A stretch of 54,727 nt of DNA, taken from contig JAAXXL010000010.1 of the NCBI GenBank assembly GCA_013334485.1, positions 1 through 54,727 of the forward strand, read 5' to 3'. Shown one piece after another: positions 1 through 54,727 of this stretch. Source of the DNA: Chlorobiaceae bacterium (GTDB lineage: Bacteria > Bacteroidota > Chlorobiia > Chlorobiales > Chlorobiaceae). Position 1 is the stretch's first letter. Each line of letters opens with the position of its first letter. Below the pieces are notes generated by a model that did no database searches, was not told the origin of the DNA, and was given only the letters and a program-made list of their open reading frames with translations. The translations under genes and the position numbers were made by a program.

Positions 1-594
1 TATTTCAGCCTTGTCCATACAGAAAAAGCTTCGGCAAGGAGTGGTGCGACTCCATGGTATCCTCGTCGGGCAGTGTCATAAATCAGCGGCTTTATTTTCA
101 GAATATCAAGCAGACCATCCTCACCAATAACTTCCTCATCTGCCTTGACATCAATAATCTCCCCTATAAACTGGGTATGGAGTCCCAATTCAATAACGTG
201 CTGCAGACAGCACTCCAGAACCACAGGAAATTCAGCCGCATAAGGGGCATCAACGACCTCACTGCGGACGTGAGTCAGTCCACTTACTGAAAATTTATCG
301 ACATCGCGTCCTGAAACCACCCCGACGTAATCTGCCTCTGCAATCTTCTCTTCACAGGCAATTCCAACCGTAAATGCACCACGTTCAATAATGCTCGTGT
401 AAGTGTAAGTCGCTTTTACGCAAAGAAATAGCAAGACAAGGCGGTTGAGAACAACATATACCTCCCCATGCAGCACTCATTAGATTAGGTTTACCATGCC
501 GATCGTAACTCCCGACCATCAGTACCGGTGTCGGGAAGAGCAACGTTTTGGCTCCAAACGATTTTTTCATATCATATCCATCACTGGAACTCAT
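1..594 (-). pseudogene. flavin reductase-like protein (flavoredoxin family), frameshifted
   Basis: This is an FMN-binding split-barrel flavin reductase of about 197 residues; family members reduce or bind FMN and pass electrons on. The first part reads in one frame from the ATG at 594 (or the ATG at 570) through [11 protein letters not shown] and LMSAAWGGI to SLRK near 418, then meets TGA at 385. Removing one T from the T4 run at 414-417 restores an unbroken frame down to position 1, where the last codon is followed by TA, so the stop lies at the window edge. The ATG at 592-594 overlaps the nitroreductase TGA (ATGA), so the two are translationally coupled at the end of the nitrogenase-like operon. 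The single-base change in a homopolymer could be a real inactivating mutation, phase variation or a sequencing error. Confidence 0.8.
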
Positions 595-1127
595 TTCAGC
601 CTGTTGTATTTTATTTTTTCATACTGGAGAGTTTCCACCGGTATCAAAGGTTTTTCCTCACCGGGATACCCTATCCCTACTATCAGGGCAACCTTCATAT
701 GTTCCGGAAGACCAAGCAGCTCCTGGAGATACATTTCGGCACTTTTTTCGTTATCATGCATCCGATTCCTGATCTGTACCCAGCAACTACCAAGCCCCTC
801 GCAGGAGGCGGCGAGTTGAATAAGCGTTGCGGCAATGGAACAATCTTCAATCCAGAAATCAGCTTTGACGCTGTCGGCACAAACAACAATTGCTAATGGT
901 GCTGTTTTCAGAAACCCGGATCCATACGGTTTGACCTCTGAAAGCTTGATAATCAGCTCCGGATCATCAACCAGAATGAATTCCCATGGATTTAAACCTC
1001 TCGCTGACGGCGCTCTGAGAGCCGCCTCAATGATGGATTTTATTGATTCAACCGGAATTGTTTCTTTGGTAAAGAGCCTGATACTGCGTCGTTCTCGCAA
1101 TAATGCAATAAAAGCGTTCTGCGCCAT
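591..1127 (-). CDS. nitroreductase-family FMN oxidoreductase
   Basis: This is a 178-residue nitroreductase-fold protein; the family uses FMN and NAD(P)H to reduce nitro, quinone or enone groups, normally as a cytosolic dimer. Near the N-terminus it has RERRSIRLF, the phosphate-binding arginine/serine pattern of FMN sites. [12 protein letters not shown] and GLGSCWVQ follow, and the C-terminal [10 protein letters not shown] matches the family's typical end. An in-frame ATG exists at 1157, but the ATG at 1127 has a good Shine-Dalgarno sequence (AGGGGATAT) and begins 3 bp after the MFS gene ends, so I chose it. It sits in the distal part of the nitrogenase-like operon and overlaps the flavin reductase by ATGA. 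Its substrate is unknown; a reductive step on the product of the system is plausible inference. Confidence 0.85.
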
Positions 1128-1129
1128 AA

Positions 1130-2371
1130 CTATATCCCCTGTTCCTCTCCACCACATGCAACTCCAAGGGAGAGAAGTGATTCATTTTCAGACTGCTGCT
1201 CGCGCAATTCAGAGTGAATAATAGAGAGCCCCAATAACAGGAAGAGAGGGATAAATACCGCAAAAACAAGCCCGACAGAAATATAATTACTGAGCCATCC
1301 GGCAAGGAGAGGGCCTGTTGTAAATCCCGTTCCTCCTGCAGCCAAAAGAAGACCCGATGCCTTGCCCTTCTCCCCGCGCAAACTGCCGATTCGAGCATAG
1401 TTAACCAATTGGGTAAGACCAAGTCCAATCCCGAGTATTGTGGACGATAACAGAATCACCGGCAGATTTGACGGGAAGCTCAAAGCAAACAAGCCCAGTG
1501 AGGCAATGATAAAACTCGCCACGTAAAGACGTGCCTGTGAAAAGCGCTTCACCAATGATCCTGCAGTAAACACAACAAGAATCGCTGCACAGCCGTTAAG
1601 CGTTAACACAACCGAAGCCAGAATTGAGGAGAGTTTCAATGTCTTGATAATAATGACAATCATCAGCACACTGAAAGTTGCGGAACATGCGCCCATGAGT
1701 GACTCTGCCAAAAGGGTGTAGCGTATTGACTTGTCGAAAAGAAGTTCCTTGAACGCCTCCATCTGCGAAACAAATTTCCCTTTTTCGTTAATCTCCGCAC
1801 TTTTCGCAGGAGTTTCCCGATAACGAAAAAACACGATGAGAATCGGAATGGGATAAAGAAGCAGAACCATAAGAAAAATGGAGGGATAGTCTATATACCG
1901 GGTCAACAGGCCGCCAAGCAACGGACCGATGGCAACCGCACCGAGCAGCAGCGAACCATTTATCCACGCAGCCTTCTCCATTCCGATAATACCGAGCGAG
2001 CGAAAAAACGCTGCATTTGTAGCGATAAGGCTTAACGAGCGAAAAAATCCATACATACTCATCAGTACAATCAGGGAGAGTGGCGTAGCAGCCAGACATA
2101 CCCCGACAATGACCAGGGTGCAGCTAATACTCCCGGCAAGATAGAGACGCTTTGAGCCGAAGTGATCGACAAGAAAACCGGCAGGGATAACCGTAAGGAA
2201 CATACCAAGCCCCATACCCCCGCGAATCAGCCCAAGCTCGGCGTTACTTGCATTAAGACTCAAGGCAAAAAGGGGTATGACCATCTGGAATATACCCACC
2301 GTGATCCCGGTAAAGAGATTAATCGATACAAAACCAGGGAGAAGCCATGTTTTGTTGTGCTGATCTGTCAT
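1130..2371 (-). CDS. MFS transporter (paralogue of the one at 15745-16968)
   Basis: This is a 413-residue major facilitator superfamily protein with about 12 hydrophobic segments and the loop 2-3 signature GFLVDHFGSKRLYL (the family GX3DRXGRR loop). Similar short loops and a second-half repeat are visible. The longer reading frame begins at a TTG at 2395, but the ATG at 2371 has GAGAGAAATGA just upstream and fits the family's N-terminus better. It is clearly related to the MFS gene at 15745-16968, sharing the order of motifs (LTVIPAGFLVDH versus LTVLPIGLLVDH, and LGIGLGLTQLVNYAR versus LIGIGLGMFNLVNVTR). It follows an SDR and precedes a nitroreductase by 2 bp, so it belongs to the same transcript. 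It probably moves the substrate or product of the nitrogenase-like pathway; direction and ligand cannot be read from sequence. Confidence 0.88.
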   Translation of the reverse strand: MTDQHNKTWLLPGFVSINLFTGITVGIFQMVIPLFALSLNASNAELGLIRGGMGLGMFLTVIPAGFLVDHFGSKRLYLAGSISCTLVIVGVCLAATPLSLIVLMSMYGFFRSLSLIATNAAFFRSLGIIGMEKAAWINGSLLLGAVAIGPLLGGLLTRYIDYPSIFLMVLLLYPIPILIVFFRYRETPAKSAEINEKGKFVSQMEAFKELLFDKSIRYTLLAESLMGACSATFSVLMIVIIIKTLKLSSILASVVLTLNGCAAILVVFTAGSLVKRFSQARLYVASFIIASLGLFALSFPSNLPVILLSSTILGIGLGLTQLVNYARIGSLRGEKGKASGLLLAAGGTGFTTGPLLAGWLSNYISVGLVFAVFIPLFLLLGLSIIHSELREQQSENESLLSLGVACGGEEQGI

Positions 2372-2425
2372 TTCATTTCTCTCTTTTTCTCGCAAACTGT
2401 TTCAGGAATACGCTCGTTCACACGC

Positions 2426-3127
2426 TTATTGCGGCTGGCCAGTCGGTCGAATGAGAATTTCATTGACATCAACATGTTGAGGCTGACTCACAGCATACAT
2501 AACTGAACGGGCGATATCATCAGAGGTTAACTCATTTGGAATATCCGGTTTCACGAGGTTATCCCAGAAAGGGGTGTCGACAATACCGGGATTAATAAGT
2601 GTTACACGAACCCCGGTTCCGACCACCTCATTACGAATAGACTGCGCCATACCGGTAACAGCCCATTTTGTTGCTGCATAGAGGTTTTTGGACGACGTAT
2701 TTCTGCCTGCAACTGATCCGGTAATAAGAAGATGTCCCTGGTTTTTAACCAGTTCCGGCAGTGTCAGCCTTACTGTAGCTGCCGCACCATAAACATTGAC
2801 AAGAACCATCTCCCTCCACTCTTCCGGGCTCTCTTCTCCCCCATAAAAAGAGGACCCTCCCGAAAAACCGGCATTGGCAAATACCACATCAATGCGACCA
2901 AAGCGTTCAAGGGCATGGCGCACCAGTTCCTGCTGCGATTGCCAGCTTGAAACATCACAGGTAACAGCATATGCCCGCTCTTTACCAAGCTCGGCCTGAA
3001 GCCGTTCAAGTTTTGCTGTTGAACGAGCTGCAAGCACTACATTAAATCCTGCTTCAACGGCACGCCGTGCTGTCGCTTCACCAATACCGGTTGAGGCTCC
3101 GGTAACAAGAAATACCTTATTACTCAT
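2426..3127 (-). CDS. short-chain dehydrogenase/reductase 1
   Basis: This is a 233-residue classical SDR, a cytosolic NAD(P)-dependent oxidoreductase. It has the cofactor glycine motif TGASTGIG at residues 9-16, the FANAG structural motif, a catalytic Ser in TGSVAG and the active-site YAATK. The residue after the second beta strand is Arg (LAARS), which usually goes with NADP(H). It lies 32 bp downstream of radical-SAM paralogue 1 and about 54 bp before the MFS start, all on the same strand. The Shine-Dalgarno sequence is weak. Together with the second SDR at 8234-9025 it suggests keto/hydroxy interconversion in the pathway. The substrate is unknown. Confidence 0.9.
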   Translation of the reverse strand: MSNKVFLVTGASTGIGEATARRAVEAGFNVVLAARSTAKLERLQAELGKERAYAVTCDVSSWQSQQELVRHALERFGRIDVVFANAGFSGGSSFYGGEESPEEWREMVLVNVYGAAATVRLTLPELVKNQGHLLITGSVAGRNTSSKNLYAATKWAVTGMAQSIRNEVVGTGVRVTLINPGIVDTPFWDNLVKPDIPNELTSDDIARSVMYAVSQPQHVDVNEILIRPTGQPQ

Positions 3128-3159
3128 TTCTGATTTTTATGTTCATGCAATAATGAATG

Positions 3160-4356
3160 TTATGCAACCAGTCCCTTGAAAACAGGTAGCGTTTCATCCT
3201 CAATCTGATAAATGTCGTGAATAACGGTTATCGGGGCCGCATTGCAATCATACAGCTCCTCATAGGTGAACCCGTTCTTTCTGAATATGCCGGCGATTTT
3301 TTTGTAGAGATCAAAATGCCAGGCAGGTTCCGGTGAACGGTGACCCTCAAGAGCAGAACCGGGGTTCGGATTCCAGCTCGTTGCAAAGCAGATCACACCC
3401 TTTGATGCGAGGTACTCAATACCCTCAAGGGTGGAATCCTTCGGTTCAATACCGGCAACGATGTTCGAGCGCACCTTTCCTTTTCCGAAAACCTGGGCTT
3501 CATATTCAAGTGTCTTCACCCAATGATCATACCCGCCGGACTCAATATCCTTGCCAGGGCAGATAGCCTTGAAAATGTTTTTGTCCCAGATCTCAATGTT
3601 TGTTGCTACGGTACGGAAACCAGCCTCCTTGTACTTGTCGATGATGCTCAGATCGTGAGGCGCACCAATCACGGCAGTCCCGTTAAAATCGGCAAGTCCG
3701 GTATGCTCCCTGATTGAATCAGCAACATCGAGGTAATACTCCACCTCTCGTCTCTCGGCAACAAAGCCTCCCGTGAGTGTAATATGACGTGCTCCATCTT
3801 CGCGGTAGGCAGCCGCAACGGTTTCGCCAATCTGGTGCGGATACTTCCATCCAATGCCTTCTATCTCCCCATAGGTATTTTTCGTCGCATTGATATTGCA
3901 AAATTTGCAATCACGTCCCTTTTCCTTGAACGCACACTCGTTACTGTAGGGAACAAGAATCGCCCCGTCCTGGGTATACATGGCAAGGGTGTTCATTCTT
4001 ACGCCATCAGAAGTTTTCAGACCGTAATACTTCGGGCGATCAAGGAATTCAATCGGAAAAATAACCTCCCCATTGTGGGCAAGGTAGAAAACACCATTCT
4101 CCACAATGAAGGTGTAGGGCGACCTTCTATCCCACTTCAAAACGTAGACAAGTCCATGCGGAGACTTGAAGCCTGCAGGAAACTGGATGCCGACATGCGA
4201 TTCATGGTCGCCTTCAAACAAGCAGTGAACCTCCTCCTGGTAGCGACCGCCAAGATCAACATTTCTGAAAATATGCGGGTCGAAATTGATCCCTTCGACA
4301 CCGGTAATAATTTTAAGTTCCAGTTCCCTGTACAATGTTTCCTTCAGCGTGCTCAT
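3160..4356 (-). CDS. radical SAM protein, CX8CX2C family, paralogue 1
   Basis: This 398-residue protein is one of six paralogues in this cluster. Residues 1-135 form an N-terminal region found in all six (FDPHIF, DLGG, HVGIQFP, WDRRS, KTSDG) that I cannot assign to a named domain. The cluster cysteines are C141, C150 and C153, giving CX8CX2C; the last two match the radical-SAM CX(aromatic)C rule and are followed by NINAT. LTGG after the cluster resembles the SAM-binding GGE-type motif. A conserved CPGK and a C-terminal YDCNA add two more cysteines. The start has a strong Shine-Dalgarno sequence (AAGGAGATAAAT). This copy directly follows the K-like subunit, so it is the one most tightly tied to the nitrogenase-like enzyme. 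Substrate unknown. Confidence 0.85.
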   Translation of the reverse strand: MSTLKETLYRELELKIITGVEGINFDPHIFRNVDLGGRYQEEVHCLFEGDHESHVGIQFPAGFKSPHGLVYVLKWDRRSPYTFIVENGVFYLAHNGEVIFPIEFLDRPKYYGLKTSDGVRMNTLAMYTQDGAILVPYSNECAFKEKGRDCKFCNINATKNTYGEIEGIGWKYPHQIGETVAAAYREDGARHITLTGGFVAERREVEYYLDVADSIREHTGLADFNGTAVIGAPHDLSIIDKYKEAGFRTVATNIEIWDKNIFKAICPGKDIESGGYDHWVKTLEYEAQVFGKGKVRSNIVAGIEPKDSTLEGIEYLASKGVICFATSWNPNPGSALEGHRSPEPAWHFDLYKKIAGIFRKNGFTYEELYDCNAAPITVIHDIYQIEDETLPVFKGLVA

Positions 4357-4418
4357 ATTTATCTCCTTGATGTGATTATTTGTAATTTATTGCAAGTAAA
4401 GTTTGTATTCGTTCGGGA

Positions 4419-5768
4419 TCATGAACATCCCAATGCTGCTGACGATTGCTGATGGACAGGATTATGATGCCTGTCAGAAAGCAGTGCACTGCCAAGATCT
4501 TCAAGGAGCGTGGATGCACCGCGATAACCGGCATAGCCTCTGGCCAGTACAAGCCTGTCTGATAAGGGAAATGAGAGCTGCACAAAGGGAACCTCCAACT
4601 CGGCAGCCACCGCTTCCTCAAGTGCACTTCCAAGTACGAGTGAAGCAGAAGCAGAGCGAACCAGATCCGATATTTCGGCAAAATCCTCCGTGAACGACAC
4701 CTCTGTCGGGAATCCATTCAGAAGTGACGTCAATCTTGATAACAAAGCTTCCCTCGCATATTCAGGGGGATTATCAGTTATAATCAGAGTGCGTGGAATG
4801 AGTCCAAGGGTACCGCTCAAAAACTCACTGATTCCCGCAACCTGGGCACTCTCTCCTACAAGCGTAAATTCGCGCTGAAAACCAGCCCGATACCAGGTAT
4901 CAGCAAGAGCGGCGAGTTGAGCATCAAATCGTCTCTCTTCAGACTGCACAAAGTGTTCAGTCCTTCTGGAATCGAGCTGAAGGAGTTCACTTATTTCATA
5001 AAGAAAACGTCCGGCAGCAGCTCCGACCGGCAGCCCTTCAAGTGAAAGGTGCGGTGTGCCATAGCGCTCCTCAAGCAGTAATGCCGGAGCGTCTCCCCAA
5101 ACCGATACAACAATATTGAGCAGGGCATCAGGAACCCTCTGCCAGCCGGAAACACCCTGACCGTAGCCGAAAAGCAGATTTGGTGTCAGACCGATCCCTT
5201 CAAGCAAGCGGCCGATCTCCTCCAGATTTCCCTCCCAGAATGGATCCTGCCGGGGAACAATCCCGAGAATATTGACCAGCCCCTTGACCGGCGGTTGTTC
5301 GGCCTTTCCAAGATCCGGCAGTTGCTCGATCAACGCTTTTATTGCCAACTGATAGCCCTGATGCACATCACCGCGAAATCCCGGTGTATTGGCATAGATA
5401 ACAGGGAAATCCTGGTCACGACCCTCTTTGTTCATTGCAGGAATATCATCACCAACCATTTCGGTGGCACATCCCGTCACGATGACATAGAGATCCCCCT
5501 CGACAATTTTAACCGTATTTTTAAGTTGTTCGCGCAGACGGGAACTGCCTCCGAACACAACATGTTTTTCGCTGATGTTGCTGCTTGAGATTGCACTCCC
5601 ACCGAATCTGTCACTGCCGGCATTTAAACGGTTGACTCCGAGGTAATGTTGTGCACCACAACCCGCAGTACTGTGAACAACAGGAACAAACCCCTCTATT
5701 GCCTCTATAACCTGAAGTGCTCCATGCAATGCGCAGGAGTTGCGTGAACTGTCAATATGATGCGCCAT
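4419..5768 (-). CDS. nitrogenase component 1-like protein, three-cysteine subunit
   Basis: This 449-residue protein belongs to the NifD/K/E/N superfamily (PF00148 type). The start chosen is the ATG at 5768, which lies 1 bp past the D-like stop; the open frame extends upstream only as an overlap with that gene. C12 (RNSCALHGAL), C37 (HSTAGCGAQHYLG) and C100 (VTGCATEMVGDD) match the three P-cluster cysteines of true nitrogenases, with SSSNISEKHVVFGG between them as in the family. There is one further Cys near the extreme C-terminus and none in the middle, so no cofactor cysteine is apparent. It probably pairs with the D-like subunit at 5770-7182 and takes electrons from the H-like protein at 7205-8083. 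The substrate is not predictable from sequence. Confidence 0.9.
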   Translation of the reverse strand: MAHHIDSSRNSCALHGALQVIEAIEGFVPVVHSTAGCGAQHYLGVNRLNAGSDRFGGSAISSSNISEKHVVFGGSSRLREQLKNTVKIVEGDLYVIVTGCATEMVGDDIPAMNKEGRDQDFPVIYANTPGFRGDVHQGYQLAIKALIEQLPDLGKAEQPPVKGLVNILGIVPRQDPFWEGNLEEIGRLLEGIGLTPNLLFGYGQGVSGWQRVPDALLNIVVSVWGDAPALLLEERYGTPHLSLEGLPVGAAAGRFLYEISELLQLDSRRTEHFVQSEERRFDAQLAALADTWYRAGFQREFTLVGESAQVAGISEFLSGTLGLIPRTLIITDNPPEYAREALLSRLTSLLNGFPTEVSFTEDFAEISDLVRSASASLVLGSALEEAVAAELEVPFVQLSFPLSDRLVLARGYAGYRGASTLLEDLGSALLSDRHHNPVHQQSSAALGCS

Positions 5769-5769
5769 A

Positions 5770-7182
5770 CTATTTAACTTCCTTTTTGATATGCCAGTTG
5801 GGACTGCGACGCAACCATCCATCCTTGTAGGGTAGCGATGAACGGGAAAGCGCTTCACCAAAAGAGCGGTTGAGCAATGCAGTGGAAATTCGTCTCGCAA
5901 GAGCTGTAACTCCCCGGTAACCAAGAACAGGAACATCTCTGAGAGAGACTACCGGTATACCGAGTCTTCCGACCTGAGCGAGATGGAGAGAATCGCCAAG
6001 ATAGAGATCAGGGCTGAGGCGCTTGATGATGTTCACCTCTTCAAATGGCTGACCATCAGCCACATGAATCAAAAGCGCGGGATGCCTGGCGGATAGTTCT
6101 TCAATAGCCCCTTTGTGCAGTTGGTCGAGACGACTCACCGTTATACCGACAACCTCACCTCCAAGTTCCTCCACAAGCTCCAGTACCCCGAATGCTGTAG
6201 ATGGAGCGAGCGAAAGGTAGACCTGCAATCCTTTAAGTGTAAAATCGCCGATGGAATGGCGGACTTTTTCGGATTCCTGTTCATGAAGCTTTTGTGCCGA
6301 CTCGTCAAGACCCAATGCCTTGCCAACACCTGCAAGCCAGCGTCCTGTTGCACCGAGACCTACCGGACGCGGCAGTGCGGAGTAGGGAACGTCATACTCA
6401 TCACGCAGTGAGACACCGAGATAATTAGCACTATCCTGATCCAAAGAGAGAGAAAGCCTTGCCGTCGCTGCCTGGTGGAAAGAGCCCTTTGAGGCTCCAT
6501 CCGGAAGCGTGTTCAACTCCAGACCAAGAGCAAGGAGGAGACGCTGAGCCTCATTGCGATCATGAGGGTGTTCGGCTATTGAGAGCAGATTCACCCTGTC
6601 ATCATGGGGATGCTTTCCCTTTTTTCCTCCAAGATATTTCAACAGGGAGTGCAGTGTTGTATCATAACCGGTCACGGCATGATGCGAGGCAAAACCGGTT
6701 ACATAGATCGGAACTATATCCAGCTCAAGTTCTTCATGCAGCTCCTCAACAACAGACTGTATATCATCATTGTTGATGGCAACAACCGGGCTCGACACAA
6801 TAAAAAGGAGTTCCGGATTATAGCGTTGATTGACATCTTTAACCGCCTTACGCAGTTTTCCATCTGCCCCCATGATGGTATCCCTGTCATCAAGATTGGT
6901 AACAATCCAGCGACCTTTGCCGCGCTCCACATGATGAAAAAGAGCTGCTGCTGCACAGCCGCGCGGAGCATGAATAACTACAACACTGTCACGGATGCCA
7001 GCAAGAAGACGGAGCGCATAGAGGAGATCGTCCTCGCTGCTCTGCGAAAATGTGCGTATGCGTTTAACCGGCTCGCCCAGAGAAAATTCTGTCAAGGCAG
7101 AAAAGAGTGTTCCCTGCCAGGCGTTCAGTGTATCAAGCTGCTTCTCACGGGTACGGGAGGCTTTGGCTTTTAAAAGACTCAT
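5770..7182 (-). CDS. nitrogenase component 1-like protein, one-cysteine subunit
   Basis: This is a 470-residue NifD/K-superfamily subunit. The start is the ATG at 7182 (MSLLKAK), preceded by GAGGGCGAT; the upstream extension to 7260 overlaps the H-like gene and is not family-like. It holds a single cysteine, C76 in IHAPRGC, which aligns with the central P-cluster Cys. The positions of the other two are FSQSSED and IVSSPVVAINNDD, that is, Ser in place of Cys. A 3+1 Cys arrangement with the neighbouring subunit is like that reported for chlorophyllide reductase BchYZ, and would hold a [4Fe-4S] cluster, not an 8Fe P-cluster. No FeMo-cofactor Cys is present. It lies between the H-like gene (22 bp gap) and the K-like gene (1 bp gap). 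Confidence 0.88.
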   Translation of the reverse strand: MSLLKAKASRTREKQLDTLNAWQGTLFSALTEFSLGEPVKRIRTFSQSSEDDLLYALRLLAGIRDSVVVIHAPRGCAAAALFHHVERGKGRWIVTNLDDRDTIMGADGKLRKAVKDVNQRYNPELLFIVSSPVVAINNDDIQSVVEELHEELELDIVPIYVTGFASHHAVTGYDTTLHSLLKYLGGKKGKHPHDDRVNLLSIAEHPHDRNEAQRLLLALGLELNTLPDGASKGSFHQAATARLSLSLDQDSANYLGVSLRDEYDVPYSALPRPVGLGATGRWLAGVGKALGLDESAQKLHEQESEKVRHSIGDFTLKGLQVYLSLAPSTAFGVLELVEELGGEVVGITVSRLDQLHKGAIEELSARHPALLIHVADGQPFEEVNIIKRLSPDLYLGDSLHLAQVGRLGIPVVSLRDVPVLGYRGVTALARRISTALLNRSFGEALSRSSLPYKDGWLRRSPNWHIKKEVK

Positions 7183-7204
7183 AGGTATCGCCCTCTTTTC
7201 TCTG

Positions 7205-8083
7205 TTAAATAGACTCCATTTTCTGTACCACTCCGGTCTCCACCTCAAAAATCCTGTCACCCCAGGTCCTCGCCCACTTCTTCAGTTCAGGGCCATTGAG
7301 CGGTTTCGGGATGACTGAATCTTCATTGGTATCGAGATATTTTGCAAGATTTCGATAGACATCTGCCTGCTCCGATTTCGGGTGTGCTTCAATAACCGTC
7401 TGACCGTAAAGTTCACTTTGAGAAACAGTAAATGAACGTGGAACATAGCCGACAACTGACGTACCGGTTTCTCCGGTAAAATCATCAATCAGCGCTTTGG
7501 CGTAAGGCGCCTGTACACTATTGGCAATTACCCCTCCAAGACGGGCACCGCCGGAAGGCGCGTATTTATTGATGGCCTTGAAGAGATTATTTGCAGCAAA
7601 AATTGCCATAAAGTCTGATGAGGTCACCACAAATGCGCGATCAGCAATACCGTCACGAATCGGCACAGCAAATCCGCCGCAAACCACATCACCCAATACA
7701 TCATAAAGCACAAAATCAGGCTTGTACTCTTCAAAAAGGTGCAGCTCCTGAAGCAGTTCCACGGCAGCGTTGATACCCCGCCCGGCGCAACCAACACCCG
7801 GAACAGGTCCGCCAGCTTCAATGCAGAGCACTCCTCCAAAGCCAACCGCAGAGACGTCCTCAATTTTGACCTTGCTCTGTTCACGCAGCGTGTCAAGCAC
7901 AGTTGGAAGATCATTGCCGCCTCTCAAAATGGTTGTTGAATCGCTTTTCGGATCGCATCCTATCTGAATAACCCTGTAGCCTGCATCGGCAAGAGCCGCA
8001 CTGATATTTGACGTTGTGGTTGACTTGCCTATCCCCCCCTTGCCATATATTGCAATGTGTTTTCCCTGTTTTTTCTCACTCAT
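7205..8083 (-). CDS. nitrogenase iron protein-like ATPase (NifH/BchL/BchX superfamily)
   Basis: This 292-residue protein is the ATP-dependent electron donor for the adjacent D/K-like complex. It has the P-loop GKGGIGKST near residues 14-22, [10 protein letters not shown] after the second strand, and both subunit-bridging cluster cysteines, in PGVGCAGRG and GDVVCGGF. The Arg in GCAGRG that is ADP-ribosylated in NifH is kept. The start has a good ribosome-binding site (CCAGGAGC). The order H-D-K matches nitrogenase operons, but nifE, nifN and nifB are absent and the partners are not nitrogenase subunits, so this is not NifH of N2 fixation. It lies 150 bp after SDR 2, which leaves room for an internal promoter I could not identify. 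Confidence 0.93.
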
Positions 8084-8233
8084 CGAATTGCTCCTGGTTC
8101 TTTATTCTTGATGTTATCAACTGTTATCGCTCTCATTTTCAGAGCTGTTCATTCCATTCGTACTCGACAACAAGAGCTGTCTTCTCTCTTCGAGCGCATA
8201 GGGCACTGCGTTGACTGATTCTCTTGTACTGAT

Positions 8234-9025
8234 TTAAATTTTAATTGACGGAGGAAGAGCTGCGCCGCCAAAAGCAAAACCACCTCCGGAAATATCCAGC
8301 CTGGCACCCGAAATAAAGGATGCCTCGTCAGAGAGTAACCAGACAACCGGTTTTGCGATCTCATCAACTGATGCGGGACGGCCAAGAGGTATTGTTGCTG
8401 AAATCTCAGCAAGAAGCCTGGAATCCTTCGCGTAAGCTTCGGTCATCTCAGTGAGGGTAAAACCGGGACGCACCGAAACTGCACGAATACCTTCTGAGGC
8501 TACCTCCTTGGCAAGGCCAACCGTGAAGGTATCTACCGCCGCTTTGCTTGCTGCATAGAGAGCGACTCCGGGGCGCCCGCCTATGGTTGCCGCCATTGAG
8601 GAGATATTGATGATAACGCCACCCCGTCCGCCGCGCGCAGTAGACATACGACGGACAGCCTCCCTGGTTGAGAAGATCAATCCAATCACATTGGTATCAA
8701 AAAGACGATGAAGCAGTTCAGCATCAGCCTCATCAACCCGGCTGCGTCCGGCAAGAGTACCCGCACTGTTTACTACCGCCGTAACCGGGCCGAGTTGTTC
8801 ATCAATTTCCCTGTACAGTCGCTCGACATCTTCAGGAAGAGCGATATCAGCCTGAACGGCAATGGCACGAACACCGCTATCTCTTAACTCTTTGACAAGG
8901 GCAACTGCCTCCAACTCCCTTGTTCGGTAGTTAACAGCAATATCGTATCCCTTTCTTGCAGAGAGCCTTGCGACCTCGGCACCGATACCGCTTGCTCCTC
9001 CGGTTATGAGCAGTACTTCAGACAT
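8234..9025 (-). CDS. short-chain dehydrogenase/reductase 2
   Basis: This 263-residue classical SDR has TGGASGIG at residues 8-15, NSAG, the catalytic Ser in INISSMA, and YAASK. VNYRTRE after the second strand, with Arg, suggests NADP(H). The C-terminal SFISGARLDISGG follows the FabG-like pattern (SGxxxxVDGG). It lies about 40 bp after radical-SAM paralogue 2 and 150 bp before the H-like gene, all on one strand. It is less than half identical by eye to the SDR at 2426-3127, so the two probably act on different intermediates. Substrate unknown. Confidence 0.9.
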   Translation of the reverse strand: MSEVLLITGGASGIGAEVARLSARKGYDIAVNYRTRELEAVALVKELRDSGVRAIAVQADIALPEDVERLYREIDEQLGPVTAVVNSAGTLAGRSRVDEADAELLHRLFDTNVIGLIFSTREAVRRMSTARGGRGGVIINISSMAATIGGRPGVALYAASKAAVDTFTVGLAKEVASEGIRAVSVRPGFTLTEMTEAYAKDSRLLAEISATIPLGRPASVDEIAKPVVWLLSDEASFISGARLDISGGGFAFGGAALPPSIKI

Positions 9026-9066
9026 AAGTATTATCCAATTAATCTTTTACGTAATAGTCGTTCTTC

Positions 9067-10278
9067 CTAAACCACCTCGACCGCAGCACTCTCTTCCCTG
9101 AAAATGGGCAACAGCTCCTCCTCAATGCGGTAAATATCATGAATAATGGATACACCCGAGGAGGAGGTGTCGTAGATCTCATCATAAGTGAAACCGCTTT
9201 TTCTGAAAATCGCTGCGATTTTCTTGTACAGGTCGAGATGCCATGCCGGTTCCGGGGTTCGATGACCCTCAAGCGCCGAGCCTGGGTTTGGATTCCAGCT
9301 TGTCGCAAAACAGACAACACCTTTGGAGGCAAGAAACTCAATACCCTCAAGCGTCGTATCCTTCGGCTCAATACCTGCCACGATGTTGGAGCGCACCTTG
9401 CCACGACCGAACACCTGAACTTCATGCTCCAGCGTCTTCACCCACTGCTCCAAACCACCCGACTCGAGATACTTTCCGGGGCAGAGAGCCTTGAAAATAT
9501 CTTTATCCCAAAACTCGATATTCGTTGCAATGGTCCGGAAACCAGCCTCCTTGTACTTGTCGATGATGTCGAGATCATTGGGTGCGCCAATGACGGCAGT
9601 ACCATTGAAATCGTCGAGACCGGTATGCTCCCGGATGGAATCGGCTACGTCGAGATAGTACTCCACTTCACGCCTTTCGGGCACATACCCGCCGGTGAGG
9701 CTCAAATGGCGTGCACCATCCAACCGGTATGCCGCCGCAACGGTTTCGCCGATCTGGCGAGGATAGGTCCAGCCGATGCCCTCCTCCTCTCCGTAAGTAT
9801 TATGGGTTGCATTGATGTTGCAGAATTTGCAATCGCGCCCCTTCTCATTGAAGGCGCACGAATTGCTGTACACAACATGAAGCTTCCCTTCCTGATTGTA
9901 GAGGGCTATAGTGTTCATTTTCGTCCCGTCGGAGGTCTTCATCCCGTAGTATTTCGGACGGTCAGGAAATCTGATCCGGAAGATGATCTCCTGTCCGCTC
10001 GAAAGATAAAAGGCTCCCTGATCGGCAATAATTGAATACCTTGATCTGCGATCCCACTTAAGGGGATAAAACAAGCCGCTTGGAGAATAGAATCCGGCAG
10101 GAAACTGAACCCCGACATGGGATTCATGATCCATTTCGAAAAGGGAGTGGACCTCCTCCTGATACCTTCCGCCAAGATCAAGGTGCCGGAAAATGTGCGG
10201 GTCGAAGCTGACACCATCAATACAGGCGATGGCCTTCACTTCCAGTTCCCTGTACAGCCTTTCTTTTATATTGCTCAT
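9067..10278 (-). CDS. radical SAM protein, CX8CX2C family, paralogue 2
   Basis: This is a 403-residue paralogue with C141, C150 and C153 (SNSC then CKFCNINAT). It is the most divergent member. The N-terminal region has YLSSGQEIIF where the others have YLAHHGE, the C-terminal Cys is lost (IYDTSSSG instead of YDCNA), and the C-terminus is extended (EESAAVEVV). TGG, CPGK and NPNPGSALEGHR are conserved. The loss of the C-terminal Cys shows that it is not required by the whole family, and may mark a different role or substrate. It lies 28 bp downstream of paralogue 3 and 41 bp upstream of SDR 2, and is co-transcribed with the nitrogenase-like genes. Confidence 0.84.
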   Translation of the reverse strand: MSNIKERLYRELEVKAIACIDGVSFDPHIFRHLDLGGRYQEEVHSLFEMDHESHVGVQFPAGFYSPSGLFYPLKWDRRSRYSIIADQGAFYLSSGQEIIFRIRFPDRPKYYGMKTSDGTKMNTIALYNQEGKLHVVYSNSCAFNEKGRDCKFCNINATHNTYGEEEGIGWTYPRQIGETVAAAYRLDGARHLSLTGGYVPERREVEYYLDVADSIREHTGLDDFNGTAVIGAPNDLDIIDKYKEAGFRTIATNIEFWDKDIFKALCPGKYLESGGLEQWVKTLEHEVQVFGRGKVRSNIVAGIEPKDTTLEGIEFLASKGVVCFATSWNPNPGSALEGHRTPEPAWHLDLYKKIAAIFRKSGFTYDEIYDTSSSGVSIIHDIYRIEEELLPIFREESAAVEVV

Positions 10279-10306
10279 GTTGAGTAATCACAAATATTGT
10301 TAATAG

Positions 10307-11500
10307 TTAAACAAGCTGACCTTCAAATACCGGCAGCAGTTCATCCTCAATCCGATAGATGTCATTGATCACACCTATTGGCGCTGCATTGCAGTCATAG
10401 ATCTCATCATAGGTAAAGCCATACTTGCGGTGTATAGCTGCAATCTTTTTGTAGAGATCAAAATGCCAGGCGGGTTCCGGTGAACGATGACCCTCAAGTG
10501 CTGAGCCTGGATTCGGATTCCAGCTCGTTGCAAAGCAGATCACTCCCTTTGAAGCGAGGTATTCTACTCCTTCCAGTGTTGAATCTTTCGGTTCAAGACC
10601 CGCAACGATATTTGAGCGAACCTTTCCTCTGCCGAACACTTCCACTTCGTATTCCAGAGCCTTCACCCAATGCTCCCAGCCGCCGCACTGCAGCTCCTTG
10701 CCGGGGCAAATTGCCTTGAAGATGTTACGGTCCCAGATCTCGATATTGGTCGCAATGGTGCGATAACCGGCCTCTTTGTACTTGTCGATGATGCTGAGGT
10801 CGTGTGGTGCTCCGACGCAGGCAGTACCATTGAAATCCTCAAGTCCGGTGTGCTCCTTGATGGCATCGGCAACATCGAGGTAGTACTCCACTTCGCGCCG
10901 CTCGGCAACAAATCCACCGGTTATTGTAACATGGCGCGCGCCATCCCTGTAAGCTGCACCTACGGTTTCACCAACCTGCTTCGGATACTTCCAGCCGATG
11001 CCTTCTATTTCGCCATAGGTGGCCTTCGTAGCATTGATGTTGCAGAATTTGCAATCGTGATCTTTTTCCTTGAGTGCGCACTCATTACTGTAGGCTACAA
11101 CCACAGCGCCTTCCTGAAGGTAGCTTGCTATGGTAGGCATGCTGGTACCGTCAGAAGTTTTCAAATTGTAATAGTTCGGCCGCTCAAGAAATTCAACTGG
11201 ATACAGTACCTCTCCATGGTGAGCCAGATAGTAGGTTCCACTTTCATAGATGAATGAATACGAAGATCGGCGATCCCACTTGAGGTAATTGATCAAACCG
11301 TGAGGGGAATAAAAACCGACAGGAAATTTTATACCCACATGAGTTTCATGTGCGAACTCCATACAGAAATGGATATCCTCCTGAAATCGTCCGCCGAGAT
11401 CGAGATGTTTAAAAATATGCGGATCAAAATTTATTCCCTCAACACCGGTTATAATTTTTAGTTCCAGCTCCCTGTACAATGTCTCTTTAATATTGCTCAT
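10307..11500 (-). CDS. radical SAM protein, CX8CX2C family, paralogue 3 (first gene of the downstream operon)
   Basis: This is a 397-residue paralogue with C141, C150 and C153. It is the first gene after the leader and attenuator-like terminator at 11635-11661, so it starts the transcript that ends with the flavin reductase at position 1. The ribosome-binding site is AAAGGGAGTGG, nearly the same as that of the PNPOx gene at 23927-24388. About 128 consecutive residues of its catalytic core, from GWKYPKQ to GRGKVRS, are identical to paralogue 6, although the DNA differs at many synonymous sites. The N-terminal 130 residues differ clearly between the two. Function unknown. Confidence 0.85.
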   Translation of the reverse strand: MSNIKETLYRELELKIITGVEGINFDPHIFKHLDLGGRFQEDIHFCMEFAHETHVGIKFPVGFYSPHGLINYLKWDRRSSYSFIYESGTYYLAHHGEVLYPVEFLERPNYYNLKTSDGTSMPTIASYLQEGAVVVAYSNECALKEKDHDCKFCNINATKATYGEIEGIGWKYPKQVGETVGAAYRDGARHVTITGGFVAERREVEYYLDVADAIKEHTGLEDFNGTACVGAPHDLSIIDKYKEAGYRTIATNIEIWDRNIFKAICPGKELQCGGWEHWVKALEYEVEVFGRGKVRSNIVAGLEPKDSTLEGVEYLASKGVICFATSWNPNPGSALEGHRSPEPAWHFDLYKKIAAIHRKYGFTYDEIYDCNAAPIGVINDIYRIEDELLPVFEGQLV

Positions 11501-11634
11501 ATCGCTCCACTCCCTTTTTGTGTTTTATAGTAATTATTAGCTTACTCTGTGTTATAAATCAGAAGGCTGCCAGTCAATATATCCCGTAAATAACCGCACT
11601 CAGTTACACCGGGAATGAGTAATGCATAAAAAAA

Positions 11635-11661
11635 GCCGATTCTCTGACTGTAAGAATCGAC
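11635..11661 (-). terminator. attenuator-like intrinsic terminator in the leader of radical-SAM paralogue 3
   Basis: On the minus strand a 9-bp stem (GTCGATTCT with AGAATCGGC, one mismatch) and a 9-nt loop are followed by seven U (plus-strand A run 11628-11634). It lies 135 bp upstream of the gene start and about 240 bp downstream of the dyad at 11900-11928. The upstream operon already has its own terminator at 11970-12007, so this one most likely sits inside the leader of the next transcript. An almost identical hairpin lies at 24449-24479. Upstream of it the arms ACTTGTT (11749-11743) and AACAAGT (11713-11707) can form another stem. Confidence 0.7.
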
Positions 11662-11899
11662 TCTTTATAATCTTTTTTTTCTTGGCAATGACTATATGAG
11701 GACAATACTTGTTATATCAGGATGCTCTTCTAAGCAATCAACAACAAGTAAAGTTTTTCATAGCAATAAACGGAGTAGTATTAAATTCCAGACTTAAAAT
11801 GAATACCGGGTATTTTCAGACCTCAATCCATAATCCGAAGTTATAAGGCATAATTTTATTATTTGTAAAGTCAACAATTAATAGTGATTTGCAAATCCC

Positions 11900-11928
11900 G
11901 TTTAAGAGGCATTTTATATACCATAAAC
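11900..11928 (-). promoter_or_regulatory. operator-like dyad, site A
   Basis: On the minus strand GTTTATGGTAT, six bases, then ATGCCTCTTAAAC form an imperfect inverted repeat. The same element occurs at 24666-24694 (closely similar) and at 17766-17794 (weaker), each upstream of a minus-strand operon. In sites A and B the element is followed by GGGATTTG. It is probably a transcription-factor site next to the promoter of the operon starting at 11500. No regulator gene is visible in the window. Confidence 0.6.
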
Positions 11929-11969
11929 AGGTCATCACAATAAAATCCTTTATTGCTTTTCCAAAACCT

Positions 11970-12007
11970 GAAGAGTTTATTGGAATGGCAGTACCAATAA
12001 ACTCTTC
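11970..12007 (-). terminator. terminator after radical-SAM paralogue 4
   Basis: A perfect 14-bp stem (GAAGAGTTTATTGG with CCAATAAACTCTTC) with a 10-nt loop starts 45 bp after the stop of the gene at 12052. On the minus strand it is followed by AGGTTTTGG, a short U tract. It closes the operon of PNPOx-like, MFS and paralogues 6, 5 and 4. A T7 run also follows on the plus strand, so it could act in both directions. Confidence 0.75.
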
Positions 12008-12051
12008 AAGAGTGATCAGGTTTTTTTCTTTCTGATAATTACCCTGCTCTG

Positions 12052-13245
12052 TCAGGCTACTTTTGCTTGAAATACCGGCAGTCGTTCTTCTTCAATCCGG
12101 TAGATATCATGTGCAATACTTGTTGGCGCAGCATAGCAATCATAAAGCTCATCATAGGTAAAGCCATACTTTCTGTAAATAGCTACTGCTTTTTTGTAGA
12201 GATCAATATGCCATGCCGGCTCAGGCGAACGATGTCCAGCCAAAGCTGACCCCGGGTTCGGGCACCAGCTTGAAGCAAAGCATATTACCCCTTTTGACGC
12301 GAGATACTCAATACCCTCAAGAGTAGAATCTTTTGGCTCAATACCGGCAACGATATTTGAGCGAACCTTTCCTCTCCCGAAAACCTCAACTTCATACTCC
12401 AGAGCCTTAACCCAATGCTCCCAGCCACCGCACTGCAGCTCCTTGCCGGGGCAGATGGCCTTGAAGATATTCCTGTCCCAAATCTCAATGTTGGTAGCAA
12501 TAGTGCGATAGCCGGCCTCCTTGTACTTGTCGATGATGCTGAGGTCGTGAGGAGCACCGACACATGCCGTGCCGTTGAAATCCTCAAGCCCGGTGTACTC
12601 CCGGATTGCATCAGCAACGTCAAGGTAGTATTCAACTTCCCTGCGCTCAGCGACAAAGCCTCCTGTTATGGTAATGTGATGAGCGCCTTCTCTGTATGCT
12701 TCAGCAACGGTCTCACCAACCTGTTTCGGATTTTTCCAGCCAAGGCCTTCAGCCTCCGCATAGGTATCTTTCGTTGCATTGATATTGCAGAACTTGCAGT
12801 CATGATCTTTTTCCTTAAGGGCACACTCATTACTGTAGCAAACCGTTAACGCCCCATACTGACCGAAGCGTACAAGATTGGACATGCTTGTCCCATCCGA
12901 AGTTTTCTTGCCGTAATAGTTCGGGCGCTCAAGAAATTCAACAGGAAACAGGCGCTCACCGTGATGAGCAAGATAGAAACTCCCATTGTCATTAATCAGG
13001 GAATAGGTGGACCGGCGATCCCACCGTAGAGCGTATACCAAACCGTGGGGTGAACGAAAACCGGTAGGAAACTTGATACCAACATGAGTTTCATAGGCCA
13101 TCTCAAAACCGGAGTGTATCTCCTCCTGATAAAGTCCGCCGAGATCAAGCTGCTTGAAAATATGCGGATCGAAGTTGATACCCTCCACTCCGGTGATGAT
13201 TTTCAGTTCCAGTTCCTTGTACAAGGTCTCTTTAATATTGCTCAT
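12052..13245 (-). CDS. radical SAM protein, CX8CX2C family, paralogue 4
   Basis: This is a 397-residue paralogue with the CX8CX2C motif at C141, C150 and C153 and the C-terminal YDCYA Cys. An extra Cys appears in SSWCPNPGSALAGHR, where the others read WNPNPGSALEGHR. The stretch around CPGKELQCGGWEHW through GRGKVRSN equals paralogues 3 and 6. It is the last gene of the upstream operon, 32 bp after paralogue 5, and is followed by the terminator at 11970-12007. The N-terminal region (HIFKQLDLGGLYQEE) is distinct, consistent with a different substrate or protein partner. Function unknown. Confidence 0.85.
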   Translation of the reverse strand: MSNIKETLYKELELKIITGVEGINFDPHIFKQLDLGGLYQEEIHSGFEMAYETHVGIKFPTGFRSPHGLVYALRWDRRSTYSLINDNGSFYLAHHGERLFPVEFLERPNYYGKKTSDGTSMSNLVRFGQYGALTVCYSNECALKEKDHDCKFCNINATKDTYAEAEGLGWKNPKQVGETVAEAYREGAHHITITGGFVAERREVEYYLDVADAIREYTGLEDFNGTACVGAPHDLSIIDKYKEAGYRTIATNIEIWDRNIFKAICPGKELQCGGWEHWVKALEYEVEVFGRGKVRSNIVAGIEPKDSTLEGIEYLASKGVICFASSWCPNPGSALAGHRSPEPAWHIDLYKKAVAIYRKYGFTYDELYDCYAAPTSIAHDIYRIEEERLPVFQAKVA

Positions 13246-13277
13246 ATATAAATTTGCGATTAATGGTTAATGGTTCA

Positions 13278-14477
13278 TCATGCAACAAGACTTTTGAAAA
13301 CCGGTAGCGTTTCATCCTCAATCCGGTAAAGATCACTGATGATCCCCGTTGCTCCGGAGCAGTCATAGAGTTCCTCATATGTAAACCCGTACTTTCTATG
13401 GATTGCGAAGATCTTCTTGAACAGATCAAAATACCATGCCGGCTCAGGTGCACGATGTCCCTCCAGAGCAGAGCCGGGGTTTGGATTCCAGACTGTAGCA
13501 AGAGCGATAACACCCCTGGAAGCAAGGTATTCGATGCCTTCAAGAGTTGAGTCCTTGGGTTCAATTCCAGCCACAAGGTTTGAACGAACCCTGCCGTGAC
13601 CAAAAACCTTAACTTCATGATCGAGAACCTTCAGCCAGTGATCCCAACCTCCGCACTGTTGCTCCTTGCCTGGGCAGATGGCCTTGAAGATGTTTTTATC
13701 CCAGATTTCGATATTGCTTGCAATCGTTCGGTAGCCGGCCTCTTTGTACTTCTCAATGACACTGAGATCCAGTGGTGCGCCAATTGCCGCAAGGCCGTTA
13801 AAATCCTCAAGCCCTGTATGCTCCTTGATGGAATCGGCAACATCGAGGTAGTACTCGACCTCTCTGCGTTCCGCAACAAATCCGCCGGTCAGGTTTACAC
13901 GACGAGCCCCTTCACTGAACTCCCTGTATGCAGCGGCAACAGTTTCGCCAACCTGCTTCGGAGTTTTCCACCCGATACCTTCTATCTCTCCGTACGTATC
14001 CTTTGTTGCATTGATGTTGCAGAATTTGCAGTCCTGACCTTTCTCTTTCAATGCACATTCGTTACTGTAAGAGATCAAAACTGAACCCTCCTGAACATAT
14101 GGTGCTATTGTGGACATGGGGGTACCGTCAGAGGTTTTCAGCCTGTAATAGTCCGGGCGCTCAACAAATTCAACGGCAAACAGTACTTCACCATGATGAG
14201 CCAGATAGTAACTGCCTTTGTCATGAATGAGCGAGTAAGATGACCTGCGATCCCATCTCAGGTTGAATATCAATCCATGAGGAGAACGAAAAGAGGAAGG
14301 AAACTTGATCCCTGCATGAGTTTCATAGGCCATCTCGAAAAGACAGAGTACCTCCTCCTGATAGCGCCCCCCAAGATCAAGATCTCTGAAAATAAGGGGA
14401 TCAAAGCTGATACCTTCATCATTGGTTGAAATTTTCAACTCCAGTTCCTGGTATAATATTTCCTTTAGTGTGCTCAT
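13278..14477 (-). CDS. radical SAM protein, CX8CX2C family, paralogue 5
   Basis: This is a 399-residue paralogue with the cluster motif in SNEC and CKFCNINAT. It carries a two-residue insertion between the cluster and the TGG motif (REFSEGARRV) and changes in otherwise fixed places: FNGLAAIGAPLDLSVIEKY instead of FNGTA-IGAPHDLSIIDKY, and VIALATVWNPN instead of VICFATSWNPN. The C-terminal Cys is kept (YDCSGATG). It lies 22 bp after paralogue 6 and 32 bp before paralogue 4. These core changes make it, with paralogue 2, the likeliest to have a different substrate. Function unknown. Confidence 0.84.
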   Translation of the reverse strand: MSTLKEILYQELELKISTNDEGISFDPLIFRDLDLGGRYQEEVLCLFEMAYETHAGIKFPSSFRSPHGLIFNLRWDRRSSYSLIHDKGSYYLAHHGEVLFAVEFVERPDYYRLKTSDGTPMSTIAPYVQEGSVLISYSNECALKEKGQDCKFCNINATKDTYGEIEGIGWKTPKQVGETVAAAYREFSEGARRVNLTGGFVAERREVEYYLDVADSIKEHTGLEDFNGLAAIGAPLDLSVIEKYKEAGYRTIASNIEIWDKNIFKAICPGKEQQCGGWDHWLKVLDHEVKVFGHGRVRSNLVAGIEPKDSTLEGIEYLASRGVIALATVWNPNPGSALEGHRAPEPAWYFDLFKKIFAIHRKYGFTYEELYDCSGATGIISDLYRIEDETLPVFKSLVA

Positions 14478-14499
14478 GTTCTATTTCTTTAGTGGTTTT

Positions 14500-15693
14500 T
14501 CAAGCAACCTTTGCCTTGAAAACAGGCAGCGTCTCTTCTTCTATCCGATAAATATCATGGCATATGCCTGTCGGAACAGCCGAGCAATCGTAAAGTTCTT
14601 CATAGGTAAATCCATACTTTCTGTATATGGCCGTAGTTTTCTTGTGAAGATCAATATGCCAGGCCGGTTCGGGTGAACGATGTCCTTCCAGTGCTGATCC
14701 GGGATTCGGATTCCAGCTTGATGCCAAACATATCACACCCTTTGAGGCGAGGTATTCAATCCCCTCAAGAGTAGAATCCTTTGGTTCAATTCCTGCAACA
14801 ATAACCGAACGGACTTTCCCTCTGCCAAAAACCTCCACCTCATACTCCAGCGCCTTCACCCAATGCTCCCAGCCGCCGCACTGAAGCTCTTTTCCGGGGC
14901 AGATTGCCTTGAAAATATTCCGGTCCCAGATTTCGATATTGGTGGCTATAGTGCGATACCCTGCCTCTTTATACTTGTCAATGATGCTGAGGTCGTGAGG
15001 CGCTCCGACACACGCTGTACCGTTGAAATCCTCCAGTCCAGTGTGTTCTTTGATTGCATCGGCTACATCGAGGTAGTACTCCACTTCACGCCGTTCAGCG
15101 ACGAAACCACCCGTGATCGTTACATGACGAGCTCCATCCCTGTAAGCCGCACCGACGGTTTCACCTACCTGCTTGGGATATTTCCATCCCACGCCTTCTG
15201 CTTCTCCATAAGCTGCCTTCGTCGCATTGATGTTGCAGAACTTGCAGTCATGATCCTTTTCCTTGAGGGCACACTCATTGCTGTAGGCAACTGCAAGGGC
15301 TCCCTCCTGGGCATAACCCGCAATAACGTTCATACTTGAACCGTCTGTAGTTTTCAGCCCGTAATAGTTAGGACGATCAAGAAATTCAACCGGAAATAAA
15401 AACTCTCCATGATGAGCCAGATAGTAAACCCCTTTTTCTAAAATGAAGGAGTAAGGTGATCTGCGATCCCAGCGAAGGTTAAATATCAAACCGTGGGGAG
15501 AACGAAAACCTGCTGGAAACAGAATGCCCACATGAGTCTCATAGGCCATCTCGAAACAGAGGTGATGAACCTCCTGATACCGGCCCCCGAGATCAAGAGG
15601 CTTGAAAATGTGAGGATCGAAACTGATGCCCTCAACATTGGTGGCAATTTTGAGTTCCAGCTCCCTGTACAACGCATCTTTAATATTGCTCAT
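14500..15693 (-). CDS. radical SAM protein, CX8CX2C family, paralogue 6
   Basis: This is a 397-residue paralogue with C141, C150, C153 and the C-terminal YDCSA. Its catalytic core is identical to paralogue 3 over about 128 residues, with many silent DNA differences, so the match reflects constraint more than very recent duplication. LHKK replaces the usual LYKK. The gene follows the MFS transporter at 15745-16968 by 51 bp and precedes paralogue 5 by 22 bp. Substrate unknown. Confidence 0.85.
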   Translation of the reverse strand: MSNIKDALYRELELKIATNVEGISFDPHIFKPLDLGGRYQEVHHLCFEMAYETHVGILFPAGFRSPHGLIFNLRWDRRSPYSFILEKGVYYLAHHGEFLFPVEFLDRPNYYGLKTTDGSSMNVIAGYAQEGALAVAYSNECALKEKDHDCKFCNINATKAAYGEAEGVGWKYPKQVGETVGAAYRDGARHVTITGGFVAERREVEYYLDVADAIKEHTGLEDFNGTACVGAPHDLSIIDKYKEAGYRTIATNIEIWDRNIFKAICPGKELQCGGWEHWVKALEYEVEVFGRGKVRSVIVAGIEPKDSTLEGIEYLASKGVICLASSWNPNPGSALEGHRSPEPAWHIDLHKKTTAIYRKYGFTYEELYDCSAVPTGICHDIYRIEEETLPVFKAKVA

Positions 15694-15744
15694 AGTAGTT
15701 TCACTGTTTCGTTTAAATTAATTGGACCTATTTTTCGTCATGCG

Positions 15745-16968
15745 CTATGAGTTCAGGGCAATAGCTGAATTTTGTTCTTCTCCCTCATCAAGAATCTCAA
15801 CCGATCCATTAAGTTCACTGCTGAATTGAATAACTAATGCAAGCAGCAGATAAAGCGGTATAAAAATCAGAAATACCGACCACGAGCCCAGCAACTCTCC
15901 TGCTACTCCCCCGATTACCGGGCCGATGATTGCACCAAGCATGGTAAACATTGAAAAGAGGGCGGCACTCTTCCCTTTTTCCGTATTCGCATTAGCTACA
16001 CGGGTGACGTTGACCAGATTGAACATCCCGAGACCTATTCCGATAAGCAGAGTGCCTGCTATAAGGAATACCGGGTGCAGCATGCACGAGAGCAGTGACA
16101 ATCCAGCGATAACTATGGCAATGCTCACCAGGTAGAAATGGCGCTGACCGAGTTTCTCCAGTACCCGACCGAAAGTGAAGAGTGTGGCAATAAATACCAC
16201 GCCTTCAAACGAGACAAAAAGGGATGATGCCTGAACCGTAAAATGAAATACCCGAATTGCAATCACCACAATGAATGCGTTAAAACAGGAAAACGTAGAT
16301 AACGCCAGCGCTTCCGCTCCGGAAGCTTCCAGGATATTGCGATCCCTGAAAAACAGTTTCAGGTTAGCAAGGTTTTCTGAGAGAGTTGTACTACTGCCCG
16401 AACGTTCTGTCTCGGGAAAGATCACCGGTGCGCCAAAAACAAGAAGCAGTACTGCTGCGCTTACTACATAAAAGGTAATGTTGAGCCCCCAGTAGCTGCT
16501 GATGGATGCACCGCATAAAGGGCCAAGCAAAACAAGACCAAATGACAGAGATCCCCGCTGCCAGCCCGCTTTTTTACTTCCGGCATGCCTGACAAACTCG
16601 AGAAAAGCTGTAGTCATCGGAATGAATCTGAACGCGGTAAAAAAGCCGACCAGGGCAACAAACCATATCAGGTTATCAGATGAACGTGCAAGAGGGAAAA
16701 GAAGATAGATCAGCGCACTTGCCATAGCGCCGAAAACAAACACTCTGCGTGGACCAACATGATCAACCAGCAAACCGATCGGCAAAACAGTAAGAAGCAA
16801 TCCAATACCCTGTACACCTCCGATCAGACCGATTTGAGCAGCAGTAGCACCAAGCTCAACGGCATAGAGCGTTATTGCCATCTGGGCGACACCCATCCCT
16901 GCGCCTCCGAGAACGGAGAATACCATGAACTGGAGAAGCAATTTATTTCTGAGAATTTTCTCTTTCAT
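15745..16968 (-). CDS. MFS transporter (paralogue of the one at 1130-2371)
   Basis: This is a 407-residue, 12-segment MFS permease with the loop 2-3 motif GLLVDHVGPRRVFVFG and a long central loop rich in charged residues (FPETERSGSS). The ATG at 16966-16968 overlaps the TGA of the PNPOx-like gene (ATGA), showing translational coupling, and radical-SAM paralogue 6 follows. Two related MFS proteins in two operons of the same system suggest uptake and efflux, or transport of two related compounds. The direction is not known. Confidence 0.88.
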   Translation of the reverse strand: MKEKILRNKLLLQFMVFSVLGGAGMGVAQMAITLYAVELGATAAQIGLIGGVQGIGLLLTVLPIGLLVDHVGPRRVFVFGAMASALIYLLFPLARSSDNLIWFVALVGFFTAFRFIPMTTAFLEFVRHAGSKKAGWQRGSLSFGLVLLGPLCGASISSYWGLNITFYVVSAAVLLLVFGAPVIFPETERSGSSTTLSENLANLKLFFRDRNILEASGAEALALSTFSCFNAFIVVIAIRVFHFTVQASSLFVSFEGVVFIATLFTFGRVLEKLGQRHFYLVSIAIVIAGLSLLSCMLHPVFLIAGTLLIGIGLGMFNLVNVTRVANANTEKGKSAALFSMFTMLGAIIGPVIGGVAGELLGSWSVFLIFIPLYLLLALVIQFSSELNGSVEILDEGEEQNSAIALNS

Positions 16969-17426
16969 GCTTTCGATTCCGGGGAGTGCTGATGGGATCC
17001 AGCTTCTTTACTTGCCAATGCTGCTCTGTAACCGGGTGATTCGTTGCGAACCACTTCCGGAATGACCGCCCATACACCGGCAATCACAGCATCGGGCCCT
17101 CTTCGCTCCCGAACTCTTGTTAACAACTGCTGAAAAATCCGATCACTCTCCACATAGTGATAAGGGCTCCCCTTGACCTGATAACTCAATAAACCCTTCG
17201 TGATATTGACGGCCACCTTTTTATCAAGAGTGATGCTACTCAATAGATTTGCATTCGAAATGCTTCCATCAAACCCCTCAACAAAAACAAGTGTTTCATC
17301 GTCAAGAGTTGTCAACGACCCCTTGACTGCAAGGTGCGGAATGCCATCACTGTCAATTGTTCCGACAACCTTGACACTCTCCTGATCCTTTAAAAGACCA
17401 AGCAGTTCTTCCGGTAGTTTAGCCAT
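16965..17426 (-). CDS. pyridoxamine 5'-phosphate oxidase-like FMN-binding protein 1
   Basis: This 153-residue protein resembles the FMN-binding split barrel (PNPOx-like) family: SVKVVGTIDSDGIPHLAVKG at the start, then KKVAVNITKG and YQVKGSPYHY. Such proteins bind FMN, F420 or heme and serve as small oxidoreductases. It is the first gene of the upstream operon, with a strong ribosome-binding site (GTGAGGGGTATAC), and overlaps the MFS gene by ATGA. A second member of this superfamily is at 23927-24388, behind the same type of operator. Cofactor and substrate are inferred only at superfamily level. Confidence 0.75.
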   Translation of the reverse strand: MAKLPEELLGLLKDQESVKVVGTIDSDGIPHLAVKGSLTTLDDETLVFVEGFDGSISNANLLSSITLDKKVAVNITKGLLSYQVKGSPYHYVESDRIFQQLLTRVRERRGPDAVIAGVWAVIPEVVRNESPGYRAALASKEAGSHQHSPESKA

Positions 17427-18208
17427 GTATACCCCTCACTTTTATTTATTAAAAGACCCGATATTCCATCATGTATATAATTCCGGGAATATTTCATTGA
17501 ACATGAAATTCACAACCCTGATTTTTCACATCTGCCAATAAAAAAGAATATTTGGAATATTATTTACCTTATACCATAAAAATACCATAAATATGGCAAC
17601 AAATCGGGTTACACCCCCCTTATGATTTATTGAAAGAACACTCACTTTGGAACCTGCAAAATGATTCAGAAAATGACTTTTTTATAATTTTTCAAGCAAC
17701 TGTAAACAGAACACTATATTTTATTTCATACCCGAAAAAGCGAATAAAGACAACTATATCCTCACTGTTAAAGGTCATTTTTCCTACCGCAAAAGGGTTA
17801 TCCCCTTAAATCCAGATGTCGTTCCCAGTAAGTAAAAATAGTATAAAAAAGTATCGCTACAATTCATTTCCTGATCAGCAAGAGATGATCAGATTGATCA
17901 TGAATAACATCATTACTGGCAAAACAATAATAACAGATACCACATTGATGGTATTTTTACGGTAGCAGCTTGCAAACAGTCAAAAGATTGGACTTTATGT
18001 AATATTGGAATAATTCAGGATCAATTATTTTAATCATTCGAAACAGTCATCTCATGAACTGTATGCGATTAATTACAAACAGCAGACTATTCTTCCCTGA
18101 TCCTTTTTAATCAATAACAGCAGCGCCAATCCCCCAGAGCGGGAATTATTGATTTCCATAACGTTACTGGTAGACCGGAATATCAAGTAGAAACAAAGAG
18201 AAGTAAAC
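17427..18208. promoter_or_regulatory. divergent regulatory region between the radical-SAM operon and the alkylsulfatase gene
   Basis: This is 782 bp without a credible gene, AT-rich. It holds the operator-like dyad at 17766-17794. It also holds a cluster of related half-sites at 17570-17600 (ATACCATAAA twice, the second continuing to CCATAAATATGG, itself a dyad) and a further pair at 17948-17965 on the plus strand (ATGGTATTTTTACGGTA). CTGATCA and TGATCAG form an inverted repeat at 17871-17892. ATTTCAT and ATGAAAT form a small hairpin near 17490-17510 without a U tract, so no terminator like those at 11635 and 24449 is seen here. Promoters for both directions must lie in this region, but I could not place -35/-10 boxes with confidence. 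Confidence 0.6.
17766..17794 (-). promoter_or_regulatory. operator-like dyad, site C
   Basis: The plus strand reads GTTAAAGGTCAT, then TTTTCC, then TACCGCAAAA, matching the order and spacing of the dyads at 11900-11928 and 24666-24694 with a few changes. It lies about 340 bp upstream of the PNPOx-like gene at 17426. It is the weakest of the three copies. Confidence 0.45.
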
Positions 18209-20173
18209 ATGAGCAAACTGAACATCACACGTACGTCCAGTCAAATCGAGAATGTAGAGCCATACTCGTATAACCCTGAACCTGCTTCAGCGGGAACAAT
18301 TACAGCCAATCAGAAATGGCTTTCACTACTCCCTTTTTCCGATAAACGCGATTTCGAAAATGCCACCCGTGGTTTTATCGGAACGATAGAAGATCTCGTT
18401 ATCCGCAAAGAGAACGGGAGCGTTGTATGGGAGCTCGCGCGATATGATTTCCTTAAAGAAAATCAACCGCCAGATTCCGTCCATCCGGGTTTATGGCGTC
18501 AGGCAAAACTTAATCGCATCAATGGCCTTTTTCTGGTGGCAGACCGGATATATCAGGTAAGAGGTTTTGATATCGCCAATTTGACCATCATTGAAGGAAA
18601 TTCAGGCCTGATCATCATTGATACCCTCACTACCGTTGAATCGGCAAAAGCGGCAATTGAGCTTTACTATCAGCACCGTCCGCGCAGGCCAGTCAACACC
18701 ATTATCTATACTCACAGTCATGCTGATCATTTCGGAGGGGTACGAGGGCTGATAAATGAAGCGCAGGTTGAAGACGGATCAGTTCGCATTATAGCGCCAT
18801 CAGGTTTTATAGAAGAGACTGTGAGCGAAAATGTACTTGCAGGTCCGGCAATGGCACGACGCGCTCTCTATCAATTCGGTCAGCAGTTGCCGGTTGGACC
18901 ATACGGCACACTTGATGCCGGCCTGGGAAAATCCTCTGTTGGAGGAACAATCAGTCTGATTGCACCGACACAACTGATCACTGAGGCTATTGAAACGCAT
19001 ACCTATGATGGCGTTGAAGTTGTATTTCAATTGACACCCGAGACCGAAGCGCCTGCTGAACTCCACCTCTATCTACCTCAGTGGAAAGCCTTCAATGCCG
19101 CAGAAAATGCTACACATACCCAACACAACCTCTTACCTCTGCGCGGTGCCAAAGTGCGGGATGCCAAAGCCTGGGCTGAATATCTGAACGTGGCACTGGA
19201 GCTTTTTGGGCGCAAGGCGGAGGTTGTCTTTGCTCAACATCACTGGCCGGTTTGGGGTAATGCAAATGTCGTCGACTATCTCAGCAAACAACGTGATATC
19301 TACAAGTATCTGCACGATCAGACGCTTAAACTGGCAAACCAGGGATATACAGCACCCGAAATTGCGGAACTTGTTTCCCTGCCGGAAGAGCTTGAGCTGG
19401 AGTGGTCAGTCAGAGGATTGTACGGCGCAGTCAAGCATAATGTCAAAGCTGTCTACCAGCGATATCTGGGCTGGTATGACGGCAATCCGGTTAATCTTGA
19501 TCCGTTGCCGCCAGTTGCTTCTGCAATTAAATGGATTGCGTATACCGGAGGAAGTGCCGCAGTGTTGAAACGTGCCGCTGTTGACTACGAAAATGGCCAG
19601 TACCGATGGGTGGCGGAGGTTCTTGGAAAGCTTGTTCAGGCAGAACCGGAAAATCGTGAGGGAGTTCTACTCCTTGCGGCTGCATTTGAACAATTAGGCT
19701 ATCAGGCCGAATCTGCTACATGGCGGAATGCCTATCTTCAGGGCGCCCGTGAATTACGCCAAGGGGTCACAGATAATCGGGATCTTTTGACCTCGATTGA
19801 CCTGCGAAAGGCATTGGGAGTAAATCATCTTTTTGATACCCTCGCAGTACGACTTGACAGCGAGAGATCGCGTGGCAAAAAAATCACAATCAACTGGTAT
19901 TTCACCGATCTGAACCAGGAACATCTCCTCACCGTTGAGCGCTCTACCCTGAACCATCTGGCAGGATACAGTTCGAATAAAGCAGATGCCACAGTACAAT
20001 TAACTCAGAACACCCTGCGTTCGCTGTTGCTTAAAGAAACTGATTTTGTGCGTGCCGCAAGCAGCGGGTTGATAAAAATCAAAGGGAACCCGCTAAAACT
20101 TGTGGAGTTATTCACCTTGTTTGATGAGAAAAACCCCTTTTTTCCGATTGTCACACCCAGAAAGCCCCGATAA
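18209..20173 (+). CDS. metallo-beta-lactamase-type alkylsulfatase (SdsA/YjcS-like) with SCP2 domain
   Basis: This 654-residue protein resembles type III alkylsulfatases, which hydrolyse the C-O or S-O bond of alkyl sulfate esters using two zinc ions. The MBL motif THSHADHFGG lies at residues 168-177, with further metal ligands in AENATHTQHN and FAQHHWPVWG. A helical alkylsulfatase dimerisation domain follows (about 400-525). The last roughly 125 residues fit the SCP2-like lipid-binding domain that ends this family. No signal peptide is seen, so it is probably cytosolic. The Shine-Dalgarno sequence is AGAGAAG. It is transcribed divergently from the radical-SAM operon across a region with shared operator-like sites, which suggests a link through an amphipathic or sulfated substrate; that link is inference. 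Confidence 0.88.
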   Translation: MSKLNITRTSSQIENVEPYSYNPEPASAGTITANQKWLSLLPFSDKRDFENATRGFIGTIEDLVIRKENGSVVWELARYDFLKENQPPDSVHPGLWRQAKLNRINGLFLVADRIYQVRGFDIANLTIIEGNSGLIIIDTLTTVESAKAAIELYYQHRPRRPVNTIIYTHSHADHFGGVRGLINEAQVEDGSVRIIAPSGFIEETVSENVLAGPAMARRALYQFGQQLPVGPYGTLDAGLGKSSVGGTISLIAPTQLITEAIETHTYDGVEVVFQLTPETEAPAELHLYLPQWKAFNAAENATHTQHNLLPLRGAKVRDAKAWAEYLNVALELFGRKAEVVFAQHHWPVWGNANVVDYLSKQRDIYKYLHDQTLKLANQGYTAPEIAELVSLPEELELEWSVRGLYGAVKHNVKAVYQRYLGWYDGNPVNLDPLPPVASAIKWIAYTGGSAAVLKRAAVDYENGQYRWVAEVLGKLVQAEPENREGVLLLAAAFEQLGYQAESATWRNAYLQGARELRQGVTDNRDLLTSIDLRKALGVNHLFDTLAVRLDSERSRGKKITINWYFTDLNQEHLLTVERSTLNHLAGYSSNKADATVQLTQNTLRSLLLKETDFVRAASSGLIKIKGNPLKLVELFTLFDEKNPFFPIVTPRKPR

Positions 20174-20252
20174 TGTGACAGGAATTAACCTGATAAGCAT
20201 TGCGTGTTTATGACGCATTATTCAGGGATGCAATCTCTCATTCAATAACCGT

Positions 20253-22013
20253 TCAGGCGGCCTCATCAAGCAGAATTCCGGACTGATGTAGTTTCCAGTA
20301 GTCCCCTCTCTGGAGAAGCAGCTCATCGTGGGTCCCTCGCTCCACAATTCGCCCCTCTCTGAGAACACAGATCCGGTCCATCTGCTGCACCGTCGATAAA
20401 CGATGGGCAATGACAAGAAGGGTTCGTCCAACCGATACACGCTGTATGGCATTTTGCAGAACCCTCTCCGTTGCGGAATCCAGACATGCTGTCGCCTCGT
20501 CAAGAATCAGGATCTTTGGATCAAAAATCAGAACACGGGCAAAAGAGAGGAGCTGCCGCTCACCGGCAGAGAGTGTCGTTGCGCGTTCCGAAAGCATTGT
20601 ATTGTAGCCCTGAGGCTGACGGAGGATAAAGGGTTCAGCGCCAACCAGCCGACAGGCCTCCCGAACCCGCTCCTCAGAAATATCTGACTGAAAAAAGCGG
20701 ATGTTCTCCATAATAGTACCGGAAAAGAGCGTGACGTCCTGCTGAACGATGCCGACAGTGCGGCGCAGCTCCTCAAAAGGCCACTGACGAATATCCTTGC
20801 CGTCAATCACCACCGCACCGGATGTGACATCATAGAATCTTGTAACCAGATTCATAATAGAGCTCTTGCCCGCTCCCGTTGCCCCGACAAAACCTACCTG
20901 CTCTCCCGCATCTATCAAAAGGTTAATGTCATGCAACACAGGATATCCTAGCCTGTAGGCGAGCGAAACACCATCAAGCTTTATACTGCCTGCAACCACT
21001 GCAGGTGCTCTTGCCCCGTCAACCTCTTTGATTTCAGGAATTTCCATGAACGTCCGACTGATACGATCCGATGCAACAATTGCAGACTGCAATGGATTCA
21101 TCTGTTGCGAAATAGTATTGATCGGTTGAAAAAAACGCCTGATGTAACCAACGAAAGCATAGAGAACACCAAAAGAGAGTGTGCCCTCAATCACCCCGTT
21201 TCCGCCATACCAGATGAGAGCCGCAATAGCAAGATCACCCAGCAGCTCGGTGATGTTAAAAAAGAGCAGAAACCACTGATTTTCCAGAATCGTGGACTGC
21301 AAAAGCGATTTATTGCGTTCATCGAACCGTTTTTGCTGCTTCTGTTCCTGATGAAAAATCTGTACAATGGCCATCCCGCTCAGATTCTCGGCTAAAAAAC
21401 CAATCAGCAATCCCAGACGGTGGCGAACCTCACTGTTGATTGCCCGGATTTTCTTCTGAAAAAAGACCGCCATAAAAAGGACAAGGGGAAGCAGCAGAAA
21501 ACAGTAAAGTGCTATGGCAATGTTCAGACGCAGCATGAAAAACATGATCAGAACAAGCGTAAAAATACCCCTGAGCGAGTTTGCAAGAAACTGGGTAAAG
21601 AGGTTATTGAGGGCTTCGGTATCACTGACCACGTTAGTAATGATTCGACCGGGAGTGTTCTGGTCGAAGTAGCGGAGGGCAAGCTGCTGAATATGGCGGA
21701 ACAGGTCAATTCGAATGGCTCGTACAATTGAAAGTCCGGTCTTCTGAAGCACCATATCCTGATACCAGGTCAGTCCGAAAGAGAGTAACACAAGCCCGAG
21801 ATAGAGCGCTGACATGCGAAATATGCCCGAAGAATCAGGACTGGAAACCGTTACATAACGGTCGATAACCTCTTTGACCAGCCAGGGCTGAATCAAATCA
21901 ACGACAACAACTCCTACTACCAGAGCAAAGACCAGTGCCAGTTTTGTTTTGTAGGGCTTCACGTAGGGAATTAAGGGTGCAAAAGCCCCTTTTACCGGTG
22001 AACATTCGATCAT
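20253..22013 (-). CDS. ABC exporter half-transporter, subunit with the catalytic Walker B Glu
   Basis: This 586-residue protein has about six membrane segments (residues 25-310) followed by an ATPase domain: Walker A GATGAGKSS, signature LSAGERQ (degenerate compared with LSGGQ), Walker B ILILDEATACLD and the switch HRL. It starts inside the stop of the gene upstream (ATGA at 22010-22013), so the two are made together as a heterodimer. With its partner at 22010-23854 it fits the BmrCD/TM287-288 pattern of one active and one degenerate ATP site, typical of multidrug or lipophile exporters. The stop codon converges on the alkylsulfatase gene 77 bp away. Confidence 0.92.
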   Translation of the reverse strand: MIECSPVKGAFAPLIPYVKPYKTKLALVFALVVGVVVVDLIQPWLVKEVIDRYVTVSSPDSSGIFRMSALYLGLVLLSFGLTWYQDMVLQKTGLSIVRAIRIDLFRHIQQLALRYFDQNTPGRIITNVVSDTEALNNLFTQFLANSLRGIFTLVLIMFFMLRLNIAIALYCFLLLPLVLFMAVFFQKKIRAINSEVRHRLGLLIGFLAENLSGMAIVQIFHQEQKQQKRFDERNKSLLQSTILENQWFLLFFNITELLGDLAIAALIWYGGNGVIEGTLSFGVLYAFVGYIRRFFQPINTISQQMNPLQSAIVASDRISRTFMEIPEIKEVDGARAPAVVAGSIKLDGVSLAYRLGYPVLHDINLLIDAGEQVGFVGATGAGKSSIMNLVTRFYDVTSGAVVIDGKDIRQWPFEELRRTVGIVQQDVTLFSGTIMENIRFFQSDISEERVREACRLVGAEPFILRQPQGYNTMLSERATTLSAGERQLLSFARVLIFDPKILILDEATACLDSATERVLQNAIQRVSVGRTLLVIAHRLSTVQQMDRICVLREGRIVERGTHDELLLQRGDYWKLHQSGILLDEAA

Positions 22014-23854
22014 GAAGCCTCCTCAAAACGACCTGATTCAAGAACTTCCATCTCAATATCCAGGTCAACCGGCAAAACAGCATCGCTTCCATCCGCTTCA
22101 GATTTTTCTGACTCGCCCCCGAAAGAGAGGCCTGCCTGCATAAACCACTGACCGGCATATACCCCGCAAAGGGAAAGAAGTTCAGCATGGCTGCTACCCC
22201 GTTCAACAATGCGTCCCGATTCGAGTACTATTATTTCATCAGCATGTTGCAATGCACTCAGCCGATTGGAAATGATGATGGAAGATGCTGTTGACAACTC
22301 TTTCAGATTTTCCAGAATCAGGCGTTCTGTAGTAGTATCTACTGCACTCAGAGAATCATCCATAATCTGAAACGGAGCATTCTTGTAAATCATACGGGCA
22401 ATAGCCAGACGCTGTTTCTGTCCACCGGAGAGACGAACGCCCCGGTCACCGATCTCGGTATCATACTGTTCCGGGAACATGAGAATATTGTCATGAACCG
22501 CTGTAATGCCTGCGCACCATTTGGCCCGCTTCAGGTTCGGAGAGTCGTCTGAAAAACCGATATTTTCCAGCACGGTACTGGAAAAAAGAAACCCGTCCTG
22601 CGGCACATAGGCAACTCCCTCCCTTAATCTTGCCAGAGGGTAGTGGAGAATATCCTCTCCGTCAATAAAAACCGTCCCCTCCGGAGGATCATACAGCCGG
22701 AGAATAAGATCGGCGAGGGTAGATTTGCCGCTTCCCATAGCCCCGATAATACCAACTGTTTGACCAGGCTTGAGGCTAAAGGATATGTCACTCAGAACAT
22801 CCCTCTGGCTGCCCGGATAACGAAAGGTAAGCCCCTTGACCTCAAGAGAGCCTTGAAGTGGACGATCAATGACTGCGCCCTCCCTTTCGCGGACTTCGGG
22901 AAGAACATGAAGCAGCTCATCAATCCTGTTCAGGGATGCAATTGATCGCTGGACGATGTTGATCACATTGCCCAATTGTTCCAGGGGCATACGCAGCAAG
23001 GCAACATAGAGCGTAAAAGCCACAAAATCTCCAAGAGAAATACTCTTCGTTGTCACTAAATATCCGCCAAATCCCAGCACAAAAATGAAGCCGATATTAA
23101 CCAGAAGCGGCAATAAAGAGTCAAACAGTGCAGAGAGACGCACAAGACGCATCTTCTCTTCAACGATATCGTCAACGCAATCCTGAAAACGACTGTTTAC
23201 AACTTGCTCCATACCAAAAGCCTTGACAGCGCGAATACCGCCGATGACCTCTTCTGTTGTCTGTGCCATAGAGCCAAGCGCTTCCTGCGATCGCTGGGAC
23301 TGCAATCTGATTTCAGGACCAAGCCACCGTACAAGAAGGGGGATAAACAGCAGTGGACCCAGTCCGGCAAGCGTCAGTCGCCAATCCACATGCACAACCA
23401 TGAGCCAGGCTGAACCAAGCAGCATGGCTGAGCCGCTGATGCCCTGATTAAGCCCCATCGAAGCCAGTTCACGAACAACCTCAACATCACTCAATGCATG
23501 CGAAATCATATCCCCGACACTATGCCGGTGATAATAGGATGGCGAAAGCGTTGACCATTTTTCAAACAACTCTTTGCGCAACTGGTAGGTCAATTCGCGA
23601 CCCTTGTGGTGAACAAGCACTCTTCCCCCCCAGCCGGCAGCCACCCTCACAACTCCGATCAGGATGATTAATCCAACGTAACCGGCCATTTCAGAGCGCC
23701 CGAGAGTGCCCTCCTGCAAACGGTCAGTAACATGCCCCAGCAAACGGGGAATTTGTGCAGCAAACAGGCTCCCCGCAGCAACCAGAGTAATACCGGAAGC
23801 ATAGACCACCCGGTTCCGCATCATATGTGAACCAACAATCCGCAATCCGGTCAT
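22010..23854 (-). CDS. ABC exporter half-transporter, subunit with degenerate Walker B
   Basis: This 614-residue protein has a six-helix membrane domain and then an ATPase domain with Walker A GAMGSGKST, a perfect signature LSGGQKQRLAIAR and Walker B FQIMDDSLSAVD. Asp stands where the catalytic Glu is normally found, so its own ATP site should be inactive, while its signature completes the active site of the partner. The C-terminal tail of about 45 residues is acidic. It lies 72 bp downstream of the PNPOx-like gene at 23927-24388 and overlaps the partner by 4 bp. It probably exports a hydrophobic small molecule; the shared operator upstream suggests the product of the neighbouring pathway. 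Confidence 0.92.
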   Translation of the reverse strand: MTGLRIVGSHMMRNRVVYASGITLVAAGSLFAAQIPRLLGHVTDRLQEGTLGRSEMAGYVGLIILIGVVRVAAGWGGRVLVHHKGRELTYQLRKELFEKWSTLSPSYYHRHSVGDMISHALSDVEVVRELASMGLNQGISGSAMLLGSAWLMVVHVDWRLTLAGLGPLLFIPLLVRWLGPEIRLQSQRSQEALGSMAQTTEEVIGGIRAVKAFGMEQVVNSRFQDCVDDIVEEKMRLVRLSALFDSLLPLLVNIGFIFVLGFGGYLVTTKSISLGDFVAFTLYVALLRMPLEQLGNVINIVQRSIASLNRIDELLHVLPEVREREGAVIDRPLQGSLEVKGLTFRYPGSQRDVLSDISFSLKPGQTVGIIGAMGSGKSTLADLILRLYDPPEGTVFIDGEDILHYPLARLREGVAYVPQDGFLFSSTVLENIGFSDDSPNLKRAKWCAGITAVHDNILMFPEQYDTEIGDRGVRLSGGQKQRLAIARMIYKNAPFQIMDDSLSAVDTTTERLILENLKELSTASSIIISNRLSALQHADEIIVLESGRIVERGSSHAELLSLCGVYAGQWFMQAGLSFGGESEKSEADGSDAVLPVDLDIEMEVLESGRFEEAS

Positions 23855-23926
23855 AACGTAACATCAATCTTTTATCAACTGTAGGGCTGTCCCTGTAAAT
23901 GCTCAATGAACAATCATAAAAAGAGG

Positions 23927-24388
23927 CTATCCCACAACAAGCTTTCTGGCAGGAATATTGCCTTTGCTGCGATCGAGATATTCGAGTTCTCTTGTTGATA
24001 TTCTATAGAGCACAATATTGGCCGTATCACCGTTTGCAACGCGCTCCCTGAAACGGGGATTCCGGGCACCGATACGCTCAACAGCCTTCTCAAAATCGCT
24101 TGAACCATGACTCAGCGGTTCTGCGTCACCTATCAAAAGCAGACTTTTCCAGTTTTCCAGTTCCTGGTTATCATGCTCGAAATAGAACGACACCCTTTTA
24201 TTGTTGGCTATCTCTCCAATCTTTGCACTCTCTTTGCTGCTGGAAAAATAGAGATCATCTCCATCCGGAGCGAAACTGCCTATTGCCCTTGAGAGTGGTG
24301 TCAGGTCCTGGCGGACATAATTAAGCAGTGCAAATTTCGAATCCAGAATGTATTGCAGAATTTCCTTTTTATTCTCTTCGTTGCTCAT
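23927..24388 (-). CDS. pyridoxamine 5'-phosphate oxidase-like FMN-binding protein 2
   Basis: This 153-residue split-barrel flavoprotein-like protein has features of the PNPOx-like superfamily: FALLNYVRQD, RAIGSFAPDGDDLYFSSS, KRVSFYFEHDNQE, WKSLLLIGDAEPL, and the end YLDRSKGNIPARKLVV. It is distinct in sequence from the protein at 16965-17426. The ribosome-binding site AAAGGGAGTCCC equals that of radical-SAM paralogue 3, and the same type of leader and dyad lies upstream. It heads the operon with the two ABC half-transporters. The role is unknown; reduction or redox sensing at the exporter step is possible. Confidence 0.75.
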   Translation of the reverse strand: MSNEENKKEILQYILDSKFALLNYVRQDLTPLSRAIGSFAPDGDDLYFSSSKESAKIGEIANNKRVSFYFEHDNQELENWKSLLLIGDAEPLSHGSSDFEKAVERIGARNPRFRERVANGDTANIVLYRISTRELEYLDRSKGNIPARKLVVG

Positions 24389-24448
24389 GGGACTCCCTTT
24401 TTTTGGTTAGAATAAAGCTGTTGATTCAACGTTTCCGGGAAATAAAAA

Positions 24449-24479
24449 ATGCCGATTCTCTGACAGCAAGAATCGGCAT
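24449..24479 (-). terminator. attenuator-like intrinsic terminator in the leader of PNPOx-like protein 2
   Basis: A perfect 11-bp stem (ATGCCGATTCT with AGAATCGGCAT) has a 9-nt loop and is followed on the minus strand by a U6 tract (plus-strand A run 24444-24449, sharing the stem's end). It matches the hairpin at 11635-11661, including most of the loop. It lies between divergent genes, so on the minus strand it can only end a transcript that begins upstream of the gene at 24388. Upstream are arms ACTTGT (24568-24563) and ACAAGT (24548-24543), as in the other leader. Confidence 0.72.
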
Positions 24480-24665
24480 CCGTATTCACTTACCTTTATA
24501 GTTCAAGCAGTAATCAGGGCAAAATCTTTAATGTCTCAATGCACTTGTACGCCTCAACAACAACAAGTTTCAGCAATAAAAATTATAGCCATAACGATAC
24601 AAATATGATTATCACTGATTATTTCAGGTCATAAAATCCCTAATAAAGAGCACATTACAAATCCC

Positions 24666-24694
24666 GTTTAAAGGGCATATTTCATACCGTAAAC
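24666..24694 (-). promoter_or_regulatory. operator-like dyad, site B
   Basis: The minus strand reads GTTTACGGTAT, six bases, then ATGCCCTTTAAAC, and is followed by GGGATTTG. It is nearly identical to site A at 11900-11928. It lies 278 bp upstream of the PNPOx-like gene at 23927-24388 and 164 bp upstream of the divergent MFS gene at 24858, so it could serve either; the shared leader favours the minus strand. Confidence 0.6.
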
Positions 24695-24857
24695 AAGCCA
24701 TCTTTTTAAATGGAAAGAAAATATCGCGTTAAATATTTTACAGCATAATCCGAAAAAGTAATTCTCTATATTTCTCCGACTCTAAACGACTGCATTGTGC
24801 CGTCCGTACAATCCTCTCCAACGAAGTGGCAGGCAAGCTGAACCGGAAAGAATTTTC

Positions 24858-26075
24858 ATGCAATTTCTCAATCATTCGAATAACGACTTTGTCAAACTCC
24901 TCTCATTTCGAATGCTGATTGTTCTGGCCTATCAGATTATGGCGGTTGTTGTGGGTTGGCATATTTATGAACTGACGCATGACACTCTTGCTCTCGGCCT
25001 GATCGGTCTGGCTGAAGTGATCCCCTACTTCTCATCTGCCTTGTTTGCGGGTTATGTGACCGATCACTACTCCCGGCGTATGTTCGGTGTGCTCGCCTCA
25101 CTCATGGTCTCTGGATGTGCTTTGACGCTTTGTGCCCTGTCGGAAGGATGGATAAGCGGCAATACGCTGTGGTGGCTCTACGGCGCGATTGCCTTCAACG
25201 GTCTTGCCCGGGCCTTTTTCAGCCCCTCATACAGCTCGATGTTTGCCATCATACTGCCCCGCGAACACTATGCTCGGGCATCAAGTATCGGCAGCTCCGT
25301 ATTCCAGTTCGGACTGGTAGCCGGGCCAGCGTTAGGTGGTATCCTTACGGGGTGGGCAGGCAAGAGCGCCGGTTATGGCGTTTCGGCACTGCTGAGCCTC
25401 GGTGCGGCTGCGGCACTTATGTCTCTGAAGGTGAAAGAGCCACCAAAGGCTGAAAGTGCACCTATCCTCACCAGCATCGCAGAAGGTGTCCGCTTTGTCT
25501 TCAGCAACCAGATTATGCTCGGAGCGCTCTCTCTTGATATGTTTGCCGTTCTCTTTGGCGGCGCTGTAGCCCTGCTTCCGGCCTTTATTCAGGATATCTA
25601 TCATTACGGCCCGGAGGGTCTCGGAATTCTTCGTGCCGCTCCGGCAATCGGCGCATTGATTACAGGATTGATCCTCTCCCGCCATGCAATTAATCTTCAT
25701 GCCGGACGCTGGCTGCTGGGATCCGTTGCTGGCTTTGGCCTCTGCATCATAGCCTTTGCTTTATCCGTAAACATCCATGTTGCTGGAGTGCTCCTGCTGC
25801 TTTCAGGAATATTCGACGGAATTTCGGTAGTCATGCGAACAACGATCATACAGCTCACAACTCCCGATACCATGCGCGGCCGGGTATCGGCTGTTAACGG
25901 GATCTTTATCGGCTCTTCAAACGAACTTGGGGCACTTGAGTCAGGCATTGCTGCGCGCCTGATAGGCCTCGTCCCTTCGGTTGTGTTCGGAGGGGTGATG
26001 ACGCTTGCGGTTGTCGCGGCAACAGCAAAACTGGCGCCGAAACTGCGACGGCTTGAACTGCATCAGCTCTACTGA
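24858..26075 (+). CDS. MFS exporter (EntS-like, MFS_3 type)
   Basis: This 405-residue MFS protein has about 12 membrane segments and the features of the EntS-like efflux branch: LSFRMLIVLAYQIMAVVVGWHIYELT at the start is covered in part by HIYELTHDTLALGLIG, then GYVTDHYSRRMFG as the loop 2-3 motif, and DTMRGRVSAVNGIF near the end. The start at 24858 has GGAAAGAATTTTC before it; an upstream ATG at 24795 is in frame but has no ribosome-binding site. It is transcribed away from the PNPOx/ABC operon and towards argH. It is not closely related to the other two MFS proteins here. The exported compound is unknown. Confidence 0.85.
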   Translation: MQFLNHSNNDFVKLLSFRMLIVLAYQIMAVVVGWHIYELTHDTLALGLIGLAEVIPYFSSALFAGYVTDHYSRRMFGVLASLMVSGCALTLCALSEGWISGNTLWWLYGAIAFNGLARAFFSPSYSSMFAIILPREHYARASSIGSSVFQFGLVAGPALGGILTGWAGKSAGYGVSALLSLGAAAALMSLKVKEPPKAESAPILTSIAEGVRFVFSNQIMLGALSLDMFAVLFGGAVALLPAFIQDIYHYGPEGLGILRAAPAIGALITGLILSRHAINLHAGRWLLGSVAGFGLCIIAFALSVNIHVAGVLLLLSGIFDGISVVMRTTIIQLTTPDTMRGRVSAVNGIFIGSSNELGALESGIAARLIGLVPSVVFGGVMTLAVVAATAKLAPKLRRLELHQLY

Positions 26076-26088
26076 GCAACCCTTTTAT

Positions 26089-26230
26089 GGGCACCTCTAT
26101 TTATTTATTCCGAAACCCGATTACTGCGTTGGGCGGTGCTCGAAATCCTCATGTACTACGTGTACACTCCGGTTTTTGTGCTCCATCCGCCTTGTCCTCG
26201 GGCTTCTCACGACAATAAATAGAGGCGCCC
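26089..26230. repeat. MITE-like hairpin repeat, full copy
   Basis: GGGCACCTCTATTTATT at 26089-26105 and its inverted partner AATAAATAGAGGCGCCC at 26214-26230 flank an inner imperfect inverted repeat. The inner part begins CCGAAACCCGATTACTGCG TTGGGCGGTGCTCG and ends in GTGCTCCATCCGCC then CTCGGGCTTCTCAC, with TGTACTACGTGTACA at the tip. Shorter versions of the left arm recur at 27731-27774, 28780-28840 and 30393-30454. It looks like a non-autonomous or REP-type element; it carries no gene. Confidence 0.7.
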
Positions 26231-26341
26231 TTATGAACCCTTCTCGCTCTCATATCGGCCTGACCAGATCCAGAGGACTCTTTTTCCCCTGATTTTATTA
26301 TTTTCAGTCAGATTCATTCCCATTTTCAATCTGATACCCTT

Positions 26342-27724
26342 ATGAGCAAGAATAAAGAACTACTCTGGCAGAGCCGATTTTCAGAACCCTTTGATCGTGG
26401 AGCTCTCCTCTTCTCTTCATCGGTTCATGTTGATAAAAAGCTCTATCGCGAGGATATCAGGGGATCAATCGCCCATGTGACCATGCTTTCCGAAGAGGGT
26501 ATTGTCAGTGAATCTGATGCGGCTCAAATCATTGCCGGGCTCGGCGAGATTGAAAAGGAGCTGAGCAACGGAACCCTTGTTCCTGAGTGGGAAGATGAGG
26601 ATATCCATACGGTAATTGAAAACCGGCTCAAGGAGAAGATCGGGGCTGTAGCCGGAAAACTCCACTCCGGACGAAGCCGTAACGACCAGGTTGCAACCGA
26701 TACACGGCTCTATATGCGCCGCCAGATTGAGGAACTCCAGACCGCCATCAGCGGGCTTCTGAAGGTGCTTGTCGAGAAAGCGGAAACCCACTGCGACACG
26801 ATCATTTTCGGCTATACCCACCTGCAGCGGGCCCAGCCGATATCTGCCGGGCACTACTACCTGGCATATTTCAATATGTTCCTCCGTGACCGTGACCGCC
26901 TCCATGACCTCATGAAGCGGGTCAATATCTCTCCGCTCGGTGCTGCTGCATTTGCCGGAAGCACCCTTCCACTCAATGCAAAGCGCAGTGCCGAGCTGCT
27001 CGGCTTTGACGACCTCTTTTCAAACAGCATTGATGCCGTCAGTGATCGCGACACGGTCATTGAGTTCATCTCCGCCTGTTCGGTGATCATGATGCACCTC
27101 TCCCGATTTGCCGAAGATCTGATTCTCTGGAGCTCCTACGAGTTTGGCTATCTTGAAATCAGCGATGCCTTTGCAACCGGATCATCCATCATGCCGCAAA
27201 AGAAAAACGCCGATATTGCCGAACTGGTCAGAGGCAAAACCGGCAGAGTATACGGTAATCTCATGGCGATGCTTACCATCATGAAAGGTCTTCCGCTCTC
27301 CTACAACCGCGACATGCAGGAGGACAAGCAGCCACTGTTCGACAGTGCAGAAACAACAATCGGCAGTGTCGAAATTTTTGCACGGCTGCTGGAACATACG
27401 CGGCTCAAAGAGGAACGGCTGGCAAAACTGACCAATGAAGATCTCAGCCTTGCCACCGAAATCGCCGAATACCTGGTGCAGAAGCAGATTCCTTTCCGGG
27501 ATGCACACCGCATAACCGGAAAAATAGTCACCTGGAGTATTGCTTCCGGCACCACCCTGCCAAATATTCCTGTTGAAAAATTCAGAGAGTTCTCCGAGGC
27601 GATTGATACAGACATCTATCTGGCGCTTAAAGCTGACGCAAGTGTCAACTCCAAAAAATCACACGGCAGTTGCTCCTTTGTTTCAGTTACCGAGCAGATA
27701 GTGGAAGCAAGAAAAAAACTATAG
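26342..27724 (+). CDS. argH: argininosuccinate lyase
   Basis: This 460-residue enzyme splits argininosuccinate into arginine and fumarate, the last step of arginine synthesis, in the cytosol as a tetramer. The fumarase/aspartase superfamily signature [12 protein letters not shown] is present near residue 280, with [14 protein letters not shown] and [11 protein letters not shown] as the other two conserved regions. It is full length. The Shine-Dalgarno sequence is poor. It stands alone between two copies of the hairpin repeat. Confidence 0.97.
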
Positions 27725-27730
27725 CAAGCC

Positions 27731-27774
27731 TTATTTATTTGTTCCGAAACCCGATTTCTGCGTTGGGCGGTGCT
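27731..27774 (+). repeat. hairpin repeat, partial copy (left arm)
   Basis: TTGTTCCGAAACCCGATT followed by TCTGCGTTGGGCGGTGCT matches the left arm of the element at 26089-26230. The right arm is absent. It begins just after the argH stop. Confidence 0.65.
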
Positions 27775-27848
27775 TTAAATCAAACCGCTCAACATGAATT
27801 GTATGTTTTTCTGAAACAGTCAACTCTAACATCGAAGGAGAGGGATTT

Positions 27849-28768
27849 ATGAATCAGTCAGCAAAAAATACAAAGACAGGAATGGGTTGGTTGCCGGACT
27901 ATCCCGATTTCAGGGACTACACGGCAGAACAGAACAAGGTTTCAACAACCCTCCAAAATTTAGGGCAGGAGAACTCTATCAAGAGCATGCTTTCAAAGGC
28001 TGGAGTTGCAAAATCCACACCCGCTCTTCCTGCTTCCACCGATTTACGGCAATGGTGCTCCCCTGTTGAACACCAGCTTACACTTGGCTGCTGCACGGCT
28101 CACGCCGGCATTGGAATTGTCGAATATTTTGAAAGACGCGCATTTGGAAAGCATATCGATGCTTCCAGGATGTTCCTCTACAAGACCACACGAAACCTTC
28201 TTAAATGGCGTGGAGATTCCGGAGCTTTTATTCGTTCCACCATGGCAGCGATGGTACTGTTTGGGGTACCACCCGAAGAGTACTGGCCCTATGTTGTTGA
28301 TGATTTCGATAAAGAACCCTCAGCATTCTGCTATGCCTATGCACAGAATTTTCAGGCAATAAGCTACTACCGACTGGATCCGACCGGAACTGGAGAAAAA
28401 GAGCTGCTGCAGAGCATAAAAACAAATCTTTCGGCCGGTATTCCCGCAATGTTCGGCTTTACAGCCTTCAGCTCTATAGTTCAGGCAAAAATAACCGGCA
28501 TGATACCGTTTCCAACCGTTGGCGAAACAATTGTCGGGGGGCATGCCGTAGTAGCAGTTGGCTATGATGACTCCATCCGGATAAAAACAGCGCAAGCGGA
28601 GCAAAAGAGACAAAAGGCGCCCTGCTCGTCAGAAACTCCTGGGGCCACGAATGGGGTATCGAAGGGTACGGCTGGATGCCTTATGAGTATGTGCTGAGAG
28701 GTGTAGCTGTGGACTGCTGGTCACTGTTAAAAAATGAGTGGATAGATACGGGCTTGTTCAAAACATAA
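27849..28768 (+). pseudogene. papain-family (C1) cysteine peptidase, frameshifted near the C-terminus
   Basis: This is a C1A-type peptidase of about 306 residues without a signal peptide. LPASTDLRQWCSPVEHQ is the mature-enzyme start, GCCTAHAGIGIVEY carries the catalytic Cys, GGHAVVAVGYDD the catalytic His, and VRNSWGHEWGIEGYGWMPY the catalytic Asn. The His and Asn parts are in different frames. Adding one A to the A5 run near 28583-28587 joins them (RIKNSASGAKETKGALLVRN), and the frame then ends at TAA 28766-28768. Without the shift, translation ends at 28697 without the Asn region. The cause may be a real indel, slippage or a sequencing error. The Shine-Dalgarno sequence GGAGAGGG is good. 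Confidence 0.85.
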
Positions 28769-28779
28769 ATGCACCACTA

Positions 28780-28840
28780 TTAATTTGTTCCGCGATTCGA
28801 TTGCTTCGTTGGGCGGTGCTCGAAATCCTCAAGGACGAGC
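28780..28840 (+). repeat. hairpin repeat, partial copy (left arm)
   Basis: TTGTTCCGCGATTCGATT, then GCTTCGTTGGGCGGTGCTCG and AAATCCTCAAGGACGAGC, match the left arm at 26106-26150. It lies between the peptidase and the methyltransferase and runs into the open frame upstream of the latter. Confidence 0.65.
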
Positions 28841-28871
28841 AGAACCCAATAACATCAAAACACACACCAAC

Positions 28872-29522
28872 GTGAAAGAGAAGTGGAACAGCACTCAAAA
28901 ATTCAATAATGAAGCTGCCATGTGGGATAGTGATCCGCGCCGAAGGGCACTGGCCGAGGCTGTCGCTGCAGCGTTAATTGCGAGATGCACCCCAGGAAAA
29001 GCCATGCAGGCTCTTGAAGCCGGCTGCGGAACGGGGCTTGTAACCATGGAAATCGCGCCTCTTGTCAAAGAGTTAACCGCTATTGACACCTCGCCTGAGA
29101 TGCTGAATGTTCTTCAGGAAAAAATCCGATCTCTCGGTGTAAGCAATATTGAACCCGCTCTTCTTGACCTCTCCTCACCTTCCGTAACCTTTGAACGGGA
29201 AAAGTCATTCGATCTGATCTACAGCAGCATGACACTCCACCATATCGGCGACACTGCGGGATTTCTCAAGCGGATCGTAACACTGCTTGCTCCGGGTGGC
29301 AGCGTTGCCATTGCCGATCTTGAGAGTGAGGACGGCCACTTTCATGATAACCCTGACGAAGAGGTCCATCACGGATTTGATCGCACAGATCTGACATCGC
29401 TCATGAATGCGGCGGGTTTACAGGGTGTTTCGTTCGACACCATTTACACGGTCAACAAAAAAAACAGTGAGGGAAAAACGACACAGTACCCCGTATTTCT
29501 CTGCACAGCTATAAAAGAATAA
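28872..29522 (+). CDS. class I SAM-dependent methyltransferase
   Basis: This 216-residue methyltransferase has motif I EAGCGTGLVTMEI, motif II ELTAIDTSPEML, the motif IV region FDLIYSSMTLHHIGD and GGSVAIADLESEDG. The substrate is not predictable; the fold resembles UbiE-like small-molecule enzymes. The start is uncertain. The frame is open back to 28785 through the repeat sequence, and I chose the GTG at 28872 because protein-like sequence begins there (VKEKWNS); the ATG at 28920 would cut off part of the N-terminal helix. No clear ribosome-binding site is seen. The HAD phosphatase follows 41 bp later. Confidence 0.85.
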   Translation: MKEKWNSTQKFNNEAAMWDSDPRRRALAEAVAAALIARCTPGKAMQALEAGCGTGLVTMEIAPLVKELTAIDTSPEMLNVLQEKIRSLGVSNIEPALLDLSSPSVTFEREKSFDLIYSSMTLHHIGDTAGFLKRIVTLLAPGGSVAIADLESEDGHFHDNPDEEVHHGFDRTDLTSLMNAAGLQGVSFDTIYTVNKKNSEGKTTQYPVFLCTAIKE

Positions 29523-29563
29523 AAACTGCACATAGTAATCTTGACCATCAGCAACCTGACACC

Positions 29564-30220
29564 ATGCATTTCAAAGCTGTAATATTCGATCTCGACGGCA
29601 CTCTTCTCGACACCCTTGAAGATCTGCTCAACACTCTGAACTCCGTGCTTCTGCGGCACAACTACCCAACCCACTCGATTGACGATTGCCGCTATCTTGT
29701 TGGACACGGCATGAGAGAGCTGGTGAGAAAAGCACTGCCTGAAGGCGTTGCCACACCCGAAATTATCGACACCCTGCTTCCCGAGTTTATGCAGGAGTAT
29801 AACCTCAACTGGAACCTGAATACAAAGCCTTATCCCGGTATAACCGACATGCTTGAGGCCCTGGAAGAGCGCGGCATAAAAACAGCGATCCTTTCAAACA
29901 AGGCTGATCAATTCACCCGGCTTTGTGCCGATATTCTCCTGAAGGAGTGGCCGTTCGATGTGGTGATGGGCCAGAAAAACGGCATCCCCTCAAAACCCGA
30001 TCCAACAAGTGCCCTGCTTGTCGCAGAAGAGCTCGGAGCAGCACCCTCAGAGATACTCTACGTCGGCGACAGCGGCATCGACATGCAGACCGCCAGAAGC
30101 GCAGGATTTTACCCCCTCGGCGTCCTCTGGGGCTTCCGCCCCGAAAGCGAACTGCTTGAGTTCGGTGCCAAAAGCCTCGCCGCACATCCGGAGGATATCA
30201 TCAAGTTACTTGACAAGTGA
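29564..30220 (+). CDS. HAD-superfamily phosphatase, phosphoglycolate phosphatase-like
   Basis: This is a 218-residue HAD hydrolase with motif I FDLDGTLLDT at residues 8-17, motif II ILSNKAD, the motif III Lys in GIPSKPDP, and motif IV VGDSGIDMQTARSAG. The helical cap between motifs I and II is of the Gph/PGP type, so it probably dephosphorylates 2-phosphoglycolate or a related small phosphate ester. The start ATG follows the methyltransferase by 41 bp, so the two may be co-transcribed. Confidence 0.88.
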   Translation: MHFKAVIFDLDGTLLDTLEDLLNTLNSVLLRHNYPTHSIDDCRYLVGHGMRELVRKALPEGVATPEIIDTLLPEFMQEYNLNWNLNTKPYPGITDMLEALEERGIKTAILSNKADQFTRLCADILLKEWPFDVVMGQKNGIPSKPDPTSALLVAEELGAAPSEILYVGDSGIDMQTARSAGFYPLGVLWGFRPESELLEFGAKSLAAHPEDIIKLLDK

Positions 30221-30392
30221 TGAAGTTCAAGGCCCCGCTATGAATTGTCGTAAGCGGTTTGAAGATTTTTGAACCACGAAACAGACGAAATCACACGAAA
30301 AGAAGAGATGTGAATGTAGGGGGCGATCCTGCGTGATCGCCCTGTTGAAAACAGAAACCATCCTGTGGTTCTCTTCATCCTTGCAGTCCCTG

Positions 30393-30454
30393 AAGTCCTT
30401 GCCGTCCTTGATCTCCCACCCAACAAAGCGATAAAATCGCGGAACAGATTAATA
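30393..30454 (-). repeat. hairpin repeat, inverted degenerate copy, with an upstream small hairpin
   Basis: On the minus strand ATTAATCTGTTCCGCGATTT, then TATCGCTTTGTTGGGTGGGA, match the left arm seen at 28780. The adjoining intergenic DNA (30221-30392) also holds GGGCGATC / GATCGCCC with a 6-nt loop at 30321-30342, which has no U tract and therefore looks like a repeat hairpin, not a terminator. Confidence 0.5.
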
Positions 30455-30464
30455 GCCGTGCCCC

Positions 30465-31538
30465 TCAGGAAAGAAGATGGAGGCGGGAGAAAACATAGTC
30501 AAGCGAATCTTCGTTCAGGACAACCCTTGAAAAACCGGTCGATCCAAGCTCTACGGGACGGTTATCGCGATCACTGGTAAATCTCCGGCTCTGTTTGCCG
30601 TTGTACCAGTAGACCAGTCTGATCTTGCTCCCTTCGATTTCAAGCGCAGTAATCCCCCGCTTTCCAATAGCACAACCGGAGTTGAAGACACTGGGAATGG
30701 TTAGGTTATTGTAGAGGCCACTCCGGAGACCGATTTTTTTACCCTCCGTGTAACAGGCTGCAAGCTCGTTTTTCAGGGCCAAAATTTTCCGTTCGATAGT
30801 TGTTCGTGTTTCACTCTCGGCATTCGAGTAGGCCCGGCAGAGCTCCTCGATACGAAAGTTCAGAAAATCCACTTTCGAAAGCGATTCGAAGAGGGGACGA
30901 TGAGTATGACCTATGATAGAGACAATCTTGGACTGGTTTGAAAACTCATAAATCGATTTCTCTATGGCAAACTTGCGGCGGCTGTTGTAGGCGCTGGAGA
31001 AGTTTCTTATGCCGAACGGTTTGGCTATGTAGCGAAGGAATAAGACAATTGAACGGCTCACAATCGGATAGGTCTCCCAAAAAAGCACCGAAGCCTGGTG
31101 GCCGTGAAAGAGCAGAAGCGTTTCATCACCGTAAAGAAATTTCAGTGACTCAACCAGTGATGAAGCCAGACGATACTCCGTCTCCTCAAGCAGGGAAGAG
31201 TCATGGTTACCGTAGGTTTTCCAGAAAAAGCCGTTTTGCCTGAATTGCAGAAAAAGATCGTACAACTCACCCCACTGCGAGGCAATACTTTCAAGTGGGA
31301 ACTTGAAAAGCTCTTCAATATCGCCATTGAGTACCAGGCTGTATTTTTCATGAAGATAGTAGGTGGAGAGCATGGTCTTGACCAGTTCGGCATTTCGCTT
31401 GAACTCATCTCGCCTGCCGCCATTACCCATATGAAAGTCACTCAGAATAAGCACCCTTGAGGATTGATCAAGAGTAATCGGCTTTGCGTTTTTGAGCAGC
31501 CGTTCAAGGTGGGGATGTTTTTTATCATGAAGACTCAT
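30465..31538 (-). CDS. calcineurin-like metallophosphoesterase
   Basis: This 357-residue protein has the five metallophosphoesterase blocks: LILSDFHMGNGG (Asp and His), LNGDIEEL, YGNHDSSL, LFHGHQAS and SIIGHTHRPLF. They hold two metal ions for hydrolysis of a phosphodiester or phosphomonoester. It has a central insertion of charged helices (about residues 220-270, KVDFLNFRIEELCRAY onward) and no signal peptide. It resembles UDP-2,3-diacylglucosamine hydrolase-type enzymes only in the general fold; the substrate is unknown. It stands alone, convergent with the HAD gene. Confidence 0.85.
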   Translation of the reverse strand: MSLHDKKHPHLERLLKNAKPITLDQSSRVLILSDFHMGNGGRRDEFKRNAELVKTMLSTYYLHEKYSLVLNGDIEELFKFPLESIASQWGELYDLFLQFRQNGFFWKTYGNHDSSLLEETEYRLASSLVESLKFLYGDETLLLFHGHQASVLFWETYPIVSRSIVLFLRYIAKPFGIRNFSSAYNSRRKFAIEKSIYEFSNQSKIVSIIGHTHRPLFESLSKVDFLNFRIEELCRAYSNAESETRTTIERKILALKNELAACYTEGKKIGLRSGLYNNLTIPSVFNSGCAIGKRGITALEIEGSKIRLVYWYNGKQSRRFTSDRDNRPVELGSTGFSRVVLNEDSLDYVFSRLHLLS

Positions 31539-31858
31539 AAGTATTCACAGGTAGATCCTTGCGGCGCGAAACAGAACACTTCACCCGCCGGGCCAACCCG
31601 ACGCTCTCCTTTATACGGTTCGGCAAGCGGAATGGTGCTGATGGCTATCCCTCTCGCTCACTATTGATTGAAATTTACTAACCATTCCCTTGAAAACAGT
31701 TATTATTGATATAGTTATTTTTTTTTACCCTCGCAACCCGCGACAGCTCAGGTTCTGAAGGGTGTCCCTGAAATTGAAGAAAAACGAAAGAAAATGGTTT
31801 TCTTGTTTTTCAAGACAAAATGTACCCATAATTGGTTTCAGCATTTAAACATACCCCT
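31539..31858. other. intergenic region between the metallophosphoesterase and trmH
   Basis: About 320 bp separates these divergent genes. I see no gene, RNA gene or clear operator in it. A T-rich stretch at 31700-31730 and A-rich DNA around 31780-31820 probably include the trmH promoter. Confidence 0.4.
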
Positions 31859-32521
31859 GTGATCTCTCCTGATCGATTCCGCAAAATCCGCCACATGCTG
31901 CTTCATCGCCAGCCGGACCTTACGGTTGTCATGGACAATGTTAACAAGGCACACAACCTCTCGGCTATTATCCGGAGTTGTGATGCTGTGGGTATAGGAG
32001 CACTCCATGCCGTTTCATACAGGAAATCCATCTATACAGAGCAGGATGCTGCAGCCGGGGCAAGCAAATGGACCGCTCTCCACCTCTACCATGACATAGA
32101 AACCGTTTATAAAAAGCTCTCTGAGCAGAAGATGCAGATACTTGTTGCATCCAACAAGGCCGGGAGCACAGATTTCAGGAGTATCGACTATACTGTTCCA
32201 ACAGCCCTTGTTGTCGGTGCCGAATGGGACGGAATTTCCGAAGCTGCACTTCATGGAGCAAACCAGACGATGGTAATCCCCATGTCAGGTATGGTAGAAT
32301 CATTGAATGTCTCGGTAGCCACAGCAATTATTCTCTTTGAAGCCCAGCGCCAGAGGCAGGGAAAAGGGATGTACGAGACCCTGCAGATGGATCCAGAATG
32401 CTTCCGGAAAAGACTTTTCGAGTGCGCCTATCCCCGTCTGAGCCGTGAATTACAGCAAGAGGGAAAGGGATATCCAGAACTTGATGAAGAGGGGACGATA
32501 ATTGGCGAAAAATCATGGTAA
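31859..32521 (+). CDS. trmH: tRNA (guanosine-18-2'-O-)-methyltransferase
   Basis: This is a 220-residue SPOUT methyltransferase that methylates the ribose of G18 in tRNA. The three SPOUT motifs are NKAHNLSAIIRSCDAVG, LVVGAEWDGISE and IPMSGMVESLNVSVATAI, the last forming the trefoil-knot SAM site. The C-terminal helix (EAQRQRQGKGMYE) is typical of TrmH. I chose the GTG at 31859 because VISPDRFRKIRHMLLHRQPD lines up with the usual TrmH start; a TTG at 31832 is also in frame, and neither has a good ribosome-binding site. The gene ends 6 bp from the convergent membrane-protein gene. Confidence 0.9.
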   Translation: MISPDRFRKIRHMLLHRQPDLTVVMDNVNKAHNLSAIIRSCDAVGIGALHAVSYRKSIYTEQDAAAGASKWTALHLYHDIETVYKKLSEQKMQILVASNKAGSTDFRSIDYTVPTALVVGAEWDGISEAALHGANQTMVIPMSGMVESLNVSVATAIILFEAQRQRQGKGMYETLQMDPECFRKRLFECAYPRLSRELQQEGKGYPELDEEGTIIGEKSW

Positions 32522-32527
32522 GTACGT

Positions 32528-33190
32528 TCATCTGAAGGAACTACTTGTCATATCATTCTTTGGAACAGTGAATAAAGTAACCACCTTATCAACAAGAAAA
32601 ACAAAGATATATGACAAAATTAAACCCAGAAGAATAAATTTGAGTTTGGCACATACATTGGCATCTGCAGCTATGCTCGACAAGGGTTTCACCAAGGAAT
32701 CAGAATCCAACAGGATATGTAAAAGAAAATAGTTCTCAAGAGAGTCGAGCAGTGCGGCAACAATCACTAACCATGACATGATAATGCCCGTTTTGCCAAG
32801 ATAACATGAACCTTTACGAATAAACCGCCGAGAGGCAACAATACATATCCGAGAAAGTAATGCTGTGTACAGAGCTATGTAAAAATAGTCAAGTCCAAGC
32901 GAGAATGCCGCCAACAGCTTCTGCTTGGGATTCCAGGAGTGCAGAATATTGACCGTCTCATTCAGCTCAAATGAAATTATTCCACATGGAGCTTGCGGTT
33001 TGAAAGCGCCGTCAACCCTTAACATAAAAAAGAAGAGTATGATAACGGCGATCCAGAGTATCTGAAGTATCCGTGGGGTATGGAAAACCCTTAATACCCT
33101 CGAGACAGGGTTCCACGGTTCCTGCTTCATGAGCAAATCTTGCTTCTTGTCTGCCTCAGAGACTTGTTTGGAAAAATTGCTTTTATGCAT
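32528..33190 (-). CDS. uncharacterised membrane protein with four predicted helices
   Basis: This 220-residue protein is not one I recognise. Hydrophobic segments are visible at about residues 40-60 (ILWIAVIILFFFML), 95-115, 132-152 (TGIIMSWLVIVAALL) and 188-210 (FILLGLILSYIFVFLV). The N-terminal 35 residues are basic and polar, so are probably cytosolic. The frame is open from a TTG at 33214, but the ATG at 33190 with CAAGAGCC before it is preferred. It begins 25 bp after the patatin-like gene and is probably co-transcribed and functionally paired with it, at the inner membrane. Confidence 0.75.
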   Translation of the reverse strand: MHKSNFSKQVSEADKKQDLLMKQEPWNPVSRVLRVFHTPRILQILWIAVIILFFFMLRVDGAFKPQAPCGIISFELNETVNILHSWNPKQKLLAAFSLGLDYFYIALYTALLSRICIVASRRFIRKGSCYLGKTGIIMSWLVIVAALLDSLENYFLLHILLDSDSLVKPLSSIAADANVCAKLKFILLGLILSYIFVFLVDKVVTLFTVPKNDMTSSSFR

Positions 33191-33214
33191 GGCTCTTGTT
33201 ACGTTGCTCTGCAA

Positions 33215-36200
33215 TTATATGAACGAGCGTTTTATGTGATCGACATATTGAAAGTATGACTTCTGACAAGCCGCAATAAATTTATCAAAGAAGAGACCCC
33301 AGTTGACATTTATGACATCATAAAGTATCAAAAGAGCAAAAAAGAGCAGCAGGGCAAAAATGCCGACAACAATTCGGAATAACCATACAATCCGCCGATT
33401 TGCTGTTATTTTATGAATATTTGTTTCAAGAAGCCGCCTGACCATCAAGGTAATGATATCAACAATCAATAAGGCTGAACCAACATATTTCAATACTGAG
33501 TTGGTATCATATTCTTTTAAAACAAAGCCTAACCCTATTGTAACTATTGACACCACCATCAAAAGCTGTAACCAGTACCCCGCAAGAACCCCGATCATAG
33601 TCTTCGGAGTAGAAAAATCAAGCATTCCCAACAAAATCCAGTTCAGTTTTTTCAGATAACTACTGAGTTTCCCTCCTACTCCTTTTCCTGCATCAAGCCG
33701 ATCTATCATGGAGGAGAGAATTCCTGTTCCCCTGCCAAGAAGTTTGAGGGTTGATTCCGGTTCGAGTTCCCTGTTAAAATCATAAACGTTCATAAAGCGC
33801 CTCTTCCACTCTGGATCACCACTTTTGTGCTGCTCTTTACCAGTGGAAGCAAAAGCCTCCAGAATATGTTGAAGTCTCCTGTATTGTATATCGTCTGATT
33901 GCGATGTGAATCGTTTGGGATCAAGCTCCTCAATCCATGTTTCAAGGGTTTCTTTCAAAATGATTTTCTGGGCACCAAGAATAAACTCTTCTCTTTTTAT
34001 TGCGCGGTCACTATTTTTTTCGCTCTCTGCGTCACTTGATGAGGGTATTTCGTCCGGCAGAAGTGCAGTAATTATTGTTTCAGCAGCATCAAGCCGCCCC
34101 CACATGATGTCATTTCTGCGCCAATTCCGGTCAAGAAATCCTCCGAATGCTCCAAGTGAATCTCCTGCAAGCTTTGACTTCTTTCTCTTCGTCTCATCCC
34201 AGAGACTGAGTGCATCAGGTGGACTGATCCGAAAAATGTCAACAACATTTCCCTCACCATAATCACCACTGGCAAGAAGCTGATAGGTTGTTGCGTCATA
34301 GAGATCATATCCGTAATCATATATAAATCGTAACCTGCCTGCAATCTCGGGAAAAGTTTTCGCGAGTAGAACAAATGCACTCGAGAGCTGATCGCTGGCG
34401 TGGACTGTACCGTCAGAATGATTGTTCCCCTTACCTGCAATAAAATCACCCAGAACTCTCATCAACGCATCAATGGATGAGTTAAAAGTGGCCGAATGGC
34501 TACTACAACTGCGGTTCTGCCAAAGAAAGTTTTTTATTGTTGCTCGTAACTGATCACTACCCTGCGGAGCTGCTGATAAAGGGTGTTGAATGCTCTCCAA
34601 CGCCATTGTTTCGAGCGCATTATAGAGAGGGCTCTGCTGTCCAAAAGAGAGTAGCCGCTCTCTGAGCCGATAGTACGACTCAATACTCGAACAAACTGTA
34701 CGATAAAATTTATGTATATCAGAAACAAAAACACTACACCACTTTTCATCACGTTTGGCAGTATCGAGCACTGAATTCATTATTCCGAAATAAAGGTGAA
34801 CCACTTTATTTTCAGAGAGTGCTTTTTCAAGCATTTTCCGGATATAACTCAGCCTGCGAATTCTGAAATCGATATCAAATTCGCGAAAAAACATATTTTC
34901 CGTATCCATTGCCGCTGAATCCGGAATATCTTCTTGAACTGAGGTATAGTGCTTTGTTCTCCACTCCTTAAGATTTTCTCGAATATTATCAAATACCTCT
35001 GAATCTTCATCGACCATTCCCGCTCTTGCAAGCATCAATGCGAGCTGGTCAGTCAAGAGATTCAATCTGGTATAGTGATATGCAGGATAGGCTCCACCAA
35101 AAGCCTTTAACATAGTGTTGAAATCTTTCCTCTGAACTTCACTTTCGTTCTTTACTTGTTGGGGTTGGGCCATTTGTGTCCAGAACCTTTTATATACCCG
35201 ATCTTCAGGCGTGGTAGCTTCCTGAAATGCCCGCCACTCCGATTCAGGAATATCAATCCTGAATACCGAAAAAAGTTTCTCCGTTACATTTTCATCAACA
35301 GAAAAAGCAACGTTGTCTTTAAATTCATTAAACTCATGATCAATTATATGCGTCTTGAGATGTTCCTGATTATGAGTGAGCAATTTGGTCTCAAGGATAT
35401 GACGTACCTTTAAAATCCAGTCATTTCTTTTTTTCAACCCACTGATCTCTTCACGGATGGTTTCATAGCGCGGCAAAGTAAGCGCCAGCATGCTGTTTTT
35501 CAAAACTGAGATCTCCTGCTTGCCCTCACGGCCATCATTTGACTCTGGAGAGGGATCTATAAAGAGGAGCTTCCTCTCAATCGGACAATCAGCCTGACGT
35601 GCGTGGATTGCATCTATGGCATGACCAAATGGGCGATTGTCAAGATATCCTCCATCAGCAAAAGCTCTCTCTTCAAGCAAAAGAGTGTTGTCACTTTTAT
35701 TATATTTTTGAAAAAAAGCAGTTTGCCAGTTTGCCTTGAGGGATTTGATGGTTTCTGTAACCTTTACCGGCTCAAATGCCGGAGGAATAGAAGAGGTACA
35801 TCGGGCAGCAAAGGCAAGCATTGGATCGAAGTCACCGGTAAAATCACTCTGTTCGGGGTTTTCAGGTGATTGCTCCTTGCGATATCTGAATGGAAATACA
35901 TGCTTGAATATGTGCTCATAGGCTTTTCCGGCACTTAACTGGACAGGCCTCTGCAACCCAAGCAGGTCAGTGGCTGTGACAAAAAGATCCATGGACTTGA
36001 CATAAGGCTCTTTTTTTGCCCCCATTTCCATATCCTTGAACGCTTTGAGTAATTTCGCATACATCCTCTGACTGTTAAACAGGGAACTCTTTGGCTCTTT
36101 GGAAGGGAACTCCCAAAGTTTTGATCCGGAGTCGTTAAGCAAATAATTGATATCCCCTTCCTCAAGCCAGACATTCTCCAGGACTTTCAAGTCATCGAGA

Positions 36201-36550
36201 CCGCGAACAAGCCCTTTTGCAAGACAGATCCCGTTAATGCCGCCGGCTGAAGTACCAGAAATAATATCGACAACAAACTTATGAGGAAAGGCCGGAGTCT
36301 CATCTTCAGACGACAAATAATCAGCAATCGCCCTATAAACCGATGAGGTATCTTTCTTTTCAGAATCCGGGGGATTATCGCAATTCTTAAAATTAATTGC
36401 TGTTGATTTGACAAGACTCAGCAGTTCCTGGGCGATACCATTCATATAGATGGCAAGTGATATGCCTCCGTACATTACAACGGCAAATCGTATCTCTTTG
36501 TAAATTATTTTGTTGTCGTCTGCTGTATTTTTTGATGGCGGAGGATTCAT
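33215..36550 (-). CDS. large patatin-like phospholipase with C-terminal membrane segments
   Basis: This is a 1111-residue patatin-related protein. The N-terminal lipase part has the oxyanion motif VMYGGISLAIYMNG, the nucleophile Ser in ISGTSAGGINGI (GXSXG), and the dyad Asp in FADGGYLDNRPFG, so the Ser-Asp catalytic pair is complete. A long middle region of about 600 residues is mostly helical and charged and matches no domain I know. Near the C-terminus are three or four hydrophobic segments (AGYWLQLLMVVSIVTIGLG, VGSALLIVDIITLMV and VWLFRIVVGIFALLLFFALL). This fits a membrane-anchored acyl hydrolase. Together with the membrane protein just downstream it could act on membrane lipids, perhaps in defence or remodelling. 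Function is inferred from the fold only. Confidence 0.88.
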   Translation of the reverse strand: MNPPPSKNTADDNKIIYKEIRFAVVMYGGISLAIYMNGIAQELLSLVKSTAINFKNCDNPPDSEKKDTSSVYRAIADYLSSEDETPAFPHKFVVDIISGTSAGGINGICLAKGLVRGLDDLKVLENVWLEEGDINYLLNDSGSKLWEFPSKEPKSSLFNSQRMYAKLLKAFKDMEMGAKKEPYVKSMDLFVTATDLLGLQRPVQLSAGKAYEHIFKHVFPFRYRKEQSPENPEQSDFTGDFDPMLAFAARCTSSIPPAFEPVKVTETIKSLKANWQTAFFQKYNKSDNTLLLEERAFADGGYLDNRPFGHAIDAIHARQADCPIERKLLFIDPSPESNDGREGKQEISVLKNSMLALTLPRYETIREEISGLKKRNDWILKVRHILETKLLTHNQEHLKTHIIDHEFNEFKDNVAFSVDENVTEKLFSVFRIDIPESEWRAFQEATTPEDRVYKRFWTQMAQPQQVKNESEVQRKDFNTMLKAFGGAYPAYHYTRLNLLTDQLALMLARAGMVDEDSEVFDNIRENLKEWRTKHYTSVQEDIPDSAAMDTENMFFREFDIDFRIRRLSYIRKMLEKALSENKVVHLYFGIMNSVLDTAKRDEKWCSVFVSDIHKFYRTVCSSIESYYRLRERLLSFGQQSPLYNALETMALESIQHPLSAAPQGSDQLRATIKNFLWQNRSCSSHSATFNSSIDALMRVLGDFIAGKGNNHSDGTVHASDQLSSAFVLLAKTFPEIAGRLRFIYDYGYDLYDATTYQLLASGDYGEGNVVDIFRISPPDALSLWDETKRKKSKLAGDSLGAFGGFLDRNWRRNDIMWGRLDAAETIITALLPDEIPSSSDAESEKNSDRAIKREEFILGAQKIILKETLETWIEELDPKRFTSQSDDIQYRRLQHILEAFASTGKEQHKSGDPEWKRRFMNVYDFNRELEPESTLKLLGRGTGILSSMIDRLDAGKGVGGKLSSYLKKLNWILLGMLDFSTPKTMIGVLAGYWLQLLMVVSIVTIGLGFVLKEYDTNSVLKYVGSALLIVDIITLMVRRLLETNIHKITANRRIVWLFRIVVGIFALLLFFALLILYDVINVNWGLFFDKFIAACQKSYFQYVDHIKRSFI

Positions 36551-36951
36551 CTCACGTCAAGAATAAAGTTGGAGAAACTTTCTGGCAAGCCTGACTGTAG
36601 GGAGATCGGAAAATTATCTACCCTTTAAAGAAGCGTGCCGCAGCAAGCAGCGAAGTATCAGTTGTTGGAAGAATTCAGTATGCTTTCACAGCAAATGTTG
36701 GAGAATTCAGCCCTGAAAGTTAAAAAATAAAAGAATGTTTCACTGAAGATTCAGCAAATTTATAGACAATATTATACACCACCCCATTTACTCAGAGTAG
36801 GTTATAAGTTACCTGCCGAATAATCACCCCTGCCAACAAAACGAAAGCCATTGCCATATTTCCCTGCGTAGCAGAGTTCTTCGATTGAACCATCTTCCTG
36901 ACAAAAAGCACTATCTTGATTTGAGCAGTATCTATAACAAAAGTTACGTCC
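36551..36951. other. intergenic region between the patatin-like gene and the Nudix gene
   Basis: This is about 400 bp of AT-rich DNA between divergent genes. GGAGAATTCAG occurs at about 36701-36711 and a related GAAGAATTCAG at about 36669-36679. I see no gene, RNA gene or clear terminator in it; the promoters of both neighbours should be here. Confidence 0.4.
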
Positions 36952-37350
36952 ATGAAACATACCGGCGCAAGCATCATTTTCCATAATGACGAGCAACAGG
37001 TTCTGTTAATGCTCCGCGATGATATTGCATCCATCCCCTACCCCGGCATGTGGGATCTTCCCGGTGGGCATGTGGAGCCAGGTGAAACTCCGGCTGAGTG
37101 CATTGCAAGGGAGATAATGGAAGAGATAGAGATCACTCTTCATGGATCTGCACTCTTCCGCGTCTATGAGTTTTCAGACCGGACAGAGCATATCTTTCAT
37201 GAAAAGAGAGTTCTTGAGATTGAGCGAATTACCCTGCATGAAGGGCAGATGCTCCGGTGGTTCAGCAAAACCGAAGTCGAAAACACTGAACTTGCCTACG
37301 GGTTCAACCAGGTGCTCTCGGATTTTTTTGTAACGAAGTCGATTGGTTAA
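36952..37350 (+). CDS. Nudix hydrolase
   Basis: This 132-residue protein has the Nudix box GHVEPGETPAECIAREIMEEIEI, seen in two halves GHVEPGETPAE and REIMEEIEI. It matches GX5EX7REUXEEXGU except that Glu replaces the final Gly. It hydrolyses a nucleoside diphosphate linked to another group; the substrate is unknown. It is of usual length for a small Nudix protein. It stands alone, 106 bp before the TPR gene. Confidence 0.88.
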   Translation: MKHTGASIIFHNDEQQVLLMLRDDIASIPYPGMWDLPGGHVEPGETPAECIAREIMEEIEITLHGSALFRVYEFSDRTEHIFHEKRVLEIERITLHEGQMLRWFSKTEVENTELAYGFNQVLSDFFVTKSIG

Positions 37351-37456
37351 AAAACATAATGGCCGGGAGTGAATAATTTATGCGGCAAAAATCATATTTT
37401 TAACATCGGTAGTGAAGCGCACCTGATTTGTTTTGATGATCTGAAGTACCCTCATC

Positions 37457-39598
37457 ATGCCCCCATCTGTCAGGCTTCAACAAGCCTTGAAATTTCATCA
37501 AAAAGGAGAACTCACTGAGGCCGAAACGCTTTATGAGGAAATTCTTCAACATCAACCAGAGCAGGTTGATGCACTGCATTTTCTGGGAGTAATAGCTTTA
37601 CAGAAAAAAAATCACGAGAAAGCAGTCGAGTTGTTTACCAAAGCCATAGAAATCTATCCTCATCATGCGGTATTCTATAGCAATCAAGGTCTGGCTCACT
37701 ATGGACTCAAGCAGTTTGAAGCCGCTCTTGCTTCTTTTGACAAAGTTATTGCACTCAAGCCGGATTATGCCGAAGCTTACTTGAATCGAGGCATGGTGCT
37801 CTATGATCAAGGTGCGTTCGAAGATGCACTTGCAAGTTTTGAAAAAGCTCTTGATCTCAAACCTGACTTTGCAAAAGCATACTTTTATAAGGGAGTTCTA
37901 CTCCATGATCTGAATCAGCTTGATGTTGCTCTTGCAAGCTTTGATCAAGCAATTGCGCTCAAGCCGGATTATGCAGAAGCTCACGCCAATAGAGATCTTG
38001 TGCTTAAAGATCTTGTTCCACCCCCGCCGTCAAACGACCTTACTGCGGCACAAATAAATGCCAAATTCCAGCAGGCTTTGATTTTGCATCAACAAGGCCA
38101 AATCGCTCAAGCGAAAGTGTTTTATGAACAGATTCTGAAAGTTTTGCCAAAACACGTTGATGCACGTCATTTGTTGGGAGTGATAGCACTCCAGTCAAAA
38201 GAGTATCAGAAGGCTGTTGATCTCATTGATCAGGCCATCGCAATCTATCCCGACAATGCAACATTCTACAGCAATCGAGCCATAGCCCTTAAAGAGCTCA
38301 AGCAGTTTGAACATGCTCTTGCAAATTTTGACAAGGCCATAGCACTCAACGCGGACTACGCCGAAGCTTACTCCAATCGGGGTAATACACTCTACGGGCT
38401 CAGAATGTTTGACGAGGCTCTCAAAAGCTTTGACAGAGCAATAGCACTCAAACCGGACTTTCCGGAAGCTCACTCCAACCGAGGCAATACCCTTCAGGAA
38501 CTTAATCTCTTCGATGCAGCTCTCGAATGCTATGACAAAGCAATTGATCTTAAAGCTGACTATCCCGAAGCTTTCTCCAATCGCGGTCTGACACTCCAGC
38601 AGCTCAACCGGTTCGACGAAGCTCTCGAAAGCTTCGAGCAGGCAATTGCACTCAAAGCGGACTTTCCGGACGCCTGGCTGAACAAAGCACTTGCACTGCT
38701 CCAAAGAGGCAACTTCAAATCCGGCTGGAAGCTCTACGAGTGGCGCTGGAAATATGAGAAGTTCACCTCTCCACATCGCAACTTTATGCAACCACTCTGG
38801 CTTGGCAAAGAGTCACTTGAAGGAAAAACCATACTCCTGCACGCTGAACAGGGGCTCGGCGATACCATCCAATTCAGTCGCTACGTCCATTCAGTTGCCG
38901 AATTGGGCGCTCATGTCATTCTGGAACTGCCTCAACCGCTTTACGGGCTACTTAAAAATCTGGACGGAGTCACCCATGCCGTTACGCAGGGCGATCCCCT
39001 GCCGGAGTTTGAGCTGCACACTCCCCTGCTCAGTTTACCTTTTGCGTTCAATACAGAGCTGGACTCAATCCCTTCTGCCAGGCAATACATCAAAACCGAT
39101 CCAATCAAACTTGAGCACTGGAAAAGCCGACTCGGAGTAAAAAAAGCTCCCCGTGTCGGGCTGGTATGGAGCACCTCCGTCAAGCCTGATAAAAACCGGA
39201 ACATAGCACTCGCCGAGCTTATTCAGCAACTCCCTGGCGGCTTTGAGTATGTGAGTCTGCAAAAAGAGATAGAAGATCACGACAGGGAAACTCTTCAGAT
39301 CAGCGCGGAGATAGTGCACTTTGACGATGAACTGGAAGATTTCAGTGATACGGCTGCGCTCTCTGAACTGATGGATGTGGTCATCTCCATCGATACCAGT
39401 GTAGCCCATTTAGCGGGAGCTTTGGGAAAACCTGTCTGGATACTCCTGCCATTCACGCCGAACTGGCGGTGGTTACTCGACAGAGCGGACTCTCCATGGT
39501 ACGATTCCGCAAGACTCTACCGCCAACAACATTTTGGCGACTGGCAGAGCCTGCTTGAAAAAGTTGCCCGTAACCTGCAGTCGGAATACGGGAAATAA
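37457..39598 (+). CDS. TPR-repeat protein with C-terminal glycosyltransferase (GT9-like) domain
   Basis: This 713-residue protein begins with about 11 tetratricopeptide repeats (residues 1-430) in two similar blocks, each opening with a variant of KFHQKGELTEAETLYEEIL (second copy ILHQQGQIAQAKVFYEQIL) and separated by a proline-rich linker (LVPPPPSND). Repeats read YAEAYLNRG, LDLKPDFAKAY and the like. The C-terminal 280 residues resemble heptosyltransferase-type GT-B enzymes: LLHAEQGLGDTIQFSRYV, RVGLVWSTSVKPDKNRN and DVVISIDTSVAHLAGALGKPVW. Proteins of this layout are usually thought to glycosylate or assemble surface polymers. No signal peptide. A strong terminator follows. Confidence 0.88.
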   Translation: MPPSVRLQQALKFHQKGELTEAETLYEEILQHQPEQVDALHFLGVIALQKKNHEKAVELFTKAIEIYPHHAVFYSNQGLAHYGLKQFEAALASFDKVIALKPDYAEAYLNRGMVLYDQGAFEDALASFEKALDLKPDFAKAYFYKGVLLHDLNQLDVALASFDQAIALKPDYAEAHANRDLVLKDLVPPPPSNDLTAAQINAKFQQALILHQQGQIAQAKVFYEQILKVLPKHVDARHLLGVIALQSKEYQKAVDLIDQAIAIYPDNATFYSNRAIALKELKQFEHALANFDKAIALNADYAEAYSNRGNTLYGLRMFDEALKSFDRAIALKPDFPEAHSNRGNTLQELNLFDAALECYDKAIDLKADYPEAFSNRGLTLQQLNRFDEALESFEQAIALKADFPDAWLNKALALLQRGNFKSGWKLYEWRWKYEKFTSPHRNFMQPLWLGKESLEGKTILLHAEQGLGDTIQFSRYVHSVAELGAHVILELPQPLYGLLKNLDGVTHAVTQGDPLPEFELHTPLLSLPFAFNTELDSIPSARQYIKTDPIKLEHWKSRLGVKKAPRVGLVWSTSVKPDKNRNIALAELIQQLPGGFEYVSLQKEIEDHDRETLQISAEIVHFDDELEDFSDTAALSELMDVVISIDTSVAHLAGALGKPVWILLPFTPNWRWLLDRADSPWYDSARLYRQQHFGDWQSLLEKVARNLQSEYGK

Positions 39599-39604
39599 TT
39601 GAAT

Positions 39605-39644
39605 AAAAAAAGCCTCTTTCCCGTCAGAAAAAGAGGCTTTTTTT
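39605..39644. terminator. bidirectional terminator between the TPR gene and trxA
   Basis: A 15-bp stem (AAAAAAAGCCTCTTT with AAAGAGGCTTTTTTT) surrounds a 10-nt loop. The U tract is available in both directions, so it can end both the plus-strand TPR gene (stop 39598) and the minus-strand thioredoxin gene (stop 39669). Confidence 0.92.
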
Positions 39645-39668
39645 ATTTTCGATGAGCTTCGGTAAAAA

Positions 39669-40007
39669 TCAGGCAATCTGATCGTCGATTTTTTTTGCAA
39701 TCTGGTTTTTCGGTACCGCTCCAAGCAACTGGTCAACAACCTGGCCGTTCTTGAAAATAAGAAGGCTCGGGATGCTTCTGATGCCATACTTGGCAGCAGT
39801 AGCAGGATTCTCATCAACATTAAGTTTTGCAATAACAGCCTTTCCCTCGTAATCACCGGCAAGCTCTTCTATAACAGGGCCAAGCATCATGCAAGGACCG
39901 CACCATGCAGCCCAGAAATCAACAAGAGCCACTTTGGTTGAATCAAGAATCTCGGTCTGGAAATTCTGGTCTGTTGCTACAAGATATTTTCCGCTCATTT
40001 TATTCAT
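39669..40007 (-). CDS. trxA: thioredoxin
   Basis: This protein of 109-112 residues has the active-site motif WCGPC in VDFWAAWCGPCMM, the cis-proline loop IRSIPSLLIF, and the usual C-terminal GAVPK. It reduces protein disulfides in the cytosol. Two ATGs, at 40007 and 39998, are close together; the second (MSGKYLVATDQNF) fits family starts better and has GGTAG nine bases before it. It follows dnaE on the same strand with an 83-bp gap, so it may share that transcript. Confidence 0.96.
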   Translation of the reverse strand: MNKMSGKYLVATDQNFQTEILDSTKVALVDFWAAWCGPCMMLGPVIEELAGDYEGKAVIAKLNVDENPATAAKYGIRSIPSLLIFKNGQVVDQLLGAVPKNQIAKKIDDQIA

Positions 40008-40090
40008 CTACCATTTTTAATTAGTGATACTCTAAACGTCATTGCAAGAGAGCCCATAAGTGATGAAGGTAATAAAAAAAATAAATTTCT

Positions 40091-43000
40091 CTACCCGGAA
40101 ATCCTGACATTGTCGGGACCAAGAATCTTCTCAAGCTGCTCAATGGCACTTTCGGAGGCTTCAACAGGGGTATTGCGGGCAAAAACCGTTATCGTTTCGA
40201 TATTGTCGCCCGACTGCGCATTAACCTCAAACTCAACCGGCGTGCCGCCTTTATGGGCCTCAAATACTTTTTTTACCCCCACCAGCCGTTCGAGCTGAAG
40301 CTGGTCATCGGCATCAATTTTCAGGACGATTTTTTTGACAAGGGAGTTTCTTACCTTTTTTATCGGAACAACCTCCCTGACGAGCAACTTGAGCATACCA
40401 CCGCTCACCTCACCTTCAGCCACAAGCATAAGCACCTCTTCAGGTTTAATCAGATGCCCGTGCTGCTCAAAAACACTCGCAAAAACGGTAAAATCCGCCT
40501 TGCCCGTAAAATCCTCAATACTCCCGAAAAGCATCTGCTTGCCTTTCCTGTCCTGATATGGCTTGACGGATACAATGACACCGATAACCTTGTACTGCTT
40601 TGCGGCTACAACCTCCTTGGCATTGAGCTGGAGTGTTGTAAATGCCTGCCAGTCACGACGGTATGGTGAAAGCGGATGATGGCTCAGATAAAATCCAACC
40701 AGCTTCTTTTCATGCAGCAGCTTTTCTGCTTCCGGCATAGGATCCGCCTGATCCATGTCGGGATAGTGCTCCTCTTCAAGAAGCGCGCCCTCTTCGGCAG
40801 TAAAAAATCCGCACTGACCTAACGTCACCGACTTGTTCTGCATCTGGCCGAACTTGATTGCCTTGTCAACATTGGCAAGCAAGCGAGCCCGATGCAGGTC
40901 AATTTCATCAAAAGAACCGGCAAGTATAAGGCACTCCAACGCCTTGCGGTTCATGACCCGCAGATCAACCGATGCTGCCAGGTCAAACAGGTTCTGAAAG
41001 TCCCGCTTCCGGCGAAGCCTTGAGGTAACAACCGCCCGTGCTGCACCACCGACCTGCTTGATTGCGCTCAGGCCCACACGGATTGCACATGAGCGGCCAT
41101 CATCTGAATCTTCAACGGAAAAAAGAGCATCGCTTTTATTGATCGAAGGCGGCAGAGTCGAAATACCAAAGCTCTTGGCCTCATCGGTCAGGTGTTTCAT
41201 CCGTTCGGTATCACCAATCTCACTGTTCAAGACTGCCGTCATAAACTCGATGGTGTAATGAGCTTTCAAATACCCTGTCCAGTAGGCCAGAACCCCGTAT
41301 GCCGCAGAGTGACTTTTGTTGAACCCGTATCCGGCAAACTCGGCCATCAGTTCGAAAACCCTTGTTGCAAGGGTATCATGCACACCCTGCGCAATCGCCC
41401 CCTGCACAAAATCCGCCTTGTATTTCTCCATGATCTCGGGCATCTTTTTTCCCATGGCCTTGCGGAGATTATCCGCCTTGGCCAGAGAGAATCCACCCAT
41501 AACCTGGGAGATCTGCATCACCTGCTCCTGATAGACAATAACGCCATAGGTCTCCTTGAGAATCTCTTCAAGCATGGGGTGCATGTAATCGATAGCTTCG
41601 CGACCATGCTTTCGATCAACAAAAAGATCGACCGCGTTACGCTTCTCATCAATCCTTGCATTAAGCGCTCCAGGCCGGTAGAGCGCACTCATGGCTATGA
41701 TATCACCGATCTGGGTAGGCTGAAGGCGGGTCATATAGCTCTGCATCCCCGATGACTCAAACTGGAAAATGCCGGCCATCTTGCCCTCCTGGAAAATTTT
41801 GAACGTTTTACGGTCGTTCATGGGAACCTTCTCCAGCTCAATATCAAGAGCATAGCGCCGTTTGATCATGCGAAGCGTTTCATCAATAACGGCAAGAGTT
41901 TCAAGACCAAGATAGTCGATCTTGAGCAGCCCTGCCGTTTCAATCCAGTTCTTGTCAAACTGCGTAACGAGCTGCTTTTCATCAACTGCGTCAGCACCCT
42001 TTGCACTTCCCGGAGCCGGTTCGTCCAGATCGATCTCATCAGCAAATTTGCGAACCTCGGTCTCGATCTTGTTAGAAACATAGAGCGGCACCTGCTCTTC
42101 GAGAGGGCCGGAAGTAATAACAACTGCTCCCGCATGCATAGAAACGTTGCGGGCCCTGCCCTCAAGAGCACGGGCATAACGCACAAGCTCCCGAATTTCC
42201 GGTGAACTTTCGGAAAACTGCTTCAGCTCATTGCCTTCATTCAACGCTTTTTCAAGCGTAATACCCGGTTTGGTCGGAACAAGTTTCGCGAGCTTATCCA
42301 CAAGGGGAAGGGGTACCTCCAGCACCCTGCCTGCATCACGTATTGCCGCTTTGGCTCCGAGCGTACCGATAGCAATTACTTTGGCTACACTCTCTGTGCC
42401 GTACTTTTCAACCGTGTATTCAAGAACCTTCTGCTTGCCGACAGGCGTAAAGTCAATATCGATATCCGGCATTGAGGAGCGTTCAGGATTCAGAAACCGC
42501 TCGAACAACAGCTTGTACCTCAGAGGGTCGATCCTTGTTATTCCGGTAAGATAGGCCACAATACTTCCGGCAGCCGATCCTCTTCCCGGCCCTACCGAGT
42601 AGCCAAGCGTGCGTGAGGCTGCTATCAGGTCACTGACAATGAGGAAATAGGAGCTGAACCCCATCTTTTCAATCACACCAAGCTCAAGCTCTATTCTTGA
42701 ATTAACATCCTCCTTTGAGATACCTTCAGATTCCGAGTCCGCATATTTCTCCTTTGCTCCCTCCCATGTGAGGTGGCTGAGATAGGAAAACTCGTCCTTA
42801 AAGCCTTCAGGCAAGGGGAAATGCGGCAAAACCGGATCTTTCTGGCAGAAGGTGTAGGTACATTTTTCAGCTATCAGCAGCGAATTGCTCAGCTCACGAT
42901 GCTCATCAGTGAAAAGGCGGCTCATCTCTTCAGAAGACTTCAGATAGTGATCGGAACCGGCAAGCGCCTGAAGATTCTGGCTGGAGAGCTTCTCCTTGGT

Positions 43001-43666
43001 TCTGTTGGCCACCATAGCCCTGTAGCAACCGGCATCCTTTCGCTGGAGATAATGAACATTGTTTGTCGCTACAAGCTCAATAGATAATTTTTCGGCCAGT
43101 GCCATGGTAGCACTGTTAAGCTTGTCATCAAACGGAGTATTGTGCCGCTGGAGTTCGAGATAGAAATTATCACCGAAAATCTCCTGGTAATAGGCGGCAA
43201 ATGTTTCCGCCTCACTTGCTGAACCGGCAAGAAGAGCACGACCTACACGCCCGGAACTGTATGCGGATAAACATACCAGACCGTCATGATACTGTTCAAG
43301 CAGACGACTCTCGATATGTGGCATCCCGTTGACAAAACCATCTTTTGCCGCCCTTGAGAGCAAAATACAGAGATTGCGATATCCGGTATCATTCTGGACG
43401 AGAAGTACCAAAGAGGGTGAAGAGGGAGTTCGACTCTGCTGATGGGTGTCGGATTCGAGCAAGAGCAGTTCACTACCGATTATAAGCTTGATACCGGCAG
43501 TTTTAGCCTCATAAAAAAGCTCCGGCATATTAAAAATCGAACAATAATCAGTAACGGCAACACTCTTCATGCCGAACCCTGCCGCTGCGGAAAAAAGTTC
43601 ACCCGGAAAAATCGGACTGCTCTGCATTGAATAATGCGTATGAGCATGCAAATGAACAAAATCCAT
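40091..43666 (-). CDS. dnaE: DNA polymerase III alpha subunit
   Basis: This is a 1191-residue replicative polymerase. It has an N-terminal PHP domain (VHLHAHTHYSMQSS), the palm with SVGPGRGSAAGSIVAYL and PDIDIDFTPVGKQKVLEY carrying the catalytic Asp residues, the YQEQVMQISQVMGGFS region, GYGFNKSHSAAYG, and a C-terminal OB-fold (YKVIGVIVSVKPYQDRKGK). The start is the ATG at 43666 with GAAGG upstream; the open frame to 43708 is not conserved-looking. Length and order fit DnaE1. Confidence 0.97.
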   Translation of the reverse strand: MDFVHLHAHTHYSMQSSPIFPGELFSAAAGFGMKSVAVTDYCSIFNMPELFYEAKTAGIKLIIGSELLLLESDTHQQSRTPSSPSLVLLVQNDTGYRNLCILLSRAAKDGFVNGMPHIESRLLEQYHDGLVCLSAYSSGRVGRALLAGSASEAETFAAYYQEIFGDNFYLELQRHNTPFDDKLNSATMALAEKLSIELVATNNVHYLQRKDAGCYRAMVANRTKEKLSSQNLQALAGSDHYLKSSEEMSRLFTDEHRELSNSLLIAEKCTYTFCQKDPVLPHFPLPEGFKDEFSYLSHLTWEGAKEKYADSESEGISKEDVNSRIELELGVIEKMGFSSYFLIVSDLIAASRTLGYSVGPGRGSAAGSIVAYLTGITRIDPLRYKLLFERFLNPERSSMPDIDIDFTPVGKQKVLEYTVEKYGTESVAKVIAIGTLGAKAAIRDAGRVLEVPLPLVDKLAKLVPTKPGITLEKALNEGNELKQFSESSPEIRELVRYARALEGRARNVSMHAGAVVITSGPLEEQVPLYVSNKIETEVRKFADEIDLDEPAPGSAKGADAVDEKQLVTQFDKNWIETAGLLKIDYLGLETLAVIDETLRMIKRRYALDIELEKVPMNDRKTFKIFQEGKMAGIFQFESSGMQSYMTRLQPTQIGDIIAMSALYRPGALNARIDEKRNAVDLFVDRKHGREAIDYMHPMLEEILKETYGVIVYQEQVMQISQVMGGFSLAKADNLRKAMGKKMPEIMEKYKADFVQGAIAQGVHDTLATRVFELMAEFAGYGFNKSHSAAYGVLAYWTGYLKAHYTIEFMTAVLNSEIGDTERMKHLTDEAKSFGISTLPPSINKSDALFSVEDSDDGRSCAIRVGLSAIKQVGGAARAVVTSRLRRKRDFQNLFDLAASVDLRVMNRKALECLILAGSFDEIDLHRARLLANVDKAIKFGQMQNKSVTLGQCGFFTAEEGALLEEEHYPDMDQADPMPEAEKLLHEKKLVGFYLSHHPLSPYRRDWQAFTTLQLNAKEVVAAKQYKVIGVIVSVKPYQDRKGKQMLFGSIEDFTGKADFTVFASVFEQHGHLIKPEEVLMLVAEGEVSGGMLKLLVREVVPIKKVRNSLVKKIVLKIDADDQLQLERLVGVKKVFEAHKGGTPVEFEVNAQSGDNIETITVFARNTPVEASESAIEQLEKILGPDNVRISG

Positions 43667-43830
43667 AACGATAGATACCTTCAGCGTTTGATTATAGCGA
43701 GGAGACAAAGCTGGTCAGCGGCACCAGCTTGTGAAGATGAAAATAGCAATTTTTTCCGGATCTGGTGTCGCAATCACCCTCATCAGTGAGGCAGAAAAAA
43801 GTTCCCGGTTGACTCTTCTGACGCAACCGG

Positions 43831-46194
43831 TTACGAAGAGCAATAGGGCAGAATGCTCAACCGGTTTGTCATTATTTTATAGGTTTTGCTGTAGAGGCTC
43901 AAGGGTACTGGCGTCTCCTCTTCGGAACGAATCATGACCTCCACCCGGTCATGAAAAATCGAAACGGCAACCTCTCTCTCTCCCCACTTCACATTGAACG
44001 AAAGGCTTTCCCATTTTTTCGGAAGCCACGGCTTGAGCACCAGACGATCTGACTTTATCGAAAACCCTCCAAACCCGTATATCGCAGTCTGCCAGGTGCC
44101 GCCAACCGCAGCGGCATGAATACCGAGAGCACTGTTCTCATGAAGGTTTTCAAGGTCGAACAGAGCGGTCTTCATAAAGTAGCTGTAAGCCCGTGAACGC
44201 CTGCCGGTTGCAAGACCCATCATGGCATGGATACAGTGGCTCAATGAAGATTTATGCACAGTACGCCTCTCGTAATAGTCATAATTGGCCATTTTATCCT
44301 CTTCGCTGAATGCATGAGGAAAGAGCAGCATCATGCTCAGAACATCAGCCTGTTTGATAAGCATGGTCGACTGAATATTGCGGTAATGCACTCCACGGGG
44401 AAGTACCGGATGTCCCTTGCGATCAAAAGCCGTGATCGCATAGTCCTTGAGTGAAAAGTAACCATCAAACTGTTCATAGATCTTTGATTCGGAGTCATAG
44501 GAGAGCTTGAGATTACGGCTGATATCCGCCCAGGAGTCCACCTCCTCAACACCAAGCTCTATTTTCAGGGAAAGTTGTCTCAGAAAACCTTCATTGTCGC
44601 GGCCCATATATTTATAGAGCATCGCAGCAAGACGAAGATGCCATTTGACAATAAAATTGGTATAGGCATTGTTGTTGACATGCTCATGAAACTCATCAGG
44701 GCCAATAACACATTGGATTTCATACTGCTCACCGATTTTCACAACACGGGAAGCCCAAAAGCGGGCTGTAAGAAAAACCATTTCAAGCCCGTAATCCATA
44801 AGAAAGCTGACATCGCCGGTAACGCGAAAATACTTTTCCACCCCGTAAATGACATCGGAAACAATATGATCTTCCTCAGTGCCGGTATAAATAAACCGAA
44901 TGGTCTTTTCAAGCTTTGAGGCAAATCTCGGTGTAACATCTTCGCCGGTTACTGCTGATTCCCACGCATATTTTGCCCCCTTATACCCCATTTTCCGGGC
45001 ATTTTCCATAGCTCCACCAAGCGTATTGTATCGGTAAAGGAGCATATTCCGGGCAATTTCCGGGAAATTGTAAATAAAAAATGGAAGGATGAATATCTCG
45101 GTATCCCAGAAAACATGGCCGAGATAACCCTCTGAACTGAGAAATTTTGCCCCGATACCTGCCGGACGTACCGGACCGTTAATGAGTAGTTGATAGATGT
45201 TGTAACGCAATGCATGCTGAGCCGCTTCGTCTCCCTTGATCACAATATCCGCCTGCTTCCACTTTTCACTCCATGCTGCAATATGAGCTGTTATTTCACG
45301 TTCAGCACCACTGCGGACATAGTCTTTAAGCTTGCAAATCGTACTCTTGAACATCTGTTCAGGCTTTATCTCCCTGCTTGTCGTCACTACGGCAAGCTTT
45401 TCAAAGATATAGCTCGACCCCTTGTTGACCTCTATAGTAATTTCGCTGGTAAACTTCTCTCCGTAAATTCTCGGCTCCCACTTCTGGATGTGAAAAGAGG
45501 GCGAAACCAGACGCCATGAAGCTGCCTCTGAAATCCGTATCCCCCGCTCACGGGTTTTCATCTCCAGATACATAAAAACCCTGCCTCGCTCAATTCTCTC
45601 AAGCTGAAGATGCTTGAGCATCTCCCGGGGGAAAAACCCCCTGTTGCAGACATCTCCGTTCAAGCCTGTCAGCACCCGGATCGGACCGGAAAAATTGCGG
45701 GGAGTAATCTTTACCTGCATGTAGCCAAAATGCACATTATGCATAAAGACCAGACGGATTGATTCAAGCGTAATGATCTTGCCTGTGGGATTCCTGAAGG
45801 TGGTAATGCGGTGTAGTGTCCCTTTTTTCAGGTCAAGCGTCTGCTCATGATAAAGAGCCTTGCTGCTTGAAAGACAGAATTTCTGGCCATCGACCCATAT
45901 CGACAGGTCGGTCCACATGGGACATTTGACCAGCTCCTCAACATCGGCCTCCGATTTATCATAAATACCACTCAAATACATACCACCGGAATGGCCCGGA
46001 GGGAGCTCCTCAAGACTTCCCCTGATATTGAGATAACCGTTTCCGATGGTCAGTAGGGTCTCGTTGACCTGGATACTTTTTTCGGATTTTCGAAACCCCT
46101 TTCGCCTCAATAACCACTCCTCACCTGAAAGTGTGAGCAGCTTTTCCGCCGCCGTTCCGGCAGCACTTCCCGGCTTCAGCGCAGGGTTATCCAT
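43831..46194 (-). CDS. glycoside hydrolase family 65 protein (disaccharide phosphorylase-like)
   Basis: This is a 787-residue enzyme of the maltose/trehalose/kojibiose phosphorylase family. The catalytic general-acid Glu lies in CVIGPDEFHEHVNNNAYTN. Substrate-binding GHVFWDTEIFILPFF and the phosphate-loop region HCIHAMMGLATGRR follow the family order, and the N-terminal beta-sandwich starts at EEWLLRRKGF. It phosphorolyses or hydrolyses an alpha-linked disaccharide in the cytosol; which one cannot be told from sequence. It lies 164 bp upstream of dnaE on the same strand. Confidence 0.92.
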   Translation of the reverse strand: MDNPALKPGSAAGTAAEKLLTLSGEEWLLRRKGFRKSEKSIQVNETLLTIGNGYLNIRGSLEELPPGHSGGMYLSGIYDKSEADVEELVKCPMWTDLSIWVDGQKFCLSSSKALYHEQTLDLKKGTLHRITTFRNPTGKIITLESIRLVFMHNVHFGYMQVKITPRNFSGPIRVLTGLNGDVCNRGFFPREMLKHLQLERIERGRVFMYLEMKTRERGIRISEAASWRLVSPSFHIQKWEPRIYGEKFTSEITIEVNKGSSYIFEKLAVVTTSREIKPEQMFKSTICKLKDYVRSGAEREITAHIAAWSEKWKQADIVIKGDEAAQHALRYNIYQLLINGPVRPAGIGAKFLSSEGYLGHVFWDTEIFILPFFIYNFPEIARNMLLYRYNTLGGAMENARKMGYKGAKYAWESAVTGEDVTPRFASKLEKTIRFIYTGTEEDHIVSDVIYGVEKYFRVTGDVSFLMDYGLEMVFLTARFWASRVVKIGEQYEIQCVIGPDEFHEHVNNNAYTNFIVKWHLRLAAMLYKYMGRDNEGFLRQLSLKIELGVEEVDSWADISRNLKLSYDSESKIYEQFDGYFSLKDYAITAFDRKGHPVLPRGVHYRNIQSTMLIKQADVLSMMLLFPHAFSEEDKMANYDYYERRTVHKSSLSHCIHAMMGLATGRRSRAYSYFMKTALFDLENLHENSALGIHAAAVGGTWQTAIYGFGGFSIKSDRLVLKPWLPKKWESLSFNVKWGEREVAVSIFHDRVEVMIRSEEETPVPLSLYSKTYKIMTNRLSILPYCSS

Positions 46195-46460
46195 AGCAAT
46201 ACCCTCTCAATAATCATCGTTTGGGTAATAAAAATACTTCAACCGGCTCAACTGTCGAGAAAAAGTTTAACTTTAATAAACAAAGAACGCCTCAAAAAAC
46301 TAATTAGTTTACTACAGGCCTGAAGCGCTTGACAGAGTGGGAGAAAGCGTAAAATATCGTCACGAATGCTCTGCACTTGTATGGCGGTAACACTTTTTTT
46401 TCTTATCATTTAATAATATTCGAGCCTTTACGTTCAATCAACGCAAGATGTAGTATAATT

Positions 46461-47663
46461 TTGGAGCAAAACACCTATAACAAATGCCCGGTCTGTAGTT
46501 ATCCGCTTAATCTGCAAAGTGCGGTATGCCCTCGATGCGGAAATGATATACTTGAAGACATAAGCTCACTTGACGAGCAATCCCAGGAGCTGCACCGTCA
46601 CCATATAGAGAATAAAAAAGCGGAATGGTATACCCGATGCCTGACCGAAAAACTGAACTGTAGCCCGAACCATCCGCCAGGCCCTCCGGTTGAAGAAGCT
46701 CCAAAAGTGAGTGGACGACACACCTATTGCCAGTCTGATGAAATAGAATACCTTGGAACCATCACCAGAACAGAACTGCTCAAGGAGAGCACTTCCCGAA
46801 AAAAATGGTGGAACACCATGACTGATGACTGGAAAGAGGTGATCAAAACAACCCTGAAGGTTGTTCGTGAACCCTCTGATCAGGAGCTGCTTGATTTTCT
46901 TGAAACCACACACCTGCGCTGTGACAACCGGAGAATTCATGACCTGCTTCCCGTCAGAATGCTTGAAAAGCTTCAGCAGCTCCGCTGTGATGAGTCCCCT
47001 GTTGCGAATCTTGAACCGCTTGCTCATCTCCAAAAGCTTCAGCGCCTTTACGCATTCGACTGCGATTTCTCATCGCTTGAGCCCCTGCGCAACCTGACAA
47101 GCCTCAAACTGCTCTGGATATCAAGCACACAGGTCACAACTCTTGAGCCGATCAGCACTCTTGTCAACCTTGAAGAACTCTACTGCTCCGAAACAGAGAT
47201 CAACGATCTCGCACCACTAAAAAGGCTCTTCAACCTTGAAAAACTGAGCTGTTACAAAACCGGTATCTCTTCGCTTACCGCGCTTGAGCATCTTGAAAAT
47301 CTTGTCGAACTGGGTATCAACAGCTCCTACGTTACCGATCTTTCGCCGCTCAGCGGACTCAGCAACCTTGAGTATCTCCGCTGCAACAAAACAGCCATCG
47401 AAAATATCGAGCCGCTGCGTTCACTTGCCGGACTTCGTGAGCTGAGCATAGCCAACACCCATGTGATGACCATTGAAGCGCTTGAGGAGCTGACCTACCT
47501 TGAAGAGCTTGACATCTCAAACACGCACGTCTCATCAATCAACCCCCTGATGCAGCTTCAGAACCTTGAAAAAGTAGAGCTTTCGCCGGGCAACATTCCC
47601 CGTGAAGAGCTCGAACGCTTCATTGAACTCCACCCCGAGTGCGAAGTGATTCTCAGAAAGTAG
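46461..47663 (+). CDS. leucine-rich repeat protein with N-terminal zinc ribbon
   Basis: This protein of about 400 residues starts with a four-Cys ribbon (CPVCSYPLN then CPRCGND) and a charged linker. It then has about nine 21-22-residue leucine-rich repeats of the type SLEPLRNLTSLKLLWISSTQV, given here in one example; these form a curved solenoid for protein binding. No signal peptide or membrane segment, so it is cytosolic. The frame is open from a TTG at 46377. I chose the TTG at 46461, which begins eight residues before the first Cys; TATAAT at 46454-46459 just upstream resembles a -10 box, so the start stays uncertain. The terminator-like hairpin at 47676-47710 follows. Confidence 0.78.
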   Translation: MEQNTYNKCPVCSYPLNLQSAVCPRCGNDILEDISSLDEQSQELHRHHIENKKAEWYTRCLTEKLNCSPNHPPGPPVEEAPKVSGRHTYCQSDEIEYLGTITRTELLKESTSRKKWWNTMTDDWKEVIKTTLKVVREPSDQELLDFLETTHLRCDNRRIHDLLPVRMLEKLQQLRCDESPVANLEPLAHLQKLQRLYAFDCDFSSLEPLRNLTSLKLLWISSTQVTTLEPISTLVNLEELYCSETEINDLAPLKRLFNLEKLSCYKTGISSLTALEHLENLVELGINSSYVTDLSPLSGLSNLEYLRCNKTAIENIEPLRSLAGLRELSIANTHVMTIEALEELTYLEELDISNTHVSSINPLMQLQNLEKVELSPGNIPREELERFIELHPECEVILRK

Positions 47664-47675
47664 CTTTCGCATACC

Positions 47676-47710
47676 AACAGAAAACGCGCCTCATCAGCGC
47701 GTTTTCTGTT
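47676..47710. terminator. terminator-like hairpin after the leucine-rich repeat gene
   Basis: A perfect 14-bp stem (AACAGAAAACGCGC with GCGCGTTTTCTGTT) with a 7-nt loop lies 13 bp after the stop at 47663 and 68 bp after the convergent radical-SAM gene's stop. The T-rich part is inside the stem. It probably serves both directions. Confidence 0.75.
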
Positions 47711-47777
47711 TATGATTGATAAAAATCTCATTCGGAGGGACGAAATACCGCATGGCACTATTATACCCTTGCTTCGC

Positions 47778-49637
47778 TTAAGATGTCTGATTTTCCGCTT
47801 TAAATCCCTGTATGCAAAGAATACCTCTGACGTAAAGATAGAGCAGAAATGATTTCATCAGTTGAAAAGTAGCTTGATCGTAAAACTGCAATGCCCTGGA
47901 AAGCTCTTTCAGTGTAGATCCGGAGCTTAGTAGATGCATCATATCCGACTGAATCGCATCAAGCACAAACTCCATGTCATGGTCTTTCAGAAGAATTACT
48001 CCATCTGCAAGATTTTGTTGCAGAACAACGTGTTCTGCAACCATAAAACAAAAGGTATCATCATCAACAATCGCCCGCAAGCTCTCAGCCTGCTTTCTGT
48101 ACTGCGAATCATGCAAACGCCATGGCCCTTTTTTGTTAGAAAAACTTGAGACAATGTAGCGGTGCCATGCTCTGTCAAATTTATGGTTGGGAACCCGCCA
48201 TTGCTTTGTAATTGCTTCGGTATAAAATCCATACGCTCTCCAAGGAGCATTAATCGGCTCAATAATAATACCATACTTCCAGGGATTCATGTACAGATCA
48301 GTTGATGGTTCCAGGCGGAAACTATTGCCCAGACTTCGTTGGGGAAAATGAGCTGTCGGAACGCCATCACGGGTAAGAATTTCATCAATTTCCCTGAAAA
48401 ACCTTATGGAATCAAGAACATCAACGATCTCTTCGCCAGGAAAATTGACGATGGTCGATACATGTACAGGCAACCCATTCTTTGCTGCGGCAAGAAGATT
48501 GCTTTGTGCATGATTAAGGTCAATAGTTTTATTCATGCATTCAAGAACCCTTGGCGAAGCGCTTTCCAGACCGAAAGCTATTCTACTGAACCCGGCTTTG
48601 GACATTTTTTCAAGCAGATCCGGGGTCAGATGTGTAAGGTCACAAAAGGCAAAGGTAAATAACGGCTGGAGATCCTCAGTGATAATCCTTTCGCAGAAAT
48701 CAGAAAGCCATGCATGGCTGAAATTAACAAGACTATCGCAGATATAAAACGATGAAATTCCGTATGATTCCATATAAAAGCGAAGCCGCCCGACGGCCTG
48801 CTCTACAGAAAGGTAGCGGAAACATTTCCAAAACTCTTTTTCTGAACAATAGATGCAGCTATTGACACAACCTCTTGAAAAAGAAACCGGAATACCCTCA
48901 AACCGACGTTTCAAATACTCCCGAATACCCTGACCTTTGAAAGGGAAATTTTTAAAATCAGGCATCGGAAACTCATCAGCCCGTAGCAATTCTTTTCGTG
49001 GAATATAGTGGTAGTGATCACCATCAAGATATGCCACCCCATCAACATGACCATCATCTGAACGCAGAAATTCCTTTGCAGAAAGTTCTCCTTCACCGAC
49101 TATTATTGCATCAGCAAAACGATTGAAAAGGAGAAAAAGGTGAACGTCTCTTGTATAAACGGCAGGCCCGCCAAAAACAAGAGATGCAGAAGAACGCAGA
49201 CGAATTTTTTTTGCCGCAAGTAACGAAATCCAAATATTGCTGATGTATGAGGACACCCAGATCTGGTTAGGCGATTCGGCAAGCATTACCGAAACAGCCC
49301 GGTCAAGAAAAGAGTCAATTTTCTCAAGATTCAGCCTCATTTCCGCATCGGAAAGCAACAACGAATCTAACTCGGAACGATCAAAAAGCACCGGAAACAT
49401 AATTTCGGGAGAAGCTCCAATAAAGTTAATCATATCAGGAAAGCTGCCATAACGAGAATGCAGAGCCAAATCATGAATCGCATAATAGAGATCTCTGTCT
49501 TCAACGCTAAGCTGGTAGTCAAAATCAAAAACCGCAACATCGCATTGTTCCCTGTCAAGTACAGTTTTCATGCAAGCCAGACCAAGTGGTAATGTCTTGT
49601 CTGAAAAAGAGGGGAAAATGGTCAACGCAATGTCCAT
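47778..49637 (-). CDS. radical SAM protein with B12-binding-like N-terminal domain (RiPP maturase candidate)
   Basis: This 619-residue protein has a Rossmann-like N-terminal domain (residues 1-190; LVFGGPAVYTRDV and ADAIIVGEGELSAKEFL) as in cobalamin-binding radical-SAM enzymes, although the DXHXXG cobalamin His motif is not seen. The cluster motif CVNSCIYC (C257, C261, C264) is canonical CX3CX2C, and IAFGLESASPRVLECMNK is typical of this class. A helical C-terminal extension of about 200 residues follows. Relatives in RiPP clusters methylate or crosslink peptides. It begins 11 bp after the YcaO gene and is the last gene of the cluster. The exact reaction is unknown. Confidence 0.85.
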   Translation of the reverse strand: MDIALTIFPSFSDKTLPLGLACMKTVLDREQCDVAVFDFDYQLSVEDRDLYYAIHDLALHSRYGSFPDMINFIGASPEIMFPVLFDRSELDSLLLSDAEMRLNLEKIDSFLDRAVSVMLAESPNQIWVSSYISNIWISLLAAKKIRLRSSASLVFGGPAVYTRDVHLFLLFNRFADAIIVGEGELSAKEFLRSDDGHVDGVAYLDGDHYHYIPRKELLRADEFPMPDFKNFPFKGQGIREYLKRRFEGIPVSFSRGCVNSCIYCSEKEFWKCFRYLSVEQAVGRLRFYMESYGISSFYICDSLVNFSHAWLSDFCERIITEDLQPLFTFAFCDLTHLTPDLLEKMSKAGFSRIAFGLESASPRVLECMNKTIDLNHAQSNLLAAAKNGLPVHVSTIVNFPGEEIVDVLDSIRFFREIDEILTRDGVPTAHFPQRSLGNSFRLEPSTDLYMNPWKYGIIIEPINAPWRAYGFYTEAITKQWRVPNHKFDRAWHRYIVSSFSNKKGPWRLHDSQYRKQAESLRAIVDDDTFCFMVAEHVVLQQNLADGVILLKDHDMEFVLDAIQSDMMHLLSSGSTLKELSRALQFYDQATFQLMKSFLLYLYVRGILCIQGFKAENQTS

Positions 49638-49648
49638 TGAGGTACTGA

Positions 49649-51511
49649 TTACATTATCGACGCGACAGAAAATACATGAACAAGATTTTCCTGATCCGGC
49701 TGGTGATCTTTATAAAAAGAGTGGAGTTTTTTTACATACTGGAGCATAACAACAAAAGAGCACGATGTGCAAGGAGGTTTATTATCAGGGAAATCATGAT
49801 TTTCAAAAACCTCCTGTATCATCAGCATTGGATCATTAATGAAAAGCATTGCCTGTTCTACTACCTCGCTCCTATAAAACCTGAGTAACTGACTGGAAAG
49901 AGCCGAGGTAGGACATTCATCTGCGATGAGTTGGTGGTAGTCAATTACACAATGGGCAAACAGCGCCAGAGTGCTGTTCGATGCCGTACGGGCAGCAAGA
50001 AAAAGTTGTTGCAGAACTTCGTCCGCAAAGGCGGTGTGACCGAATAGTTGACTGATTGCCGCCAGAAGTATGCTTTCCCTAATCTTCCTTGAGCCCGGAT
50101 AGTTCCAGCAGGAAAATGTTGAGAGAAATGACGCAGGAGCAGGAAGAGCAGTCTCGCCTGTTTTTTTGTACAAAGCAAGGATCTGCTGCATAATGACAGA
50201 TGTGCGATTGATGCTTTTGTTAAGTTTTCCGCTCGCCTCCTTGAGTGTAAGGATATCGATAAGTTCATTTTTTCCTGAACAGTAGTTCACATTGCTCATA
50301 CCAGGAATGTAACCGTATACTGAAGGGATTCCGAGGTAGGAAACATCACGGAGATAAAGTTTTTTTCCTGTTCTCCTGAGCAAATCAAGTAATTCCCGCA
50401 GCGGATTTGAGGCGAGGTTTTTATTCCAAACCTTTTCACTTTCTTGCTCCCAGGAAGCGGTTGTACCAAAAAGTGATTTAGGCCACAATCCAGTGCTGTT
50501 GGCCTTGGCAGTATAGTAGTTACTGTATCGAAAAAAACTCGCTAAATCTGGAGTATCGGCTTGGTAAGGATTTCGGTATCCTGAAATCGGCAGCCCGTAA
50601 AAGTCATCATTTCCATCATAGAGTTCTGTCAAGGCCTGGATTACTGAGGTGGAAAGCGTTTCTGCTGCTCCAAGATTGCAGTTGTATAAATTCCTGTCAC
50701 GATTGATCAGCATGACTCCTGCAACGGGAAACCCTTCTCCGAATGAACAGTCAAGAAGACGCACTACGGTCTTATGTTTAGATTCAATTTCTTGGATAAC
50801 TTTTTCCGCTTCAGTGCCTTCAAGCCGGGTAAGCGGAATTTCTGGTGGTGTGAGGTCTTCAGAAAAGAGCTGGCGAAAAACATATCGCTCACAGATTTCG
50901 AAAATTGACTTCTGCACAGCATGAGCAAGGCTATAACCAGCCGCGCATCCTGTGCTTCCGCTACTAAAAAGCATCAGCTCCATAGGGCAGTAACCGATTT
51001 CACCATGATGGACAGAGTAAAATGGTGTACAGAGAAGAGAAGATAGATACTCTTTGAAAACATCACCATAACCATCATCGTCAACCAGATGATGAGGCAA
51101 CAGCGTTACAAGCTCTATAAACGGAGTAGCGGTAAGCACATCCAGCGACTGAAAGCGCTCATCAGGCGCAAGATAAAACTCAGGTTGAGCGCCGGCAATC
51201 TGCATTCTTGAAAGACAGTGATCAGGCATGTCGGTATGGTTCTTTCTGCCCTGTAATGCATGGTGATGGCCGGTAAAAAGAAAGTTGTTCTGGAGGCGTT
51301 CAAAGAGTTCTCCGTAGGCACTTACCATAGATCCTCTTCGGGTTAAGCCTTTTCCCGAGAGAGAAATGTTCAGAAAGGAAAGTTCTGGATTGCTGATAGT
51401 GAGCGTGGTTGAGAAAAACGGAAGTGAGGCTGCTGCTCTGTTCGTTTCCGTTATTGCAAAACCAAAAGTTTGCAGGATACTTTTCATCTTTTCAAGATCA
51501 TCAGAAACCAT
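49649..51511 (-). CDS. YcaO-domain protein (peptide backbone cyclodehydratase/thioamidase candidate)
   Basis: This is a 620-residue protein. ATP-binding YcaO motifs are GKGLTRRGSMVSAYGELFER (residues 53-72) and GCAAGYSLAHAVQKSIFEIC with ERY (187-209), matching the conserved Gly/Ala/Glu/Arg pattern. The last roughly 200 residues are helical and not part of the core YcaO fold. YcaO enzymes use ATP to turn Cys, Ser or Thr of a peptide into azolines, or to make thioamides or amidines. No ThiF/Ocin-ThiF or TfuA partner is encoded nearby, so the mode of substrate binding is unusual. It sits between two radical-SAM genes, with gaps of 41 and 11 bp. Confidence 0.85.
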   Translation of the reverse strand: MVSDDLEKMKSILQTFGFAITETNRAAASLPFFSTTLTISNPELSFLNISLSGKGLTRRGSMVSAYGELFERLQNNFLFTGHHHALQGRKNHTDMPDHCLSRMQIAGAQPEFYLAPDERFQSLDVLTATPFIELVTLLPHHLVDDDGYGDVFKEYLSSLLCTPFYSVHHGEIGYCPMELMLFSSGSTGCAAGYSLAHAVQKSIFEICERYVFRQLFSEDLTPPEIPLTRLEGTEAEKVIQEIESKHKTVVRLLDCSFGEGFPVAGVMLINRDRNLYNCNLGAAETLSTSVIQALTELYDGNDDFYGLPISGYRNPYQADTPDLASFFRYSNYYTAKANSTGLWPKSLFGTTASWEQESEKVWNKNLASNPLRELLDLLRRTGKKLYLRDVSYLGIPSVYGYIPGMSNVNYCSGKNELIDILTLKEASGKLNKSINRTSVIMQQILALYKKTGETALPAPASFLSTFSCWNYPGSRKIRESILLAAISQLFGHTAFADEVLQQLFLAARTASNSTLALFAHCVIDYHQLIADECPTSALSSQLLRFYRSEVVEQAMLFINDPMLMIQEVFENHDFPDNKPPCTSCSFVVMLQYVKKLHSFYKDHQPDQENLVHVFSVASIM

Positions 51512-51552
51512 ATCCGTTACATGTGATTTTAGTACCTGATGAACAATTCCAA

Positions 51553-52815
51553 CTAAAAAAAGGAGAGTACCGATGACATATCTTCATGCAGAATTGCAAA
51601 CAATCCAAAAATCATCTTCCTGCGATATGAGCAATAGATCTTTGAATATTCACTGAATGTTTTACTGAGCTTACCGTAATGATAACCAGGAATGGTTGTC
51701 GGACAGAATGAAAGGCATATGGAAGATATCGGACACGCTGCACATATTCCATAGCGCTCTTTTGTCTGTTGTTTCCGTACAAGGTCATTTTCTCCTCTCA
51801 GGTGTGCACACCATTCAAGCGTACCATCACTATTTATGCACTTGTAGTTGCCATTGGAACCGCAAAAAGGTGTCTGTGTGCATCCATCATTATATACCGA
51901 AGGGTAAAGCATTTTACCAAGAAATGTCAGGAGCATCTGCTCCCTGACAAGTTCTCCTCGTGTTTTGTGCAGATGGATAATCTCCCTTAGCAGATTGAGT
52001 TGCCCATCGGCAAGACGCGCGTAGTAATCCGAAAAATCGTCTCTCCTGTAAATATCGAAATCGATAAATTCAAGCGGTTTAAGATAAAAGGATCGAAGCT
52101 TCAGTACTTCATGGTTGAACCTGAACAGCTCCATAAGTGTGTCCGGCTCCCTGATTACCGAAAGCACTCCATAGCAGATTTTCCTATCCTGAAACAATTG
52201 CAGATGCTCAAGAATAGTGCTGAAACTTCCGTTCCCGTTTTTAAAAGGACGAGAACGATCATGGAGCTGCTGTTCACCATCAATTGTAACTCCAACTGTC
52301 ATATTATAATTCGACAGTAGATGAAGCACCTCATCATTGACAACCGTTCCGTTTGACTGGAGAGAAAATGAAAAGAGTATATCTGGATAAGTCCCTGTAA
52401 GAAAAGCACATATCCGTTCCAAGTCACGATGGCACAGAAGCGGCTCACCGCCCTGAAAAGTCACAGCAACTCGTCTCTTGTTGAAAACCAGCTTGCTGAG
52501 AGTATGCAGTATTACTTCGATTTCAGTTTTTTGGGTAAAGTGTGTTTGTGTTAATTCGGCATACTTGCAATAAACACAAGCCAAATTACAATTGTCGGTA
52601 ATGAAAATAACAATTTCGATGTAATCATCAGCTCGGGCATCATGTGCACCATGGCACTGAAGCTGTTTTATCGCTTCAGTTTTCTTTTCCGGGCTGAACT
52701 CCTCGCTGACTATTTTCCAGTTACCGTATCGGTTATCAAGTGCCACAAAAAAAGCCCCCTCCTCTCCTGCTATGAAGGTGAAAGGACTCTCTATATCAAG
52801 GGAATAACTACCCAT
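51553..52815 (-). CDS. radical SAM/SPASM protein (RiPP maturase candidate)
   Basis: This 420-residue protein has the cluster motif CNLACVYC (C76, C80, C83), the SAM-binding TFQGGEPLL, and a C-terminal SPASM domain with cysteines in CTQTPFCGSNGNYKC, GTLEWCAHL and YGICAACPISSICLSFCP, which should hold auxiliary Fe-S clusters. This is the layout of anSME-like and peptide-modifying maturases (sactipeptide, ranthipeptide and similar types). It lies downstream of the precursor gene and its terminator, so its expression depends on read-through or on its own promoter. No strong ribosome-binding site is seen. The modification is unknown. Confidence 0.88.
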   Translation of the reverse strand: MGSYSLDIESPFTFIAGEEGAFFVALDNRYGNWKIVSEEFSPEKKTEAIKQLQCHGAHDARADDYIEIVIFITDNCNLACVYCKYAELTQTHFTQKTEIEVILHTLSKLVFNKRRVAVTFQGGEPLLCHRDLERICAFLTGTYPDILFSFSLQSNGTVVNDEVLHLLSNYNMTVGVTIDGEQQLHDRSRPFKNGNGSFSTILEHLQLFQDRKICYGVLSVIREPDTLMELFRFNHEVLKLRSFYLKPLEFIDFDIYRRDDFSDYYARLADGQLNLLREIIHLHKTRGELVREQMLLTFLGKMLYPSVYNDGCTQTPFCGSNGNYKCINSDGTLEWCAHLRGENDLVRKQQTKERYGICAACPISSICLSFCPTTIPGYHYGKLSKTFSEYSKIYCSYRRKMIFGLFAILHEDMSSVLSFF

Positions 52816-52855
52816 AAAGACAAAAATGTAAATCGACAGAAAGCAGACAAAAAAA

Positions 52856-52896
52856 GTGACTAACCCTGTTTTACATCAAAACACAAGGTTAATCAC
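52856..52896 (-). terminator. strong terminator/attenuator just downstream of the precursor peptide gene
   Basis: On the minus strand GTGATTAACCTTGTGTTTT and AAAACAGGGTTAGTCAC pair almost fully around a 5-nt loop and are followed by seven U (plus-strand A7 at 52849-52855). It begins 45 bp after the precursor stop codon and ends 41 bp before the radical-SAM/SPASM start. It should give more precursor than maturase mRNA. Confidence 0.88.
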
Positions 52897-52940
52897 TAAA
52901 AGGAAACTACAAGGTCGCACACCGCAATGCACCCGGACAA

Positions 52941-53168
52941 TTACTTATCATTTGGATCCCACGTATCGCAATGCATACTGGGAAGCCTGCTTGATAAAGA
53001 GAGTGAAAAGTTATCATTCACTGCCAAACATGGCCTTTCTTTAGGCGGATTTGGATCCGGTGAAGGCTCTGGAGTCCATGTATCGCAGTGCATGGAGGGC
53101 ATTTTTGTACCTGACTTCAATGTCAAATTGTCGACCGAAAACAAGGAGCTGCAAAAATTTTTGTTCAT
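52941..53168 (-). CDS. RiPP precursor peptide with two PSMHCDTW repeats
   Basis: This is a 75-residue peptide, start ATG at 53168 (a GTG at 53204 would add 12 residues). PSMHCDTW occurs at residues 24-31 and 63-70. The segments before each repeat also resemble each other (NKNFCSSLFS and NDNFSLSLSS), and so do those after (DPNPPKE and DPNDK), so the peptide is an internal duplication. Within the eight repeated codons every DNA difference is silent, including AGT versus TCC for Ser. It has four Cys (6, 28, 47, 67). It lies between a glycosyltransferase and the radical-SAM/SPASM, YcaO and second radical-SAM genes, on the same strand, and ends in a terminator. The two repeats are the likely core or modification sites. 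No homologue is known to me. Confidence 0.72.
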   Translation of the reverse strand: MNKNFCSSLFSVDNLTLKSGTKMPSMHCDTWTPEPSPDPNPPKERPCLAVNDNFSLSLSSRLPSMHCDTWDPNDK

Positions 53169-53279
53169 GATCTGGCCATTTAAATGGATGAAAAGATATT
53201 TCACTCATAAAAGCATGGGGAAAAATTTACGAAAAAGCATGATCAAAGAAAAGCAAACCAGTAAAAAAATCTTTACCGT

Positions 53280-54287
53280 TCATCTAAAACCACCAAGAAA
53301 AGATGGCAGCATAGATTTCAGATACCAAAGATAACCCGCAAGAATCTGGTAGTCGGAATTCATACCGTTATCAATCCTGTACTGATAACTCTCTTTCTTG
53401 CCGGCAAGAAATATTGCCATTTCCGAAACCATTGAACCACCACAAACCAGTGCTTCCGCTTTTGAAAGCAGCAAAGCATCAATAAGAATATCCCTTCCTA
53501 AAAGATATCGATGAAAAGGACGTGGAGACTCCAGATAACTGTTCTTATTTGATCTGTAACTGTCAAAACAGACAAGATTATCAAGATTTTTCTCCAAAAA
53601 CCTCAAATAATCAAGACTTTCTGTCGAAACAAATACTCTTGTATAGCCATTCAGCGCAACCAATTCATTAATTTTTCCCAGCATCTGTTTTTTTGTCGGG
53701 GGAAACGGATGACGCGCGGCGGTTCTCATCTCCTGTCCACGAAAATGAACACCCAAAACCTTTTCATTGCAAAAATAATCTTTGACATAACTGTCGCATA
53801 GTGCTGTTATCTCCGGTTTGATGCGAATGTATTTTTCGAAAATATCGATCAATTCAGAATCTTCGGTAATGTATTTTGGCATAACGGATAAATACCAGAA
53901 CCCGTCACTTACCGCAATATTTCTTGACGAATAGACCTCTTCCAGAGTATAGGGGGATACTTGATCAAAATAATATTCCCATGCATTTTCTGTCCCGTTG
54001 ATTGCATCCTTTTCATTGTATAACGTAGGGAAACACTTGAAATCGACAACTGGTATCATTCCAAGACGTTCGGCAATTTTAAGATGATGCAGCACATAGG
54101 TGAAATTCGCAAAAAAACCGGTACCAGGCGATCGCTGAATCACATAAAAATACTGATCAGGATTACTGCTCCCCCCTTTTAGCAGGTGATACTTCGGAGT
54201 TTTACGGACGTTGCAGGCAAATTCAGCATTTGCCTTGGCTGGCAATGGAGTTTTACCTGAAATAATATTTTTCACTCTACTCGTCAT
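53280..54287 (-). CDS. fucosyltransferase-like (NodZ/O-fucosyltransferase fold) glycosyltransferase
   Basis: This 335-residue protein shows the GDP-fucose-type GT-B pattern: GVHFRGQEMRTAARH (the HXR motif that binds the donor), TRVFVSTESLDYLRFLEK, and ALVCGGSMVSEMAIFLAGK near the end. There is no signal peptide or membrane segment. It is the first gene of the putative RiPP operon, 111 bp before the precursor. It could glycosylate the modified peptide, or be a neighbour from a surface-sugar locus. The DNA upstream (54288-54506) is AT-rich, carries no gene that I can see, and should hold the operon promoter. Confidence 0.72.
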   Translation of the reverse strand: MTSRVKNIISGKTPLPAKANAEFACNVRKTPKYHLLKGGSSNPDQYFYVIQRSPGTGFFANFTYVLHHLKIAERLGMIPVVDFKCFPTLYNEKDAINGTENAWEYYFDQVSPYTLEEVYSSRNIAVSDGFWYLSVMPKYITEDSELIDIFEKYIRIKPEITALCDSYVKDYFCNEKVLGVHFRGQEMRTAARHPFPPTKKQMLGKINELVALNGYTRVFVSTESLDYLRFLEKNLDNLVCFDSYRSNKNSYLESPRPFHRYLLGRDILIDALLLSKAEALVCGGSMVSEMAIFLAGKKESYQYRIDNGMNSDYQILAGYLWYLKSMLPSFLGGFR

Positions 54288-54506
54288 GAAATTTTTTTGA
54301 TCTCGCCAAAAATGTATTCAACAATAGCGCCCCGTATGCCAATAATAAAAGAGTGAAAACAATCTGCGAATAAGACTTACTAACATCACTCATTCGGAAA
54401 GATACCGATAAGTAACAGCCATAAAAAGATGTTGCTTTGCTTTCGCATACACTTCTGAATGAAACTCAGCCACTGCTCATCCAAATAGATTCACTTCCAG
54501 TCTTGA

Positions 54507-54541
54507 ACGACAAAACCCCCGATCTCAGGGGGTTTTGTCGT
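54507..54541. terminator. terminator after the biotin-domain gene
   Basis: A perfect 14-bp stem (ACGACAAAACCCCC with GGGGGTTTTGTCGT) with a 7-nt loop lies 81 bp downstream of the minus-strand stop at 54623. The U tracts are short in both directions (TTTG and TTCA). Confidence 0.8.
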
Positions 54542-54622
54542 TTGTAACTGCTCTGCATCGTTATAAATCGTCATGAGCGTCATATCCACCCAATGATACC
54601 ATCAAATCGCGCAGTAGATTCG

Positions 54623-54727
54623 CTATCCGATAGTCATCATAATCTCACCCATGCCAATCGTATCACCCTTGGCTACCGTAATGGAGAGAATTTTGCCTGC
54701 GCAGGGGGCTTTGACCGGATTTTCCAT
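54623..54727 (-). CDS. biotin carboxyl-carrier domain protein, C-terminal 34 residues (partial)
   Basis: The visible part reads MENPVKAPCAGKILSITVAK then GDTIGMGEIMMTIG and stop. This is the half of a biotinyl domain that follows the biotinylated Lys: in the family motif AMKMENP the second Met is the first residue seen here. The gene therefore continues upstream of the window, and the Met at 54727 is not the start. It is probably the carrier of an acyl-CoA, pyruvate or oxaloacetate carboxylase/decarboxylase; which one cannot be told. Confidence 0.75.
   Translation of the reverse strand: MENPVKAPCAGKILSITVAKGDTIGMGEIMMTIG

Follow-up and report, generated by a model that had tools for sequence, protein, structure and literature searches.

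Which metal cluster is held between the subunits of a nitrogenase-like D/K protein pair of a green sulfur bacterium, and what does this pair reduce? The window, i.e., the entire stretch of DNA that was analysed (54,727 nucleotides; Chlorobiaceae bacterium, contig JAAXXL010000010.1), contains a single HDK gene set with radical-SAM paralogues (NF045502) on both sides (Table 1). Our answer is that this nitrogenase relative probably removes the sulfur of organic sulfonates by means of a single, simple iron-sulfur cluster, in place of the complex metal centres of nitrogenase. The initial annotation of the pair did not name IsrBHDK, the isethionate reductase of Rhodobacter capsulatus (PMC11423573), and left the radical-SAM partner out of its account of how the substrate binds.

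Table 1. Features of the window locus and codons of the residues discussed.
Feature	Position	Strand	Match or remark
Nitroreductase-family FMN protein	591..1157	-	PF00881
MFS transporter 1	1130..2395	-	PF07690
Second SDR oxidoreductase	2426..3127	-	PF00106
Radical-SAM paralogue 1 (NF045502), downstream of K	3160..4356	-	467.6 bits vs cut-off 125; Cx8CxxC
NflK/IsrK-like subunit, 449 aa	4419..5768	-	PF00148 233.8 bits; nearest solved relative MarK, 9d9u_C E 7.9e-96
K Cys100 codon	5469..5471	-	MarK Cys121 column
K Cys37 codon	5658..5660	-	MarK Cys56 column
K Cys12 codon	5733..5735	-	MarK Cys32 column
NflD/IsrD-like subunit, 470 aa	5770..7182	-	PF00148 218 bits
D Asp248 codon	6439..6441	-	MarD Cys270 cofactor-ligand column
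D Pro132 codon	6787..6789	-	MarD Cys158 column; Pro in 37/38, Ser in L085
D Cys76 codon	6955..6957	-	MarD Cys91, NifD Cys88 column
D Asp51 codon	7030..7032	-	MarD Cys66 column
NflH/IsrH-like reductase	7205..8083	-	Cys99 + Cys135; TIGR01287 375 bits, below cut-off 394.35
SDR oxidoreductase, between radical-SAM 2 and H	8234..9025	-	PF13561; orthologues adjoin H in related loci
Radical-SAM paralogue 2	9067..10278	-	
Radical-SAM paralogue 3	10307..11500	-	
Radical-SAM paralogue 4	12052..13245	-	
Radical-SAM paralogue 5	13278..14477	-	
Radical-SAM paralogue 6	14500..15693	-	
MFS transporter 2	15745..16968	-	PF07690
Pyridoxamine-oxidase-like protein, weak match	16965..17426	-	PF01243, under its cut-off
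Alkylsulfatase (metallo-beta-lactamase fold), divergent neighbour	18209..20173	+	PF14863 186 bits, PF14864, PF00753

Locus layout and relation to isethionate reductase

The radical-SAM partner of IsrBHDK is essential in R. capsulatus, and purified IsrDK displays a redox-active iron-sulfur absorbance; the authors leave open which cluster Isr holds, how it acts on the C-S bond and what IsrB does (PMC11423573). A 3+1 cysteine pattern is already in print for this IsrDK, the published features being Cys74 of D, Cys12, Cys37 and Cys99 of K, Cys99 and Cys135 of H, and Pro or Ser at the third D column (PMC11423573). The window matches this pattern, with Cys12, Cys37 and a cysteine at about position 99 in K, the Cys88-equivalent alone in D, and both cysteines in H. 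Like IsrBHDK, it combines H, D and K with a radical-SAM partner and lacks an equivalent of Cys275, the D protein having Asp248 there. It differs from IsrBHDK in its six putative IsrB-family paralogues, two SDRs and MFS transporters, and SsuABC was not found beside the window HDK set. New is the locus layout, in which one HDK set is accompanied by six such paralogues and by two SDRs and two MFS transporters, with an alkylsulfatase close by. The alkylsulfatase beside the operon also gives the window an organosulfur context. No Rfam match was obtained on the window.

In the tree, the window D protein groups with homologues of Rhodopseudomonas, Rhodovulum, Paenibacillus and Geobacter and is separated from the Mar-like, Nif and Bch proteins, with a support of 93/96 that lies under the strict mark. 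R. capsulatus IsrD is absent from the set; a search for R. capsulatus in genomes of the Rhodovulum family (samples of 295 and 394) gave one match each, Rhodovulum itself. As the comparison holds no R. capsulatus Isr sequence, membership rests on the published features and on the relatives, among which Rhodopseudomonas and Rhodovulum share the gene order radical SAM-H-D-K, their radical-SAM proteins being 52-54% identical to the nearest window paralogue. Judged from sequence, these findings suggest that the window belongs to the Isr-type clade as a variant not in print at the locus level; the open-licence literature on Isr beyond the 2024 paper, or on such proteins in green sulfur bacteria, yielded nothing more specific than PMC11423573.

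Sulfonate transporters are neighbours in the clade, as they are for IsrBHDK: an SsuB-like ATPase occurs in 32 and an SsuC-like permease in 27 of the 38 related loci, and SsuD is present in the Rhodopseudomonas locus. In addition, metK stands beside H in all four Bacillota loci, an MTA/SAH nucleosidase is found in 5/38 loci, and a T-box with a specifier read as UGC (Cys) precedes the operon of Clostridium polyendosporum (one locus). Taken together, these neighbours point to SAM-consuming sulfonate desulfurisation. A scan of viral contigs gave six pattern matches, none of them a relative, and a tblastn search of plasmids gave 14 records, Nostoc among them, of which the D proteins of the Treponema and Chlorohelix records are Mar-like and have the extra Cys.

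The radical-SAM array

Six putative IsrB-family genes in the window compare with one each in the Rhodovulum and Rhodopseudomonas genomes searched. In the tree of these proteins, each of paralogues 1-5 is matched by close counterparts from other species, and no clear one is seen for paralogue 6. The six are most divergent ahead of the cluster motif and at the C-terminal end. We considered whether the genes had been freshly duplicated or had recently undergone gene conversion and rejected both, given a DNA identity of 0.67-0.78 overall and a longest exact run of 33 bases.

What six such proteins do for a single reductase can be read in more than one way. They may mature or activate HDK a single time instead of taking part in every turnover, in which case the six would be redundant or mature different things. 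This role, left open by the Isr authors with reference to the activators IslB and PflA (PMC11423573), is a serious contender, if short of an even chance. It would agree with the finding that 11 of the 38 loci have no IsrB-type radical-SAM gene within the examined flank and that the Treponema genome of one locus (L086) gave no match at all. However, the occurrence of metK and MTA/SAH nucleosidase genes nearby suggests that SAM is consumed in bulk, and the retention of counterparts of five of the six paralogues in other species, together with the regional divergence of all six, also speaks against it. A modular system, which we put forward tentatively and regard as rather unlikely in this full form, would have HDK common to the six paralogues, each recognising a different organosulfonate and activating it at one SAM per turnover, with HDK delivering the electrons; the HDK site would then be half a P-cluster, from the K side, surrounded by four cysteines and a conserved aspartate.

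Cluster ligands in the D and K subunits

The initial annotation had assigned C12, C37 and C100 to the K-like protein and a single cysteine, C76, to the D-like protein; all of these are present, its ORF coordinates were right, and window D has exactly one cysteine. A fourth cysteine of K, Cys448, is unconserved. In the set of genome contigs, D column 76 is Cys in 38/38 rows, as are K Cys37 and Cys100, and K Cys12 is found in 37/38, the exception (L082) being a mis-chosen start with Cys12 encoded in its DNA. With two rows left out—the D protein of L060, split over two ORFs, and the K protein of L091, for which no ORF met the criteria—all four ligand cysteines are conserved in every complete homologue compared.

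The closest solved fold is that of the methylthio-alkane reductase MarBHDK (PMC12552129; PDB 9fmg, 9d9u). An AF2 model of window D (pLDDT 83.3, pTM 0.86) has MarD (9fmg_A) as its best fold match, with Z 36.9 and an rmsd of 2.6 over 435 residues; the predicted D-K complex reaches a pTM of 0.59, its cluster loops being of low confidence, below pLDDT 50. MarDK has six P-cluster cysteines, plus Cys270 and His429 holding an [Fe8S9C] cluster (PMC12552129), whereas the window pair has four of the six. In the HMM alignment to MarD (PDB 9fmg/9d9u), C76 pairs with Cys91, D51 with Cys66 and P132 with Cys158, these three MarD cysteines being P-cluster ligands in the solved structure. The two lost positions, previously annotated as Ser, are thus Asp51 and Pro132; the serines S48/S49 and S130/S131 lie next to the aligned columns and differ among the homologues (Asn or Thr at residue 131 in 26/38 rows, Ala at residue 46 in 12/38). 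The Isr paper reports an Arg at the NifD Cys62 position (PMC11423573), in contrast to Asp51 obtained here from the MarD alignment.

A single [4Fe-4S] site formed by three cysteines of K and one of D, as initially annotated and as also suggested by the Isr authors (PMC11423573), remains the best reading that the ligand pattern suggests. Asp51, being invariant (Asp in 37/37 rows covering the column), is a possible ligand, and the cluster model would then have to be revised: a site of four cysteines plus a carboxylate could mean a [4Fe-4S] with Asp replacing C76, a ligand-switching cluster, or a cluster larger than a cubane. A carboxylate has a precedent in DPOR, which uses one Asp of BchB (PMC11423573), visible at the K37 column in the BchB of this genome. 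Nevertheless, we judge this proposal improbable, since four cysteines suffice for a cubane and since Asp51, directly preceding helix 52-60 in the D model, may only cap that helix.

The single shared cluster had been likened to BchYZ-type reductases, which holds for the ligand count and fails for the side, the window keeping the opposite, K-side half. With the COR (BchYZ) ligands taken from the sequences of this genome, BchN and BchY have Cys at all three D-side columns and BchZ has one Cys at the K37 column; for NifEN, the O-cluster is held by three NifE cysteines (PMC13031127). By these alignments, the window pair mirrors BchYZ, BchNB and NifEN, with three ligands contributed by K here and by BchY, BchN or NifE in those complexes. 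According to the literature, DPOR (BchNB) has one cluster common to two subunits and no FeMo-co, as is predicted for the window pair; NifEN has a [4Fe-4S] at the P-cluster site, as proposed here, and additionally an L-cluster. That the D/K pair is itself a BchYZ-like tetrapyrrole or ring reductase could be argued from the equal ligand count, the absent FeMo-co Cys and the best score of K among NCBIfam models being against BchB, but is very unlikely, considering the swapped ligand side, MarDK as closest solved relative, the recurrent sulfonate genes, and the BchNB and BchYZ already present in the genome. As a family assignment, BchYZ-type membership was rejected on the reversed ligand side and on scores of 21.7 bits for D to BchY (cut-off 425.15) and 39.6 for K to BchZ (cut-off 529).

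The lack of a mid-protein cofactor Cys, also annotated initially, is true of the window, which has Asp248 at the MarD Cys270 column, but not of the clade, where 9/38 rows have Cys. Hardly credible is the notion that DK holds, via other residues, a NifB-type [Fe8S9C] from the nif system of the genome: MarDK has such a cluster, nif proteins are encoded and those nine rows have the Cys, but the column varies (Asp, Cys, Asn, Ser, Phe or Thr), and the window radical-SAM proteins are NF045502, whereas MarB carries NifB motifs and a NifB-type protein adjoins HDK in the Mar-like locus L053.

Proposed mechanism and its implications

From the computed ligand columns, clade, fold and gene neighbourhood, we infer a cluster type, substrate class, electron route, radical-SAM role and SAM stoichiometry. 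The D/K pair and the NifH-like protein would constitute a nitrogenase-like reductase that is driven by ATP and belongs to the clade of isethionate reductase (IsrHDK); ATP-driven C-S bond reduction together with a radical-SAM gene is a feature of MarBHDK that the window would share. Electrons would pass from the [4Fe-4S] of H, at Cys99/Cys135, to one [4Fe-4S] between D and K, whose ligands would be Cys12, Cys37 and Cys100 of K together with Cys76 of D. In terms of a P-cluster, this site would be the half on the K side; the half on the D side has presumably been lost, with its two terminal ligands replaced by Asp51 and Pro132. As no FeMo-co or L-cluster would be bound, reduction would take place in the cavity of the protein, acting either on the organosulfur substrate itself or on an intermediate that a radical-SAM protein has produced. 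The radical-SAM proteins would act as SAM-consuming IsrB-family partners, and the product would be sulfite, feeding sulfur assimilation. We regard this explanation as a whole as fairly probable.

The mirror-image half P-cluster with its invariant Asp51 offers a direct mutational test of cubane loss and gain in nitrogenase-type proteins. Likewise, the six-member radical-SAM array, along with the metK and nucleosidase neighbours elsewhere, makes SAM turnover by IsrB testable. If the modular desulfurisation system is true, one nitrogenase-like reductase would serve a battery of radical-SAM partners.

Putative cysteine ligands of the D/K pair

The cysteines of the NflK/IsrK-like protein (K) are C12, C37, C100 and C448, and the NflD/IsrD-like protein (D) has C76 alone. 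Their conservation was followed in 38 loci from a genome scan (L-numbers; Chlorobiaceae, Geobacteraceae, Clostridium, Paenibacillus, Treponema, Rhodopseudomonas and Rhodovulum), with 38 rows for D, leaving out L060 (split gene), and 38 for K, leaving out L091 (no qualifying K ORF). D C76 is kept in 38/38 rows, as are K C37 and K C100 each, and K C12 in 37/38, missing only from L082, where the start site was mis-set; C448 lies in a variable C-terminal tail. The 3+1 arrangement claimed in the initial annotation (C12, C37 and C100 of K with the lone C76 of D) is borne out by the window sequence and by both sets. The main point of the cysteine observation is, hence, real; the pattern itself is already known and equals the one printed for isethionate reductase (Isr) IsrDK in excerpts of PMC11423573. 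In one Chlorobiaceae MAG (L043/L060), the NflD orthologue is split into two ORFs with H and K intact, which may reflect decay or an assembly error.

Among solved proteins, the nearest are MarD (E 9.6e-79) and MarK (E 7.9e-96) of methylthio-alkane reductase, for which excerpts of PMC12552129 give MarK Cys32, Cys56 and Cys121 together with MarD Cys66, Cys91 and Cys158 as P-cluster ligands, and MarD Cys270 and His429 as cofactor ligands. Counted along HMM alignments, K C12, C37 and C100 fall on MarK Cys32, Cys56 and Cys121, and D residues 51, 76, 132 and 248 on MarD Cys66, Cys91, Cys158 and Cys270. The pairing of Cys66 and Cys158 with D51 and P132 indicates that the D-side ligands were lost at Asp51 and Pro132; the serines placed at both positions in the initial annotation are wrong. 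Asp51 is found in 37/37 rows covering the column, residue 132 is Pro in 37/38 rows (Ser in L085), and Mar-like plasmid D proteins carry Cys at the same columns (MAFFT alignment). Structure models agree with this assignment: in the predicted D protein (pLDDT 83.3, pTM 0.86), helix 52–60 begins right after D51 and strand 125–130 ends two residues short of P132, and in the predicted D-K fusion of a Geobacter homologue, helix 484–493 begins right after K C12 (residue 483), with K C100 (571) two residues past strand 564–569. The structural alignment starts with model residue 52 paired with residue 67 of 9d9u_A. Excerpts of the Isr paper (PMC11423573) name Arg at the NifD Cys62 position and Pro/Ser at Cys154; the Pro/Ser column matches residue 132 here, whereas the Arg in that paper's text is at odds with our Mar-based alignment, where Arg41/Arg43 pair with MarD Arg52/Arg57. 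Asp51 is counted among the additions of this analysis.

In the MoFe protein, both cubanes share NifD Cys88 and NifK Cys95 as bridging ligands, and each of the remaining four cysteines is a terminal ligand. With K C12, C37 and C100 plus D C76, the window pair retains the four ligands of the cubane on the K side and none of the others. In BchN and BchY of this genome, each of the three D-side columns holds Cys; BchZ has a single Cys, at the K C37 column, and BchB has Asp at the K C37 and Cys at the K C100 column. For NifEN, excerpts of PMC13031127 describe an O-cluster with three NifE cysteines. The window pair thus keeps the ligand positions of half a P-cluster, mirrored relative to Bch and NifEN, a relation added here. 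From these columns it follows that the proposed likeness to BchYZ fits in ligand count, but with the side swapped (three cysteines on the Y side there, on the K side here).

The claim that no FeMo-co-type cysteine is present holds for the window D, where the MarD Cys270 column is Asp248, but 9/38 relatives have Cys there. This column is not conserved (D 15, C 9, N 5, S 4, F 4, T 1), and all nine Cys come from Chlorobiaceae and Geobacteraceae loci; their position exactly at the cofactor-ligand column is a loose end.

Clade assignment and genomic setting

Rhodopseudomonas and Rhodovulum loci show the order radical SAM-H-D-K, their flanks contain SsuB/SsuC-like genes, SsuD is present in Rhodopseudomonas L088 (634 bits; cut-off 518.2), and the D cysteine of L090 is number 74, as in R. 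capsulatus according to excerpts of PMC11423573. In the D tree, 21 Isr-type rows stand apart from Mar-like, Nif and Bch proteins with a support of 93/96, which is under the strict mark. By its relatives and the printed features, the window system is called a putative Isr-clade reductase.

The genome is Chlorobium-like because the loci nearest to the window are from Chlorobiaceae. It also encodes nif proteins along with BchN, BchB, BchY and BchZ, and its PF00148 (component-1 family) matches are the D/K pair and the nif and bch proteins only. The minus-strand run reads MFS2, radical SAMs 6, 5, 4, 3 and 2, SDR2, NflH, NflD, NflK, radical SAM 1, SDR1, MFS1 and nitroreductase, with no ORF >48 aa in the 0.55 kb gap from radical SAM 4 to radical SAM 3. 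An alkylsulfatase gene lies directly upstream, divergent; SsuABC is absent beside the operon in the neighbour count. Elsewhere in the window, a possible peptide-modification cluster consists of a YcaO protein and a further pair of radical-SAM proteins, of which one gives a weak score as a peptide (RiPP) maturase.

Coordinates of features in the window and in related loci
Feature	Source	Position	Strand
NflK/IsrK-like	window	4419–5768	−
NflD/IsrD-like	window	5770–7182	−
NflH/IsrH-like	window	7205–8083	−
Alkylsulfatase	window	18209–20173	+
YcaO/radical-SAM group	window	47778–52815	−
YcaO protein	window	49649–51511	−
Split NflD orthologue	L043/L060	around 7180–7208	
Second radical-SAM group	L055	649–1899	
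Second radical-SAM group	L056	12483–13745	
Second radical-SAM group	L081	14253–15527	
BadF/HgdC-type and/or HGD-D	L056	14317–18435	
Arylsulfotransferase-like (ASST)	L058	15438–16880	

The radical-SAM array

The NF045502 cut-off is passed by radical SAMs 1, 2 and 3, those scanned against NCBIfam, and in a genome search by all six, the genome's only such matches. All six carry Cx8CxxC, as do 63/64 radical-SAM rows (Cx6CxxC in one). In the tree, paralogues 1–5 each pair with other Chlorobiaceae proteins: 2 with L058 (support 100/100), 3 with L058/L059 (99/93), 4 with L058/L057 (100/99) and 5 with L058/L056/L057/L059 (100/98), 1 being near L055/L064/L065/L083 (91/95); 6 stands alone. By these pairings, the array is old and was retained; it is counted as an addition of this analysis. 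The flanking stretches of L057, L058 and L059 hold 6, 6 and 5 NF045502-type genes, and the L058 genome has 9 matches in total. The six paralogues are most divergent in alignment columns 41–160 and the last block (mean identity 0.64–0.69) and least in columns 201–320 (0.83–0.86), a profile compatible with differing substrates on a common core, short of proof.

Neighbours in related loci and a proposed mechanism

Neighbours were counted in the 38 loci with flanks of up to 9 kb and script-set BLAST thresholds. SsuB-like genes occur in 32/38 loci, a count that may take in other ABC ATPases, SsuC-like genes in 27/38 and IsrB-type radical SAMs in 27/38. No IsrB-type radical SAM lies in the flank of the other 11/38, in some only because the contig is short, and the L086 genome has no such match at all; such loci count against a universal radical-SAM partner. 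metK is found in 4/38 loci, namely all four Bacillota loci, and an MTA/SAH nucleosidase in 5/38 (L070, L073, L081, L082, L087), joined in three of them (L070, L073, L081) by a purine-type permease; these SAM-economy neighbours are also an addition of this analysis. A T-box precedes the C. polyendosporum operon (105 bits), its specifier reading as UGC (Cys) against the Rfam consensus by our own comparison rather than tool output.

The analysis shows the anatomy of the system; for its action we infer a chain in which H would hydrolyse ATP and reduce the K-side [4Fe-4S] cluster, from which the electron would pass to substrate in the cavity. The radical-SAM partner would supply activation, probably per turnover given the metK and nucleosidase neighbours, and sulfite would be released last.

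Other genes recur near HDK. A second radical-SAM group (L055, L056, L081 and others; 16 tree rows) is 26–32% identical to the window's proteins and often adjoins a small FMN-protein-like gene, and ASST genes occur in L058, L059, L064 and L083. BadF/HgdC-type ATPases and/or HGD-D proteins lie near HDK in L056, L057, L059, L063 and L071, placing a second type of ATP-driven reductase beside the nitrogenase-like one.

Follow-up and report, generated by a model that had tools for sequence, protein, structure and literature searches.

The run of five genes at positions 47778–54287 of the window (the whole stretch of DNA analyzed, 54,727 nucleotides) raises the question of whether a small repeat-containing peptide is the substrate of the enzymes encoded beside it. 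Based on the list of open reading frames and their translations, all five genes are on the minus strand. In the reading direction, they encode a NodZ/fucosyltransferase-like glycosyltransferase (53280–54287; 335 aa), a putative precursor peptide (52941–53168; 75 aa from the ATG), a radical SAM/SPASM peptide maturase (51553–52815; 420 aa), a stand-alone YcaO protein (49649–51511; 620 aa), and a B12-type radical SAM enzyme that is a putative peptide C-methyltransferase (47778–49637; 619 aa). An earlier sequence-only reading had called the same five open reading frames, and each one was found where it had been placed, on the same strand. The intergenic gaps are 41 nt between the SPASM and YcaO genes and 11 nt between the YcaO and B12-type genes, which suggests that these three genes are co-transcribed. 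The precursor gene is spaced by about 125 nt on its downstream side and 111 nt on its upstream side.

For the distribution of these genes, when 394 genomes of the phylum were searched with the YcaO protein, only five, all from the sister genus Chlorobaculum, contained a full-length relative. The precursor, SPASM, YcaO, and B12-type genes occur in identical order in all six genomes, which belong to two genera. Relative to the five Chlorobaculum strains, the window enzymes have amino acid sequence identities of 52–54% (SPASM), 49–51% (B12-type), and 39–42% (YcaO). Among 86 Chlorobiaceae genomes, a precursor profile and a B12-enzyme profile matched these same six genomes and no others; the small open reading frame was kept with the enzymes in 6/6 genomes and was never found apart from them. 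Precursor homologues beside related YcaO/radical SAM genes, whose absence the sequence-only reading had named as one refuting outcome, are thus present in five other genomes. A small precursor with a leader and core beside peptide-modifying enzymes, all conserved jointly, is the general hallmark of ribosomally synthesized and post-translationally modified peptides (RiPPs). The occurrence is patchy, with the gene set present in one of 65 Chlorobium genomes (the window strain being counted as Chlorobium by kinship, as we infer) and in five of 21 Chlorobaculum genomes. Within a limited search outside the Chlorobiaceae, relatives of the cassette were found in this family only. A genome-wide scan with the SPASM alignment and two peptide patterns found a YcaO gene nearby only at three Chlorobaculum/Chlorobiaceae contigs. 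In searches run without a positive control, no relative of the B12-type enzyme turned up among 345 genomes from a single other phylum, and none of the YcaO protein in three draws of approximately 200–250 genomes, the first of which overlaps the phylum of the B12-type search. A plasmid search with the YcaO protein returned ordinary YcaO proteins only (24–27%), and no relatives were found in viral contigs.

Comparison with genomes that lack the genes sets the limits of this unit. The five genes of the window lie in an inserted cassette of about 6.8 kb (47663–54450) that sister Chlorobium genomes lack. In two of these, G007 and G015 (loci L166 and L167), the sequences corresponding to window positions 47662 and 54503 adjoin, with about 20 nt between them, and the leucine-rich repeat (LRR) gene that ends at 47662 is kept at the empty site. 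A 12-bp direct repeat (GCTTTCGCATAC) has its left copy directly after the stop of the LRR gene (47663–47674, plus strand) and its right copy, a perfect match, at 54439–54450 (plus strand). These are the only two copies in the whole window, and none would be expected in shuffled sequences. The repeat may be a target-site duplication or the footprint of an attachment site. No recombinase was found inside the window insert. In Chlorobaculum, the insertion point of the cassette has a cytochrome c gene on one side and an SDR gene on the other, and the flanks of the operon are direct neighbors in G160 and three other genomes; for example, positions 7468 and 13069 of L024 (cassette present) correspond to 9798 and 9850 of L134 (cassette absent). 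No direct repeats of at least 9 bp were found at the Chlorobaculum boundaries. These empty sites show that the operon occupies unrelated places in Chlorobium and Chlorobaculum. Because they delimit the cassette cleanly, to four genes in Chlorobaculum and five in the window, they also exclude further dedicated genes; within these limits, there is no TfuA, azoline partner, transporter, protease, or regulator. The GC content of the cassette genes is 0.40–0.44, compared with 0.474 for window positions 1–43000. Horizontal acquisition of the gene set as a mobile cassette of green sulfur bacteria is the best reading of these patterns.

The peptide gene has several properties expected of a precursor with multiple cores. 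Each of the six homologues has 2–4 copies of SMHCDT(W/Y), and among the 18 copies in total, 17 read SMHCDTW and one reads SMHCDTY; the other codon changes are synonymous. The window precursor has a putative leader (residues 1–24; 53097–53168, minus strand) that was defined by alignment with the Chlorobaculum leaders (FDSxTLxLxPxxM), followed by core copy 1 (residues 25–31; 53076–53096) and core copy 2 (residues 64–70; 52959–52979), both on the minus strand. The two copies of PSMHCDTW, the motif quoted in the sequence-only reading, are real. Their cores are encoded by TCC ATG CAC TGC GAT ACA TGG and AGT ATG CAT TGC GAT ACG TGG, and since these differ at synonymous sites only, the repeat is one at the protein level. 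Among the three closest precursors, dN is 0.01–0.02 and dS is 0.09–0.17, a difference of roughly tenfold. These comparisons of coding sequences place the core under purifying selection. In the alignment of the six precursors, the cores come after the leader (e.g., MNTPTFDSSTLALSPETMP), and the peptides have little in common beyond this short leader and the core copies. The core units of Chlorobaculum resemble ISMHCDTWxPDxPSxRTGK. The start-codon context GATCATGAA is identical in all six homologues, which supports the 75-aa start. Searches against Pfam and NCBIfam gave no usable match for the precursor, as the match to PssL depends on four residues of the window protein. A search with the single precursor sequence among 100 relatives returned only itself and chance matches. 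A tandem leader-core duplication inside the window precursor was also considered. The similarity between the two segments that precede the cores is suggestive only (shuffle p = 0.011), and the comparison with Chlorobaculum leaders gave no support for such an event.

Another feature of the locus is a hairpin between the precursor and SPASM genes, with a stem of 10–17 bp in 6/6 loci. In the window (52855–52897, minus strand), it consists of 15 bp followed by seven U, as in hairpins of the attenuator/processing type, and the stem sequence is unrelated to those of Chlorobaculum. Compared with shuffled sequences, the hairpin is strong in two loci (z = −3.4 in the window and −4.5 in L024), moderate in three, and not significant at L026 (z = −1.0). 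No RNA family was found in a search for one. We interpret this hairpin as a putative attenuator or processing site that would hold the precursor mRNA in excess.

The two radical SAM proteins of the cassette match the Pfam Radical_SAM model with E-values of 2.6e-18 (B12-type) and 6.6e-13 (SPASM), and for both of them the closest curated model is a RiPP maturase. For the SPASM protein, the CX3CX2C motif (C76-C80-C83) is invariant in all six homologues, and the seven-cysteine SPASM motif (C-x9-15-G-x4-C … C-x2-C-x5-C-x3-C … C) is complete in each of them. The best NCBIfam model is PapB (NF047865), with a score of 106 bits over residues 68–342 that is well below the family cut-off of 340. The next models (YhhB, CcpM, and geopeptide maturases) are all far under their cut-offs, and several of the next-best models (YhhB, GrrM/OscB) represent cyclophane formers. 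Foldseek comparison of an AlphaFold model of modest confidence (mean pLDDT 61.0) matched CteB, anSME, ChlB, and SuiB. PapB forms bonds between Cys sulfur and Asp Cβ and accepts Cys-Xn-Asp with n = 0–6 (PMC9413430). The SMHCDTW core carries an invariant Cys-Asp (n = 0) within His-Cys-Asp, such that the likeness to PapB extends from the best NCBIfam model to the type of substrate. However, the PapB precursor has six CX3D motifs, whereas the cassette has SMHCDTW repeats and also encodes a YcaO protein and a B12-type radical SAM enzyme.

The YcaO protein belongs to the YcaO superfamily (PF02624, 2.6e-38), with invariant Glu/Arg motifs for ATP binding (GE.FER and E.CER). A profile search against solved structures returned EcYcaO (4Q84) as the best match (8e-25) and one other structure weakly. 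EcYcaO thioamidates Met82 of uL16 when given ATP, Mg2+, and sulfide, without a partner protein (2026, PMC13063428). Similar to EcYcaO, the cassette protein has an extra C-terminal region of about 200 residues past the YcaO domain, and it has no TfuA or RRE partner. A tetratricopeptide domain of 150 residues has been described for EcYcaO (PMC13063428), and the AlphaFold model of the cassette protein (mean pLDDT 44.5) is too poor for comparison with this domain. The differences from EcYcaO are that the gene of the cassette YcaO is linked to that of a small precursor with repeats, that the protein scores 92 bits against the EcYcaO/uL16-type model NF040716 with its cut-off of 700, and that it is less acidic. 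With pI values of 5.17–5.60, compared with about 4.4 for EcYcaO, the cassette YcaOs fall outside the acidic proteins delimited in PMC13063428, and the position of EcYcaO Glu191 is occupied by His or Gln. Non-acidic EcYcaO-like proteins have been found in RiPP contexts, and among the YcaOs that form thioamides, some originate in habitats rich in sulfide, whereas the remainder mostly rely on TfuA and a sulfur carrier (PMC13063428). Given the pI of 5.2–5.6, hosts that are sulfide-oxidizing phototrophs, and the lack of TfuA, thioamidation is our first choice for the reaction and azoline formation the second.

For the B12-type enzyme, CX3CX2C (C257xxxC261xxC264) is likewise invariant in 6/6 homologues. 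Its best NCBIfam model is the RiPP radical SAM C-methyltransferase TIGR03975, at 90.4 bits and thus below the cut-off of 281.85; ApyD (NF050148) gives 70 bits (cut-off 750). TIGR03975 and ApyD are the nearest families, with a match that spans residues 98–409 only, and many other B12-dependent radical SAM models also match. From these family matches, the enzyme may bind cobalamin; the Pfam match for the B12-binding domain, which precedes the radical SAM core at the N-terminus of cobalamin-dependent (class B) enzymes, is weak (0.23). The window also contains other radical SAM genes. Nitrogenase-like genes occur at 3160–15693 together with six radical SAM genes, as well as SDR and MFS genes. The nitrogenase-like genes include a NifH-like gene (7205–8083) and two component-1-like genes (4419–5936 and 5770–7260). 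One of the radical SAM genes (3160–4356) matches model NF045502, and the other five are tandem copies with 66–84% identity (9067–15693). In a separate part of the window (33215–36550), a 1111-aa protein combines patatin-like phospholipase and DUF3376 domains.

The glycosyltransferase differs from the other components in its distribution. Its gene falls within the window insert, and no homologue was found in the five Chlorobaculum loci or in 149 other genomes searched. The sequence-only reading had counted this fucosyltransferase-like gene among the constitutive parts of the cluster, and that view is not upheld; absence from the loci of the five relatives marks it as accessory and specific to the window strain. 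It has no match in Pfam or NCBIfam. The resemblance to NodZ-type fucosyltransferases comes from weak similarity to a Leisingera protein annotated as NodZ (23% identity over 70% of the length, tblastn 4e-5), and this low identity and the lack of a profile match set it apart from them. It is thus a candidate only for this type, which is defined by a fucosyltransferase fold and GDP-fucose specificity.

Taken together, these findings make it highly probable, as a whole, that this mobile cassette of green sulfur bacteria encodes a RiPP with multiple identical cores. The gene content and order, their conservation, the repeated cores, the cassette limits, and the intact catalytic cysteines are established from the sequences; the individual reactions and the role of the peptide are inferred. 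In the proposed pathway, the ribosome would make a leader and 2–4 SMHCDTW cores, joined by linkers that are Pro/acidic or contain Lys/Arg, and all three enzymes would act on each core. The stand-alone YcaO would activate a backbone amide with ATP, most likely giving a thioamide (+15.98 Da), with a thiazoline at the core Cys (−18.01) as the less likely outcome. The SPASM enzyme would cross-link residues within the core, most likely Cys sulfur to Asp Cβ or His/Trp to Asp through a C-C bond (−2.02 Da), and the B12-type enzyme would C-methylate a core residue (+14.02 Da). Since the cassette has no exporter or protease, the modified cores may act within the cell, where a metal- or redox-binding site formed by Met/His/Cys/Asp is a plausible role, or may be freed by housekeeping systems. 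The added glycosyltransferase may decorate the product in the window strain. Taken singly, thioamidation, cross-linking, and C-methylation are each close to an even call, some of them a little below it, and with scores so far below the cut-offs, the reaction types may differ from those of the named families.

Among the alternatives, one retains the RiPP cassette and changes its chemistry. The YcaO would make a thiazoline or azole at the core Cys, as in TOMM pathways, and the SPASM enzyme would form a His/Trp cyclophane. The invariant core Cys, the presence of cyclophane formers (YhhB, GrrM/OscB) among the next-best SPASM models, and an H-C-D sequence that suits aromatic-X-X spacing agree with this possibility. 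However, the cassette limits contain no E1-like/ocin-ThiF partner or dehydrogenase, and the YcaO lacks a PxPxP motif and scores 44 against the SagD-type model with its cut-off of 219, such that this chemistry appears rather unlikely. The function may also differ from that of an intracellular peptide. Multiple cores are common among bacteriocin-type RiPPs, and together with the patchy presence and cassette-like gain or loss, they would fit a secreted bacteriocin-like peptide directed against related green sulfur bacteria. As the cassette of neither genus has a transporter, an immunity gene, or a protease, we hold this explanation to be doubtful. Alternatively, the substrate of the enzymes may be a protein of the cell, for example uL16, with the small open reading frame being a carrier, a regulator, or a chance frame. 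EcYcaO, the closest solved relative of the YcaO, does act on uL16 (PMC13063428), but the conservation of the small frame with the enzymes in 6/6 genomes, the purifying selection on its core, the low score against NF040716, and the absence of the genes from most sister strains make this highly improbable.

The comparison with known RiPP classes is also informative. The combination of a YcaO and a B12-type radical SAM enzyme recalls bottromycin, as the sequence-only reading had pointed out. The bottromycin product derives from the N-terminal part of BtmD after loss of a follower, and its cluster encodes two YcaOs together with radical SAM methyltransferases (PMC5103208). In contrast, the cassette has repeated cores after a leader, one YcaO, one B12-type enzyme, and an extra SPASM enzyme. 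The likeness is thus superficial, and a bottromycin-type cluster is very hard to reconcile with the locus. TfuA-dependent thioamide RiPPs require an adjacent TfuA, which the cassette lacks. The placement of a RiPP-type cluster outside any curated class agrees with these results, as every enzyme scores far below the cut-offs and no model covers the precursor. Calling it a new RiPP class concerns its chemistry, which is predicted. The strongest form of that proposal is a class confined to green sulfur bacteria in which sulfide-driven, partner-free YcaO thioamidation, SPASM cross-linking, and B12-dependent C-methylation all fall on one invariant Met-His-Cys-Asp-Trp heptapeptide present in 2–4 copies, yielding an intracellular metal- or redox-binding peptide and no antibiotic; we regard this full combination as unlikely.

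In the literature searched, no paper joins YcaO, radical SAM, and Chlorobaculum/Chlorobi, and a search for green sulfur bacteria with YcaO gave a single match, a coral microbiome paper; the cluster may figure in Supporting Data Set 3 of PMC13063428. As far as this literature shows, the mobile cassette of these green sulfur bacteria would represent a RiPP family that has not been described before. With four genes, limits set by natural empty sites, and a near-invariant core of seven residues, it offers three potential stacked modifications that can be read on one peptide. The cassette also bears on whether EcYcaO-like stand-alone YcaOs thioamidate peptides besides uL16, and on whether sulfide-rich organisms can do without TfuA.
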